A DNA stretch of 64,000 bases from Zygnema cylindricum. Lineage: Eukaryota > Streptophyta > Zygnematophyceae > Zygnematales > Zygnemataceae. The position numbers were made by a program, and so were the translations under genes. The stretch is from positions 1-64,000 of the forward strand of contig JBBHKE010000990.1 in the NCBI GenBank assembly GCA_037447655.1, given 5' to 3'. The stretch's first letter is position 1; each line of letters opens with the position of its first letter. The notes beneath the pieces are model-generated. The model had not been told where the DNA came from and did no database searches. It saw only the letters and a list, made by a program, of their open reading frames with translations. Positions 1-64,000 of this stretch are shown here, piece after piece.

Positions 1-100
1 AACAATTTTTCTGATTGCTAACAGACTAAAGTGTTTGTTAACACTATTGTTATTACCGTTATCACAAAAATGTGTTACAAACATGGTTCGGAGTATATTT
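1..100. repeat. Tandem-repeat block 1 (satellite, D-type monomer)
   Basis: One ~100 bp monomer of the array that continues at 6424, 7726 and 10120. It shows the family's conserved pieces: a GCTAACAG-like start, GTTTGTTAACA, and an ACAAAAATGTGT core. The monomer is cut by copia element A, and the next monomer type resumes exactly on the other side, so the array was continuous before the insertion. Confidence 0.8.
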
Positions 101-1115
101 TGCAATTTTGTGACCTCCATTGGTACACAGAATATGCAGATTGCTTGAAGCCTCAAGGATAATATTAAATGCCTTCTTTCCTCTTTAGAACAAGTGCCAC
201 CTTGGCAATCAATGACTCCGACGCCTTCACCTTTGTGAAGGTTGGACTATCCTGATCTGAATGCAAAAAGAATTGCTCAAAATGCCCAACCAGGCGATTA
301 AATATCAAGTGGCAAAGATGCCAATATTTATACAAGTACTCTAGGAGAGAGGCTGGTACCTACCAAAAAATCTAAGTCCCTAACCCCTCTCTGAACCCTC
401 TCGTGTTGGTTTACCGATCCAATGAAAAGATTGTACAGTACACAAAGGTACCATTGCCGATGTACTTTCTGTACGACCATTTTACGACATAGCCATGGAG
501 GTGACGCGCGTCACCTTTGGAGTGTCTCCGAGTTTCCCGCATATTCTTTAAACAATTGATAGGGCGCCACGTGGCGTTGGGTGACGTTCGTACCGCAAAG
601 AACCATTTTGACCATTCCGTAATGGCAGCTCGGATGCGAGCTGTTAGATGCTAACCGAAATTTTTTTTGTGCTGTCAAAATTTAATTTTCGCACCACCGA
701 ATTTTGTCTTATCCGTACTGGTATTTGTGGGACAACAAGTTCCTACTTGAATCTATGTTATAGTTCTACACTTGAGTAAATTGGCTGAATCCATTAATTC
801 CTATTTATATAGCTATCAAACCCTATATATGCTAGCACTAGGTACTAGACTAACGGATAAGCCGACCGGCTAATCCGGAAGTCTGAAGGGACCAAGATCA
901 AATCCTTGGTCCGTCAGCTTTTTGCTAAGAGTTAGTTCCCGTACCTATTTCTGGCTACTCAGGTAGCCATGTCTCTACCTCTCTCTCACACCTCTTTAGT
1001 GAGTGCAACAAATATGAGGACTAGAGAGAGGGAAACAAAGCCTAATTACCAAAATGAGACCTTTTATTTTTCTATACTCCAACCTATAAAATTTAATAAA
1101 ACTCAAATTTCAACA
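101..1115 (-). repeat. 3' LTR of element A
   Basis: A 1015 bp repeat matching 5407-6418 end to end. It carries a G-box CACGTG at 568-573, a TATAAAT at 326-332 on the minus strand, and a GTACTTTCTGTAC near-palindrome near 461-473. All three recur in related LTRs of the window. Confidence 0.92.
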
Positions 1116-1143
1116 CTCCTGTTATTTTCTAGTCATTTTTCTT

Positions 1144-1740
1144 TTAGCCCACACTGTTCTTAGGAGATGGGACTGGCTTTGTCATCACATCTGCCACCAT
1201 TTGTCTATCTGGTTTATACTCCAAAATCACAATTTTGTTTTCAACCTTTTCTCCCACAAAGCTCAACCTTATATCCATATGCTTAGCTTTGAAATGGTGT
1301 TTTGGATTAGGTTCAATTGCAATGGCAGCTTGGTTATCACAAAACACTTTCTAAGTTCCAACCTTCATGAACTCAAGTTTTTGCAAAAGAGACTTCACCC
1401 ACATTAGTTCTTTCACTGCAAAACAAAAGGCTATGTACTCAACCTCCACAGTGGACTGAGCAACTACCTTTTGTTGCTTACTGCTCCAATAGCAAACATC
1501 ATTCCCAACATACAAAATATATCTATACATACACCTCCTCATAGGAGCATCCCTATACCTGGCATCACTCCAAGTGGTCATGTCAATATTCTCCCTTTCT
1601 AGATACAACTAAAAAATCCGGTGTTTTTATCAGATACCCGATAACCCTCTTGGCTGGCTCCCACTCTTTTTTTATAAGTTCATTAAGACTCCTATTGAGG
1701 ACCCCAATTGCTGTAGTTATGTCCGGCCTAGTAGAATTCA
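1144..1740 (-). pseudogene. Copia RNase H (element A), broken
   Basis: Two minus-strand frames (1144-1347 and 1351-1608) together give the copia RNase H domain. Visible are WSDARY (first acidic residue), CCWSSKQQKVVAQST, VEVEYIA (the family's EAEY region), FCDNQAAIA (third acidic site) and the terminal VADVMTKP. The frames are joined by a stop or shift near 1348. Upstream, to about 1740, conserved RT-RNase H linker sequence (NSTRPD-like) is readable but interrupted. In an active element this domain removes the RNA strand during cDNA synthesis. Confidence 0.85.
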
Positions 1741-1756
1741 TGAAATAAATCAAACT

Positions 1757-2640
1757 TTATACGACGTGTCTATAAAGAATTGACTCCATACCATCACTTC
1801 TTTTCTTCAAGTCCATGGGAGTGGTAAATCTATTTGCCTTATCCGTTTGAAACTTTTTTAGCATATTTCTAGTTGCCTCTTTATTATTTAATCTGATAAC
1901 TGTTTTCTCTTTATCTCTTTCCATTTGAATTCTTAGGATACATCTTGCCTCCCGAAAGTCTTTCATGTCAAATATGCTTCTCAAATATTTCTTTAAATTA
2001 TTGATCTTTTCAATAGACTTACTCAATACTTGCAAATCATCTACATAGACAACAATAAAAATAACCCCCTCCTCATTCTCAAACATGTAAATAGAGTGGT
2101 TAGAGCTGATTCTGACATATCCTAGATTGGTTAGGAATTAATCTAGTTTATTGTTCCATTGCATGGGAGCCTGTTTGAGCCTATAGAAGGACTTAATAAG
2201 TTTGCAAACTTTACTCACCTCTCCTTCCTACACAAAGTTTCTTGGCTGCCTCATAAAAATTTCTTCCTTTAACTCACCATTGAGGAAGGAAGTTTTGATA
2301 TACATCTGATGAATCTCCATGCTTTCCGTTGCCGCTAGACTGAAGAGAATCCTTACGGAGGGAATACCTACAACCGGTGAAAAGGTCTCTTCATAGTCAA
2401 TTCCATCTTTTTGGGTAAAACCTTTTGCTACCAATTTAGCTTTGTAATTGTGAATGGTATTAAGTGGATTCACTTTCAATTTAAACACCTATTTACAGCC
2501 AATCGATAATCTGTCTGCAGGACAATCCATTGATTCCCACGTATCAGCTTCTATAATGGAAGCCATCTCATCATCAATGGCTCTAACCTATCTGTCCTTT
2601 TTAAGACTGTTCACTGCCTCTGAGTAAGTCCGAGGCTCAT
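1757..2640 (-). pseudogene. Copia reverse transcriptase (element A), broken
   Basis: Minus-strand frames 1757-2086 and 2228-2488 hold the RVT_2-type reverse transcriptase. The N-terminal part shows YKAKLVAKGFTQKDG, DYEETFSPVV and the H-Q-M block before the first catalytic region. The C-terminal part shows an intact YVDD (VVYVDDLQVLSK). The two pieces lie in different frames with stops between, so no full-length enzyme is possible. The stretch from 2490 to about 2640 continues the domain's N-terminus with stops. Confidence 0.87.
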
Positions 2641-2849
2641 TAGGATGTGACAGTTTTGTTACCTTGTGAGCTGCCTAATTTTCTTGCAACCTTTTGTTGC
2701 TCCTTTGTCCTTTTCAAATTCAGAAGTTGGAATGGAGGGCGATCTCGGGTTCTTCCAAACTGTTCATCAGCACCCCTATCCATAGGAAATGGCTTGTCTT
2801 CCTCTATGTCGTCAAACTGTAGTGGAGCTTGCAGATTTATCGGAGTCTC

Positions 2850-4050
2850 CTACTCGGTTTGAGGTTTTTCCGAATGTGCAATAATTTGATGACTGACATT
2901 CTTTTCAGGAAAGACTGACTCTTTCTCACTATTTAAATCAAATATAATTCTGATTGTCTTAGAATACTTGAAAGGATGTATGGACTTCCCTTCATCCATG
3001 ACAACAAGATGCTTAACCATTATGATATCATTTTTCCCGAGTTCATAGACTCGATATCCCTTGTTATCCTCATGATATCCTAGTAGATATCTTGGCTTTC
3101 CCTTAGCATCTAGGTTCCAACTCTTTCGGTCAAAGTTCAGACTATACACTTGACTCCCAAATACTTTCAAATGAGATTAATCTGGCTTCCTCCCAACCCA
3201 TCTCTCATACAATGTTTCTCTTTATATAGCTAACGTAAGAACTCTATTCTTGATGTAATCGGCACAGTTCATAGCTTCAGCTTAAAAGCGATTTCCTATC
3301 TTCTCATGTGTTAGCATGCTTTGAGGGCTATCACCTATATTTTTATTTATTCTTTCGGCTACACCATTTTGTTTTGGATTATCAAGGGCGGTATTTTGAT
3401 GTTATACTCTCTTATCTCTCGAGAAATCCTCAAACTGATTAGATGTATACTCTCCCTCCTGATCACTTCTAATTCTCTTCATGGGGGTTCCATGCAACTT
3501 CTCACTCCATGCTCTAATATCTTCAAAATAAAGTGGCGCTTCAGACTTATTTTTGAGGAATTCAACCCTGGAATATCTAGACCAGTCATCAGTTATGGTA
3601 AGCATATATCTTTTCCCTCCTACCAAAGGTACTTTAGTCGGTCCCTTGATATCACTGTGTACAATATCTAACAACGTTTCACCTCTAAACGTGGCATATT
3701 TGGGAAAGGGAAATATGTGTGCGTTACCTTGTGCATAGCCCCTACAATCATCCATCATTTCACTATCCCCAAAGTGAATCCCTTCCACTACACCTAGTTT
3801 TTCCATTTCGCTCAATTTGTCCAAATGCACATGCCCCAGCCGCTTATGCCATATCATTATCTCGGGGACACCAACATAAAAGCATTCTTCTTTCCATTGC
3901 TCAAGTTAAGCCGAAACATTGTTTGGCTACCCTTGTCAGGAGTGAAATAGACCTCATTATCATAATTTGTTGTGAAAATGCCCTTTCTAGTGTAAGTGTC
4001 AAAGTCTGTATCATCCAAGAGAGAGGTAGAGATAAGTTTCTTTTTTAACT
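2850..4050 (-). pseudogene. Copia integrase (element A), broken
   Basis: Minus-strand frame 3402-3857 gives the GAG-pre-integrase and catalytic core: HKRLGHVHLDKL, then VHSDIKGP (first Asp), RSDQEGEY (second Asp), and, in another frame near 3340-3370, QNGVAERIN (catalytic Glu). The usual C-x2-C of the HHCC zinc finger is damaged: it reads CRGYA where relatives have CSGCA. Frame 2850-3170 is the C-terminal part (KVFGSQVYSLN, RYLLGYHEDNKGYRVYEL). Pieces are separated by stops and shifts. Confidence 0.87.
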
Positions 4051-4059
4051 GAGGTATAC

Positions 4060-4260
4060 ACAGAACATCTTAGAAAGTCACAATGGATGTCTCACCCTCC
4101 AGTAGTACCTTTAGATCCATGGATCCCACTAGATTTGTAGTTACCACTGTCCCATCCCCATAGTCTATCTCTATAGTGGGATTCTTTGTCAGCTTAGTAA
4201 ATAATTGTCTTTCATGACACATATGCATTGAGGCACCCGAGTCAATAATCCAACCTTCCT
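4060..4260 (-). pseudogene. Copia aspartic protease (element A)
   Basis: On the minus strand the motif WIIDSGASMHM is intact at about 4222-4254, the active site of the copia retropepsin that cleaves the Gag-Pol polyprotein. The rest of the domain runs to about 4060 (LVGSMDLKVLLEG-like, then TSIVTF). It is not a single open frame. The catalytic Asp is retained here, unlike in elements H, K and C. Confidence 0.8.
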
Positions 4261-5400
4261 CCGGAGCTTCTCGGACAGCTCTGATTACACATTTCTACCT
4301 CATTGAGATCTCCTTCTCCAGTTTTTTGTTGAGAAGAAGCTCCCCATCCTCTTCGTCCAAGGTCACCTCCTCTCCAAACTCCCCTTTCACCTGTGTGGTC
4401 ACAAGTGCCTTATTTTTTCCTGTAGGTCCACCTGATTTGTTCTCCTTGAGCCTCAGCTCCATCAGCTTGGTGCACTCTGCGATGTAGTGACCTGGTTTCT
4501 TGCAAAAATGGCAAAGCCCCTTTGGAGGTCGAGATTTAGATCCATATGGTTGAGCTCTTCTCCCTCCTCATCCAAAACTCCTATAAGGTTTCTTATTCTT
4601 TTGATCTCTCTAATTGGTCTTGGTGGCTAAGGCTTGACCACTCTTTCCTCTGCTCCGAAGCTCAATGGTGTTTACTCCAACTAAGATCATTCCAACCACT
4701 GTGTTCCAAATCCATTGGCTGTTCGGTAGATCGTGAACCCTGTTGAAAATATTTTCATACTCCTCTGTGAGCTTCATCAACAAGGTATTGACCTTCTCCT
4801 TTTTCAAATTCCACTTTTCCAGCACTCTCGAACTCCACAAATACACCAGCCAAATCAATACAAAAGTCAAGCATTTCCTCTCCTTTATAAACAAATGCTT
4901 CAATTTTTTGATCTAAAAGTTTTTCTTCCTAAATTGTGCCACTTTTATAAATGTCTCCAAGTGCTTCCCATAGGTCGGCCGCTTTTTCTACATTAATATG
5001 AGAAGTTGCCACTTTCGGAGAAATGTGACTCTAAATGAAGTGATATGGGGTGGAGTTGTTGAAGTCCCAAACATTTGGGTCATTCTCATAGTTTTAGGCA
5101 TCACTTCCACCGGTACCACCTTTGGTGCCGATCTCGAAGTCATCAGTGTCAACTTCTCATTTTCCTTTCTTGTATCACAGACGTTACTCTCTTCTTTATC
5201 ATCCTTCTTTTTTAACTGTCAGTATTCTGTTGAAAATCGCAGTCTTTCGAATCTTGGTGGGGCTCCCAATCATGTGGATGGCCGCCCACACGGCCACTCA
5301 TAATACCTTATAATCTCTGTTAAGAAGGGCTCCCCTCATCATCTTGTTCCAATAGATAAACCATGTTCTATCGAAGATGGGCACCGTAGAGGGTGGGCCG
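4261..5400 (-). pseudogene. Copia gag (element A), broken
   Basis: The capsid-like domain is readable in frame 4610-4903 (KEKVNTLLMKLTEEYENIF, SQWIWNTVVGMIL). A complete CCHC zinc knuckle, CHFCKKPGHYIAEC, is encoded near 4465-4515 on the minus strand. The start region just inside the 5' LTR corresponds to the family's M-G-P-P start, but here it reads ACC in place of ATG, and stops follow. The sequence 4903-5400 is decayed gag N-terminus. Confidence 0.8.
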
Positions 5401-5406
5401 GTAACG
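5392..5406 (-). other. Primer-binding site of element A (half-tRNA type)
   Basis: Directly inside the 5' LTR the minus strand reads CGTTACCGGCCCACC. It differs at three positions from the family consensus GGTTATGGGCCCACC, which is complementary to the anticodon stem-loop of plant initiator tRNA-Met (tRNA recalled from memory). Confidence 0.65.
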
Positions 5407-6418
5407 TGCAATTTTGTGACCTCCATTGGTACATAGAATATGCACATTGCTTGAAGCCTCTAAGATAATTTTAAATGACTCCCTCTCTTTAGAACAACTG
5501 CCACCTTGGTAGGCAATGAATCTGATTGCTTTCACCCCTGTGAAGGCTAGACTCCCCTAAGCCCTATACAAAAATAATTCCTCAAAACGCCCAACCAGGC
5601 GATTAATTATCAAGTGGCAAAGATGCCAATATTTATATAAGCACTCTGGGAGAGAGGCTACAACCTACAAAAAACTCTAAGTCCGAAACCACTCTATGAA
5701 CCCTCTAGAGCTGGTGTGCGGACCAAATCAAAAGTTTGTATAGTACAGAAAGGTTCCATTGCTGATGTACTTTTTGCACAGCCACTGTATGACATGGCCA
5801 TAGAGGGGACGCGCGTCACCTTTGGACTGTCTCCGAGTTTCCCCCAATTTCTGTAAATTAGTGATTAGGCGCAAGGTGGCTTTTGGTGACGTGATGACCG
5901 CAAACAGCCAAAGCGACTATTCCGTAATGGCGGCTCGGTTGGGAGCCGTTAGATGTTAACCGACTTTTGTTTTTTGTCATCAAAATTTAGTATCACACCA
6001 GTGAATTCCGTGTGGTCCGTAGTGGTATCCCAACGACAACAAGTTTCTTCTTGAATCTATGTCACAATTCTACACTTGAGTAAATTGGCCTAATCCTCTA
6101 GTTCCTATTGATATAGTTATCAAACCCTATATATGCTAGCACCAAGTATTAGACTATTGGATAAGCCTGCTGTCTAATCCGGAAGTGTGTAGGGACCAAG
6201 ATCAAATCCTTGGTCGTCATCTTTTGCTAAGAGCTAGTTCCCCTACCTTCTTCTTGCTACTCAGGCAACCATATCTTTACCTCTCTCTCACGGGTCTTCT
6301 GTGACTCCAACAAGTATGAGGACTAGAGAGATGGAAGACAAAGTCTGATTGCCAAAATGAGATCTTTTATTTTTTTATACTCTGAACTAGAAAATCTAAT
6401 ATTACTCAAATTTCAACA
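5407..6418 (-). repeat. 5' LTR of element A
   Basis: A 1012 bp partner of 101-1115. It keeps the TATA motif (5631-5637), but its G-box is lost: GCAAGGTGG stands where 101-1115 has GCCACGTGG. It ends AAATTTCAACA on the plus strand, then the TATTT target duplication. Confidence 0.92.
5631..5637 (-). promoter_or_regulatory. Putative TATA box of element A 5' LTR
   Basis: TATAAAT on the minus strand, at the same place in the LTR as TATAAAT at 326-332 and, in the plus-strand elements I and J, at 18267-18273 and 20449-20455. The conserved position across related LTRs is the only support. Confidence 0.45.
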
Positions 6419-6423
6419 TATTT

Positions 6424-6825
6424 TACCTTTTTTTATTGAGCACGAACAGTAAAGGTTGTTTGTCACAAATATCTTTGTTAGGGCAATCCCAATTTTGTGT
6501 TAGAAACATGATTTAGGGTTTTTTTTAACTCTTTTTGTATGAGCTAAATTTTGTTGGTTAATGTGTTTGTTGTTAACGCAAATACAAATTCGTGTTACAA
6601 ACATAGTTAATGGTTATTTTTTACTGATTTTTGTGAGCGTAATAATAAACATTGTTTGTTACAATAAATTATTGTTAGCGCAAACACAAATCCGTGTTAT
6701 AAACATGGTTGAGAGTTTATTTTAACTATTATTGTGAGCCGTAACAATATAAAGTGTTTGCTACCAATGTTGTTGTTACCACAAACACAAACTTGTGTTA
6801 TAAACATGTTTCGCGGTTTATTTTA
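6424..6825. repeat. Tandem-repeat block 2 (monomers A-B-C-D)
   Basis: Four ~100 bp monomers starting near 6437, 6537, 6634 and 6735. Each has a GTGAGCG-like start, GTTAGCGCAAACACAAAT and a T-rich end. Their order A, B, C, D is the higher-order unit of the array. Confidence 0.85.
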
Positions 6826-7725
6826 TGCAATTATGTGGTCTCTATTGACCCACAGAATGGGCAGCCTATGTAAAGCCTCTACAATAATTTATGCCCCTTC
6901 TTCTTTCCCAATGTATAAGTGCCACCCTGCCACAAAATTATTGTGTCCACCCTCACCCCTTTGAGGACACGACTCCTCTGAGCTGAACGCAAAAAGAATC
7001 ACTTAATTTGCTCTCTGAGTATTTGGTCAAAGATGACCTTTATAATTACAAGCTCTCTTAGAGAGAGGTACCTCAATTTCACTAAGTCCTGATCTGCCTA
7101 CTCTTGACTACCTACTACTAAACCTTAGTTCAATAGGAACACTGTGTAGTAGAAGAATGTGTAGTAGAATAAGGTACAGTGGGCGATGTACTTATTGTAT
7201 GGCCATTGTACAACATGGCCTTGAAGGTGATGCCTATCAAATCGGGGGCCATGGCTCCTCCTCCTATCTTCTCTGGTATCCAATAATATGGTGCCACGTG
7301 GCATCGCGTGACGCTATCTCTAAAGGCTGCCGAAATCTCATTCTAGGTGACGGCTGCAACGGTGGACGTCCGATCGAATATATTTACACGGTTCAGATTC
7401 GCGTCCGTGCATGAATTGTTTCACACGCGCCTTGTTGTCAGTTTGGTATGAAATACGTTTGCGCCATGATTTATGTAGTTGTAAAACTTGATATGTGTAT
7501 CGTTTTTTTAACAACTTAATGGTGAAGGCGTTTGGTTATATGGAGTCTGTAGGTCGTATATTCGAAATTCGGGCTAGGGCGACATTTTGGTAAAATGCCA
7601 TCCACTTCAATCTGCCACCTTCTAAATAAAGCGCCAGCCATGGCGTGCCTTTTAATCCTCTCTCTCTCTCTCTTTAGAGTCTAACTAAAATAGAGAAGTG
7701 AACTATTAATTACCTCTTTTCAACA
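6826..7725 (-). mobile_element. Solo copia LTR S1
   Basis: A 900 bp isolated LTR related to those of A and K. It begins TGCAATTATG and ends TTTTCAACA on the plus strand. Flanks TTTTA (6821-6825) and TTTTG (7726-7730) match at 4 of 5 bases. A G-box lies at 7295-7300. The satellite monomer order continues across it (D before, A after). No internal sequence adjoins it, as expected after LTR-LTR recombination. Confidence 0.85.
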
Positions 7726-9067
7726 TTTTGCCCCCTTTTGTGAGCGCGAACAGGAAACGTTGTTTGTCATAAATATCTTTGTTAGCGCAAACCCAAATTT
7801 GTGTAAGAAACATGATTTAGGGTTTTTTTTAACTCTTATTGTGTGCGTTAACAATACATTTTTTTTGTTAATATTTTTGTTGTTAACGAAAACACAAATT
7901 TATGTTACAAAAATTGTTTATGGTTTTTTTTTACTGATTTTGTGAGCGTAATAATAAACGTTGTTCGTTACAATAAATTATTGTTAGCGCAAACACAAAT
8001 TTGAATTATAAACATAAGTGAGAGTATATTTTGACTATTTTTGTGTTCGCTAACTGTATACATTGTTTGCTACTAATATTGTTGGTAGCAAAAACACAAA
8101 AACATGTTACAAATATGGTTTGGAGATAATTTTACCTCTTATTGTAAGCGCGGACAGAAAACCTTGTTTGTCACAAATATCCTTGTTAGCGCAAATCCAA
8201 ATTGTGTTAAAAATATGTATTAGGGAATTTTTTAACTTTTTTTGTGTGCGTTAACATTACATTTTGTTCGTAAAATTTTTGTTGTTATCGCAAACACAAA
8301 TTTGTGTTGCGAACATATTTATGGTTTTTTTTTTACTGATTTTGTGTGCGTAATAATAAACGTTGTTCGTTACAATAAGTTATTGTTAGCACAAACACAA
8401 ATTTGAGTTATAAACATGAATGAGAGTTTATTTTAACTATATTTGAGAGGGCTAAAGTATAAAGTGTTTGCTACCAATATTGTTGTTACTGCAAACACAA
8501 AAATGTGATACAAACACGTGTTAGAAACATGGTATAGGGTTTTTTTCACTCTTTTTGTGAGCGTTGACGATAAATTTTGTTCGTAATCATTTTTGTTGTT
8601 AACGCAAACACAAATTTGTGTTGCAAAAATAGTTTATGGTTTTTTTTTACTGTTTTTGTGCGCGTAATAATGAATGTTGTTTGTTACGATAAAATATTGT
8701 TAGCGGAAACACAAATTTGAGTTATAAACTTGGTTGAGAGTTCATTTTAACTATTATTGTGAGTGTTAATAGTATAAAGTGTTAGTTACCAATGTTGTTG
8801 ATACCGCAAACACAAAATGTGTTACAAATATGGTTCGGAGTTCATTTCACCTCTTTTATTGAGTGCGAAAAATAAACATTGTTTGTCACAAATAACTTTG
8901 TTTGCGCAAACCCAAATTTGTGTTAGAAACATGATTTAAAGTTTTTTTAAAAACAATTGTGTGTGTTAACAATAAACTTAGTTTGTAATATATTTTTGTT
9001 GTTAACGCAAACACAAATTTGTGTTGTAAACATAGTTTATGTTTTTTTTAACACAGTTTCTGAGCGT
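7726..9067. repeat. Tandem-repeat block 3 (13 monomers, higher-order A-B-C-D)
   Basis: Monomer starts fall near 7740, 7841, 7942, 8043, 8143, 8243, 8342, 8443, 8556, 8657, 8758, 8860 and 8958, a period of ~100 bp. By their start sequences the order is ABCDABCD-BCD-AB, so one A monomer is missing at 8443-8556. Every monomer carries a near-palindromic ACACAAATTTGTGT-like core and GTTAGCGCAAAC. No open frame of interest. Confidence 0.88.
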
Positions 9068-10119
9068 TGCAACTGTGAGACCTCCATTGGACCTCAGAAT
9101 AAGCAGCTCACACGAAGCCTCTAGGATAACCCTGGCCCTTTTGTCTTTCAGCACGAATAACCGCCACCCTGGCAAACAAAAATTCTGACCACCTCACCCC
9201 TATGAAGGCAAGACTCCCCTGAGTCTATAGCAAAAATAATCTCTGAATTTGCTCTCGTGAGCAGTAAGTTATGGAAAGTCAAAGTTTGACCTTTTGTATA
9301 GAAGCTCTCTGGGAGAGAGGGTCCTATCTACCAATTTTTTCTAAGTCCCATCTCTCTCTAAAACTCTATCTATTGACGTACGGCACCAATCATATTGTTG
9401 TACCGTACATAAAAGTACAGCTGCAGGTGTACTTTATGTACGAACATTGTACGACATGACAAAAATATCGACACATGTCTTTTCTGGATTCGTTTCCGTA
9501 ATCCATGGAGATGCCGAAATCCAATGTCGTGGTGCCACGTGTCATTCGATGTGGCAGCGACCATTAACCGCCGAAATCTTCTTCCGCGATCTCGGCATGC
9601 TTTCCGGCCATCCGATTGAATGCCGATTTCAATCGTAGCCGTCATAAATAGTTGTGATGTATTTGTTTCGCTATAGAAACAAATGAGCGGTACTTATTTA
9701 TTCTTCGTACTCGTAATCCGTACTTTTCATAACTGACTCTATGTATCCCGTATATAGTTTGTTGTTAAATAAAGTAGTCTACATGTTAAAGTTTAAATAT
9801 GTAATACACTCTATATCACTTACCACTAATCCTAGACTAAATGGATGAGGTTACCCGGTACCGACGGCATTTCCCATCCGTAGGTACCAGGATAAAATCC
9901 TCTAGGCGACAACTACCTTTTAGTAAATTAACTTCTTCACTACCACGTAAATCTCTGGATAGCAAAGGCATCCATGACACTAGCTTCCTCTCCAACTTCT
10001 CAGTGACTGCAACAAGTGTGAGAGTTGGAGAGAGAAGTTAGAGTCAGACTGCCTCATCTTCTCTTTCTGCACTTTTGTTTTAGACCTAGAAAATACTAAA
10101 AGAACCATCAATTTCTACA
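9068..10119 (-). mobile_element. Solo copia LTR S2 with perfect target duplication
   Basis: A 1052 bp LTR beginning TGCAACTGTG and ending TTTCTACA on the plus strand. It is flanked by AGCGT at 9063-9067 and 10120-10124. Its minus-strand start TGTAGAAATT resembles that of element B. The insertion splits a C-type satellite monomer. A G-box lies at 9536-9541 and a GTACTTTATGTAC near-palindrome near 9429-9441. Confidence 0.92.
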
Positions 10120-10510
10120 AGCGTAATAATAAACATTAACCATTTCAATAAATATTTGTTAGCGTAAACCCAAATTTGAGTTATAAACGTGGTTGAGAGT
10201 ATATTTTAACTATTTTTGTAAGCGCTAACAGTATAAAGTGTTTATTAACAATATTGTTGTTAGCGCAAAAACAAAAATGTGTAACAAACATTGTTTGAAG
10301 TTTATTTTAACTCTTTCTGTGAGCGTGGACAATAAACATTGTTTTTCACAAATATTTTTGCTAGCGCAAACCCAAATTTGTGTTAGAAACATGGTATAGC
10401 GGCTTTTTTTAACTCTTTGTGTGGGTTAACAATATATTTTGCAGGTTAATATTTTTGTTGTTAACGCAAACACAAATTTGTGTTGCAAACACAGTTCATG
10501 GCTATTTTTT
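10120..10510. repeat. Tandem-repeat block 4 (monomers C-D-A-B)
   Basis: Resumes with the rest of the split C monomer, then D (near 10221), A (near 10317) and B (near 10417). It ends at about 10510, where an unrelated LTR-like stretch begins. Confidence 0.83.
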
Positions 10511-10934
10511 CATTTGGTTATGTACATCAGGTACTTAGTCATATTACATTAGAGAATGGTTAGTGAGTACCGCAACATTCTTCACATTGTTGTGATTGGC
10601 TGGATAGACAGTAGTAGAATTTGTTTTGTATAAATTCTAGGGCTTGGTGATTTTCACGTATTCGTTGTACAAGGTTTCCAAGGGCACCTTTGTGTTATTT
10701 AAGGGATATTTTTTGGGCTATATCTCTTGGTTTAATAAAGCGTTTTGCTTCAAACTTTGTGGGCTGTTAGCATAAACGATAAACTGCATGCTAGTGTGGT
10801 TTGGGGCCATTTGGCCATATTGACTACTTTATGCATTGGGTCAAAGCCAGTATCTTGAATGCTTCCTCTTTTGGTTTTGTGATGGCTTATGATTTGGCAG
10901 TAGTAGGTGCTGCTCTATATGTCATAGAACAACA
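10511..10934 (+). repeat. Copia LTR remnant ending at a PBS
   Basis: The stretch ends GAACAACA at 10934 and is followed by GGTTACTAGCACTCC, a decayed form of the half-tRNA PBS. This is the end expected of the second LTR type in the window (compare C and M). The upstream end abuts the satellite and cannot be fixed. Confidence 0.55.
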
Positions 10935-11076
10935 GGTTACTAGCACTCCATCAATGTTACCTATCTTCGACGGCACAGAACATATCTATTGGGCAGATAT
11001 GGTGGAGTTATATTTTATGAATATTGCCCTTATGGATGTCTTGGATGGATCTCTAGCTCAATTGGTTGTCGGCTAA
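10882..11076 (+). pseudogene. Copia gag N-terminal fragment
   Basis: From the ATG at 10882 one frame reads through the LTR end and the PBS (EQQVTSTPSM) into LPIFDGTEHIYWADMVELYF. This matches the gag N-terminus of element M (MFNGEKYMHWADL). It stops at 11074-11076 after about 64 residues and nothing of gag follows. It shows directly that gag of this group starts inside the LTR. Confidence 0.72.
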
Positions 11077-11289
11077 GAGAATAAAAAATTGCAATGTCTT
11101 CACATCATCATATAAAAATTAAATGGTTCGTTTAGTATTTTCTAAGTGTTGAAAAATTAGTTTTATGTATTTTTTAGGTCAGGATATAAATTAAAAGGTG
11201 ATCTATTTAATGGTTAGGCTCCACTCTCTCTCCCCAGTTATCATACTTTTTGTAGTCACGGATGACTGGTCAAAGAGAGATGGTGTCAC
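11077..11289. other. No recognisable feature
   Basis: AT-rich sequence between a gag fragment and an LTR fragment. The stretch 11210-11280 resembles the LTR segment holding CTCTCTC and a TTGTAGTCAC-like motif, but no boundary is visible. Confidence 0.4.
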
Positions 11290-11722
11290 TCTGAGACCTC
11301 CATATGTCCTCAGAGTAGGCAGCTCACACAAAGCCTCTAGGATAACCCTGATCCCCTTGTATTTCAGCAAGAATAACTCCCACTCTGGCAGACAAAAACT
11401 CTGAATACCTTTAACCTTGTAAAGGCAAGACTCCCCTGAGTCGATAGCAAAAAGAATATCTGAATTTGCTCCCTTGAGCAGTAAGTTATGGAGGGTCAAA
11501 GTTGACCTTTTGTATTGAGGCTCTACCAATTTTTTCGAAGTCCCATCTCTCTCTAAAACACTATCTACTGAAATACGGCACCAATCATAATACTGTGTCG
11601 TACAAAAAGTTACAGGTGTCGTGTACTTTTTGTACGACCATTGTACAACATGGCCAACAAGTCGACACATGCCATTTTTGAACTCGTTCCTGTACTGAAG
11701 CCCGGTGGCGGACACCTCATTT
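11290..11722 (-). repeat. Truncated copia LTR
   Basis: Matches about the first 450 bp (plus-strand reading) of solo LTR S2, from GAGACCTCCAT through the GTACTTTTTGTACG element, then is cut by the LTR of element G at 11723. The remainder is not found on the other side. Confidence 0.75.
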
Positions 11723-12727
11723 TTTAATTTTGTGACCTCCATTGGTACACTGATTATATAGCTTACTAGTAGCCTCTAAGATTATTCTGAGTGCCCCTCT
11801 TTTCCTTTAAACAACTGCCAACCTGGCATGGAATAACTTTGACTGCTTTCACCCATGTGAAAGTTGGACTCTCGTGAGCCCTAATCAAAAGGAATCAATC
11901 AAAAAATCATACCAGGCAATTGAATATTAAGTGGCAAAAATGCCAATTTTTTACAAGTTCTCTTCGAGAGAGGCGGCTATCTACCAAAAACTTGAAGTCC
12001 TAAAACCCCTCTCTAAACCCCCTAGTACTGAAGTACAGAGCTTATCAGAAGATTGTAGAGTACAAGAAGGTACTTCGGCCGATGTACTTTCTTTACGGCC
12101 AGTGTAGGACATGGCCATGGAAGGGACGCCTTTCACTCTTAGACTTGTCTCCGTGTTTTCCGCGAATTATAGTATCCTTTGGCAAGATGCCACGTGGCGT
12201 TTGGTGATGTGATGACCGCAAATAGCCAAGGTGGCCATTCTAGGATGGCGGCATGAATGTGATCTGTTCAATGTTAAGTGGCTTGTAATTCCAACGGTAG
12301 AATTAAATGTGCGGTATTTGTTTCGTGCGGTGCAATAAACCGTACTATACTTAAACTGTATCGATGTTGTATAATTCGTTTATCTAGTTAAATGGAATTC
12401 CCTACGTATGCATGTATAAATAATTATCACACCCTATATATCTCAACACAGTTCTTAGACCATAGGACAATGCTAAAGGCTACTTTCATGGGGCTAGGTA
12501 CCAAGATCAAATCATGGGTCCGTGAAACCTTTTTGGTAAAACTACCAACTTCTTCTTCCTATCGTCTTCAAGTAACCTAGACAGCCATGGCTCTACCTTC
12601 TTTTGCAGTTTCTAGTGATTACGACAAGTGTGGGGACTTGAGAGAGGAGTTTAGAGGCAGACTGTCTGTGCTTCTTTTTCACCTAATCATCCTAGAAAAT
12701 ACTTCACAAAAGCCTCACATTTCAACA
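11723..12727 (-). repeat. 3' LTR of element G
   Basis: About 1005 bp, closest by eye to the LTRs of A (TGTGACCTCCATTGGTAC near the left end and CACATTTCAACA at the right). The terminal TGCA has decayed to TTTA. A G-box lies at 12191-12196. A TTTTTAAAAAGTTTAG stretch follows in the internal sequence at 12771-12786. Confidence 0.82.
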
Positions 12728-12739
12728 CTCTCGTTTTTT

Positions 12740-13345
12740 GCTAGTCACTTTTTTTTTTCAGCCCACAATATTTTTAAAAAGTTTAGTTTGGGGGATGGGA
12801 TGGTTTTGTCATCAAATAAACAATCATTTCCTCATTTAGTTTATACTCCAATCTTACAATTTTGTTGTCTATTTTTCTCTCACAAAGCTCAACCTGATAT
12901 TGTTATGTTTAGCTTTAAAATGGTGTTTTGGATTAGATGTAATTGCAACCGCAACTTGATAATCAAAAAACACTTTTTGAACTCCCACCTTCATGCACCT
13001 ATGTTCTTGCAAAAGGGATTTCAACCACATTAGTTCTTTGACAGCAGAAGAAGAGGCCATGTACTTAGTCTTCATAGTGGACTGAGCAACCACCTATTGT
13101 TGCTTACTACTCCAACAACAAGCACTATTCTCAACATACAAAACATATCCAGATGCACACCTCCTCATAGGAGCATCCCAATAGCAAGCATTACTCCAAG
13201 TGGTGATGTCAGTATTCTCCCCTCCCTGATGCCACCAAAGATCTCGGGTTCCTATCAGATACCTCATAACCTTGTTGGCTGCCTCCCTATCTATCTTTAT
13301 AGGATTATTAAGACTCCGACTCAGGACCCGAATTGCTGCAGCTAT
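12740..13345 (-). pseudogene. Copia RNase H fragment (element G)
   Basis: Frames 12869-13093 and 13094-13381 give WSNACYWDAPMRRCASGYVLY, CCWSSKQQ, TMKTKYMASSSAVKELMWLKSLL and FDYQVAVAI. The conserved SDA has become SNA, E-A-E-Y has become K-T-K-Y, and the CDNQ site reads FDYQ, so three catalytic positions are lost. Upstream linker DIAAAIRVLSRSLNNP runs until the H insertion. Confidence 0.82.
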
Positions 13346-13353
13346 GTCCAGCG

Positions 13354-14306
13354 TGTAATTCCGTGACCTCCATTGGTCCACAGAATGTCCAGCTTATATG
13401 AAGCCTTTAGGATAACATTTGCACTTTTGCCTTTAGCAATGAATAAGTGCCACCATGTCACGCAAAAACTGTGACCGACTACAACCTTGTGTAGCCTGGA
13501 CTTCCCTCAGCCCGCAACAAAAAGAATCAATGAAATTGCTCACTTGAGCATTGAGTTGTGGCTGGCCTAAGATGGCCTATAAATTCAGAAGCACTCTGGG
13601 AGAGAGAGCGGCTACCTTAATTTTTCCTAAGTCCTAAGCTCCCTCTCTAAACCTACTACTAGTGTACCTTAACCAATCAAATGACTGTAAGGTACAAAAA
13701 GGTACAAGTACGGCTGTACTTCTTGTAAGACCATAGTATGGCATGGCCGCTCTACTAACGCGTGTCAATTCCTCAGCCGTAGTTGGTCCCCCAGTAATAT
13801 CCGCTGTCCAACCATATCTCACCACGTGTTGTTCGCTGACATTGGCTTGCAAACTGCCAAATGTCCAATGCGCAATTCTGGCTCCTCTGCGAGCCGTCAA
13901 TCGTGAATGAAAATTGATTTCGTCTATTGAAATTATATGTCATTTTGTTTATTTCGTATGGTACAATATTTTGTGGGGTATTGTACGTTTCATGTTCATT
14001 TTGTTCCGTATTTGTCGTTGCATCACTATTTAAATATTTATCACATGCAATATACGTAACGCTTTATCAAGACCTATCGGATAAAGTGAAGGGTTATGCC
14101 GTACGGTTGTTATTTGGAGGTCACAAGATCTATTCTTGCTCCTGACAGGTTATCTTTTGTCGGGCCTGTATCTTCTACCTGTCTTCTTATATGCATGAGT
14201 TAGCCATGGCTGCCTGCTAGTTCTCAGTGACTACGAAAAGTATGAGAACTGTAAAATGACCATAGACTAACAAAAGAGATAAAATTCAAAATACCCTTTT
14301 TTAACA
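13354..14306 (-). repeat. 3' LTR of element H
   Basis: A 953 bp LTR starting TGTAATTCCGTGACC on the plus strand, closely related to the LTRs of K. A G-box lies at 13823-13828. It is followed by the purine tract (AAAATAAGGGGAG on the minus strand) and RNase H. Confidence 0.85.
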
Positions 14307-14319
14307 CTCCCCTTATTTT

Positions 14320-14790
14320 CTAGTCTATCTTTTGCTTTAGTCCACACTTTTTCCCACAAAATATAAATTTGGGAAAAAGATGCGGCTTAGTCATTATATC
14401 TGCTACCATTTCTCCATCCGGTCTATATTCCAAACTAATTATTTTATGATCAACCTTCTCTCTAACAAAGCTGAAACGAATATTCACATGCTTTGCTTTA
14501 AAGCGATTCTTAGGATTTGCTGCAATTGCAATCGCAACTTGATTATCACAAATCATCTTTTGCACTCCACTCTTCATATATCTTGGTTATTAAAGCAAAG
14601 ATTTCACCCACATTAATTCTTTCACAGCCAAATAACATGCCATATACTCAGCCTCCATGGTGGAGTGAGAAATCACCTTTTGTTGCTAACTACTCCAACA
14701 GCAAGCTTAATTCCCAACATATAACACATACCTAGAAGTACACCTCCTCATTGGAACATCCGCATAACTGGTATGACTCCATCTCATCAT
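14320..14790 (-). pseudogene. Copia RNase H (element H)
   Basis: Frame 14320-14577 shows ICDNQVAIAIAANPKNRFKAK, VREKV and the ending VADIMTKP. Further readable pieces up to 14790 cover the CCWSS-like and MRRC regions with stops. The sequence then jumps directly to the pre-RT linker (SIINDEM-like, near 14793), so the RT core and YVDD are deleted. Confidence 0.78.
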
Positions 14791-15260
14791 TAATGGTTGA
14801 CATCCTCCTACCTCGTTCCGGACTATTAATAGCTTCCGAGTTAGTCTGGGGTTTGCTCAAATGTGACAGCTTAGTTACCTTGTTGTTCAGTTGTCTCTTT
14901 AGAAGTTTGTTGCTGCTTCTCCTTCTCCTTCAAAGTGTGATGCTGGAATGGACGGTACTCTAAGATTTCTCTGAACAACTTCATCTTTTCCCCTATCCGT
15001 GGAGTCTATCTTTGGACGTTCATCATCAATTTCCGGTCTTTTTTGGTTTTTTTCTCGGTTTGAATCGGAAGCTGTGACTAAAGAGAGGGTCACTCTCGGT
15101 CAGACTTTTCTCTTCCTCTGCAAGGTCAAGAGAGGGTCACTCTCGGTCAAACTTTTCTCTTCCTCTGCAAGGTCAGACAAACCAGAGTTTGGTTAGAAGA
15201 ATGTGAATCTAACTCATTTTCGGATTCAATTCTAATTCTAACCGGTTTAGTGTATTTAAA
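14791..15260 (-). pseudogene. Integrase-RT linker of element H, with a tandem duplication
   Basis: Decayed, low-complexity acidic linker (RPEIDDERPKIDSTDRG is readable) like the one in K. A ~47 bp unit beginning AGAGAGGGTCACTCTCGG is present twice in direct tandem at about 15083-15129 and 15130-15176, but only once, in part, in K. Confidence 0.7.
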
Positions 15261-16500
15261 GGGATCTATAGACTTTCTTTCATCCATGACTACCAAGTGT
15301 TTTACTAGAATGATGTCTTCTCTTTTGAGATTATAAACTCTATATCCTTTTACATTTTCATCATACCCAAGTAGATTTCATGACTTTCCCATTCTATCCA
15401 ACTTCCAATCAGATTTTTCTGTGTTTAGACTAAACACTTGACTTCTGAACACCTTTAAGTGTAAAATATTAGGTTTTTTCCCGGTCCATCTTTCATAAGG
15501 TGTTTGCCGTTTTACCGCCGTGATAAAGACTTTATTTTTGAGATAATAAGCACAATTCATAGCTTTTGCCCAAATTTTTTTCTTATCTTTTAATCTGACA
15601 ACATATTACGGGCAATATCACTTAATGTACGTTTTAGTCTCTCGACTACACCATTTTGTTCTGGGTTCTTTGGAAGAGTCTTTTGGTGTTGAAACCCCTT
15701 CCTCTTTCAAAAAATCCTCAAACTCATTAGAAGTGTATTCCCCCTTATTATCACTTCTCACTTTCTTTATAGATGTCTTATGAAGCTTCTCACTCTATGC
15801 TTTATACCCTTTAAAATAAGTTGAAGCCACAAATTTGTTTTTCAAAAAATATACTCTACAGTATCGAGACTAATCATCAGTGATAGTAAGCATAAATCTT
15901 TTCCCTCCAACTCATGGCACTTTGGCCGATCCCCATATGTTAGTATGAATCAAATCTAAGACCTTTTCACCATTATATGTTGCTGTTTTGGAAAAGGAAA
16001 TATGTGGGCCTTGCCTTGAGCACATCCACTACAATCATCCAAGGTCTCATTATTTCCAAAATGTTATCTCTCAACTACAACCACTTTTTTTATTTCTTTC
16101 AATCTATCTAGATGCACATGTCTTAATCTTTTATGCCATATCATTAAATCACTTACACTGGCATAGTAAACTCCCGTCTTTCCATTACTCAAATTCAGCT
16201 TAAATATTATGTGGCTACCCATTTCACCTGTTAAGTACACTTCATTCTTCTAGCAAGCAACAAAGACTCCTTTCTTAGTATTAGTCTTAAAACCCTTATC
16301 ATCTAAGAACGACGTAGAGATAAGATTATTTGTTTAACTCTGGAATAAAAAAAACATTAGAGAAAGTGACTATGGATGTCTTGCCATCAACAAAGACTTT
16401 CAAATCCACAGATCCCACTAAATTAGTGGTTACTATTCCTCATTCCCATACTCTATCTCTGCAGTAGGGATCTTTCTCATTTTGGTAAACTTTGGTTTTT
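15261..16500 (-). pseudogene. Copia integrase and protease C-terminus (element H)
   Basis: Frame 15378-15560 gives the integrase C-terminal part (NCAYYLKNKVFITAVKRQ, YERWTGKKPN). From 15600 to 16200 the catalytic core and zinc-finger region can be aligned to K but with many stops and shifts, so no long frame is open. The region upstream to 16500 matches the protease-to-integrase part of K. Confidence 0.75.
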
Positions 16501-17485
16501 CTCTACACATATGCATAGAGGCTCCTCAATCAATAATCCATCCTTCTTCAAGAGCTTCTTTTACTCCACCAAAAGCACACTTTTGCCTCTTTGGAATCTC
16601 AAGCTCACGTTTCACCTCAAGCTCCTCGTTGAAGATAAGTTCTCCATCATCCTCATCAAAATCCTCTCCTATGACTTGTGTTGCCACAAATGCCTTCTTC
16701 TTTTATGCAGTTGATTTTTTTATCTGCCCCTTCTTTAATCTCAACTCTAACAGTTTAGTACACTCTACCATGTAAAGTCTCGGCTTTTACAAAAGTGAGA
16801 GAGCCCTTTCGGAAGCCATGATTGTGATCCGTTTGATTGGTTTCCTCTTCGTCATCCACTAAAGTTTTCATAAGGTTTCTTAGAATCTTTATTCCCCTAG
16901 TTAGTTATAGCTGCCAATGCTTGAACACTCTTTCCTCCTCTCCGAATCTCAATTGTGCTTTCCCAAACCAAAATCATCCCCACAACGGAGTTCTAGATCC
17001 ATCGACCTAGGGCTCTGTTGTTTGGCAAATCCTAAACCTTGTTAAAAATGATTTCATAATCATATGGGAGTCTAATCAACAAAGTATTAACCTTCTCTTT
17101 CTCGGTCTTCCTTTTTGTTGCACTTTCCAACTTCATGAATAACCTCGCCAAGTTCTTAAAAAAATCTAACATCTTTCCCCCTTTGTACATATATGCTTGT
17201 ACCTTTTGATCTGCCATCTTCTAGTGTTGAACTATCCACTCTTGTAAATGTTGACAAGAGCCTCCCAAAACTCGTCTACCCAGTCCACATGAAGATGAGG
17301 TGTAAGAATTGCTTAAGTGAGACATCAAAGAATAAAATGGGTCGCCACGATGTTGTTGAAATCCCTGATTTCACTGTCATTTGCCTCGGTTTTTTGAACA
17401 TCAGCTACCGGAACCGATCAAATAGCCATCGGTGTGAGTTTCTCCTCCCCCTTGTCCTACATTGTGTTTGACACGATGCTTTCTT
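16501..17485 (-). pseudogene. Copia gag and protease start (element H)
   Basis: The protease motif reads IID-stop-GASMH near 16515-16545. Gag capsid sequence is readable in 17032-17217 (KVQAYMYKGGKMLDFFKNLARLFMKLESA, KEKVNTLLIRLPYDYEIIF). The zinc knuckle near 16770-16800 is degenerate. The 5' end of gag is lost at the junction with the LTR of I. Confidence 0.78.
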
Positions 17486-18487
17486 TGTTGAAATTACTAG
17501 ATTTATAGAGTATTTTCTAGGTCTAAATATATCAGTATAAAATGGAAAAAGAAAAGGGCGGACAACCTGCCTCCACTTCCTCTCTCTAGCCACCATACTT
17601 GTTGTAGTCACTAAAGGATAGAGAGGGTGGTTGAGCCATGGCTGCCTTAGTTGAAGAGGCATGACTAAAGAGTGACTTATGTCACTCTTAACAAAAGGTT
17701 GAGTCGGGCAGGACTCAAACCTCCGATCGGCAGAGCGCGGCGTAGCCGTTAGCTCCAACCAGTCTGTCGTAGGAGTCCGTTAGGATACATAGGGTTTGAT
17801 TCATGATTAAAATTCTACATGGCCTGAAAACCGATTGATTAACATGTGAACAAAAGGACATAGAACTAGTTAGAGTTTCTGTGCGGACGTCATTTCGCAC
17901 GAAACAAATGAATCGAACATTTGTTTCGACGATCGACATTTAATGTCAGATTTCATCTGACGGCATACATCACTACCGGGATCGCAAAATGGTCATTTTG
18001 GCGTTTATGGACATGGCATGGCTTGGCGCCACGTGGAGTGATAAAATTTGGTCGCAAGAATTCCGGAGAACATACAAACAAGTGGAAAGGTGACACGCGT
18101 CCACTCAGTGGCCTTGTCGTACACAAGCCGTACAGAAAGGACATCGGCCGTAGTACCTTTCTATACTTTACAGTTAATAAATTGATTTGTACTATAGTAG
18201 ATAGGGATTGTGAGAGGGGTTAGGACTTTTTTTTGATAGACAGTCACCTCTCTCTTTTAGAGTTTGTATAAATTGGCATTTTTGCCATCTCATAACCTAT
18301 CCGCTGGTTGGCCCTTTTTAGTTATTTTTTTTGCTACAGACTCATGAGAGGCCAGGCTGCACAGGGGTGCAGTCAAACTGTCAGTTTGCCCTTTTAGGCA
18401 GCAGTGGTTGTGGCTTGAAGTGGGTTAGATAAAACCTATCTAGAGGCTTCCTGGATTTTGAAGTCGAATGGAGGACACAAAATTGCA
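17486..18487 (+). repeat. 5' LTR of element I
   Basis: Starts TGTTGAAATTACTAG and ends ACAAAATTGCA. A G-box lies at 18030-18035 and TATAAAT at 18267-18273. It is a plus-strand version of the LTR of A (same family architecture). Confidence 0.88.
18267..18273 (+). promoter_or_regulatory. Putative TATA box of element I 5' LTR
   Basis: TATAAAT follows a CTCTCTCTTTTAGAG stretch, about 215 bp before the LTR end. It has the same sequence and relative position as TATAAAT at 20449-20455 in J. Confidence 0.45.
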
Positions 18488-18502
18488 AGTTATGGGCCCA
18501 CC
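18488..18502 (+). other. Primer-binding site of element I; gag ATG inside it
   Basis: AGTTATGGGCCCACC follows the LTR end directly. It matches 14 of 15 bases of the complement of the initiator tRNA-Met anticodon stem-loop. The ATG at 18492 starts gag (M-G-P-P-S-R-V-P). Confidence 0.72.
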
Positions 18503-19650
18503 CTCTAGGGTGCCCACCTTCAATGGATCACAGTTTATCTATTGGGAAGCCATGATGATCAGGGCTTTGTGCGAAAAATGATACTAGGGTATTGTTAGTG
18601 GACAAGTGAAACGCCACCTCAAGGAACTCCACCTGAGTTTGGTGGAATAAGGTTTGCTGCAGCAACCTCTGCTGCAGCAGAGGAGGCAGATGATGGAGAC
18701 AACAGTGTGTTCGAAAAAGGGAAGGAGAAGAAGACTCTTCTTACTCCAATTACTTCTATTACCATGGCACCCGGAGAGGCGATTGTGAAGACCGTGGAGA
18801 ACGAGACCTTAACATGTGAAGACATCAACATGGCTGCCAAAAACTTCATTCTAAGACACCTCACTCTGGCTTTGGCAACCCCCGATCTTCACATTTACAA
18901 GGCCGAGGAGTTCTGGGTGAGTTTGTTGGAAATCTATAGAGCTGGTACTATTCAGGAGCTCCAGTTGGCTGAACAATAGTTAGGGAATTATTCTTACAAA
19001 GGGGGAAAGATATTAGACTTTTGTAATGATCTCACTTATTTGTATATCGAGATAGAAAGTGTCCCGTGAACAAGTACAATGAAGATGAAAGTTAATACTC
19101 TCATCATGAAGTTACTCGACGAGTATGAAAACACAGTGTACCGAGTATAGGAAATGACTAACAATTCATGGAAGTGGAACACAATGGTCTAGATGATACT
19201 TGTGTAGGAGAACACAATTGAGATTAAGAGGGGGGGAAACAACATCTAAGGTCTAGCTGCAGGAGGAAACCGATGAGGGAAGGATCCGAAGAAACCATTC
19301 AAAGGAGAGAGAGATCAGCTTGGAGGACCAAAGCCCCTTAAGGGCCTTTGTCATTTTTGCAAAAAGTCGAGACACTTTATTGCTGATTGTGTCAAGCTGT
19401 CGGAGCTGAGGCTCCAAAAAAACCGTGGAAGGGGTTCTTCCAGAGGGAAGAAAAAGGCGCTTGTGGTCACAAAAGTGATAAGAGAAACTGAGGACGAGTC
19501 CTCTAAGGAGGATGAGGAGCTTCTTCTTGGCGAGAGTTTGGAGGACAAGGAGATCCCTCAGAGACAAAAGTGTGCCGTTGGAGAAATATGGGAAGCTCCA
19601 TATGAAGGATGGATCATCGACTCAGATCATCCATGCATATGTGTCGTGAT
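18492..19650 (+). pseudogene. Copia gag with zinc knuckle (element I), broken
   Basis: It opens MGPPSRVPTFNGSQFIYWEAMM and passes through an acidic stretch (frame 18707-18979: ENETLTCEDINMAAKNFILRHLTLALATPDLHIYKAEEFWVSLLEIYRAGTIQ in pieces) typical of the copia gag capsid. A stop follows at about 18977. A CCHC knuckle CHFCKKSRHFIADC is encoded near 19345-19390 (zinc ligands kept). The frame 19463-19663 runs through an acidic linker into the protease start, where D-S-G is shifted by a missing base. J interrupts it after the codon for C-R of HMCRD. Confidence 0.82.
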
Positions 19651-20824
19651 TGTTGATATTTGAGAATTTTCTAGGTGTGTATTAGGATAAGAAAAGGGCA
19701 GAGGCAGTCTGCCTCTGACTCCCTTATCCAAGCCCCTATACTTGTTCTAGTCACTGAAGGCTGGATAGGGAGACACAGTCATGGCTGCCTGAGTTCTCCA
19801 AGAGAGACAAGTAAATTAAGAAGGTTCATAAAAAGGATTGACTGGCGTAGGGTTTGATCCTGGTACCTGCCCACAGTCAAAGTAGCCGTTAGCTCTAGCC
19901 GTTAAGTCTAGAATAATGCTAATATATGTAGGGTTTGACAAATATTTAAATAGTTACACGTAGACTAGTTCGTGTAACACGAAATAGATATGTAGTACAT
20001 GGAAATAGTTTTAGGTAGTACGGAATACGGTTTCGATGTTTTATGAAACGGATATCGCGCACTTGTTTCGACCGCGAAACAAATACCGCGCATCGAATTT
20101 CAGCGGCTAGGATTATATCCGGTTTTGATCGGACGGCCGCGATAGGCGCCGCGATCACGGAAAATATACTTTTGGCGTTTTACGGTCATTGCCACGTCAG
20201 ATGACATGTGGCGTGATACCATTGGATTACGGGAACTCCGGAGATTACAGGAACAAATCTTGATTTGACACGTGTCGACATTTTGGCCATGTTGTACAAT
20301 GGCCGTACATAAAGTACACCGACACTTGTACTTTTCTGTACGACAGAGTAATTTGATTGGTGTCGTACTTCAGTAGATAGAGATTTAGAGGGGGAATAGG
20401 ACTTAGGAAATTTTGGGTAGGTAGCTACCTCTCCCAGGGAGCACCTTGTATAAATGGCGAACTTTGGCAAGCTATAACTATCAATTTACTTGACCATTTT
20501 CAGTGATTCTTTTTGCTGCGGACTCAAAGAAGTCCAGGCTAAACATAGGTTTAGTCGGTTAAAGTTTTTGCTTTCCAAGGTGGCACTTATTGATTGGGAA
20601 AGTCAAAGTGGGTAAATGTGTCCAAATCTCATATTCTAAATTTGCATTCTGTGGTGGAACTGAGCACACAGAAAGTCTTATTTCATAGGGGTGAAGCTAT
20701 AGTGGGTTTGTGAATGTCAAAGGGTTAGTCATTTGGGTTTATATGAACTTGGAGTCGGCACTTTCTAGATAAGCTTCTTTTGGATCTGCCTACTCTGAGG
20801 GCCAATGGAGGTCTCACAGTTTCA
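19651..20824 (+). repeat. 5' LTR of element J
   Basis: 1174 bp, TGTTGATATTTGAG to CACAGTTTCA. CACGTG at 20269-20274, TATAAAT at 20449-20455, and a GTACACCGACACTTGTAC element near 20313-20330. It matches 23232-24462. Confidence 0.88.
20449..20455 (+). promoter_or_regulatory. Putative TATA box of element J 5' LTR
   Basis: TATAAAT within CTTGTATAAATGGCG. It is conserved in the 3' LTR of J near 24088-24095 (TATAAAATGGC). Confidence 0.45.
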
Positions 20825-21130
20825 AGTTACGGGCCCACCATCTAGGGTGCCTATGTTCAATGGAACAGACTTCACTTATTGGGAGTTTACAATGGAGGAA
20901 TTGCTTTTCGAGAAGCACTTATGGGGAATTGTTTCGGGACAAGTGAGATGTTCGCCACCTGGCTTTGGAGGAGCTTACTATGGAGAATCATCTAAGGCTG
21001 CCTTGAATATCAACCGGAGTTTAGATTCAACAGAAGGTGAAAGGTAAAACCTTTCCGTGGATGGGGAAATAAGGGAGAAGGAAAAAGGGACACCTATGGT
21101 GAGGGAAGCCAGGCTCTCAGCTATGGTGAA
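20825..21130 (+). pseudogene. Copia gag N-terminus (element J, first copy)
   Basis: The PBS reads AGTTACGGGCCCACC, so the family's gag ATG is ACG here. The frame starting in the LTR at 20805 reads GPPSRVPMFNGTDFTYWEFTMEELLFEK to a stop at 21045-21047. At about 21125 it runs into an inverted copy of the LTR end, followed by the assembly gap. Confidence 0.78.
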
Positions 21131-21214
21131 ACTATGAGACCTCCATTGGCCCTCAGAGTATGCAGATCCAAAGAAGCTAATCTAGATAGTGCCGACTCCA
21201 AACTTGATATAAAC
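21125..21214 (-). repeat. Inverted fragment of the J LTR end beside the gap
   Basis: The plus strand reads TGAAACTATGAGACCTCC and onwards, the reverse complement of the last ~88 bp of the J 5' LTR (20737-20824), with a few mismatches. It runs straight into the N-gap, so its true extent is unknown. Confidence 0.8.
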
Positions 21215-21224
21215 NNNNNNNNNN
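21215..21224. other. Assembly gap (10 N)
   Basis: Ten consecutive N. The sequence on either side does not join sensibly (inverted LTR end on the left; unrelated, then repeated gag sequence on the right), so order and distance across the gap are uncertain. Confidence 0.99.
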
Positions 21225-21525
21225 TTATCACTATCGAAACCTGAATCTGTGTATAGATTCATATACTACAAAACGATATCACAAAAACATAAGGGTATAA
21301 AAAGACAGTAAAAGAAGTCAAAATTAGGGATGTTCACCATGGTATCGACTCTCGGAACGAGGGGAGTGGTATCCACAGGGAAAAAGGAAGAGGGTGTAAA
21401 GGGCTAGGTTCATTTCCAAAAAGGGAAGTGGAAGGTAACGTAGACTTGAGGCCAACTATAAGACCCGTCGGAGTTTACTTAGAGGTATCATTCGAGGAGC
21501 TTTCGGTTCACCGTGTGTAGAGTGA
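21225..21525. other. Unassigned sequence right of the gap
   Basis: About 300 bp with no similarity to other parts of the window that I can see and no long frame. It precedes a second copy of the J gag N-terminal segment. Confidence 0.4.
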
Positions 21526-22700
21526 ACTACAATGGAGGGATTGCTTTTCGAGCACTTATAGGGAATTGTTTCAGGACAAGTGAGATGTGTGCCACTTGGC
21601 TTTCGAGGAGCTTACTATGGAGATTCATTTGAGGCTGCCCAGAATATCAACCGGAGTTCAGATGCAATGGAAGGTGAAGGGAAAAACCTTTACTTGGATC
21701 GGGAAATGTGGGAGAAGGAAAAAGGGACACCTATGGTGAGGGGAGCAAGGCTCTCAGCTATGGTACCACTTGTAGGGATTAAAACTGAAGAAAATGACAG
21801 AAAAATATGGGAATACAAAAACACTATAGCAAAACATCATATACTTAGATATGTGTCTAAGTCCAAAGCTATCACTATTTTATGTCTAACTAAGTCTTCA
21901 AAGATATGGGAAGCATTAAGTCAGATTTATAAAAGTGAGACTATTCAGAGGCAGCAATTAGTAAAACAAGAAATAGAGGCCTATGTTTATAAATGCGGTA
22001 GCATGATAAAGTTTTGCAATGATATTGTTATGTTATATGATGAGCTTACTAGTGCGGGATAAGTAGAATCTGAGGCTATGGTACAACTTGTAGGGATTAA
22101 AACAAGAAAATGAGAGAAAAATGGAATACAAAAACCCTATAACAAAACATCTCATACTTAGATATGTGTCTAAGTCTATAGCTATCACAATTTAAAGTCT
22201 AACCAAGTCTTCCAAGATATGGGAAGCACTAAGTCAGATTTATAAGAGTGGGACTTTTCAGAGGCAACAATTAGTAAAACAAGAAATAGAGGCCTATGTT
22301 TATAAAGGCGGAAGCATGATAGAGTTTTGCAATGATATTGTTGCGTTATATGTTGAGCTTACTAGTGCGGGATATGTAGAATCTGAGGAGAGGAAGATAA
22401 ATACTACTTATGAAACTCCCAAATAAGTACGAAAACATCATTTGTCGTTTGCAGGCAATTGATGGCTTCTCATGGACTTGGAGCTTTACCATGGGGATAA
22501 TTCTTTTGAGGGAAAGCACTTTGGAGTTTTGTAAGGGAAGGGCAGGGTCATTGCATTTACAGCTGATGGTGATTCGCGGAAGCGTGATGAGAGGAACGAC
22601 GGTGACGAGCGGAAGCGTGATGAGAGGAAGAAAGAAAATGGTAAACTTTATGGAAACTTTGATATAAAGAGAGGGAGAGGAAAAGACACGTGAGCTTTGA
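21526..22700 (+). pseudogene. Copia gag (element J, second copy, internally duplicated)
   Basis: 21530-21770 repeats 20890-21130 (LLFE, IVSGQVRC, FGGAYYG-like). Frame 21580-22062 continues through KNTIAKHHILRYVSKSKAI, SSKIWEALSQIYKSETIQRQQL and YKCGSMIKFCNDIVMLYDELTSAG, the copia gag capsid. A ~320 bp block, 21752-22075, is then repeated in tandem at 22076-22395 with substitutions and a small deletion, so capsid sequence occurs twice in a row. The capsid C-terminal part follows (MKLPNKYENIICRLQAIDG near 22400-22460). Confidence 0.82.
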
Positions 22701-23218
22701 AAAAAAAGGTTTGCTTCTTTTGTAGGGAACTGGGTCATTATATGGAGGAATGCCCTTGTTTGGAAAAACTTAGAAGTTAGAATGTGGATGAGGAGGACAA
22801 AGGGGAAGAGGAGAAAGAGGATGAAACTATGTTGGAGCTTCTCTGTATTAGTAGTATGGGTAAGAGAGAAAAGCACATAGATATTCCACGAAAGCAACAG
22901 TGTGCTTTTGGAGGTATAAGTGAAGTAAAGAGAGAGGAGGTACCTGAGGTTGCCGAGGAGTGTAGAGTGTATGACTTAGAAATGAGAAAGTCAGATCTAG
23001 GATGCATAAGTGAAAACGGGAACGATAAAGTTAATAAGGATAATTTTATAGATAATAGGGAAACACAAAACTGGTCGGAAAAGGAGACTTCAACGGATTT
23101 CGAGGAAAGGAGAGAAGTGAAACTGGAAGAGGTTTTAAAGGAAAAAAAAAAAAAAAAAAAATGGGAGGGAGTATTTTGGTTTTTTTTGTGTGTGGGAGTT
23201 GAAAGGAAAACAGACTAG
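22701..23218 (+). pseudogene. Gag zinc knuckle and acidic tail (element J)
   Basis: CFFCRELGHYMEEC, a complete CCHC knuckle, is encoded near 22710-22752. Frame 22784-23218 then gives an unusually long, very acidic and lysine-rich tail (DEEDKGEEEKEDETMLELL and later GISEVKREE) ending in a poly-A-derived lysine run near 23145-23160, just before the purine tract. The protease motif D-S-G-A seen in relatives at this position is absent. The tail could be a shifted remnant of the gag-protease linker. I see no other identity. Confidence 0.7.
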
Positions 23219-23231
23219 AAAATAAAGGGAG

Positions 23232-24462
23232 TGTTGATATTTGTGTATTTTCTAGGTCTATAATAGGATAGAAAAAGGCAGTGGCTAACAAAACAGAGAT
23301 TGTGTATTTGATATTTGTGTATTTTCTAGGTCTGTAATAGGATAGGAAAAGCAAAGGCAGTCTGCCTCTAACTCCCCTCTCCAAGCCCCCACACTTGTTG
23401 TAGTCACTGAAGGCTGGATAGGGAGCTAGAGCCATGGCTGCCAAAGATCTAGACTTACCAAAATGTACTTGACGGACCTAAGGATTGAACCTAGTACATA
23501 CCGTCCGTCAAACTGCCCTCTGCTGGTAGCTTTATACATTTAGTCTAGAGCTAGGATTAAGACATATGGGGTTTGATAATTATTTAATTAGTTACACGTA
23601 GACGAGTTCATTTAACAAGAAATAATTACGTAGGGAATCGATATAGTTTTAGAAAGTATGGAGTACGGTTTCAATGTTTTTTATGAAACGGATATCGCGC
23701 ACTTGTTTCGACCGCGAAACAAATACCACGTGTTAAATTTCAGCTGCTAAGATTATAGCCGGTTTTTATTGTAAGGTTGTGATCGGCGGCGCGATTTTGG
23801 AAGAGGTACTTTTAGCGTTTTACGGTCATTACCACGTCAGATGACACGTGGCGTGATAACATTGGATTACGAAAACTTCAAAGATTACGGCAACAAATCC
23901 TGATTTGACACGTCCCGACACTTCGGCCATGTTGTAAAATGGCCGTACAAAAGGTACACTAGCACCTATACTTTTCTGATCGAAAAATTAATTTGATTGG
24001 TGCCGTTCTTCAGTAAACAGATTTTTAGAGGGGGAATAGGACTTAGAAAAGTTTGGGTAGGTAGCTGCCTCTCTCAGAGAGCACCTTGTATAAAATGGCA
24101 AACTTTGACCAGCCATAACTATCAGTTTACTTGACCATTTTAAGTGATTCTTTTTGCTGAGACTGAAGGGAGTCCAGGCTACAGAGAGGTGTAGTTGGTC
24201 AAAGTTTTTGCCTGCCAGGGTGGCTGCATTTATGATGGAAAGTTAAAGTGCGTGAATGTGTCAAAAACTCATTTTCTAACTTTGTATTCTGTGGTGGAGT
24301 TGAGCACACAAGAAGTTTAATTTCACAAGGGTGAAGTTATAATGGGTTTATGACTGTTAAGGGTCAATCATTTGGGTTTATATCAACTTGGAGTCGGTAC
24401 TATCTAGATTAGCTTCTTTTGGATATGCAATTTCTGTGGGCAATAGAGCACACAAAGTTTCA
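23232..24462 (+). repeat. 3' LTR of element J, with an internal duplication
   Basis: 1231 bp, TGTTGATATTTGTG to AAAGTTTCA. The first ~42 bp (GATATTTGTGTATTTTCTAG and on) recur 74 bp further on at 23308-23349, which accounts for most of its extra length over the 5' LTR. A G-box lies at 23845-23850. Confidence 0.87.
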
Positions 24463-24481
24463 CGGTCATTAGTGTACGGAT
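24463..24481. other. 19 bp remnant between elements J and K
   Basis: A short stretch starting CGGTCATTAG. It resembles the CGGTCACCAG found at 44809 upstream of the second copy of the LTR-like repeat at 31073, so it is probably the left end of that repeat, cut off by K. Confidence 0.5.
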
Positions 24482-25595
24482 TGTAATTCTGTAACATTCC
24501 TTGGTACACTGAATGTCCAGCTTATGTGAAGCCTCTAGGATAGTTTATGCACTTTTGAATTTGAAAAAAAAATAAGTCCCACCGTGGGACGCAAAAACTT
24601 TAACTGACTACACCCGTGTGTAGCCTGGACTCCCATGAGTCCGCTGCAAAAAGTATCACTGAGTTTGCTCACTTGAGTATTAAGTTATAGTTATTTAAAG
24701 ACAACATATTTGTACCGATGGCCTCTAGGAGAGAGGACTTTTCCAAATTTTTGTCTAAGTCCTGAAAACTCCTAATAGCTACTCTAAACCAATCAAACTG
24801 AAGTACCCTAATTGTTGTACATACAAAGTACATAAGCCGCCGTACTTTATGTACGGATATATTCGGCACCATTCCCGATCTGCCACGTGGCAACATATGT
24901 CAATTGCATTTTGTTCCTTTTCTCTTCCGGCATCCTTTAAGATGATGCCACATGTCATTTCCTCCCATTTCGCTGAACTTCTTCCAGATAGTCGTTGCGG
25001 CATACCGACACTCGTGTGCCGTCTGTTGTTTTCACGGTGATCAATTGCAGCTATTCAATTTGACGGCGTGCCGAATAAATGATGACCATTGAATTTCACC
25101 GGTCAAAGTTTTGTGTTGACCGTTGAATTTTGACGGTCAACATTCCGTGTTGACCGTTTAAATTTTCTTCTTGCTTCCCGAGCCGTTGATCACGACATTT
25201 AACTTTGTCTGTTGAAATCAAATGTCTATTTCATTTATTTCGTGCGGTAGTGTATTTCGTGCGGTACCACACTTTCCATGTTTCGTTTGGTTCCATAAGT
25301 TGATAAGGGGAATATGTCGCTATGCCATCTTTAAATAGTTATCAAACTTGATGTATGTATTGATTCATGAAGACCTAGCGGATAAGGCAGACGCCTATTC
25401 TATACGGCCTTCGTGGAGAGGTTACAAGATCAAATCATGTTTGTGGAAACATAACTTTTGCAGGAGCTTTGTCTTCCATCTATCTTCTCATTTGACTAAG
25501 GCATCCATGGCTACCTGTCAATTCTGAGTGACTACGACAAGTATGAGAAGTGCAAGACTCAAAAAAAGTAGAATACACAATATCACTTTTCAACA
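24482..25595 (-). repeat. 3' LTR of element K
   Basis: 1114 bp pairing with 29968-31072. A G-box lies at 24884-24889. A TTGACCGTTGAATTTTGACGG segment occurs near 25116-25140, with a short inverted repeat of TTGACCGT and ACGGTCAA. Confidence 0.9.
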
Positions 25596-25613
25596 CTCCC
25601 TTTATTTTCTAGT

Positions 25614-26200
25614 CTATCTTTTCTTAAGTCCACACTTCTCCCTACAAAATTTTAATTTGGGAGAAGGAACCGGCTTAGTCATCATATTTGCTACCATCTC
25701 TCCATCTGGTCTATATTCCAAACTAATTATTTTATTCTCAACCTTCTCTCTAACAAAGCTCAAACGAATAACCATATGCTTTGCTTTAAAGTGATGCTTA
25801 GGGTTTGCTGCAATTGCAATCGCGGCTTGATTATCACAAAATACTTTTTGCACTTTGCTCTTCATATATCCCTATTCTTGAAGCAAAGATTTTACCCACA
25901 TCAATTCTTTCACAGCCAAACGCGTGGCCATATACTCAGCCTCCATGGTGGACTGAGGAATCACCTTTTGTTGCTTACTGCTCCAACAGCAAGCCCCATT
26001 CCCAACATACAACACATACCTAGAAGTACACCTCCTCATCGGAGCATCCCCATAACTAGCATCACTCTAAGTGGTGATGTCAGTATTAACCCCTCCCAAA
26101 TGCAACCATAGATCTCTTGTTCCTATGAAGTATCGCATGACCCTTTGGCCGCTTCCCAATCTTTCTTCCTAGGATTATTGAGACTCCAACGTAATACTCC
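25614..26200 (-). pseudogene. Copia RNase H (element K)
   Basis: Frame 25614-25865 gives VFCDNQAAIAIAANPKHHFKAK, SFVREKVENKIISLEYRPDGEM and TKPVPSPKLKFCREKCGL. The upstream part (SDASYGDAPMRRCTSRYVLYVG, CCWSSKQQKVIPQSTMEAEYMA) is readable to about 26110 and keeps D, E and D at the catalytic positions, but a stop lies between the parts near 25870. It is the C-terminal domain of copia Pol. Confidence 0.87.
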
Positions 26201-27250
26201 CACAGCTGCAACTATATCACCACGAGTACAATTCATAAAATATATCAAACTACCGACAACCTGTGTGTATGGAATAGTTTGCATGAACTTGCTTTCCTCA
26301 TGTCCTAGCACATTATCCAAGATGAAGATTCCCTCTTCCGAGCTTCCCTCATTTCCCTTCTTTAAGTCCATTGGAGTCGTACAACTGTTTGCTTTTTCCA
26401 TTTGAAAATTTTCAAGCATATTCCCCATTGAGTTCTTTTGAGTAAGTCTAATTGTTTTCTTTTCTCTATCTCTTTTGATTTCAATTCCCAAGATGTACTT
26501 TGCCTCTCCCAAATCTTTCATTTCAAATCTACCTTTTAGATCCTTTTGCAATCTATTAATTTTCTCCATTGATTTACTCAAAACAAGCAAATCATCAACA
26601 TATAGGGCAATGAAAATTATACCTTCCTCGTCCTCAAATAAGTAGATAGAAAGATCCGAACTTATTCAAATATATCCCAAACTCGTCAAAAACTCGTCCA
26701 GCTTTTTTTTCCATTGGCGTGGAGCTTGCTTTAGTCCATAAAGGGACTTTATCAATCTGCACACCTTGATTCCTCTCCTTTCTCCACAAATCCTTCGGGT
26801 TGTCGCATGAAGATCTCTTCTTCCAATTCTCCGTGAAAGAAAGCGGTTTTGAGGTCCATCTGGTGCACTTCCATGTCTTTCGCTGCCGCGAGACTAAGTA
26901 GAATCCGGACGGAGAGGAATCTAACAACCGGAGCAAAAGTCTCCTCATAATTGATCCCCTCTTTCTGTGTGAACCCCTTTGCCACTAATCTGGCCTTGTA
27001 TCGCTCGATAGTGTTATCTGGATTGAGCTTTAACTTAAGTACCCACTTGCATCCTATCGGCTTTCTATCTGGAGGAGAATCCACCAACTCCCATGTGTTT
27101 GCTTCCAAAATGGAAGCCATCTCATCATTAATAGCTGTCAACCATCTATCACCTACCGGACTATTAACTGCTTCCGAGTAAGTCTGGGGTTCGCTCAAAT
27201 GTGACAGCTTAGTTACCTTGTTGTTCACTTGTCTCTCTTGAAGTCTCTTA
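26123..27250 (-). pseudogene. Copia reverse transcriptase (element K)
   Basis: Frame 26752-27423 carries the N-terminal half: GCKWVLKLKLNPDNTIERYKA in part, RLVAKGFTQKEG, INYEETFAPVVRF, VHQMDLKTAFFHGELEEEIF. The minus strand near 26585-26625 encodes an intact YVDD (IALYVDDLLVLSK), followed by frame 26123-26590 (DLGEAKYILGIEIKRDREK, LTQKNSMGNML, PYTQVVGSLIYFMNCTRGD). Frame breaks near 26740 and 26120 prevent a complete product. Otherwise all RVT_2 landmarks are present. Confidence 0.9.
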
Positions 27251-27860
27251 CTGCTTCTCCTTCCTCCTTCAAACTCCGACGTTGGGATAGAGGGTAATCT
27301 TGGGTTTCTCCGAACAACTTCACCTTCTCCCCTATCCGTGGAGTCCATCTCCGGACGTTCATCGTCCATTTCTGGTCTTTCCTCGTTTTCTTCCTCGGTT
27401 TGAACCGGATGTTGTGACTCCAAGAGAGAGTCACTCTTGGTCAGTTTTTCCTTTTTTCTGCAAGGTCAGGCTGAACCGGAGTTCGATTAGAAGAATTTGA
27501 ATCTAACTCATTTTCGGATTCAATTCTAATTCTCACCGATTTGGTGTACTTAAAGGGATCTATGGACTTTCCCTCATCCATAACTACCAAGTGTTTTACT
27601 ATAATTATGTTTTCTCTTTCGAGATCATAAACTCTATATCCCTTTACATTTTCATCATACCCAATTAAGTATCTCGACTTTCCTCTAGCATCTAACTTCC
27701 AATCAGATTTTTTTGTGTTTAGAATAAACACTTGACTTCCAAACACCTTTAAGTGTGATATATTAGGTTTTCTTCCGGTCCATCTTTCATAAGGTGTTTG
27801 GCTTTTTATAGCCGAGGTAAAGACTCTAATTTTGAGATAGTTAGCACAATTCATAGCTTT
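27251..27860 (-). pseudogene. Integrase C-terminus and linker (element K)
   Basis: Frame 27441-27854 reads NCANYLKIRVFTSAIKSQTP, YERWTGRKPNISHLKVFGSQV, YLIGYDENVKGYRVYDLE and IIIVKHLVVMDEGKS, the copia integrase C-terminal region. The acidic linker before RT (RPEMDDERPEMDSTDRGEGE) is in the next frame, 26752-27423. Confidence 0.87.
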
Positions 27861-27863
27861 TGC

Positions 27864-28811
27864 TCAAAACTTTATCCTTATCTTTTTATCCGTCAACATA
27901 CAACGGGCACTATCACTTAAAGTCCGATTTAGTCTCTCGGCTACACCGTGTTGTTTTGGATTCTTTGGGACAGTCTTTTGGTGTTGAACCCCTTCCTCTT
28001 TCAAATAATCCTCAAACTCATTAAAAGTGAATTCCCCCCCATTATCACTCCTCACTCTCTTTATAGGTGTCTCATGGAGCTTTTCACTCCATGCTTTATA
28101 CTGCTTAAAATAATCTGAAGCCTCAGACTTATTTTTCAAGAAATATACTCTAGAGTATCTAGACCAATCATCCATGATAGTAAGTATAAATCTTTTCCCT
28201 CCAACTGATGGCACTTTGGCCGGTCCCCATTTGTCAGTATGAACCAAATCTAAAACCTTTTCACCCTTATATATTGCGACTTTTGGAAAAGGCAATCTAT
28301 GGGCTTTTCCTTGTGCACAACCACTACAATCATCCAAAGTCTCATTATCCCCAAAATGTATTTTATCAACTACACCCATTTTCTTCATTTCTCTCAATCT
28401 ATCTAGATGCACATGTCCCAATCTTTTATGCCACATCATCAAATCACTTACACCAGCATAGTAAACTCCCGTCTTTCCATTACTCAAATTCAGCATAAAC
28501 ATTCCTTGGCTACCCTTTTCAGCTGTGAAGTACACTTCATTCTCATAGCTAGCAACAAAGACTCCTTTCTTAGTACTAGTCTCAAATCCCTTATCATCTA
28601 AGACCGACGTAGAGATAAGATTTTTGTTCAACTCTGGAATAAAAAGAACATCAGAGAAAGTGACTATGGATGTCTTTCCATCAACTAGGACCCTCAGATC
28701 TACTAATCCCACTGAATTAGTGGTCACTATCCTCCCATCCCCATACTCTATCTCTACAGTAGGGATCTTTCTCATTTTGGTAAACAATGGTTTTTCTCTA
28801 CACATATGCAT
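27864..28811 (-). pseudogene. Copia protease C-terminus and integrase core (element K), 315 codons open
   Basis: The longest single frame in the window. In order: VLFIPELNKNLISTSVLDDKG (end of the protease fold), HKRLGHVHLDRLREM and CSGCAQGKAHRLPF (HHCC zinc finger), LVHTDKWGP (first catalytic Asp), IMDDWSRYSRVYFLKNKSEA, VRSDNGGEF (second Asp) and HGVAERLNRTL (catalytic Glu). All three DDE residues and the zinc ligands are present. Joining cDNA to host DNA would be its role. It is cut off from the rest of Pol by stops at both ends. Confidence 0.93.
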
Positions 28812-28880
28812 AGAGGCTCCTGAATTAATGATCCATCCTTATTCATGAACTTCTTTTACTCCACCAAAAGAACACTTTTG
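28812..28880 (-). pseudogene. Protease active site of element K, Asp lost
   Basis: Just upstream of the integrase frame, on the minus strand, the sequence reads WIINSGASMHM. The catalytic Asp of D-S-G-A is Asn (GAT to AAT). A stop lies four codons before it, so this copy cannot mature its polyprotein. Confidence 0.8.
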
Positions 28881-29960
28881 CCTTCTTGGAATATCTGGCT
28901 CACATTTCACCTCCAACTCCTCATTGAGGAGAAGTTCTCTATCGTCATCATCGGCATCTTATTCCACTACTTGTGTCGCAACAAACGCCTTCTTTTTCCT
29001 TCCGGCTAGTTTTCCAATCTATTCCTTCTTCAATCTCAACTCCGTCAACTTAGTGCACTCCGCCATGTAGTGTCCCGTCTTCTTACAAAAATGGAAAAAC
29101 CCCTTCGGAGCCCTTAGTCCAGATCCGTTATGGTTTCCTCTTCCTCCTCCACCAAAGTTTCCATAAGGTTTTTGGGAAACCTTATCCCCCCAATCAGTAC
29201 CAGTAGCCAATGCTTGAACACTATTTCCTCCCTTACGAATCTCAATTGTGATTTCCTGAACCAAAATCATCCCCTCAACAGAATTCTAGATCCAAAGATG
29301 ATCTGAAAAATCCTAGACCGTGTTAATAATGTTCACATAATCATCTGGGAGTTTCATTAGCAAAGTGTTCACCTTCTCTTTCTCGGTCTCCCTTTTCCCT
29401 GCACTTTCTAACTCCATGAATAACCCAGCCAAATCATTACAAAAATCTAACATTTTTCCCCCTTTGTACACATATGCTTGTACCTTCTGATCTGCCAGCT
29501 TTTGCTGCTGAATCGTACTGCTCTTGTAAATGTCGACAAGAGCTTCCCACAGCTCGTCTGCTCTCTGCACATGAAGATGAGGTGTAGCCACTCCTTGAGT
29601 GAGACGCCCGAGAATAAAATGAGTCGCCACGGTATTGTTGAAATCCCAAATTTCAGTATCATTCGCCTCTGTTTTCTGAATAGGTGCTACGAAGCCGGTC
29701 CACTAGCCATCGGTGTGATTTTTTGCTTCCCTTTGTTCGACATGGTGCTTTCTGCAACATCCTACACCCCCTCTGCCCCTGCAAATCCTCCAGTGAATCG
29801 AGATCCTCCAAACCTTGACGAACTCCCAATTTAGCGGATGGCCGACGCACACGTCTACTCATAATGCCCCATAGCCATTTTTGAAAAATGCACCCCTCAT
29901 TATGGTTTCCCAATAAATGAACCCTCTTCCATTAAAAATGGGCACCCTAGAGGGTGGGAC
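28881..29960 (-). pseudogene. Copia gag (element K)
   Basis: Frame 29313-29630 holds the capsid: MATHFILGRLTQGVATPHLHV, ADELWEALVDIYKSSTIQQQ, YKGGKMLDFCNDLAGLFMELE, KEKVNTLLMKLPDDYVNI. Frame 29019-29270 carries the zinc knuckle as FHFCKKTGHYMAEC, where the first zinc Cys has become Phe. The N-terminal stretch 29659-29913 is out of frame. The PBS-embedded start near 29960 is mutated (ATC in place of ATG). Confidence 0.87.
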
Positions 29961-29967
29961 GATAACC
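29953..29967 (-). other. Primer-binding site of element K
   Basis: The minus strand reads GGTTATCGTCCCACC next to the LTR end, 13 of 15 bases as in the consensus GGTTATGGGCCCACC. Confidence 0.68.
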
Positions 29968-31072
29968 TGTAATTATGTGACCTCTATTGGTACACAGAAT
30001 GTCAGCTTATGTGAAGCCTCTAGGTTAGTATATGCACTTTTGAATTTGAAAATGAATAAGTCCCACCCTGGGACGCAAAAACACTGACTGACTACTTTTT
30101 TGTGTATCCTGGTCTCCTCTAAGTCGGCTGCAAAAAGAATCACTGAATTTGCTCAACTGAGCATTAAGTTGTGGCTGTTCAAAGACAACATATTTGTATT
30201 TGTGGCCTCTAAAGAGAGGACTTTTCCAAATTTTTCTAAGTCTTGAAAACTCCTAATAGCTACTCTAAACCAATCAGTGAAGTACCCTAATTATTGTACA
30301 TACAAAGTACAGAAGCTGCCGTATTTAATGTACGGATATATTCGACACCATTCCCGGTTTTCCACGTGGCAACATAAGTCAATGGCATTTTGTCCGTTTT
30401 CTCTTCCCGCATCCTTTAGGATGATGCCACATGTCATTTCTTCCCATTTCGCTGAACTTCTTCCAGATAGTCGTTCCGGCATACCGGCACTCGTGTGCCT
30501 TCTGTTGTTTTCACGGTGATCAATTGCAGCTATTCGATTTGACGGCGCGCCGAATAAATGATGACCATTGAATTTCACCGGTCAAAGTTCCGTGTTGACC
30601 GTTGAATTTTGACGGTCAACATTCCGTGTTGGCGCTTAAATTTTCTTCTTGCTTCGCGAGCCATTGATCACAACATTTAATTTCGTCATCGAAATCAAAT
30701 GTCTATTTCATTTATTTCGTGCGGTACTGCATTTCATGCGGTACCACACATTCCATGTTTCGTTTCGTTGCGTAAGTGGCTAAAAGGAATATGTCGCTAT
30801 GCCATCTTTAAATAGTTATCAAACATGATGTATGTATTGATTCATCAAGACCTAACGGATAAGGCGGACACCTATTCCGTACGGCCTTCGTCCGGGGGTT
30901 ACAGAATCAAATCATGTTTGTGGAAACATAACTTTTGCAGGAGCTTTGTCTTCCGTCTAACTTCTCATCTGCGTATGGCAGCCATGGCTTCTTGTCAAAT
31001 CTCAATGACTACGACAAGTATGAGAAGTGCAAGACTCAAAAAAATTAGAATACGAAATATCACTTTTCAACA
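29968..31072 (-). repeat. 5' LTR of element K
   Basis: 1105 bp, TGTAATTATGTGACC to CACTTTTCAACA on the plus strand. A G-box lies at 30363-30368. Confidence 0.9.
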
Positions 31073-31940
31073 CAGATGTTGAGGCGTAATAGACCAGACC
31101 AGATTTTTATGTTTTTCTTATGGAACTTGACGCAATTCGGTTTACGCTTAACGGAGGCCGAACGACCAAGTTATTCCGAGCCCAATATTGCAGTTTCGCC
31201 ATTTGGGAGCAGTTTCCTACGTCCGTAGCGGAAGGTACATTGTGGAATTGCATGTAACTAATAGGATTGGAATTTAGATCATGCTACTAGAAGTCAGTCG
31301 GACTTTAGTTTAGGTCCAACCGACTTATGGTTCCTTAATTACCTTAGGTCCAAATTCGGCGTTTCAGCTCCACCTAAGAACTTTTGACACGATTAGTGAA
31401 TACAATTTGGACTCTCATTTTTGGATTCAGCTGGAGTCTAAAGTACAACTTTTTGCCTTGAGTGTGGTACGACCTAATTTGTCCTATCTTAGTACTATAG
31501 CAATTGCTGTTCGCTCATTGGCTCTTTGCATTACGTTGACCTTTTTGATCTTAAAATAGACTAACTTTGTTGTATAAGGCACTTGGGGCCGAATTAGATA
31601 GGTTGTTGTTTCAGTACTGTCTCCTAAGAGAACCCTTTGAAAATACCAGCAAACCTATTTTTGAGAAATTTTGTTTGTATGTGATTATGACCCTTTTCCC
31701 ATCTTGCTGTGCCTTTGTCCTTTGTGGAAATCATAGTCCGGTTGGGTAGTTGGCAATATCTTTCTTGTTTGGGCGATTTGGGGACTTGTGGCTATTGGAT
31801 TCCAAGAAGGAACTTGTCGGTTCGGGTCGCTAAAATCGAGGAGTCAAGGGGGACTTTACCTGTTCCGGTGTCTTCGAAGAGACTTGGTCTCCTCTTGTTG
31901 TCAGCGTTGCATTTGAGGTATGTTGAGCTCGCATGTAAAT
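31073..31940 (+). repeat. LTR-like repeat, copy 1 (F-linked)
   Basis: Matches 44843-45690 in the same orientation. Shared landmarks are CTTAACGGAGGCC followed by ACGACCAAGTT, GGTACATTGTG, TTAATTACCTTAGGTCCAA, ACTTTTTGCCTCGAGTGTAGT (as a variant), TTTGATGTATAAGGCACTT and TATGTTGAGCT. Divergence is substantial. No long coding frame. Its left end was removed by K (remnant at 24463-24481). The ends are not defined by a clear TG...CA, and orientation relative to a coding region is unsettled. Confidence 0.7.
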
Positions 31941-32215
31941 TGAGATATCAACCCACCCCTTTCCCTCTAACCTTATAGGGAAAGGGGGGGGGGGAGGAGA
32001 GAAGGTATTTTCTTTTTCTTTTCCCTTCGTTTTTTTCCGCATCCATCTTTTTAGCATGTCTCTTGATTCCTTACGTTTGCATTCACGTCATTTTGAGGGA
32101 ATGGGGCAGAAAGGGGTGCACGACCATTTCCTAGGGAAGCATCGGCATGTGGGATCCTTTGCACGTCTTATATTTTGGACAACTCTGTGGATCAAGGACC
32201 TTTCATCTCTTCTCA
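31941..32215. other. Unassigned stretch with a G-run
   Basis: Contains a run of twelve G near 31985-31996 inside GGAAAGGGGGG, then C/T-rich sequence. No gene recognised. On the minus strand, 32030-32215 may be a diverged continuation of the F remnant next to it. Confidence 0.4.
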
Positions 32216-32908
32216 TTAGGCACGCTCGACACCACTCCTTGCTGGAGTTTTGCATTTTGTAATAATCTGCCTTGGTATTCTTCTTCCCTCCGCTTGGAAA
32301 AAAAGAATTGCTAGATCTCTTTGGCTATATTGGTGGAGCTGGCAAAAAGTTATGTTGCAGAGGATGCCGCATATACAAGGGTACAGTTGGACACCAAGGC
32401 ATTTTTCTTTCCTCGATTCCATAAATCTAAGGGAACCACCACCTTGGTCGTTCGCGATCTTAGGGGTCCCTAACAGTGAACTGCTCCTTCCACACACTCA
32501 ACCCCATATTCACCTTGGTCCATGTTGCCATTCCCAGCAGAATTTCAAAGTGCTTTTCTTCTACCACCAAAAATGGAAGCTGAATGCGGACTCGTTGGCC
32601 CGCGTCATCCGAAAATTGAATTTCCATGGCCTTGATTATTCCATGGACTAGTTGAATTTCGCTGCTGACTATACTCAACCAGATGTCGCTCAAGAAGATT
32701 TCTTGCCTAAGTCCCTCTGGCATCTGCTGTAACGCAGAGGTGGTGATCAAATTTGGGAGCGCCCCAGGATCGACCACTGCATCATCCTCCATATCCATTT
32801 AATTTGAAATTGCTGGTCCGGTTCAGAATGAGGGCCACGGATAAGGCCTTGTAATCCTTGTCTATCATAGAGGTTTCGGGATCCGATGACAAAAAGACGG
32901 ATTTGGGC
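32216..32908 (-). pseudogene. Retropepsin-like segment of retroelement F, copy 2
   Basis: Frame 32460-32798 reads DDAVVDPGALPNLITTSALQQ, then FLVVEEKHFEILLGMATWTKV and MGLSVWKEQFTV. That is the retropepsin pattern D-[ST]-G-A ... ILG, with the active-site triad reading D-P-G. The ILLGM-x-W block is more like Ty3/gypsy-type proteases than copia ones. The second copy at 49720-50310 reads VVDTGH there, so the ancestral form was probably D-T-G-A. Copia element C has inserted at its upstream end (32909). Confidence 0.72.
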
Positions 32909-33909
32909 TGTTGTTCTACGACCACTGGAGCAGGTGGAGCAGAGCAGGTGGAGCAGCTGCAGTAGTAGTAGAAGTAGACATAATTCACCACAGAAGCTTC
33001 CTAAGAATCCTAGCAAACAGCTGCATTCTACAGCTTAGTAAAGTAGACACAAGGTTCCAAACTGCTTCAAATTATACCACACTATAAAGTATCACAAAGT
33101 CTCATAAATTCTAGAGTTTCAACAGAATTGATCTAACAAACACCAAGATATGCAGCTCACAAGTTTCCCAAAAATAGTCTTTAGATTACACAATCAGGAA
33201 GTTAGGATATATAAAATGTTCTATGCCCTAAGTCTTATACTCTTCACTCATTGTCCCACTACATAGTGATATACCGCCAATATAAGTGTTCCTAAAAGAA
33301 ACGTCGAAAAGAACTTAACTACCACTAAGGTCTAAGTGTTTCTTATCACACTAAAACTAATCTATCACTGTACGATCAATATTACTGAGAATCCTATACA
33401 TGTGATTTGTTCAAATACTTGTCGCCTTGCTTAGTGACAATTGTTTGGGTACGTCCATCCGGCTATTGCAGAACATCTGTTAGCGAGTCACTTAATTATT
33501 CTTTTATGAATCTTGTCCGTTGACTTGATTCATATCAACTGTAGCAGCGCAGTCCCATTCTTGATCACATTCAAATATCTGCAGCTTCGTAGCAGCTGCG
33601 CTGTCCTATACCAAAAACAGCCGCAGCTGCTTTTATCTTGTTGCGTAGCAACTGCATTGTCCTGTACTCAAATATCCGCTGTTGCGTTTGTCTTGTTGTG
33701 TCGCAGGCTGCGTACGTGTGTACAGACCATATCAAAGATAACCGCAGCTGCGTTTGTTCCATCTGTGTCGCAACTCCGTTGTTCAAATGCTAGTGTCGAT
33801 ACCATTTAAAAGTCTGCACTGTGCGTCAAGTGACGACGCATGTCCCTATAGATCTCTTTTTCCGCCGTCCTATAAATTTGCTGAGACTTAAAGCTTTTCA
33901 AAAACAACA
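32909..33909 (-). repeat. 3' LTR of element C (second LTR type, carries gag start)
   Basis: 1001 bp. On the minus strand it runs TGTTGTTTTTGAAAAG to GTAGAACAACA. It is followed upstream by the purine tract (AAGCTTTAAGGGAG on the minus strand). Near its end the minus strand encodes MSTSTTTAAAPPA, the gag leader, with a 9 bp duplication that shifts the frame. Between 33575 and 33790 a ~60 bp unit rich in CAGCTGCG and TTGCGTAGCAACTGCG is repeated about three times. It matches the solo LTR at 59430-60387. Confidence 0.88.
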
Positions 33910-34070
33910 CTCCCTTAAAGCTTTAGACTCAGTATGTCAAGGCAGCTACGATGTGGAACTAGCGTAGTATCGCAGCATAGTAACTTAGCGATTTAGCAAG
34001 TCACCTAGTCTCAATACATCCCCGTTATTGAACTAGCGCAACATGGCAGTATAGCAGTGTAGCAACTCAA
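33910..34070 (-). repeat. GC-element repeats upstream of the C 3' LTR
   Basis: Contains ACTAGCG(T/C)A, CGCAGCATAG, GCAACATGGCAGTATAGCAG and similar iterated words. The same words recur near 55680-55720 and in the tandem block 63540-63785. Confidence 0.5.
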
Positions 34071-34580
34071 CTATTCACTTAATCCCACTGCATCCCTACA
34101 ATACTTTAACTTGGGAGCAGGAAGAGTTTTAGGGAGCATATCTGCAATCATTTTAGCATCTGGCAGATAACATAACTTAATTACTGTAGAGAAAACTTTT
34201 TCTCTTACAAAAGGTAATCTTACATCCATGTGCTTGCTTTTGAAGTGATGACTCGGGTTATAAGCAATGACAATGGCAGCCTTGTTATCACACCAGATCA
34301 CCTGTGGACCAACCTGCATGTATCCTAATTCTTGCAACATGAATTTCACCCATAAGTGTTCTTTGAGGGCATTGCACGTTGCCATATAGTCTGACTCCAT
34401 TGTTAATTGTGCCATGACCTTTTGAAGTTTGCTGCTCCAACAGCAAGTCTCGTTCCCAATTTGTAAAACAAATCTCGTGGTAGATTTTTGGCTTGGCATG
34501 TCGCCATAGCTTGCATCACTCCATGTTGGCAGCTTCACTTCTCCTCTGCCTAGTGTGAGTTTGAGGTCTTTGGTTCCCAC
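34071..34580 (-). pseudogene. Copia RNase H (element C), 169 codons open
   Basis: A single frame spans the whole domain: TWSDASYGDMPSQKSTTRFVL, CCWSSKLQKVMAQLTMESDYM, ALKEHLWVKFMLQELGYMQVG, WCDNKAAIVIA, HHFKSKHMDVRLPFVREKV, IADMLPKTLPAPKLKYC and a C-terminal GLSE. The family's E-A-E-Y reads E-S-D-Y. This is the best preserved RNase H here, but the RT upstream of it is broken. Confidence 0.9.
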
Positions 34581-35763
34581 TAAGTATCTTAAAACTCTTT
34601 TTGCTGCATCACGATCAGATTTCCTCGGATTCTTTAGACTTTTGTTCAGTACCCCAACTGCTGCAGCTATATCCGGCAGGTACAGTTCATTAAATATATT
34701 AAACTTCCCACTATCTGTCTGTAAGGTATCACTCTCATAGAATCATCCTCCCCTGACTCAAAAATGTCACTGACAATAACACCCACTTTTTTTCTTCCCC
34801 CTCCAACTTATGTCAAAACTCCATTGGTCTTACACACCCTTATGCCCCCCGCGTTCCATATTTATCTAACTTGTTTCCAATAGCCTCCTTTTGAGTCAAT
34901 TTTATTAATCTGTTTTTCTTGTCCCTCTCTACCTTCATACCCAAAATATATTTTGCCTCACCGATGTCTTTCATCTCGAAGTGTGAGTTTAAAGCAATTT
35001 TAAATTTGTAAATTTCAGCCATTGATTTGCTAACTAATAGTAAATCATCTACATACACCGCTATGTAGACTATTTCATCCTCACCTTTTAAAACATAGAC
35101 GGAGTGATCAGAACTTATCCTTTTAAATCATAGGCTAGTAAAGAATTCATCAAGCTTTACATTCCATTGCCTAGGGGCATGTTTTACGCCGTACAAAGAT
35201 TTTAGCAATTTACATACTAAGTATTCTTTTCCTAGTTCTGCATACATATCAGACTGTTGCATGTAAATAGTCTCCTCTAGTTCTCTAGGCAAAAAGGCCG
35301 TCTTTACATCCATGTGATGTATTTCTATATCTTCTATAGCACCTACAGACAACAAAATCTTAACTGTCGAAAATCTTACAACAATAGAAAACGTTTCTTC
35401 AAAATCAATTCCTTTTTTTTGATTATATCCCTATGCCACAAGTCTAGCCTTATATCGTTCAATGGTATTATATGGATTTAACTTTACCTTGAATACCCAT
35501 TTGCTGCCGATCGCTTTTCGATCTGGAGGATGGTCCATAAGCTCCCATGTCTAAGCCTCCATGATTGACTTCATTTCATCGTTTGCCGCCTCGATCCATT
35601 GATTCCGCTCCAGTGATGAGAAGGCTTCCCGAATGTTTTGAGGCTCCCTTGAGGCTGCCAAGTAGGCAAAGTGAGAACTTGCTTGCAGGCGGCTACTTGA
35701 TCTTTTTCCCCCCGGAAAATCAGAGGCTGAAATTGTCGGATCCCGTGCGTTGCGCTTGTTCCA
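34581..35763 (-). pseudogene. Copia reverse transcriptase (element C), broken
   Basis: Frames 34840-35058 (MYVDDLLLVSKSMAEIYKFKI, DIGEAKYILGMKVERDKKN) and 35128-35355 (IEIHHMDVKTAFLPRELEETI, VCKLLKSLYGVKHAPRQWNVK) hold the C-terminal and middle parts with an intact YVDD. The N-terminal part (YKARLVAxG, ETFSIVV-like) is readable to about 35540 with stops, followed by the linker up to the B insertion. Confidence 0.86.
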
Positions 35764-36830
35764 TGTAGAAATTAATGGTCATTTTAAAGTATTTTCTAGG
35801 TCTAAATAGAAATATAGAAAGAAGCCGAGGCAGTCTACCGTTAACTTCTCTCTCCAACTCTCAAACTTGTCGCAATCACTGAGTAATTGAAGAGGAAGCT
35901 AGAGCCATGGCTACCTAGGCTATCGAGAGGTTTACGGGAAATATATATATCGGTTTAATTACCGTTAGGGGTTTATTTAGCTAAAAGAATATGTGATGCC
36001 CCCAGGATTTGATCGTGGTACCTGCCGGACGTTAAGGCCGGTAGCCGCTAGCCTTATCCGTTAAGTCTAGACAAAATGTTACGTACTATAGGGTTTGATA
36101 TTTAGTTAAACATTAATATGTAGGATAACTCATTTAACTGCAACATTTTACGCGAGACATAGATCCAGTAATGTAAAAGTACGGATTACGATACGGATAA
36201 GAAACGAATACCGCGCATTTATTTCTTTAGCGAAACGAATAGCGCGCATGTATTTATTACAGCTATGATTAAATGTGAATTTAATCGGAGGGTCGGAATT
36301 TACGCCGAGATCGCGGAAGAGGATTTCGGTGGTTTTTGGTCATCGCCACATGGGATGACAAGTGGCGAAATGACATTGGATCGCAGCATCTCCGAGGATT
36401 AAGGGAGCGAATCCGGATATACCACGTGTCGACATTTGGCCATGTCTTACATTGTCCGTACAAAAAGTACACCGGCAGCTCTACTTTTGTGTACGAAACT
36501 GTAATCTGATTAGCTTCATACATCAGTAAATAGAGTTTGTGAGAGAAATAGAACTTAAAAGAATTAGGAGATTGGACCCTCTCTCCCAGAGAGCTTCTAT
36601 AGAAAAGGTCAACTTTAACCCTCCATAACTTACTGCTCAGGGGAGCAAATTCAGAGATACTTTTTGCTATCGACTCAGGAGAGTCTTGGCTTTACAAGGG
36701 TGAAGGTGGTTAGAGTTATTGTTTGCCAGGGTGGCCGTTGTTCTTGATGAAACACAAAAGGGTCAAGGTTATATTAGAGGCTTCTTGGAAGCTGTCCTTT
36801 CTGAGGACTTATGGAGGTCTCAGAGTTTCA
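35764..36830 (+). repeat. 5' LTR of element B
   Basis: 1067 bp, TGTAGAAATTAATGG to CAGAGTTTCA. CACGTG at 36423-36428, followed by CCGTACAAAAAGTACACCGG near 36457-36476. It pairs with 39989-41052. Confidence 0.92.
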
Positions 36831-36845
36831 GGTTATGGGCCCACC
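36831..36845 (+). other. Perfect half-tRNA primer-binding site (element B)
   Basis: GGTTATGGGCCCACC abuts the LTR end. It is exactly complementary to the GGUGGGCCCAUAACC of the plant initiator tRNA-Met anticodon stem-loop as I recall that tRNA. The ATG at 36835-36837 is the gag start. Confidence 0.78.
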
Positions 36846-37960
36846 CTCTAGGGTACCAATCTTTAATGATATTGGCTCCATATACCGAGAAAGTATGATG
36901 ATAGAAGCTCTATGCGAAAAAAGGTTTTGGGGGATAGTGAGTTGACGGTTGGGGTGTCCATCAAGTCTTGGAATCCCTTCAAGGTTTGGAGGAAGCATAT
37001 TCACCAGGAAAGAGGATTTACCTTCAACGGAGGAAACAAAGGAAGGAGATTTGGTGGATAAAGGAAAGGAGAAAAAGACGACCACACCAATAGCAACTGG
37101 TTCGCCATTCATGTCACCTATTCCGAGGAACGAAGAGAATGATATTGAAACCAGGGACTTCAACAATATGGCGGCAAAGCACTTTATCCTACGCCACCTC
37201 ACTTAAAGACTTGCATGTCCTCATTTGCAGGTAGTAAGGGCATCCGATCTTTGGATGGCTTTCATACAGATGTACTCAAGTGGTACGATTCAGCAATAAC
37301 AGTTGGCTGATCAGAAAGTTAAGGAGTATGTATACAAAGCGGGGAAGATGTTGGATTTTTGCAATGAGCTTTCTACACTCTTCATGGAGCTAGAGAGTGC
37401 GAAAAAGATTTTAGTGAAAAAGAAAAGGTTAATTGTTTACTGATGAAGTTACCCGATGAGTCCGAGAACAAAGTCAACCGAGTGCAGGACTTGCCGGACT
37501 CAAGGTGGATATGGAACTCAGTGGTAGTGATGATTCTCGTTCGGGAGAATACGATTGAGATCCGAAGGGGAGGAAAGAGTAGCTAAACCTTTGCAATTTC
37601 GACCGATTGGAGGAACAAGTATTCCCGGAAACCAGTCGAAAACTATAGGGGGAGGGAGCATAAAAATCAGACCGACGAGTTCGAACTAAGGGCTCCCAAA
37701 GGTTTATGTCATTTTTGTAAAAAACCGGGGCACTATATGGTAGAGTGCACTAAGCTAACCGAGCTTCGGTTAAAGGAGGGGCAGACCGATGGTACCCGAA
37801 AGGAAAGAAAAAGACCCTTGTGACACGAGTACATGAGGCGGAATCCGAGGACGAGGACGATGAGCTTTTTTTAGATGAGGAGTAGGAGGCGAAATACGAG
37901 GTCAAATTTCCACGAAGGCAGATATGTGCTTATAATGTATTGAAAGGTGAAGCAGGCTAG
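36835..37960 (+). pseudogene. Copia gag (element B)
   Basis: It starts M-G-P-P-S-R-V-P in the PBS, then an acidic and proline-containing region (frame 36949-37206) ending NMAAKHFILRHLT at the capsid. Capsid sequence follows with stops (QQLADQKVKEYVYKAGKMLDF, KEKVNCLLMKLPDES with a shift). The zinc knuckle CHFCKKPGHYMVEC is intact near 37705-37750. A stop at about 37205 and later shifts disrupt it. Confidence 0.85.
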
Positions 37961-39185
37961 ATTGTAGATTCAGGTGCCTCCATGAACTTGTGTAAGGATA
38001 GGCACCTGTTTACTACGATAAGAAAGATTCCCACCGTAGAAATAAAGTACAAGGATGGGGGAATAATCACCACTACTCTTGTAGGATCGGCAGATCTGAA
38101 AGTGTTAGTAGAAGGAAAGACATCCATAGTAACATTCTCCGATGTATTGTTTATTCGAAGCCGAACAAAACCTCATCTCTACATCTATATTAGACGATAA
38201 GGGTTTTTTTATTAGCACTAGAGAAGGAGTCTTTATTGCTTCTTTTAATGAGGGTGTCTATTTCATTGCTGAGAAAGGTAGCCATGGGATGTTTAGGCTG
38301 ATTTTAAGTAATGAAACAAAGAAACTTTATTATGTTGGTGTTTATGATATTATGATGTGGCATAACAGTCTTGGGTATGTGAATCTAGATAAGTTAAGAG
38401 AGATGAAAAAGATGGGAGTGGTGGAAAGGATTCGGTTCAGTGAGAGTGATAACATAAGTGATTGTAGTGGATGTGCTCAAGGTAAAACACACAGATTACC
38501 CTTTCCTAAAACAGCCACCTATAAGGGAGAAAAAATTCTAGATCTAGTACATACAAATATTTGGGGACCGGCTAAAGTGCCCTCACCGAGGAGGAAGAGA
38601 TTTATGATGACTATCACTGATGATTGGTCTCGGTATTCCCGTGTGTATTTTTTGAAAAAAAAGTCAGAAGCTCAGGATTGTTTGAGACAATATAAAACAT
38701 GGAGTGAAAAACTCCATGAAACTCTAATCAAAAGAGTAAGCAGTGACAATGGTGGGGAGTATACTTCTAACCAGTTTGAGGATTTTCTGAGGGAAGATGG
38801 AGTCCAACACCAAAAGACAGTTCTAGAAAACCGAGAACAGAATAGGGTAGCTGAAAGGTTAAATAGAACACTAAGCGATAGTGCTATATTATGTTGTCAG
38901 ATAAAAAGATACGAAAAGGTTTTTGGGCAAAAGCAATAATTGCGCTAATTATTTCAAAAATAGAGTACTTACTTCAGCTATAAAAGATCAAACACCTTAT
39001 GAGAGATGGACAGGCCCGAAGCCAGACATATCTCACTTATAGGTTTTCGGCAGTCAAGTATTCAGTCTAGATAAAGATCGGTCTAATTGGAAGCTAGATC
39101 ATAAAGGAAAACTGGGATACTTATTAGGATATGATGAGGATGTTAAAGGATATAGAGTTTATGATCTAATAAGGGAAGATGTAAT
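37961..39185 (+). pseudogene. Copia protease and integrase (element B)
   Basis: The protease active site IVDSGASMN is intact near 37960-37986 and runs on in frame 37982-38200. Frame 38142-38939 (265 codons) holds SLGYVNLDKLREM, CSGCAQGKTHRLPF, LVHTNIWGP, ITDDWSRYSRVYFLKKKSEA, VSSDNGGEY and NRVAERLNRTLSD. The first catalytic Asp of the integrase is Asn (HTN where HTD is usual). The second Asp and the Glu are kept. The C-terminal part (YERWTG, LLGYDEDVKGYRVYDL) continues with shifts to 39185. Confidence 0.88.
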
Positions 39186-39326
39186 ATAAAGATGTAAGGG
39201 AAAATATATTTTTGGAATTCAAGTTGAAAGAGACCGAAAAAGAAAGATTATAAGATTGACTCAAAATGAAGCAATAGGGAACATGCTTGAAAAAAGTTCA
39301 TACAGACTATTCCTTACAAGCAAGTA
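39186..39326 (+). pseudogene. Deletion junction: integrase tail fused to late RT (element B)
   Basis: After REDVI of the integrase tail the sequence jumps to KYIFGIQVERDRKRKIIRLTQ, which lies after YVDD in RT. More than 1 kb of RT, including YVDD, has been lost relative to K. Confidence 0.82.
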
Positions 39327-39975
39327 GTGGGAAGTCTAATCTATTTTATGAATTGTACCCGGCCAGATTTAGCTGAAGCTGTAGGAGTGCTGAGTAGAAG
39401 TCTAAATGCTCCCACTAAGAGGGATTGGGAGACAGCTAAGAGAGTCTTTAGATATTTGATAGGAACTAGGGATCTATGGTTGTATTTGGGTGGGGACAAT
39501 ACTGACATCACTACTTGGAGTGATGCCAGTTATGCAGATGCTCCGATGAGGAGATGCACTTCTGGATATGTATTATATGTGGGTGATGGGGCTTGCTGTT
39601 GGAGTAGCAAACAGCAAAAGGTTATTTCTCTGTCCACCATGGAGGCTGAGTATATGGCCCCTTGCTCTACTGTAAAAGAATTGATGTGGGTCAAGTCTTT
39701 GCTTGGTTAGCTTGGTCACCTTAAGAGTGGAATGCAACATTTTTTTTTGTGATAATCAAGCAGCAATCGCTATTTCTGCCAATCCTAAACATCATTCTAA
39801 AGCCAAACACATGGACATTAGACTCAGCTTTGTTAGAGAGAAAGTAGAAAACAAAATAATCAGTTTAGAGTTCCCACTAGATAGTGAGATGGTAGCAGAT
39901 ATGACCAAACGTGTGCCTTCCCCTAAGCTAATTTTCTGCAAGGAGAAGTGTGGTCTGAAATTAAAGATTGACTAG
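39327..39975 (+). pseudogene. Copia RNase H (element B)
   Basis: Frame 39327-39710: NCTRPDLAEAVGVLSRSLNAP, WSDASYADAPMRRCTSGYVLY, CCWSSKQQKVISLSTMEAEYM, ELMWVKSLL. Frame 39703-39975: FFCDNQAAIAISANPKHHSKA, SFVREKVENKIISLEFPLDSE, RVPSPKLIFCKEKCGL. The catalytic D, E and D positions are present. One frameshift near 39705 splits the domain. Confidence 0.9.
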
Positions 39976-39988
39976 AAAATAAGGGGAG

Positions 39989-41052
39989 TGTAGAAATTAA
40001 TGGTCCCTTTAAAGTATGTTGTAGGTCTAAATAGAAATATAGAAAGAAGCCGAGGCAGTCTACCTCTAACTTCTCTCTCCAACTCTTAAACTTGTCGCAA
40101 TCACTGAGTAATTGGAGAGGAAACTAGAGCCATGGCTACCTAGGCTATCCAGAGGTTTACGAGAAATATATACATCGGTTTAATTACCGTTAGGGGTTTA
40201 TTTAATAAATTAATATGTGATGCCCCAAGGATTTGATCCTGATACCTGCCGGACGTTAAGGCCGGTAGCTGGTAGCCTTATCCGTTCAGTCTAGACAAAA
40301 TGTTACGTACTATAGGGTTTGATATTTAGTTAAACATTAGTACAAAGAATAATTCATTTAATTGCAACGATTACGCGAGACATAGATCCAGTAATGTAAA
40401 AGTACGGATTACATTACGGATAACAAACGAATACCGCGCATATATTTCTTTAGCGAAATGAATACCGCGCATGTATTTATTACGGCTATGATTAAATGTG
40501 AATTTAATCGGACGGTCGGAATTTACGCCGAGATCGCAAAAGAGGATTTCGGTGGTTTTTGGTCATCGCCACATCGGATGACACGTGACGAAATGACATT
40601 GGATCGCGGCATGTGCGAGGATTAAGGGAGCGAATCCGAATATACCACGTGTCGACATTTAGGCAATGTCGTACAATGTCCGTACAAAAAGTACACCGGC
40701 AGCTCTACTTTTGTGTACGAAAATGTAACCTAATTGGCTTCATACATCAGTAGATAGAGTCTGTGAGAGAGATAGGACTTAGAAAAATAAGGAGATTAGA
40801 CCCTCTCTCAGAGAGCTTTTCTACAAAAGGTCAACTTTGACCCTCCATAACTAACTGCTCAGGGGAGCAAATTCAGAGATTCTTTTTGGTATCGACTCAA
40901 GGGAGTCTTTCCTTTACAGGGGTGAAGGTGATCAGAATTATTGTCTACCAGGGTGGCAGCTGTTCTTGCTGAAACACAAAGGGGTCAGGGTTATCCTAGA
41001 GGCTTATTGGAAACTGTCCTTTTTGAGGACTTATGGAGGTCTCAGAGTTTCA
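39989..41052 (+). repeat. 3' LTR of element B
   Basis: 1064 bp, TGTAGAAATTAATGG to CAGAGTTTCA, with CACGTG at 40582-40587 and 40646-40651. It is preceded by the purine tract. Confidence 0.92.
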
Positions 41053-41300
41053 TTGCGCTGGTTGCAATCTGTAGGCAATGATTGCTCTGGCTCCACTTTT
41101 AAATGAATTTGTTTGGGATCATGATTATTTTCCAACTCTTGTGATACCACTTGTGAATTTTGCATCTGTGGGACAATATTATGGATGCTATCTAAAATGA
41201 AATAATCTTGTACTTCTTGTTGATTCTGTTGCTTTGTCATTTTAAACTAGTCTATCGAGTCTAGTTCATCTTTGACAACAATGTTCCTTACTACAATAAT
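41053..41300 (-). pseudogene. Integrase-RT linker of element C
   Basis: Frame 41031-41240 gives a Gln/Asn-rich linker (MTKQQNQQEVQDYFILDSIHN, KVEPEQSLPTDCNQRN) between integrase and RT of C. Its downstream continuation lies on the other side of element B. Confidence 0.65.
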
Positions 41301-41303
41301 ATT

Positions 41304-42520
41304 CTACCTCTCAAAAACAAAGACTCTATAACCTTTAGAGTGATCATCATATCCTAATAGAATGCCCAGCGATCCCTTATGTTCCATTTTCCATTCATCA
41401 TTAGAAGTATCCAATATTAAGCATTTACATCCAAAGACTTTGAAATGATTAACATCCGGTTTTCTAACCGTCCAAATCTCAAAAAGAGTGGTTTCTAGCG
41501 ATCTTGAACCTATCCTATTTTTGATATAAACTGGACAATTTAATACTTCAGCCCAGAATTTCGGATCCATGTTCTTATCCGCAAGCATGGACCTAGAGCC
41601 TTTTGTGATAGTCGTATTTAGTCTTTCTAGGACCCCATTTTGTTCCGAAGAGTATGGAACAGTTAGTTTGTGACTTATACCTTCCTTGAGTAAGAAGTTT
41701 TCAAACTCTTTTGACGTAAATTCCCCTTCATTTTCCGATCTGAGCTCCAAAATTGGTAAACTGTGTAGTTTTTCCGCCCACGCTTTGTAATGTTGAAATG
41801 ATTGAACACTTCACTCTTGGCTTTCATGAAGTAGACTTTAATGAACCTCGAAAAATCATATGTAAACGTAACCATATATTTCATCCCCTCGGCAGATGGT
41901 ACCTCTACAGGGCCGATAACATCAAAATGTATGAGTTGCAAAAGTTTGGTAGATTTATATTTAGACTCTTCTAGAAACGGTATTTTGTGTATTTTTCCTA
42001 ATGCACAACCATCACACGTTTTAGGTGGCTGATTTGACAGAGTGACTACTTCTATTTTACCAGCATTGACCATCTTTTTTATACTTTTATAGTTCACATG
42101 GCCTAATCTTTTATGCCACAGCTCATCTGAGGATAATGCACCGAAATAGAAAACATCATTTTCTTTATTATCGTGCATATCCATTCGATACATTTTGCTA
42201 GCATCTTTAGTTCCTATAACGGCAATCTTTCCACTTTTGTTAACAACTTGTCTGCCATGTTCCAAATTGACCTCAAACCCTTTACTCTCTACCAAAGAAG
42301 TTGAAAACATTTTTTTCTTAAAATCTAGGACATAGGGAACATTATCAAGAGTTCTCTCAACTGCCTTACCCTCTACATCAACTAGCAAGCAGACATCACC
42401 TACAGCCGGCGACTTCAAACTCATTCCACATGCATAGTAGATATTTTTCTCCGGTGTTGATTTCAGATTTTTTAAAACTGCATTGTTCCAGCACATGTGG
42501 GCTGATGCTCCCATGTTCAT
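41304..42520 (-). pseudogene. Copia integrase with protease tail (element C)
   Basis: Frame 41675-42520 (281 codons) begins at the protease active site, which reads NMGASAHMCW: the catalytic D-S is N-M. The protease fold end (NVPYVLDFKKKMFSTSLVESK), the zinc finger (HKRLGHVNYKSIKKM, CDGCALGKIHKIPF) and the first catalytic Asp (LIHFDVIGPVEVPSAEG) follow. Frame 41304-41750 continues with RSENEGEFTSKEFENFL, where the second catalytic Asp is Glu, NGVLERLNTTI (Glu kept) and KVFGCKCLILDTSNDEWKME. One frameshift near 41700 joins the two. Confidence 0.9.
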
Positions 42521-42523
42521 TAT

Positions 42524-43231
42524 TTATCCATTGTCTTTTGCGCCCTCCAATGCTACCGCCATAGCAAATAGATCATCATCCTCCTTGTTAGAGAGTGAAA
42601 GAGACTCATCCTGATCAGATGAAGATGCCGAGAAGAGTGCATTTCCTCGTTGTGAAGATCCCGTGGTGCCTTGATGAAGTTGGTTCTGGTGCCATCCAAG
42701 ACTGTACAAACCTGTTTTATTAGCTTTCTTAAGTTTAGGACAAAGTTTATATCCATGACCTTTTCTTACAATAAAAACAAGCATTGAAAGACTGTCTATT
42801 TCCTCTTTGATGAAACTGTTTAGACTGATTATGATTCTCATTAAACTCATTTGTCTGCTGAATAAATTGATCTTTTCTGTCAAATTTTGTGCTAAATGCC
42901 TCTATTTGTTTTTCACCATTAAGAATTTTAGAGTTTGCTTCTTCTTCTAATATCAAATTAATAGTTAACTGTAGTGTCTAGCTAGCTTTATCTTTATGAT
43001 TTAGCCCATCAGACGCTGCTTTCATAATAGTAGGAAGACCTCTCATTAGCAAAACAGACTGCTGAAACTGAGGAAAAGATCCACAGACAGACATACAGGT
43101 GCGGGCGTGGTGAGCCTTTAAAGGTTCCATATCCCAACCCATAACATCATCATCATCCCCACCCACCGTAGCTTCTAGTTCCAACTCCGCTAGCTTTTGC
43201 AGTAGCTCTTGTTTCTTCCGTTTAACTTTTT
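42524..43231 (-). pseudogene. Copia gag (element C), 5' part replaced
   Basis: Readable pieces: SVLLMRGLPTIMKAASDGLNH (capsid end, matching MILMRGLPTIYKEASEQFKRL in M), GEKQIEAFSTKFDRKDQFIQ, and the zinc knuckle split over two frames as CFYCKK and GHGYKLCPKLKKAN near 42730-42790. Above about 43140 the sequence (KRKKQELLQKLAELELEA) no longer matches M, and from 43232 it is F-family sequence in the opposite orientation. Confidence 0.77.
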
Positions 43232-43420
43232 GAGCTACAGTCAGAGCAAGGGTCCGTGAGGAGGATCTTAGACGTAGGGTAGCCAAATTGGCAGCCATCG
43301 CTGCCAGCTATTGTCTATGTTGCTGGATACTATACCCTGGGGTCAACCTTGCTGGAGTTGATGGGGCTCGTTTGGGTCATCCAAGGTGCGACGCCCCCCT
43401 AGGTAGAGAAGCCAGAGGGG
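43232..43420 (+). repeat. Fragment of retroelement F, plus orientation
   Basis: Matches 49508-49690 (GAGCTACA, CCGTGAGGAGGATCTTAGA, TTGGCAGCCATCGC, GCTCGTTTGGGT, GGTGCGACG). In F this segment lies between the zinc knuckle and the protease. It ends where sequence in the opposite orientation begins. Confidence 0.75.
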
Positions 43421-44000
43421 AAGAGGATTTAGTGCAGTTTCTCCTCCACCGATGAACAACGTATACTACATCATTTCTTTTGGAACGCCATTTTTGCGGA
43501 AACATTCCACTTTTTTGTGCCCCATGAAACCACAAGCTTTTCATTTGGAGCCTTCAACGTTATATTTGTTTCTGATCTCATTAGATATTTGGGCATCATT
43601 AAACTTGGGAAGTTTTATTTGCCTCAGCTGAGCTTAAGACATTTTTGTTGTTTCTGCCAGGGAAGTTTGACGGTAAGTGTCCTTGTTCACTGGTGTTTCC
43701 TCTCCCCCAACTTCTTTGTTCCGTCACTGCCCGAGTCCTTCAGACGTTCCTTCTCCAATTTTTCTGTTGCCAGCTGCCCAGTCCTCGACGCCTTTCTCCA
43801 ATTCTTTCTGTTTGATGTCAGTTTCCAGTTTGAGTTTTCAAAGGCAAAGCTTCCACCTATGGTGTGTTTGTTGGCAATTGAGGCAATTATACATAAAATC
43901 TCGGTTATCAATCCCAATTGCGCGTTTTGTCCCGCTGTCAACCACGTGCCCCTTTAAGCTTCTGAAATCTTAGTTTAGCTTTTTCCTCCTAGTTCGGAGG
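43421..44000 (-). pseudogene. F-family gag with zinc knuckles, minus orientation
   Basis: The reverse complement matches 48940-49490. One knuckle reads CLNCQQTHHRWKLC. The second reads stop-K-A-C-G-F-M-G-H-K-K-V-E-C, with TGA at the first zinc position. The same TGA is present in the plus-strand copy at 49348. The long plus-strand frames over this stretch are antisense shadows. Confidence 0.75.
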
Positions 44001-44489
44001 TTTCACGGCGAACTTGTACCACCGGTGTTGCAGGTTGCTTTTTTTCCCCTTCAACTGTGGATGAAGTGTCGTAAACTTTGTCGTCACTAGAGAAATGTTT
44101 AGTGGATTAACCGGCGAATTTTTTGACTGACAATCCACTTATCCTGAGTAGTTTGTTCTGTCTCAATCATGACTGGCCGCCATTCGAAAATCCTCCACTT
44201 TTCAACAAGAATCTCTAAGATTCCCGCCTTTTTTCACCACATTAATTGCATGTCGCCCACTTCATGGCTTTATTACATCTATTTACTTAGGTGTTATTTT
44301 TTTAGGATTTGTTAGCGAAAAATTGTTAGTTAATCAACATTGATGACGAGGCAATATCTTATTCTCTTACTGTAGTGGTTGAATTTGATCTTGCTGAAGT
44401 AACAACCAAAAAAAGAAGGGAAGACAATGAAAGAAAACTGGAAAAATATCAAAGCATAAAATAAAAAAATCAAAATCAAAAGATAAAGC
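44001..44489. other. No recognisable feature
   Basis: A C/T- then A-rich stretch without long frames or matches elsewhere in the window that I can see. By position it could be more distal F gag in minus orientation. Confidence 0.35.
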
Positions 44490-44745
44490 AAAGTTATCTG
44501 TCTTATTATCTGACTAATTATCTGAGTAATTATCTGTCTGTATAACCTGTCTAATTATCTGTCTATATATCTATGTAATTATCTGCCTATATATCTACCT
44601 ATCTATCCATTGCTACCTATCTATCTATCTATCTATGTATGTGTTTATCTATGTGTCTATATAATTATCTATCTATGTAATTATCTAATTATCTATCTAA
44701 TACAATTATCTATCTAATCTAATTATCTATCTAATCTAATGTCAA
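44490..44745. repeat. ATCT microsatellite
   Basis: About 255 bp of imperfect (ATCT)n and TAATTATCT repeats. The purest part is CTATCTATCTATCTATCTATG near 44615-44637. The 3' part is a variant with a TAATTATCTATC unit. Confidence 0.93.
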
Positions 44746-44806
44746 ACTCGTGTGCATTTTCAGCACACCTTAATACCACCAAGGATTTCCAAGCCTTTCC
44801 TACCTT

Positions 44807-45700
44807 GTACGGTCACCAGATTACAAAAGAGTGAGTTAACCTTGTTGGACAAAATCCTTGAATTTTTCTAAACTGAGCAGAACGCACTTTATTTCGCGCC
44901 TAACGGAGGCCAGACGACCAAGTTTTACCGTCTCAAATATTGTAATTCCGTTACCGAGGACTAGTTTCCACGAGCCCTCGTAGGAGGTACATTGTGAATT
45001 GCCACGTTACTTTTCAAATTGTCGTTTAAAATATACTATTAGCTGTGAGTAAGAATTGAATTCAGGTTGAGCTGACTTTTGGTCCATTAATTACCTTAGG
45101 TCCAAGTCTGGCACTTTCGTGTCCTTTTTAGGACTGTCTTATAATAGTGGAACAAATAATTACTTCCGGCTGTAGATCTAGCCGCAAACAGGAGCATAAC
45201 TTTTTGCCTCGAGTGTAGTACACATTATTTTGTCTTATGTCAATTCAATTACACTTGCTTGCTGCTCATTGGTTAATAGCCTAACTTTGACTTTGGGACC
45301 TAAAATTGGACAAACTTTGATGTATAAGGCACTTTTGGCCGAAGGAGACACGTTGCTCTTTCAGTAGTGTCCTGATAAAACTCTCAAAAAATCCAAGCAA
45401 CCCTTTTTTTGGAGAATCTTAGTCTTGTGAATGTGTTTTTGACTCTATTGCCATTTTGGTTTTGAATTAGTCATTTGTGGAGATCATAGTTCGGACAAGT
45501 AGTTGGCACTATCCATCCTTTGGATGATCTTTATTTTTTGTTGTTAAAACTGAGAAGAGTACTGTCGTTTCTAAGATGCGAAAACCTCGTGGTGAAAGAA
45601 AATCTTACCTATTTCCGGTACCATCGGGAGGGGTTTCGCCTTCTCTTTGGGTCATCGTTAATTCTTAGGTTATGTTGAGCTTGCTATCATTTTTAATTCT
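44807..45700 (+). repeat. LTR-like repeat, copy 2 (candidate 5' LTR of F)
   Basis: The partner of 31073-31940, in the same orientation, lying some 400 bp before the first F gag-like frame. That position fits a 5' LTR of a plus-strand element, but no clear TG...CA ends, PBS or target duplication can be fixed. No long coding frame. Confidence 0.6.
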
Positions 45701-46123
45701 ATCTTTTATTCTCTTTTTCTGGGGCAAGGTGATATTGTTATATCTCAAAGGGCCTATTATATTTTTTTCCCCATATTTTTGCGTGGAAGTTCAAGTGTGT
45801 CATTTTAGTAGTTCTTCGTGGTTTCGGCGGTGTTGTCCGGAGAAATCTGCCAAAACCCATTGATCAAAACCATGGGTTTTGAGGGAGCACTGGATCCGAC
45901 TTCTAGAGATAAGTATAGTACTTGAAAAGCACCTGTCTGCTCGGATTAGAGGGGATAGGAGCCTTTGACTGTGGAATCCGTCTTTGTTGAATGGAACTAG
46001 GGTTCCATTTTTTATTTCTTTTTTCCTTCCAACTTCCATCATCCTATGGGGGGAGGAGAAACTCCAAATATCGCAATAAGAGAGAAGGGTAGGCAGAAAA
46101 AAGCATGTACAGGAAGAAGGGTC
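45701..46123. other. Possible leader region of F
   Basis: T-rich, then mixed sequence between the LTR-like repeat and the first gag-like frame. It holds an imperfect inverted pair around CAAAACCCATTG and CAAAACCATGGG near 45851-45876. No gene recognised. Confidence 0.4.
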
Positions 46124-46127
46124 TCAG

Positions 46128-47722
46128 ATGTCCAAGGAATCCGTCCCAATGGCGTCCGTCTTTGATTCTCTGGCCATGGAACCATCTAGGGCACTGGCTC
46201 CTCCACCTCCTCCTAGCCTTACTCCCAAAAATGTCCAATCTTTGGCTGAGGACGCCAGGGCCGAGGCCGAGGAAAGGAAAAAATTATCTCCCACGGAACG
46301 ACGAAAGAGGTTAGCCCATAGAGGGCCCACTTTTAGGTCCTCTTCAAGAGGTCGGCTTTCATACTCAATCTAAGATATCCAAGGCCGAAATTCCTATTGA
46401 CCTCGCAGTGTTGGCGGATCCACGTCGTCCTAGTCTCAAAGAACTCCTTGCTCTTCACGACCTCCATTAGTTGAAGGTTAAGAAGGAGTTGGGGCAGAGA
46501 GTGGCGGGAACAAATCGAGGCAGGGTGGTTAGATATGTGGGAGGGGTCGTGGAGATTCTAAGCAGTTTTTTGTAGAGCAATTCTTCAGAGTCGGTACAAG
46601 ACTGGTTCCGAAGGGCTCCCTATCCTCATCCTCCTCCATCTTCCTCCCTGGACACTTCTGCCAGCAGGCTATCTAGGGGATATCTTACTTCGGGATCTCG
46701 TCAAGGAGAAGGGATTGGCAGGAGGAAATCACGAGATCCTAGGAAGGGAAAGAGGTTCGACCATCATGACAGCAAGGGAAGATTAGTCCCTCTTCCTAAG
46801 GAAACACCTCCCTACCTCCAGTGTCAGCCTCAACTAGGAGACCTTCTCTAGGAACATCTCTCGTGTGCCCTTCCGGAGGATTCCGGCGATCCGAACCTAT
46901 AGATCCAGAGGTTCTTAGCACGTGGCACAAGATTTGTCTAAAGGGTGGTGGCAAACTAGGCCTAACGACCAAGAGATTCTGGGTATGGGAATAACGGATC
47001 TGACTAGTGTAGTCAACATAACACACGAATTGGTGAATACTGTGAAATCTCAAGGCAAGGCTACAGCGGGGGCCGCATCTGCCACGATAGATAGGGAGGC
47101 CTTGGAGGTAGAAAGGCGAAATTTATGGGAACAAGAATTGAAGCTTGTTCGAGAAGCTCGGCGTAAGTACAGTGGGATTCTTAGGGGGGAGATTCCCCCT
47201 TTGCCAAGGACAAGGCACCATTTGGAAGCGCCAACTCAAGGCACCACACCTATTGTACACCCTCAACCCGACATTCCTCCTTCAGAGAATAACTGAGAGA
47301 CTTCTCTTCAGTGGGAAGGGGGCAGGATCATTAAACCTAATATGAAAGGTTTGGGTGCAGATTTACCTCCTGAATACGTAGTTACTCCTCGTGAAGGACC
47401 TACTTTTTTCTCGTTGGAGGTCTCTTCAGCCGTGGAAGCTATGGTGGAGTTAAAACCGGATAAGAGAATTCACATTCCTTTAAGACTGTCCACCCCGCCA
47501 TCACAGAGAGTATCCCTAGATCTTCCTTGCTCTCCTCCTCCACCTCCTTTCTCTCAGTGCCCACGACCTATCTCCGAGTCGAAAAACATTCCCACCTCAC
47601 TCTCTTGGTTGGTGGTCAAACATCATGTCACTTCCACTTATCTTTCAACCAAAATTCTAGCCTATTTTCCCCCTCAGCAAGGTTCTCGTACTTCTAGTTA
47701 CGAAGCCCTACCTTCCTCTTGA
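46128..47722 (+). pseudogene. Gag-like N-terminal frames of retroelement F
   Basis: Frame 46128-46373 reads MSKESVPMASVFDSLAMEPSR and a basic, Glu-rich helix (EDARAEAEERKKLSPTERRKR). Frames 46922-47296 and 47342-47722 lie in one reading frame separated by a single stop at 47294, giving about 266 codons: a helical KSQGKATAGAASATIDREALE region, an aromatic and proline-rich segment and PCSPPPPPFSQC. I do not recognise a domain. Position upstream of zinc knuckles and a protease suggests gag. A tail region up to 48600 is heavily interrupted. Confidence 0.5.
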
Positions 47723-48080
47723 TCTGGACGCACGTCCTGAGAGAATACACTGTATCCCAGGCAAGGGCCTTCATCATCACCTTCGTCTTTGTCCTTCCGA
47801 GGTACTCTACCAAATCTGCAGATCCCAACTGGGCGAACAAGTCGTCGGACTCGGACACCCTCCGCATCATAGGGACCAGGGGCCATTTCTGTGGGGAACA
47901 CCCTTCCTCTAACTATTTTTTTAGGGGCAAACACTTCCTCAGTGGGAGGGAGATCCACCTCTCTTAGAGTAACACCTTCTACTGGAGAAGGAGACAGTTT
48001 TGGCCCCGAAGGCGAGGACCCAGGAGTCATCTCACCCGCTCTATTTGTCAGTTGTACCAGGCTGTCCTCTCCATAGTTTA

Positions 48081-48995
48081 CTAACTTGCCATTGAAGAGA
48101 AGGAAATGGGGGACATTAGGATCTTTAAAAAGATAACTCGGGGATAGCTTTTTTTGATTTTGAATTGTTGTGGAAATATTTCACCGAATCCGAGATCAAT
48201 AAATATAAGGGAAGAGCCATTTCGGATGACTTCGAGACCACCCTTTTCCGCATGATGGTCAACTACCTTTCTAGGGTGCTTTGGCGGACTACATGGAGCG
48301 ACTACCACTCTTGATGGCCCTTAGCATCAAAATTTCAGACCCTATTCTCAATGTGGAGGTTTTACAAGCGGAAGTTGACATAGCTAGCAGGGACTACTGC
48401 TGTCATCACCACCTTTACAGATGATATAAAGCTACAGGCACAAGGACGAGCTTATGTCAACCAGCTGTAAGTTATTCAAGCCACCCAGGCTTCAACTTAA
48501 ATGGTAGCAAATCCCACCCCTTGTACTACTCTGTTGAACATTTGGAGAATTTAGTACATTAAAAATAATGAGTCCGTCATCAAAGAATTCATGGAATTCT
48601 GGTGTTTGAAGAATGAAACACCACATACTCTCTTCAATCGACAATCCAGCCTCTGTCAGAAAACCAAGCTGTCAACTAACCAAGCTGTCAACTGTTGACC
48701 TTCTAAATATGGCCACGAAATATTTTCTCGCTGTCCGCAATTCGTTCGGGCCAACAGGGCAAACTGCTCTGGATAACTGGATTTTCGGTCAAGCAATTCA
48801 TGACATTATTCCTCCGCTAAAGACATTTCTCTGTTGGCGATTAAAATGTAGAACCACTTCGTCAACAGTGAGGCAAGTGAAAAAGCACTAAGCGGCAAGG
48901 CTCGGGTGAATTTTGCAGGGTTCGCCGTGGAAACCTCCTTGAACGAGGAGGAAAAAGCTGAACTTCAGGCTTAACGGAAGCTTAAAGGGAAACAC
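48081..48995 (+). pseudogene. F gag capsid-like region, broken
   Basis: Readable pieces include KYFLAVRNSFGPTGQTALDNW and IFGQAIHDIIPPLKTFL in frame 48613-48891, then a frame change to KSALSGKARVNFAGFAVETSL and NEEEKAELQA before a stop. A compact helical segment just before zinc knuckles is what a retroelement capsid would give, but I cannot match it to a named family. Residual similarity continues to 48081 without a clear frame. Confidence 0.45.
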
Positions 48996-49450
48996 GTGGT
49001 TGAGAGCGGGTCACAACCCGCAATGGGGGCGGATGACCAAGTTTTCCTGTTTAATTGCCTTAATTGCCAACAAACATGTCATGGGTGGAACCAATGCTCG
49101 AAAAACTTAAAATCGAACTTGCCCTCCAACAGAAAAAATGGGAGAAGGAACTTGCTGAGAGGACTCGAAAAGCAGCAAGAACGAAACAAAGAAGTTAGGG
49201 GGGGGGGAGAAAACACCAGTGAACAAGAAAACCTACTGTCCAACTTCTCCGGTAGAAACAACAAACATTTCTCAAGCTTAGGTGAGGCAAATCAAAGTTC
49301 CCAAGTTTGATGATGCCCAAATATCTTATTAGATCATAAGCAAATATTGAACCAAAGGCTCCAAATGAAAAGCTTGTGGTTTCATGGGGCACAAAGAAGG
49401 GCAATGTTTTCGCAAAAATGGGGTTCCGAAAGAAACAATGTAGTATGCGT
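48996..49450 (+). pseudogene. F gag zinc-knuckle region (two CCHC boxes)
   Basis: Frame 48996-49310 contains CLNCQQTCHGWNQC near 49054-49095, a perfect C-x2-C-x4-H-x4-C. In another frame, near 49348-49390, the sequence reads stop-K-A-C-G-F-M-G-H-K-E-G-Q-C-F: a second knuckle whose first Cys codon is TGA. A G-run near 49198-49208 probably marks a frameshift. Such knuckles bind genomic RNA during packaging. Matched by 43421-44000 in inverted orientation. Confidence 0.78.
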
Positions 49451-49719
49451 TGTTCACCAGTGGAGGAGAAACTGCAGTGAATCCTCTCCCCCTCCAACTT
49501 TGAGTGATTGAGTTCTGAGCTACAATGAGAGGAAGGGGCCGTGAGGAGGATCTTAGATGCAAGGTTGCCTATTTGGCAGCCATCGCAGCCAATTGTTATC
49601 TTTTTTGTTGGATAAAATTCTCCCGAGTCACCCTTGTTGGAGCTTATGAGGCTCGTTTGGGTTCATCCATGGTGCGACGACTCATGGGAAGAGTAAATTA
49701 GCTTTGGAGAATCCGCCCA
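49451..49719 (+). pseudogene. Gag-protease spacer of F
   Basis: Decayed coding sequence matching the fragment at 43232-43420 (EEDLRCKVAYLAAIAANC in one frame). No domain recognised. Confidence 0.5.
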
Positions 49720-50330
49720 AAGGCGTCTTTTTGTCATCAGATCCCAAAACCCCTATGATGGATAGGGATTAGAAGGCCTTATCCGTGGCCCTCATTCTGA
49801 ATCGAACCGACAATTTCAAGTTAAACGGATACAAAGAATGATGCAGTGGTCGATACCGGGCACTCCCAAACTTGATCACCACCTCTACGTTTTAGCAGAT
49901 GCTCGAGGGACTAAGGCCAAAAATCTTCTTGAGCGACATATGTTTGAGTACAGTCGACAGCTGAAGTAAGCCATTCCATGGAATAGCCAAGGCCATGGAA
50001 ATTGATTTTCGGATGACGTGGGGAACGAGTCCGGATTCAACTTCCATTTTTGGTGGTAGAAGGTAAGCAGTTTGAAATTATGCTACGAATGGCAACATGG
50101 ACCCGGCTGAATATGGGGTTGAGTGTGTTGAAAGAGCAGTTCACTGTTAGGGACCCTCAAGATCCCCAAGGGACCAAGGTGGTAGTTCTTTTAGATTTAT
50201 GGAATCGAGGAAAGAAAAATGCATTGGTGTCCAACTGTTACCCTGTATATGCGACATCCTCTCCAACAAAACTTTTTGCCAGCTCCACCAATATAGCCGA
50301 AGAAATATAGCAATTCCCTATTTCCAAGCG
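49720..50330 (+). pseudogene. Retropepsin-like segment of retroelement F, copy 1
   Basis: Colinear with 32216-32908. It reads ALSVALILNRTDNFKLNGY, then NDAVVDTGH (D-T-G of the active site), IRLPFLVVEG-like and, in frame 50050-50310, MVVEGKQFEIMLRMATWTRLN and MGLSVLKEQFTVRDP. The usual ILG is M-L-R here. Stops and shifts separate the active site from the C-terminal half. It lies directly upstream of the methyltransferase domain. Confidence 0.72.
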
Positions 50331-50460
50331 GTGGGAAGAAGAATAACATGGCAGATTATTACAAATTGCGATACTACGACGGGGAGTGGATTAGACTTTT
50401 TCAACCTTATTACTAAAGGAGACAGTCTCAAACCTTTGGTCGTAAGCTTAAGAAATCCTA

Positions 50461-51520
50461 TCTGAAAACGAGAAATTTATTCAACAAGTAGTGCTATAGA
50501 CAATTCCAGATTTAAGACTTAGGATCGTATCGCTATTTTCTGGAATCAGTTCTGATTTGGAAGTGGTATTTAAAGCAGAATACAATGTGGAATCCTATGC
50601 AGCCGTGTAGATATCACCCAAAGCATGAGCTGTCAGCGAACACCTCCTACAACAGCTTTACCACCTATATCCTCTTCAACTTCTTGTGTCTGCAGTTTCC
50701 AAAGCTCATCGGAGTCTCCCCTGGAATGTAGAAAACATCAATACACCTCATTTAGCAAGTCAAGAAAGGGTGGAGCTGGTAGTAGCGGGGTGGCCTTCTC
50801 AGTGATACTCCCTAGCAAGACAAAGAAAATGGTATCAGTAAAGGAGGAGTAGAACATTTTTTAACATGGTGTAGTTAATCTCATGGGTACAACAGCTCCA
50901 AAACACACCTGTGGGGTACATTTTGGAGAATGTCCACCCGAGGATGACACACGAAGACATGTGGCCGACGGTTGGAATCACGTTACCCATATTATAGAGG
51001 CTCCATTAGTCTTTGATGTAGCACAGATGGGATCCCGGGCCCACCGAGTTAAGGCTTACTGGACTAATTTGATCCAGCTTCCCGTCCTCAAGAAATTCTT
51101 GGAGAAGCAGATCCCATACCCTCAAAATCCGGTGCAGCAGATCCTCGAAAAAAGGTGAATGGCAACACGCGTGACAAAAACCGACAGTTCGCGTTCTTCT
51201 GTTGTAACAAGCCTAGATTCCCACGCCAAGCATTTCCCACCTTGGTTTCCTTCTCTCACGGCCACGAATATCGGAACAGAACAGCTGGCATGATCTTTGA
51301 TAGTGCAGGAAGAATTTGGACAACATCGACAATTGCAAAACAAGAAAAGGCTATGGGAATCCATCCGCGCACCACAGCCGCACCAGACATATCAAACCTC
51401 CAAAGGTGCAGCTTAATAGGGCAGAGCATTGATTTGAATGCAATCACATGGGTCTTAAGGAACAAAAAATATACAAGACCGGTTGTGATTGGACAAAGAA
51501 AGAGTGACTGTGATTGATCC
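50461..51520 (+). pseudogene. C5-cytosine DNA methyltransferase domain in retroelement F, inactivated
   Basis: Three successive frames give the motif series of a C5-cytosine methyltransferase in canonical order. Motif I, RIVSLFSGI, is at about 50521-50547. An SAM-pocket-like segment AEYNVESYAAV follows. Motif IV is at 50788-50802, reading GWPSQ where G-[WS]-P-C-Q/N carries the catalytic Cys. Motif VI, YILENV, is at 50917-50934. Motif VIII, GSRAHRVKAYWTNL, is at about 51030-51071 in frame 50883-51158. A C-terminal block with AMGIHPRTTAAPDIS and LIGQSIDLNAITW is in frame 51155-51517. Order I-IV-VI-VIII-C-terminus excludes the permuted plant DRM type; it is DNMT3- or Dcm-like, subfamily unresolved. 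The Cys-to-Ser change, at least six stops and two frame changes make it non-functional. It follows the F protease by about 200 bp with coding-like sequence between. A nuclear pseudogene that merely lies next to F is the alternative. Confidence 0.82.
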
Positions 51521-51536
51521 ATGAAGATTTCATTTT

Positions 51537-52015
51537 GTGAGGTCTGTTCGCATTTGGCGTCACCTCACGACTTATATCACCCACGCCAAATGTTGTATAA
51601 TTATTCTATTTTTGTCAATATGGTTACTCTATTTTATGTGCCATCATGGTAAAAAACCCATATTGCACTTAAAAGCTACTCTTTTCAAGGGTCATTTTGG
51701 TAAGTCTGGTTTTTTTATAATAAATAATTACGCTAAATTAAACGCGATCCTATATTCGAACACATTTTTAATGAGATTTCTACAAAGTCCCTTATTCTAA
51801 CTAAATACGCGAAACGTCAATCAAAAGTTACAAAGTTATTACGAGAAAAAAAACAAACACGTATTTTTGCTGTTGTACTACAAACTTTTAGCATAGATTT
51901 TAAGGTAAATGTTCACACTGACGACGATGCTATCGATGAACGAGAGTTATGGGAACGCATTTTTTTCGATGTGATTGAGTCTTTTGGTTTAGTGCGATTT
52001 CACGTGCAAGTGTGA
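51537..52015 (+). pseudogene. Unidentified reading frame with a probable frameshift
   Basis: Frame 51737-52015 is open for 92 codons without an ATG. It contains TKYAKRQSKVTKLLREKKQ and VNVHTDDDAIDERELWERIFF, with an amino-acid make-up unlike random AT-rich sequence. The overlapping frame 51537-51800 (KATLFKGHFGKSGFFIINNYA) probably supplies the upstream part through a shift near 51736. I do not recognise the family. It follows the methyltransferase remnant but shows no known retroelement motif, so it could be another mobile or viral remnant. Confidence 0.45.
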
Positions 52016-52457
52016 CTCTTTTAAATCATTAAATTTACCTTTTTACTTAACAAGTACAGGTCGAACGTCGTCTGTACTCCACAATATTTAAACGAAACTA
52101 TATTAGAATGTTGCTATGCTAATCAAACCTTACCTCAAATATCATAATGAATAATTAGAATCGTTAACTATATTTAACGTAATAGAGTCAAAATTTATGG
52201 CGACCGAATTAGAGCAGTTTACTCTAATTCCAATTCGCGGTGTAGAGTATAAAAGAACTCAAGAACAGACAAGAAAGAATAACCTTCATCCATCAATGCA
52301 AGAATAGTAGTCCAAATTTACAAATGAGACAAAGAATAAAGTTCGGCTTTATTTGAAAGTCATTTGTAACATTTTGTCCAAGTTGACCATTAATCAAAGT
52401 TATCGCTTTCCTGCAACTCTACTATGTCTATCATCTACTTTGTTTTTTTGCTAATTA
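52016..52457. other. AT-rich non-coding stretch around the candidate promoter
   Basis: No frame or repeat family recognised apart from the dyad, TATA and polyadenylation-like words listed separately. Confidence 0.45.
52206..52254 (+). promoter_or_regulatory. Candidate promoter: 9 bp dyad and TATA box
   Basis: A perfect inverted repeat, GAATTAGAG (52206-52214) and CTCTAATTC (52222-52230), lies 17 bp before TATAAAA (52248-52254). Downstream, 52335-52353 holds AATAAA and TTTATT facing each other, like a two-way polyadenylation signal. No coding frame follows within 100 bp. Confidence 0.3.
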
Positions 52458-52459
52458 TA

Positions 52460-52779
52460 CTCCCTCCGTACTTATTTGAATTTCTTCTATCTTTATATTT
52501 TTTTTTTGACTCCCTAAACCCTTCTGCGTGTTTTTAATTGAGGCCGGTCTAAGCTACCTGTGGCTACGGGGAACACTTCCCATTAGCTTGGATGACGGAC
52601 CCAATACAATAGGTTATGGGCCCACAACCTGTTACTATAGGTAAGTCATCTAAGCTAACGGGAATAATTTCCTGTAGCCACAGACAGCTTGGACCGGCCA
52701 CAAGTCAAAACACGCAGAGGAGCTTTGGAGAGTTACTATAAATAATTAGACAGGAAAAATAGGAAAGGGTACGGAGAAA
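52460..52779. mobile_element. Stowaway-like MITE (Tc1/mariner type), near-perfect hairpin
   Basis: About 320 bp with terminal CTCCCTCCGTAC on the left and the matching GTACGGAG on the right, flanked by TA on both sides (52458-52459 and about 52780-52781). The two halves are inverted copies over most of their length: GGCCGGTCTAAGCT, CTGTGGCTAC and TAGCTTGGATGAC on the left pair with GTCATCTAAGCTA, GTAGCCACAG and AGCTTGGACCGGCC on the right. It encodes nothing. Such elements move with mariner-like transposase supplied elsewhere. Confidence 0.88.
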
Positions 52780-52781
52780 TA

Positions 52782-53710
52782 TATTTTGCAAACAAACAAA
52801 GTGGACAAATAGACAGAGTAAAATTGCAAAAAGACCCACCTAAATGGGGCCCAAAAAAATTCAAAAATCTAAAATAGGAGAGCGACGGCCGGTCCAAAGC
52901 GGCCGTGAGTAGAGGAGGAGAATTTGGAACCTTTGCAAGAAAAACACCAAAAGAAGTTGCAGCAAGTCAGGCCTAGATATTGGATGAGAATGAAGGCGGA
53001 GCCTTAGAAAATAGTCTTCAACGGCTCAGGGAAAAGTTAGATAAGACATGGTGAAACTAACCATGGCAGAACGAGTCAAACGGCTTTGGAAACTCTCACA
53101 CACACTATACACCGAAACGATGTCAATGTCGCATAACATTTCCCAATACTTAAAAAACCTAACCATTGTAAATTCTACTGTTACCTTCCTACACACACGT
53201 ATACCTCAATGTTTCGCATCTCTGTTTCCCCACAAATTTGAGCCGGTTCTCACCTCATTCGAGAGCGAAAAGTGGGAGGAGTCAAAGTGGGAGGATGTGG
53301 TCAAATAGTTGATTGCTACAGACAGCTCTACGGAGGTAGTGATGCCTAAAAAGGTCTCCCAGAAGGAACTTGGTATAAAGAAGAAGAGAGGTCAGCGGTC
53401 TGACCAATTAGGTGACGGGATAAAGACTAAGCAAACTAGTCAGAACACAAATCACAAGACTTAGGTATGCCAAATGAACATTCAAATCACAAATAGAAAC
53501 GATCAAAATAGAAAGGGGACAGTCAAAGTAACTAACGGTGGAAGAGAGGATATTTGAAATAGAGAGACCTCTCATGACCTTATTGTAAACAACACTCTAG
53601 ACTATATCATGATCTCAGACCCGAGCCTTTTGCAAACAACAAGTGCTAGAGAAGGAGAAGATCTGCCACAAAGGCAAAAAGGAAAAGAACAAGGAAGAGA
53701 ACAATAACTT
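52782..53710 (+). pseudogene. Unassigned region with a decayed reading frame
   Basis: Frame 53048-53308 (86 codons, MVKLTMAERVKRLWKLSHTLY) continues after a stop through KKVSQKELGIKKKRGQRSDQL and further interrupted pieces to about 53690. It is hydrophilic and lysine-rich. I recognise no domain. It ends just before the E LTR. It may be a remnant of a gag-like or host gene. Confidence 0.35.
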
Positions 53711-54753
53711 TGTTGTTTTGAAAAGTTAGTTTCGTGATTACGAGACATTTTTTGCGTAACTGCTAAGTGGATTCAATATAGAGGCTCGAATAGATTCACG
53801 AATTGGGGGAGCGAACGTACGGATATAATTAAAGTGGCGTGAATAGGCACTAACAAATGGATGCTTGATCGCGAAGCGATCCGATGTGGAATAAGCGAAA
53901 TATTGAAATAGGCGTTGCCCCTATAGTGCAGCTGCGACGCAAACGAGACAACGCAGCTGCAATTACTTTGGAAAAATATGCGTCGGCGGTACGGCGGAGT
54001 TGCGACGCAGTTAAGTCAACTCAAATGCGGTTATTTTTATGATCCGTATGGACAGCGCTGCTAGCGCAGCTCCGGATAAAATGTATAGGATAGATTTCGA
54101 GTAGTGATGATTGTACGGTAGTGGTAGCTTAGTAGTTGCTAAGCGGTAGCTTGGTTTTTGACATACGAAGATTTCGGAGATCTCGGTGTAAATATTCAGT
54201 ACAACAGAGGTTTGTCCTTCTGGCTAATTAGTTTATTAGAGTAGATAGGGTTAGGTAGTATGCCTCCGTACATTTAGTAGTGAACTCTCTAAGTATAACT
54301 TACAGGACTTAGATTATGTTGTGTATCGCAGTCAAGTCTTATCAAAGCAATGGCAAACTGATTTCGGTATCTTTGACCTGTTGGTGTGATCACTTTATTT
54401 GGTGCTTTCATGTGAAACTTTGTGGAGTTATTTTGAGATATAGAGTATATATGTGTGTGAAGTTTCATTTTATTTAAGTATCTATGTAAGATTCCGTAAG
54501 TAGTCTAAGTGGTTAGTTGATAAGTTGTCAGTTATTTTTGTGAAACTGTGGAGCTTATATCTTCTTGATTCCTTGGTGGATTTCCTTATATCTTTGCGAT
54601 CTTATAGTGTTTATAGCATACAACTTATACGTGCAGTTTGACGGGATTTTGTCTATTGTGGACTATTCTGTACTGTGTGAAACAGAACTGTGTGAGGGGT
54701 AGTCCATGGAGCTTGTGAAAGTAATCCATGCCTGAAATTGGCTATGGACAACA
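53711..54753 (+). repeat. 5' LTR of element E
   Basis: 1043 bp, TGTTGTTTTGAAAAG to GGACAACA, followed by GGTTA, the first bases of the half-tRNA PBS. Over the visible part it matches the LTR at 63822 with few differences. It contains TGCAGCTGCGACGCAAACG and related GC-words near 53935-54065. Left flank AACTT. Confidence 0.82.
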
Positions 54754-54758
54754 GGTTA

Positions 54759-55760
54759 TGTTGATCACAGGCAGCTGATGCACCTGAAGAAGAAGAAGAA
54801 GCAGGAGAACCAGTAATTGCCATAATCACAATCAAAGTACAAAGAGGAAATTCTCACGAATACCCACAAATGACCAGCTTCACAATGAAGCTCCAAGCAA
54901 GCCAAACACACACTAGGTCTACAAATTTGCCACAAAAAAGAAAATACACCAAAGAAAATACATGCAAAATTTCACAAAGTTTTGCCAAAAGTTCACAATG
55001 ATCTTACAATTCAAAGAACCCCAAATAACTGCTTCGCAGTTTTTTCATTCAAGGAATTCCTAACTTCCACAATATTCTAAGTCCTACATATATAAGTGTG
55101 CATACAGCTGATCTAAACCGTACCACAATTATCGTGGTCCACCCGTACACTAAATATTTACCAAACCAAACTTTTGTTGTCTACTGTACAAAGTATTTAC
55201 ATCAACCTTTAACTCTAACCGTCGCTAAAGTGTGCAACAAAAGTTCGTTCACCGAAATGACAGAGCAGTCAATATTTCTCTTCTAAAAATGACGACAAAC
55301 TCAGTTCGCCGTCCACGCGTTCATTTATCACTGATATATGAACCTCCACGTGTAAATCCGGTCCCCAAATGAATTTGTACTTCGCCATCCAAATCAAACA
55401 ACCTTCACTCCTCCACGGACCGACACGTGTGCCTAGGGTGTACCATGTTTGTGTATCCCCTTTGGAGTTACATACAACACTAAATCTTGTCTTCGACAAT
55501 TCATCTTTCATACAAACTGCTATAGCTGCGATGCTTTGCCAACGCAACTGTAAGGTTTAGAGCAGCGCAGTTGTTCACTCAAACTGCTATGGCTGCGGTG
55601 TTCTACCAGCGCAGGTAGCGCAGCTGTGATATTAGAGCAGCGCAGCATAGCAACATAGCAACGAAATAAACAAAGTATTTTTGCTGCAATGTCAAACTTA
55701 CCGCAGCATGGAAGTATAGCAGTGAGATAAAAAGAGGACTAAAGGTTTCCAAAAAGAACA
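54759..55760 (-). repeat. 3' LTR of element M (also carries a gag start)
   Basis: 1002 bp. On the minus strand it runs TGTTCTTTTTGG to CTGTGATCAACA. Near its end it encodes MAITGSPASSSSSGASAA, the gag leader. A run of GCGCAG and CATAGCAAC words lies near 55557-55720. It is preceded on the element side by the purine tract (AAAAGTTTAGGGGAG on the minus strand). Confidence 0.87.
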
Positions 55761-55783
55761 CTCCCCTAAACTTTTAGACTCTA

Positions 55784-56480
55784 TCATTCACTAAGTCCAC
55801 ATGCCTCTCTACAAAATGTCAATTTAGGAGCAGGTAAAGGCTTAGTCATCTTATCTACAACCATCATCTCATCCCGTAAATAACTTAGTTTCAAAATTCT
55901 ATTCATCACTTTCTCCATTACAAAATGTAGCTTGATATCAATGTGTTTGCTTTTGAAGTGATGACTTGGGTTAGATGCAATTGCTATAGCTGCCTGGTTA
56001 TCACACCACACTATTTGAGGTCCCAATTGCATGAAATGAAGTTTTTGAAGGAGAGATTTTACCTAAAGTAACTCCTTGACAGCTGAGCTAGCTGTCACGT
56101 ATTCAGCCTCCATTGTAGAGTGAGCTGTGACTTTTTGAAGCTTGCTGCTATAGCATCATGTTCCACTCCCAATATTTAGAATGAATCTGATAGTGGAGCG
56201 GCGACTTGGAATGTCTCCGTAACTCGCATAGCTCCAAGTTTGAAATTTTACTTCATCTCCGCCTAGAGCAAGTTGCAGATTATGTGTTCCTGCAAGGTAT
56301 TGAAGAAACCTCTTTGTTGCCTCTTAATCGAATCTCCTCGGATTTTGTAAACTTCGGCTTAAAACACCGACTGCTGCCCCAATATCCGGACGTGTGCAGT
56401 TCATTAAGGAGATTAGACTGCCCACAATATGACGATATGGAATGGCAGCCATAGAATCAGCCTCCTCTGATTCCCATGTG
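55784..56480 (-). pseudogene. Copia RNase H (element M)
   Basis: Frame 55784-56032 reads VWCDNQAAIAIASNPSHHFKS, LHFVMEKVMNRILKLSYLRDE and MTKPLPAPKLTFCREACGLSE. The upstream half is interrupted by a stop after the M-E-A-E-Y-V-T region near 56060-56130. The 82-residue frame is identical to the frame at 61912-62160. Confidence 0.87.
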
Positions 56481-57320
56481 TCATTAAAAAATAACTCTTC
56501 TATCTGTCTCCGTGCCTTCCACCTTTTGTTTAAATTCCATGGGAGTGGCACTTCCTTTTGCCTTTGCGATGCCAAACTTTTCAAGCATGTTCCCAATTGC
56601 TTCCCGCTGCGTTAGATAGATTATTCTTCGAACTCTATCCATTTCTACTTGAATTCCAAGAATGTACTTTGCCTCCCCTAAATCTTTCATCTCAAATCTT
56701 GAATTCAAGGCTGCCTTTATTTTGTTAATGTCATTTAATGACTTACTAAGTAGCAGCAAATCAACTACATACACCTCAATGTAAATAATCCCATTTTCCC
56801 CTTCCATAACATAGACTGAGTGATATGAACTTATCCTCACAAAGCCTAGAGTAGAAAGAAACTCATCTAGTTTCACATTCCACTAACATAGAGCCTGCTT
56901 CAGTCCATACAAGTATTTCAACAGCTTACAGACCACATTTTCTTTTCCGGACTCTTCATACATTTCAAGATATTTCATACAGATCGCTTCCTCTAAATCT
57001 ACATGCGAAAAGGTCGTCTTAACATCCATTTGATGTAACTCCATATTCTCAATGGCTACTAAAGACAATAAAATTCTAACAGTGGGAAAGCGGACAACCG
57101 ATGAGAAAGTCTCTTCATAGTCAATTCCCTCCTTTTGACTATAACCTTTTGCAACAAGCCTGGCCTTATATCTTTCATTTGAATTATCCGTGTTCAGCTT
57201 AACTTTAAAAACCCACTTACACCCGATAGCTTTCAGATCAGGTGGAACCTCCTGAAGCTCCCAAGTTTTAACCTCCATTATAGATCGCATTTCGTCATTC
57301 GCCACAAATTCCATTGATCC
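56324..57320 (-). pseudogene. Copia reverse transcriptase (element M), YVDD lost
   Basis: Frame 56883-57314: GCKWVFKVKLNTDNSNERYKA in part, RLVAKGYSQKEGIDYEETFSS, LHQMDVKTTFSHVDLEEAI, VVCKLLKYLYGLKQA. Frame 56484-56876: FEMKDLGEAKYILGIQVEMD and, at the catalytic site, YVVDLLLLSK. The YVDD box reads Y-V-V-D, which would abolish polymerase activity. Frame 56324-56596 continues with YRHIVGSLISLMNCTRPDIGA. A stop at 56882 separates the halves. Confidence 0.9.
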
Positions 57321-57990
57321 TTTTCTAGGGCTGAAAAAGCTTCATGTATGGTGACTGGCTCCATCATGGTGGCAGAAAATAGAACATTCTCCACATGGTC
57401 ACTTAGCTGCCTCGTAGCTTCGCAGCCTTGCAGCCTGCTACTTAGAGCATTCTTTCGCCCGAAAAATCTGAGGCTGGAACTGTTGGAGCCAACCGTGTCC
57501 GCCGAGGAGGAGAAGGAGGAGGAGGAGGAGACCGAGTAGGTCCTACCTATTAAATCACCGGAATGTCCGGAGTATGAATAGGAGTTGATCCTCTGCCGAC
57601 AGATGAGGAAGAACTTGTAGCAGATTGAAGAGGAACATTGTCAAAAATTATGTATTCTTGAATTTTGGCATTTTTCTCATAATCTGTCATGCTAAAAACA
57701 TCAACCGAGTGACTCTTTTCTTTAATCTGCATATTCCAATCTTCCTGAAGAGTTTTCCTATCCATATTGTATACTCTATAGCCTACGTAATCATCATCAT
57801 ACCCCATAAAAATTCCGAAAACCGATTTCGGATGAAGCTTAGAAATAAGAAGATTATCTAAAATAAAGCATTTGCTACTAAAAACTCGGAAGTGACTCAC
57901 ATTGGGTTTTCTTCCGGTCCACATTTCATATGGCGTATTACGTTTTATTGCTCTAGTTTCTATTCTATTCCTAATATAAGATGCACAAGA
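57321..57990 (-). pseudogene. Integrase C-terminus and linker (element M)
   Basis: Frame 57550-57924: MWTGRKPNVSHFRVFSSKCFI, GIFMGYDDDYVGYRVYNMDRK, then a Ser-rich linker. On the minus strand 57480-57540 is a (TCC)n-rich, Ser-coding stretch. The linker matches that of C at 35600-35763. Confidence 0.83.
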
Positions 57991-58029
57991 AAAAGCTTCA
58001 CCCCAAAACTTAAAGTCTATCCCTTTATC

Positions 58030-58641
58030 TTACATCATAGATTTTGCACTCTCGGTTAAAGTCCAGCTAAGTTTTTCCGATACTCCGTTTTGCTTCGGAG
58101 TATAGGGGACTGTAAATTGACAAGAGATTCCATTTTCTTTTAAATAATCTGAAAATACATTAGAAATACACTCTCCTCCGTTGTCGGACCGAAGGGAGAG
58201 AATCGGCTTCCCGTGAAGTTTTTCCGCCCTAAGTCGAAAGTGCTTGAAGTGAGTAAACACTTCACTTTTTTCCTTCAGAAGGTAAACTTTGCTGTATCGG
58301 GAGAAATCATCTATAAAAGTAACTAATAACCGGATGCCAGAAAGTGAATGGACTTTTAACGGTCCCCACACATTTGAATGAATTACTTGCAATAAATTTG
58401 TGGTCTTGTTATCCGCGGTCTGAGGTAGGGGCAGCTTGTGAAGCTTTCCCAAAGCACAGCTATCACATACATAAGACTCTTTTTGTCCTAGTTTGACACC
58501 ATATATCATATTTTGCTTTACCATTTTATCAAGCCTTTCATGATGAACATGACCGAGCCTCTTATGCCACAAAACATATTTTGGAAGGACACTAGAGTAT
58601 GTAAAATCAATTTCATTAGCCAAGTCCATCCGGTATAACAT
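58030..58641 (-). pseudogene. Copia integrase core (element M)
   Basis: 203 open codons: HKRLGHVHHERLDKMVKQNM, CDSCALGKLHKLPL (zinc finger), VIHSNVWGP (first catalytic Asp is Asn), FIDDFSRYSKVYLLKEKSEVF, LRSDNGGECISN (second Asp kept), PKQNGVSEKLSWTL (Glu kept). The one Asp-to-Asn change inactivates it. Confidence 0.92.
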
Positions 58642-58762
58642 GTTTGGGCCTCTAGTTCCTACGAAGGCTACTCTCCCATCTTTGTTTACTACCTTTTACC
58701 CTTTTTTTTTGCAAAATTTCAAAACCTTTCATTTCAGCCACCGAAGTAGAAAAAAAGTTTTT

Positions 58763-59429
58763 CTAAAATTTTGGAATATAGACAACATCATGTAACGTCC
58801 TCTTTACAATTTGACAATTGATGTCACATGCTAACTCCACGCTTCCCTTTGCCATAGCTTCCATACCGCTGTCATCTGCATAATAAATTTGACGTGTGGG
58901 AATTGGAGTGAGGGTTTTGAAGTAAGTTCGGTTGCCACACATGTGCGAAGAGCACCTGGAATCCATAATCCAACGGTTCTCTTGAGGACCCTCCATGAGA
59001 TCTTTCGCAAGATCAAAGAATTCATCATCATCAGATTGCGAAAATCTGACCACATCGTCTTTTTCTTCTTCCGGTTCATCTTGTTGCATCTTGTCAATTG
59101 CAAAGAAAGCCGTATTTTTAACCGGCATTTTTGATGCCGAAAATTTTGGTGCGGAATCCTCCGATCGCACTTTCCACCCCGCAAGATAACTTCTTGTTTC
59201 ACGTGCTTTTATAAATGCCGGAAACAACCGAAAAACATGACCTTGACCAAAACAATAGACACATCTATCATATTGCCTAAAACTCGGATTAGGACTAAAA
59301 TTCCTATTTCTTTAAAATCCAGCCGGACAATATGTCTGAGCATTGTAAGCTACTGCTAAATGTCCTCCATTCAATGCTATGTGATTTCCCTTTTCCTCTA
59401 GAATGTAAGCTTTAGCTACAGCTATATTC
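58763..59429 (-). pseudogene. Gag C-terminal part and protease (element M)
   Basis: Frame 58763-59227 reads through SEDSAPKFSASKMPVKNTAFF, an acidic hinge and the protease site IMDSRCSSHMCGNRTYF, where the Gly of D-S-G is Arg. It ends SVELACDINCQIVKRTLHDVV. Upstream, near 59235-59270, the zinc knuckle reads CVYCFGQGHVFRLF (last Cys is Phe), preceded by AVAKAYILEEKGNHIALNGGH, where the solo LTR is inserted. Confidence 0.85.
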
Positions 59430-60387
59430 TGTTGTTCTACGACCAGTGGAGCAGGTGGAGCATCAGCAGTAGTAGTAGAAGTTGACATAATCTCACTCAC
59501 AGAAGTTTATCAAGAATCCTGTTAAACAGCTGTTTTCTACAGCTCACCAAGTCTAATATAATGAACCAAACTGCATCAAACTATACCACAGTATAGAATA
59601 TCACAAAGACTAACAAATCTCAAAGTTTAAGCTCAATTGATCCGACATACACCAAGATATGCAACTCAAAAGATTCCCAAAAACAGTTTGCAGATTACAC
59701 AGTCTGGAAGTCTGGATACATAAAATGTTCTAAGTCCTGAGTCTTATACTCTTCACTCACTTGTCCTACTACATACTGTTGTACCGCCGATACAAGTGTT
59801 CCTAAAAGATACGTCCAAAAGAACTAAACTGCCACTAAGGTCTAAGTGCTCCTAATCACACTAAAACTAATCTATCACTGTACAATCAATATTACTGAGA
59901 ATCCTATACAAGTGATTTGTTCAATTACTTGTCGCCTGGCTTAGTGACAATTATCAGGGTATGTCCATCCGGCTGTTGAGTCACTTAATTATTCTCTTAT
60001 GAATCTAGTCCGTTGTCTAGATTCATATCAACCGTAGGAGCGCAATCTGATTTCAGATCACTTTCAAATACTGCAGCTTTGTAGCAGCTGCGGTGTCCCG
60101 TACAAAAAACCGTCGCAGCTGCGTTTGTCTTGTTGCGTAGCAACTGCGTTGTCTTATACCAAAATATCCGCAGTTGCGTTTGTCCCGTTGCGTCGCAGGC
60201 AACGTTCGTCCGTATAGACCATATCAAAAATAACCGCAGGAGCGCTTATTCCATCTGCGTCGCAACTGCGTTGTCGGTACCATTTAAAAACCTGCACAGT
60301 GCTTCAACTGTCGACGCGTGTCCCTATAGATCTATTTTTCCGCCGTCCTATGAATTTGTTGAGACTTAAAGCTTTCTAAAAACAACA
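59430..60387 (-). mobile_element. Solo LTR of the C type in the gag of M
   Basis: 958 bp, TGTTGTTCTACG to AAAACAACA on the plus strand, with perfect target duplications TATTC at 59425-59429 and 60388-60392. It matches 32909-33909 throughout, including the in-LTR gag leader MSTSTTTADAPPAPLVVEQQ (minus strand, around 59430-59489). The gag of M is continuous once it is removed. Confidence 0.93.
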
Positions 60388-60392
60388 TATTC

Positions 60393-60963
60393 CAACTACT
60401 CTTTCCCTAATCTCTTAAACTGTTCCGAGGCTTCTTTATATATAGTAGGAAGCCCTCTCATTAAAATCATTGTTTGATGATAAGGAGGAAAATTCCCCCC
60501 AAAGCATGCATTTTCTCACAACAGAACTTTCAAACCACTACAGTATGATTTCATATCACCCCTAGTATGTTTATAATTTCAATTTTTTCCAGCAATTATA
60601 ACCTCATTCTCCTTAATAGCTATGACATGAGATTCTCTCAAACTCTTCTATAATTCAAATGCCGTAGTGATACTTATATATGTCATATTTAAGTCTTCCG
60701 AAAAAATAAACTTGAGAACATGTAATGCATCCTTGTTTTTCTTTTCAAAATCTGGGTCCATATCTAGAAGAACACCAAAAACCACATCATACAACTGTAC
60801 TTGCTTAAGGTAAGATTTAGTCAAATCAGCCCAATGCATATATTTTTCCCCATTAAACATCGGGGTCTGTGATGGCGGGCGCGTGACTTGTTGATTTGAG
60901 GCAGCTGGTGCCCTTGAAGAAGAAGAAGAAGCAGTAACAGCAGCAGTTGCTATAATCACAATC
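60393..60963 (-). pseudogene. Gag N-terminal part (element M)
   Basis: Frame 60648-60965 reads from the LTR leader (ATAAVTASSSSSRAPAASNQQ) through the PBS into VTRPPSQTPMFNGEKYMHWAD and DLTKSYLKQVQLYDVVFGVLL, then FIFSEDLNMTYISITTAFEL, the copia gag capsid. The leader ATG of this copy is ATA. Downstream pieces (MILMRGLPTIYKEASEQF) run to the solo LTR. Confidence 0.85.
60874..60888 (-). other. Primer-binding site of element M
   Basis: The minus strand reads AGTCACGCGCCCGCC, aligned to the consensus GGTTATGGGCCCACC with five differences, four of them A/G or C/T changes. Gag reads through it as QQVTRPPS. Confidence 0.6.
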
Positions 60964-61888
60964 AAAGTACAAAGAGGAAACTCTCACGAATACCAACCAA
61001 TGACCAGCTTCACAATGAATCTCCAAGCAAGCAACAAACACTAGGTCTGCAAATTTGCCACTATAATGAAAATACACCAAAGAAAATACATGCAAAATTT
61101 CACAAAGTTGTGCCAAAAGTTCACAATGAACTTACAATTTAAAGAACCCCAAATAACGGCTTCGCAGTTTTTTCATACAAGGAATTCCTAACTTCCACAA
61201 TATTCTAAGTCCTACTTATACAAGTGTGCCTATAGCTGATCTAAACAGTACCACAATTATCGTGGTCCACCCGTACACTAAATATTTACCAAACCAAACC
61301 TTCGCCGTTTGCCGTACAAAGTATTTACATCAACCTTTAACTCTAACCGCCGCTAAAGTGTGCAACAAAAGTTCGTTCACCGAAATGATAGCGCAGTCAA
61401 TATTTCTCTTCTAAAAATGACGACAAACTCAATTCGCCGTCCACGCGTTCATTTATCACTGATATATGAACCTCCACGTGTAAATCCGGTCCCCAAATGA
61501 ATTTGGACTTCGCCATCCAAATCAAACAACCTTCACTCCTCCACGGACCGACACGTGTGTTTGGGGTGTACCAAGTTTGTGTACTCCCTTTGGAGTAACA
61601 TACAACACCAAATCTTGTCTTCGACAATTCATCTTTCATACAAACTGCTATAGCTGCGATGCTTTGCCAACGCAACTGTAAGGTTTAGAGCAGCGCAGTT
61701 GTTCACTCAAACTGCTATGGCTGCGGTGTTCTACCAGCGCAGGTAGCGCAGCTGTGATATTAGAGCAGCGCAGCATAGCAACATAGCAACGAAATAAACA
61801 AAGTATTTTTGCTGCAATGTCAAACTTACCGCAGCATGGAAGTATAGCAGTGAGATAAAAAGAGGACTAAAGGTTTCCAAAAAGAACA
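60889..61888 (-). repeat. 5' LTR of element M, shared with the partial copy M2
   Basis: 1000 bp matching 54759-55760. The half nearest 61888 looks identical to its partner. The other half differs at scattered positions (for example near 61295-61315 against 55165-55185). Confidence 0.88.
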
Positions 61889-62665
61889 CTCCCCTAAACT
61901 TTTAGACTCTATCATTCACTAAGTCCACATGCCTCTCTACAAAATGTCAATTTAGGAGCAGGTAAAGGCTTAGTCATCTTATCTACAACCATCATCTCAT
62001 CCCGTAAATAACTTAGTTTCAAAATTCTATTCATCACTTTCTCCATTACAAAATGTAGCTTGATATCAATGTGTTTGCTTTTGAAGTGATGACTTGGGTT
62101 AGATGCAATTGCTATAGCTGCCTGGTTATCACACCACACTATTTGAGGTCCCAATTGCATGAAATGAAGTTTTTGAAGGAGAGATTTTACCTAAAGTAAC
62201 TCCTTGACAGCTGAGCTAGCTGTCACGTATTCAGCCTCCATTGTAGAGTGAGCTGTGACTTTTTGAAGCTTGCTGCTATAGCATCATGTTCCACTCCCAA
62301 TATTTAGAATGAATCTGATAGTGGAGCGGCGACTTGGAATGTCTCCGTAACTCGCATAGCTCCAAGTTTGAAATTTTACTTCATCTCCGCCTAGAGCAAG
62401 TTGCAGATTATGTGTTCCTGCAAGGTATTGAAGAAACCTCTTTGTTGCCTCTTAATCGAATCTCCTCGGATTTTGTAAACTTCGGCTTAAAACACCGACT
62501 GCTGCCCCAATATCCGGACGTGTGCAGTTCATTAAGGAGATTAGACTGCCCACAATATGACGATATGGAATGGCAGCCATAGAATCAGCCTCCTCTGATT
62601 CCCATGTGTCATTAAAAAATAACTCTTCTATCTGTCTCCGTGCCTTCCACCTTTTGTTTAAATTC
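61889..62665 (-). pseudogene. Partial second copy of M (RNase H and RT end)
   Basis: Repeats 55761-56537 at a constant offset of 6128 bp, with no differences seen in the parts compared. Frames 61912-62160 and 62334-62582 encode exactly the same peptides as 55784-56032 and 56206-56454. It breaks off at 62665, after GTTTAAATTC, where the sequence of E resumes. Confidence 0.92.
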
Positions 62666-63540
62666 AAAAGGTCATAAATTTGGAGGAATATGGAATATAA
62701 GAAAGAACACTAGAAAGAGGAAAGAGCATCTAAATGAAAAGGGGATCGGGATGAATTTATTGAGACTGCGTACGCTTAAAGGAAGTGGAAGATCTATGAA
62801 GAAAAACCACAAATTAGTGAGAACAGCCATACTTTATAGAGGTAGCGGGAAGGCAAACTGTAGAAACACTACAAAATCCAAATACAGATCAGGATGCTAT
62901 AAGGAAACAAGAAAAACACACACACTGCGGAAAAACATAGTAGTAGAAGAAACATGTTACATAATCCATCACACCAAAGGACGCAACCAGCAGGGCAACA
63001 GATGGCGTGGAAGTATTTGATAGGGGAGAAGGTGCAGCAATTGTTTCATGAAAGTGTGTAAGAGATAGATTTTTGACAGAAGGTGCAGCAATTGTTTTAT
63101 GAAAGTGTGCGGGAGATAGATTTTTGACAAATCTGATAGCATGGTTGTGTGACGAATACGAGTGGAAATTCAGATTTACTGGAAGGGTATTACAGCATTG
63201 GGAAAATGACGAATTTTGCAAGAGAGCATTTAAAGAAGGCAAAAGATGGAGGACACGGAAGGAAGCAGTAGAAGCAGTGGTGACGTCAGCAAAGCAATGG
63301 TGATGTGTTCTTTGTGCTAAAAATTTTGTATGCTGAATGGTGGAGGTTGATAGTGAATTTTGAATCTCTAAATATTTTTATACCTTCTTTTGTCTGTATA
63401 TCCATTAGAATAGATATATCTGAATTCAGAATGGACAACTAAGTCTAAAGCTTTAGGAGAGTGTTGAGTTTGAAAGTTGTAGTCTCAGTAGATGAGGCTG
63501 TGAGGAAGAAGTTAAGGGTAAAAAGGAGCAGCTGCTAGGG
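62666..63540 (+). pseudogene. Internal region of element E, decayed
   Basis: No pol motif. One frame shows QNPNTDQDAIRKQEKHTHCGK near 62870-62935 and other short lysine-rich pieces, possibly gag. At 63027-63127 a 51 bp unit starting AGAAGGTGCAGCAATTG is present twice in direct tandem. The frame 62640-63020 crosses the M2/E junction and is not a gene. Confidence 0.45.
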
Positions 63541-63795
63541 CTGTGATGTCAAAATTGCGCAGCATGGCAGCATAGCAGTACAAGCTGCATATTTTACTCG
63601 TACTAGGCTGCAATGTTGAATTAACCTAGCATGACAGCATAGCACTACACGCGGCACTTCGTGTTCATACTGCGCTGCGATGTCAAACTAGTGAAATGTA
63701 GCAGCATAGCAATACACGCTGTACTTTTACTGCGCTGCGATATTGAACTAGCGCAGCGTAGCAACATAGCATTACACGCAGAATGTTTTTTTGAG
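63541..63795 (+). repeat. Tandem repeat of ~65 bp units before the E 3' LTR
   Basis: About four imperfect copies of a unit containing CTGCGATGTCAAACTAG, GCAGCATAGCA and TACACGC. Similar words lie upstream of the 3' LTR of C (33940-34060) and inside the LTRs of M. Confidence 0.75.
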
Positions 63796-63807
63796 TGCAC
63801 GAAACTA

Positions 63808-63821
63808 AATTTTTAGGGGAG
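63808..63821 (+). other. Polypurine tract of element E
   Basis: AATTTTTAGGGGAG directly before TGTTGTTTTG of the LTR. The same form (TTTAGGGGAG) is found in M at 55761-55776 on the minus strand. Confidence 0.75.
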
Positions 63822-64000
63822 TGTTGTTTTGAAAAGTTAGTTTCGTGCGTACGAGACATTTTGTGCGTAACTGCTAAGTGAATTTAATATCTAGGCTCGA
63901 ATAGATTCACGGATTGGGGGAGCGAACGTACGGATATGTTTAAAGTGGCGTGAACAGGCACTAACAAATGGATGGCGGATCGCGAAGCGATCCGATGTGG
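63822..64000 (+). repeat. 3' LTR of element E (start only)
   Basis: The first 179 bp match 53711-53889 closely, down to TCGCGAAGCGATCCGATGTGG at the window end. The LTR continues beyond the window. Confidence 0.88.

Follow-up and report, generated by a model that had tools for sequence, protein, structure and literature searches.

Transposons are normally targets of cytosine methylation, and circles of LTR elements are commonly regarded as by-products that do not lead to integration. Among retrotransposons with unusual repeats or targeting domains, DIRS/PAT elements have split direct repeats (A1-B1-A2-B2), rely on a tyrosine recombinase, and insert without duplicating the target, and plant chromoviruses have a Ty3/Gypsy pol with a chromatin-reading domain (the chromodomain) behind the integrase. 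The closest described system is KnitGypsy-Dnmt3 of Klebsormidium nitens, a Gypsy element with a Dnmt3-type methyltransferase (MT) and DIRS-like repeats, which has been reported as an independent capture (de Mendoza et al. 2018, PMC5890265). According to the main text of that paper, in which the word PHD is absent, the Klebsormidium MT gave no methylation of yeast DNA, a result considered inconclusive by its authors, and two SymbioDIRS MTs of Symbiodinium methylate CG in yeast, with no relationship seen between SymbioDIRS-Dnmt3 or SymbioLINE-Dnmt and Gypsy elements (PMC5890265). Here we have found that a 64,000-nucleotide stretch of Zygnema cylindricum DNA, which is called the window in this work, contains the 5' half of a dead copy of a Ty3/Gypsy-type retrotransposon with an MT in its pol.

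This front part of a broken element lies on the + strand, from 44740 to about 51463 (Table 1). A sequence-only reading of this DNA had delimited a retroelement-like repeat with a C5-cytosine MT at 49720-51520; the MT is indeed inside these limits, but the element starts far upstream and the similarity stops at about 51463 and not at 51520. All the MT motifs named in that reading are in their places (RIVSLFSGI at 50521, GWPSQ at 50788, YILENV at 50917, GSRAHRVKAYWTNL at 51030, and LIGQSIDLNAITW at 51413), and the three MT pieces are collinear with the open frame of another locus of the same genome (L014), with 54-59% identity. The protease segment upstream of the MT was also confirmed, and two knuckle-like stretches were read by eye in the gag region, at 49056 and 49375, where two zinc knuckles had been proposed, but the second one lacks the first Cys. 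A profile search, which had been suggested as a check, matched PF00145 to the first MT frame piece (stops as X) with an E value of 1.5e-4 and 21.7 bits, slightly below the cut-off of 22, and three other window frame pieces matched no significant Pfam family. This MT match is not due to chance, because the window MT DNA has matches of 71-85% elsewhere in the genome, within 40 scored places that include itself (544 candidates). The protease open frame of L014 matched Asp_protease_2 with an E value of 2.1e-4 and 22.3 bits, below the cut-off of 24.3. The copy is dead, as had been claimed: its MT contains six stops within 50461-50940 and two frame changes, motif IV has a Ser in place of the Cys of an active enzyme, and the copy breaks off at about 51458-51463, just past the LIGQSIDLNAITW block, with no RT behind. 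Of the split repeats described below it has A1 only, the start of which resembles the A1 unit of the copy C1374 (71% over 45180-45791, blastn). A CTAT/CTAA-rich tandem repeat (44498-44739) immediately precedes the element on the left. When viral contigs were searched with the first window MT piece, none of 11 pattern matches was confirmed.

Table 1. Remnants of the MT-bearing element family in the window
Feature	Position	Strand	Evidence or remark
Left terminal repeat, A1 unit	44740..45791	+	Starts TGTC; right boundary not fixed
Gag region, broken	46396..49428	+	tblastn with L013 and L014 open frames, best E 7e-110
Retropepsin-like protease remnant	49671..50307	+	DTG at 49852; tblastn with L014 3577-4413, E 7e-69
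DNMT3-like C5-methyltransferase remnant, three frames	50311..51463	+	tblastn with L014, E 2e-101
Second protease remnant, same family	32314..32925	-	tblastn, E 3e-68
Second A-unit remnant	31450..31823	+	blastn with the A1 unit of C1374, 72%
Gag remnant of a further family copy	43090..43966	-	blastn and tblastn

The family has left further remnants in the window, and 32232-32908 is 86% identical to 50389-49715 (blastn). Much of the remainder (1-44000 and 54000-64000) is made of broken Copia-type elements. Ten of the 17 window open frames with 140 or more codons were scanned against Pfam; eight have hits to Copia-type families (gag, gag-pre-integrase, Pol_BBD, RVT_2, or rve) and two match nothing. 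Direct copies at 54759-56537 and 60889-62665 are 97% identical, and an array of related repeats occupies 6411-10510, with many pairs ∼70-83% alike and offsets near multiples of 100 bases. Neither a tRNA nor any Rfam family at the gathering threshold was found in the window.

The scanned genome comprises 353 Mb in 2689 contigs and gave 123 scored PF00145 matches (782 candidates), all 123 above the cut-off and many of them in long open frames. From these places 20 were taken with 10 kb around, picked by score or long open frames and not at random, and with our own profiles the protease is followed by the MT in all 20 chosen loci. The sequence-only reading had named protease and MT segments that are never adjacent in other copies as the case against itself, and we have found the opposite. 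Behind the MT, RT and RNase H are present in 18 of these chosen loci, the integrase in 17, and a C-terminal PHD finger in 15, and the complete order PR-MT-RT-RH-IN-PHD was read in 15/20; among the five without PHD, L015, L023, and L025 also lack the integrase, L022 has a partial one, and at L021 the stretch examined ends. The protease, MT, RT, RNase H, and integrase are linked between terminal repeats in other copies, as had been anticipated for a true capture. The order RT-RNase H-integrase of a Gypsy pol is found in the genomic relatives of the window copy, which itself ends before the RT. Several copies have a single open frame through MT, RT, and RNase H or further, and in the copy C1344 one frame of 2395 codons lies between identical A units of 931 bp and matches the Pfam families for RT, RNase H, integrase, PF00145 (E 2e-11), and PHD (E 1.5e-9), together with a weak zinc knuckle. 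C2366, the sibling of the window copy, is 85% alike in the MT; its MT is followed by the stretch from RT to PHD, interrupted by breaks, and upstream there is gag sequence in the opposite orientation. The MT-bearing order recurs in the genome, and its best copies are open and recent. The same genome has 88 light-harvesting gene matches, which show a green host, with dense clusters on both strands in contigs C519, C2590, and C1116. Two of these genes were compared with known protein chains. The first scores 416-422 bits with three chains taken to be Lhcb3 (7oui_2 carries this name), behind a multi-repeat chain with 504, and no more than 378 with chains named type 1 or 2; the second has its best scores with 8htu and 7xqp (463 and 462), again behind the multi-repeat chain, with 551. 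Lhcb3 is a land-plant protein and 8htu and 7xqp are from moss, so that these two proteins by themselves would suggest a land-plant host. The family PF00016 (rbcL) gave no match in the genome, and PF01698 gave none either, its controls being equally silent.

By both its sequence and its fold the MT resembles DNMT3, and in the genomic relatives it is a non-rearranged domain of Dnmt3 type within the pol reading frame. NCBIfam named only the bacterial dcm family for two of the MT domains, below its cut-off. The motif IV Cys and EN[VI] are conserved in all 10 full-length MT domains of this genome outside the window, and dN/dS values, obtained from open copies only, indicate purifying selection (pairs below 60% identity were dropped, 11 of 21 pairs were saturated, and 10 had a finite estimate). 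The MT of open copies has its catalytic residues intact and evolves under constraint.

Relatives carrying both MT and RT were collected in three protein searches, the last of which is represented by the best 120 of 2741 matches. Among the matches listed, we have found such proteins in Marchantia polymorpha (P0157 and P0188), in Closterium sp. NIES-53/54 (six with MT by our own profile, plus P0047, which has at most 47% identity to the Zygnema open frames compared, in alignments of more than 100 residues), and in Haematococcus lacustris (P0075, P0187, and P0189, the MT match being partial in the last two), as well as RT relatives in Klebsormidium and Tetraselmis and many metagenome proteins. 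Two architectures can be distinguished: in architecture I the MT precedes the RT (the present genome, Marchantia, and Closterium), and in architecture II, seen in Haematococcus and a large number of metagenomes, it is placed after RNase H and before the integrase. A quick RT-RNase H tree of 138 rows, made without bootstrap, with animal and Asteraceae Gypsies as outgroup and only those MT proteins that have the full RT-RNase H stretch, placed all 75 MT-bearing rows (26 of architecture I, 9 from the present genome, and 40 of architecture II) in one clade of 116 rows with an SH-aLRT of 97; the rest of the clade consists of 35 rows whose frame starts too near the RT to judge the MT and 6 further rows. 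The same split received 96 in a subset tree of 57 rows. No single branch sets the outgroup apart, as even the best leaves 5 of the 7 outgroup rows misplaced, though all of them are outside the MT clade, and several rows have long branches. Within the clade, P0200 is a PHD-bearing row inside architecture II without MT, and the Klebsormidium protein P0145 belongs there by its RT, its partial frame showing no MT. The tree of the MT itself (77 rows, also quick and without bootstrap) parted architecture I (33) from II (44) with 99. Just outside the MT clade, P0212 and P0215 are Gypsy relatives without a recognised MT that have a PHD between RNase H and integrase.

The sequence-only reading had proposed that the family took up an MT. 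The linkage supports this proposal, but the capture is not private to the family: the trees suggest that it is common to relatives in Marchantia, Closterium, and green algae, in a lineage shared across green plants. In our reading, either the domain was acquired once, long ago, and later moved once, or it was captured twice from a common source, and the data would fit both. Two separate captures, in which Gypsy lineages took up related DNMT3 genes at different places of pol, ahead of the RT (I) and behind RNase H but before the integrase (II), are a possibility that we take seriously and nevertheless doubt. The high support with which the architectures part in both the MT and RT trees speaks for it, as does the fact that domains seldom move within pol; on the other hand, the MT-bearing rows, mostly with a C-terminal PHD, share one RT clade that excludes the sampled Gypsies without MT. 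The shared clade is not decisive, because the MT tree contains no host DNMT3 and the presence of an MT could not be assessed in some rows. As a separate observation, of the 39 PHD-bearing relatives in which the tail that follows the PHD exceeds 150 residues, 9 contain a DPxxGxGT-like motif in this tail (P0072, P0073, P0080, P0081, P0093, P0095, P0101, P0203, and P0204), four of these nine also with SPPF, as in amino-methyltransferases. The Pfam match of P0101 to MethyltransfD12 is weak (E 0.0028, below the cut-off), and by these tail motifs some elements may carry two kinds of methyltransferase.

The terminal repeats of the copies are arranged as A1-internal-B1-GC-A2-B2, so that the element does not end in two equal complete LTRs, having A only on the left and A-B on the right. 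In C1344 (A1 15-945, B1 9238-9479, A2 9482-10412, and B2 10413-10655) a G-tract precedes B1, and the GC joins B1 to A2 within the palindrome GACAGCTGTC. This copy has TGTC and GACA as its outer ends, with TTGG on either side. The exact palindrome was found at 8 of the 9 MT loci whose ends were examined, C1848 being without it at the repeat start, and with at most one mismatch the 18-mer occurs at 336 sites of the genome, compared to 1 for the reversed control. The constancy of the palindrome over the 20 palindrome loci is partly due to choice, because 8 of them were chosen by their MT and 12 came from the palindrome list. B2 is present downstream in 19 of these loci (none was found at C1170, and at C143 the stretch ends at B2), its right end being partly given by construction because only matches extending to 8 bases or fewer from the B1 end were accepted. 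At all of these 19 loci except C71, the start of B2 corresponds to the base of B1 that comes, to within a few bases, right after at least five consecutive G, and in copies with A1 the end of A2 is the point where A1 yields to the internal region. A primer site starting with TGG was absent behind A1 in all six copies read. Distances between A1 and A2 go from 0 to 0.14. Among the seven copies with both ends, the 4-bp target duplication is exact in four, agrees at 3 of 4 bases in C1811 and C449, and is absent in C1374, a copy with an extra internal stretch. In two subfamilies, with five and four copies, no two copies share the letters of the joint between A2 and B2, and there are four length values per subfamily with a spread of up to four bases; C449 and C1063, both from the five-copy subfamily, have joints of equal length and different letters. 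No other internal gap was seen in these joint alignments of ∼110 columns. The genomic copies thus have DIRS-like split repeats with Gypsy domains, and they contain rve and H2C2 integrase domains, with no recombinase domain listed, in place of the tyrosine recombinase of DIRS elements.

From this anatomy we infer that the A2/B2 joint looks like the joined ends of reverse-transcribed linear DNA, and the following route into the chromosome can be proposed. The element would copy itself as an LTR element, giving a linear DNA whose repeats would be B-GC-A, with a polypurine tract before B and a primer site after A. The ends of this DNA would join into a circle with an A|B joint, the integrase would open the circle at the internal palindrome GACA-GC-TGTC, and the opened circle would insert with a 4-bp target duplication to give A1-internal-B1-GC-A2-B2. 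An end-joined circle opened at the palindrome predicts exactly the repeat order observed. 3' processing is established for retroviral integrases, and the loss of the GC dinucleotide from the outer ends would fit it. Several observations speak against this route: the TGG primer site is missing behind A1, C1374 has no target duplication and an extra internal stretch, C1848 lacks the palindrome, no B2 was found at C1170, and two of the five joints in one subfamily are equally long. Alternatively, the split repeats could be a fixed, inherited arrangement like that of DIRS, with A2-B2 copied from a template each time and the end-joined circle unnecessary. PAT-type DIRS elements do have such repeats. 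The main text of the report on Klebsormidium Gypsy-Dnmt3 also describes a DIRS-like repeat structure (PMC5890265). We consider this explanation unlikely, as the joint differs among all copies compared in two subfamilies, exactly at the joint, and as both an rve integrase and target duplications are present.

Less firmly, it is possible that the MT methylates the own DNA of the element before or during insertion, which might make it resemble host chromatin or protect the intermediate, and that the PHD finger steers the complex to chromatin. Self-methylation is plausible, and it would be the simplest role for an MT that is maintained within pol. The observed/expected CpG ratio is 0.88 in the young copy C1344, 0.60 in the window copy, and 0.64 in the whole window; in the old window copy, decay has brought CpG down to the value of the neighbouring DNA, which is not specifically informative on self-methylation. 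Enzymes of the DNMT3 type act on chromatin and the PHD finger could target histones, and for these reasons the MT might act outward, disturbing host methylation or silencing competing elements. However, its place inside pol, beside protease and RT, suggests packaging with the DNA synthesis of the element, and an outward action seems to us improbable. The explanation that the MT is a host gene or pseudogene lying by chance beside a retroelement remnant, to which the broken window copy without RT behind its MT could have pointed, was rejected as practically excluded because the protease-MT linkage recurs at 20/20 loci, and several copies have open frames through MT, RT, and RNase H and proteins of other organisms show the same domain order. 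Taken as a whole, the reading that we favour (the dead half of a Ty3/Gypsy element with MT and PHD, a circle opened at the palindrome and, as its weaker parts, self-methylation and PHD targeting) has in our estimation a probability of roughly 0.68. Its extension to an ancient LTR lineage of green plants, which would enter chromosomes as circles through a DDE integrase acting at the palindrome, with DNMT3-like methylation of the circle and guidance by the PHD, is put forward tentatively, at somewhat less than even odds.

A lineage that has its own MT and apparently extends over both chlorophytes and streptophytes, a liverwort among them, allows tests of how methylation benefits a transposon, and split repeats with a variable joint would be a readable record of each insertion that points to integration from circles. 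As far as the openly licensed literature shows, the occurrence in the present genome and in Marchantia, the PHD finger, architecture II, and the shared lineage are new, and so is the anatomy of palindrome, joint, and target duplication; no report of such an element in land plants, of its PHD, or of the palindrome and joint structure in Gypsy elements was found in that literature. Compared to DIRS/PAT elements, the split repeats are alike, but here they go together with an rve integrase and 4-bp duplications. As in plant chromoviruses, a chromatin reader is placed behind the integrase, but it is a PHD finger and not a chromodomain, and there is an MT in addition. Like SymbioDIRS-Dnmt3 and SymbioLINE-Dnmt, as presented in the main text of their report, this is a retrotransposon-borne MT under constraint, but those elements belong to other superfamilies, DIRS and LINE (PMC5890265). 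Finally, an MT-bearing Gypsy element with DIRS-like repeats is already known from Klebsormidium, and according to the same main text KnitGypsy-Dnmt3 shares with the present family a non-rearranged Dnmt3-type MT in a Gypsy pol, the DIRS-like repeats, and purifying selection on the MT (PMC5890265). Unlike the element as described there, the Zygnema family has a PHD finger, a palindrome, a variable joint, and target duplications, its genome contains at least 123 scored PF00145 matches, and our trees suggest a lineage common to green plants instead of an independent capture in the K. nitens lineage.
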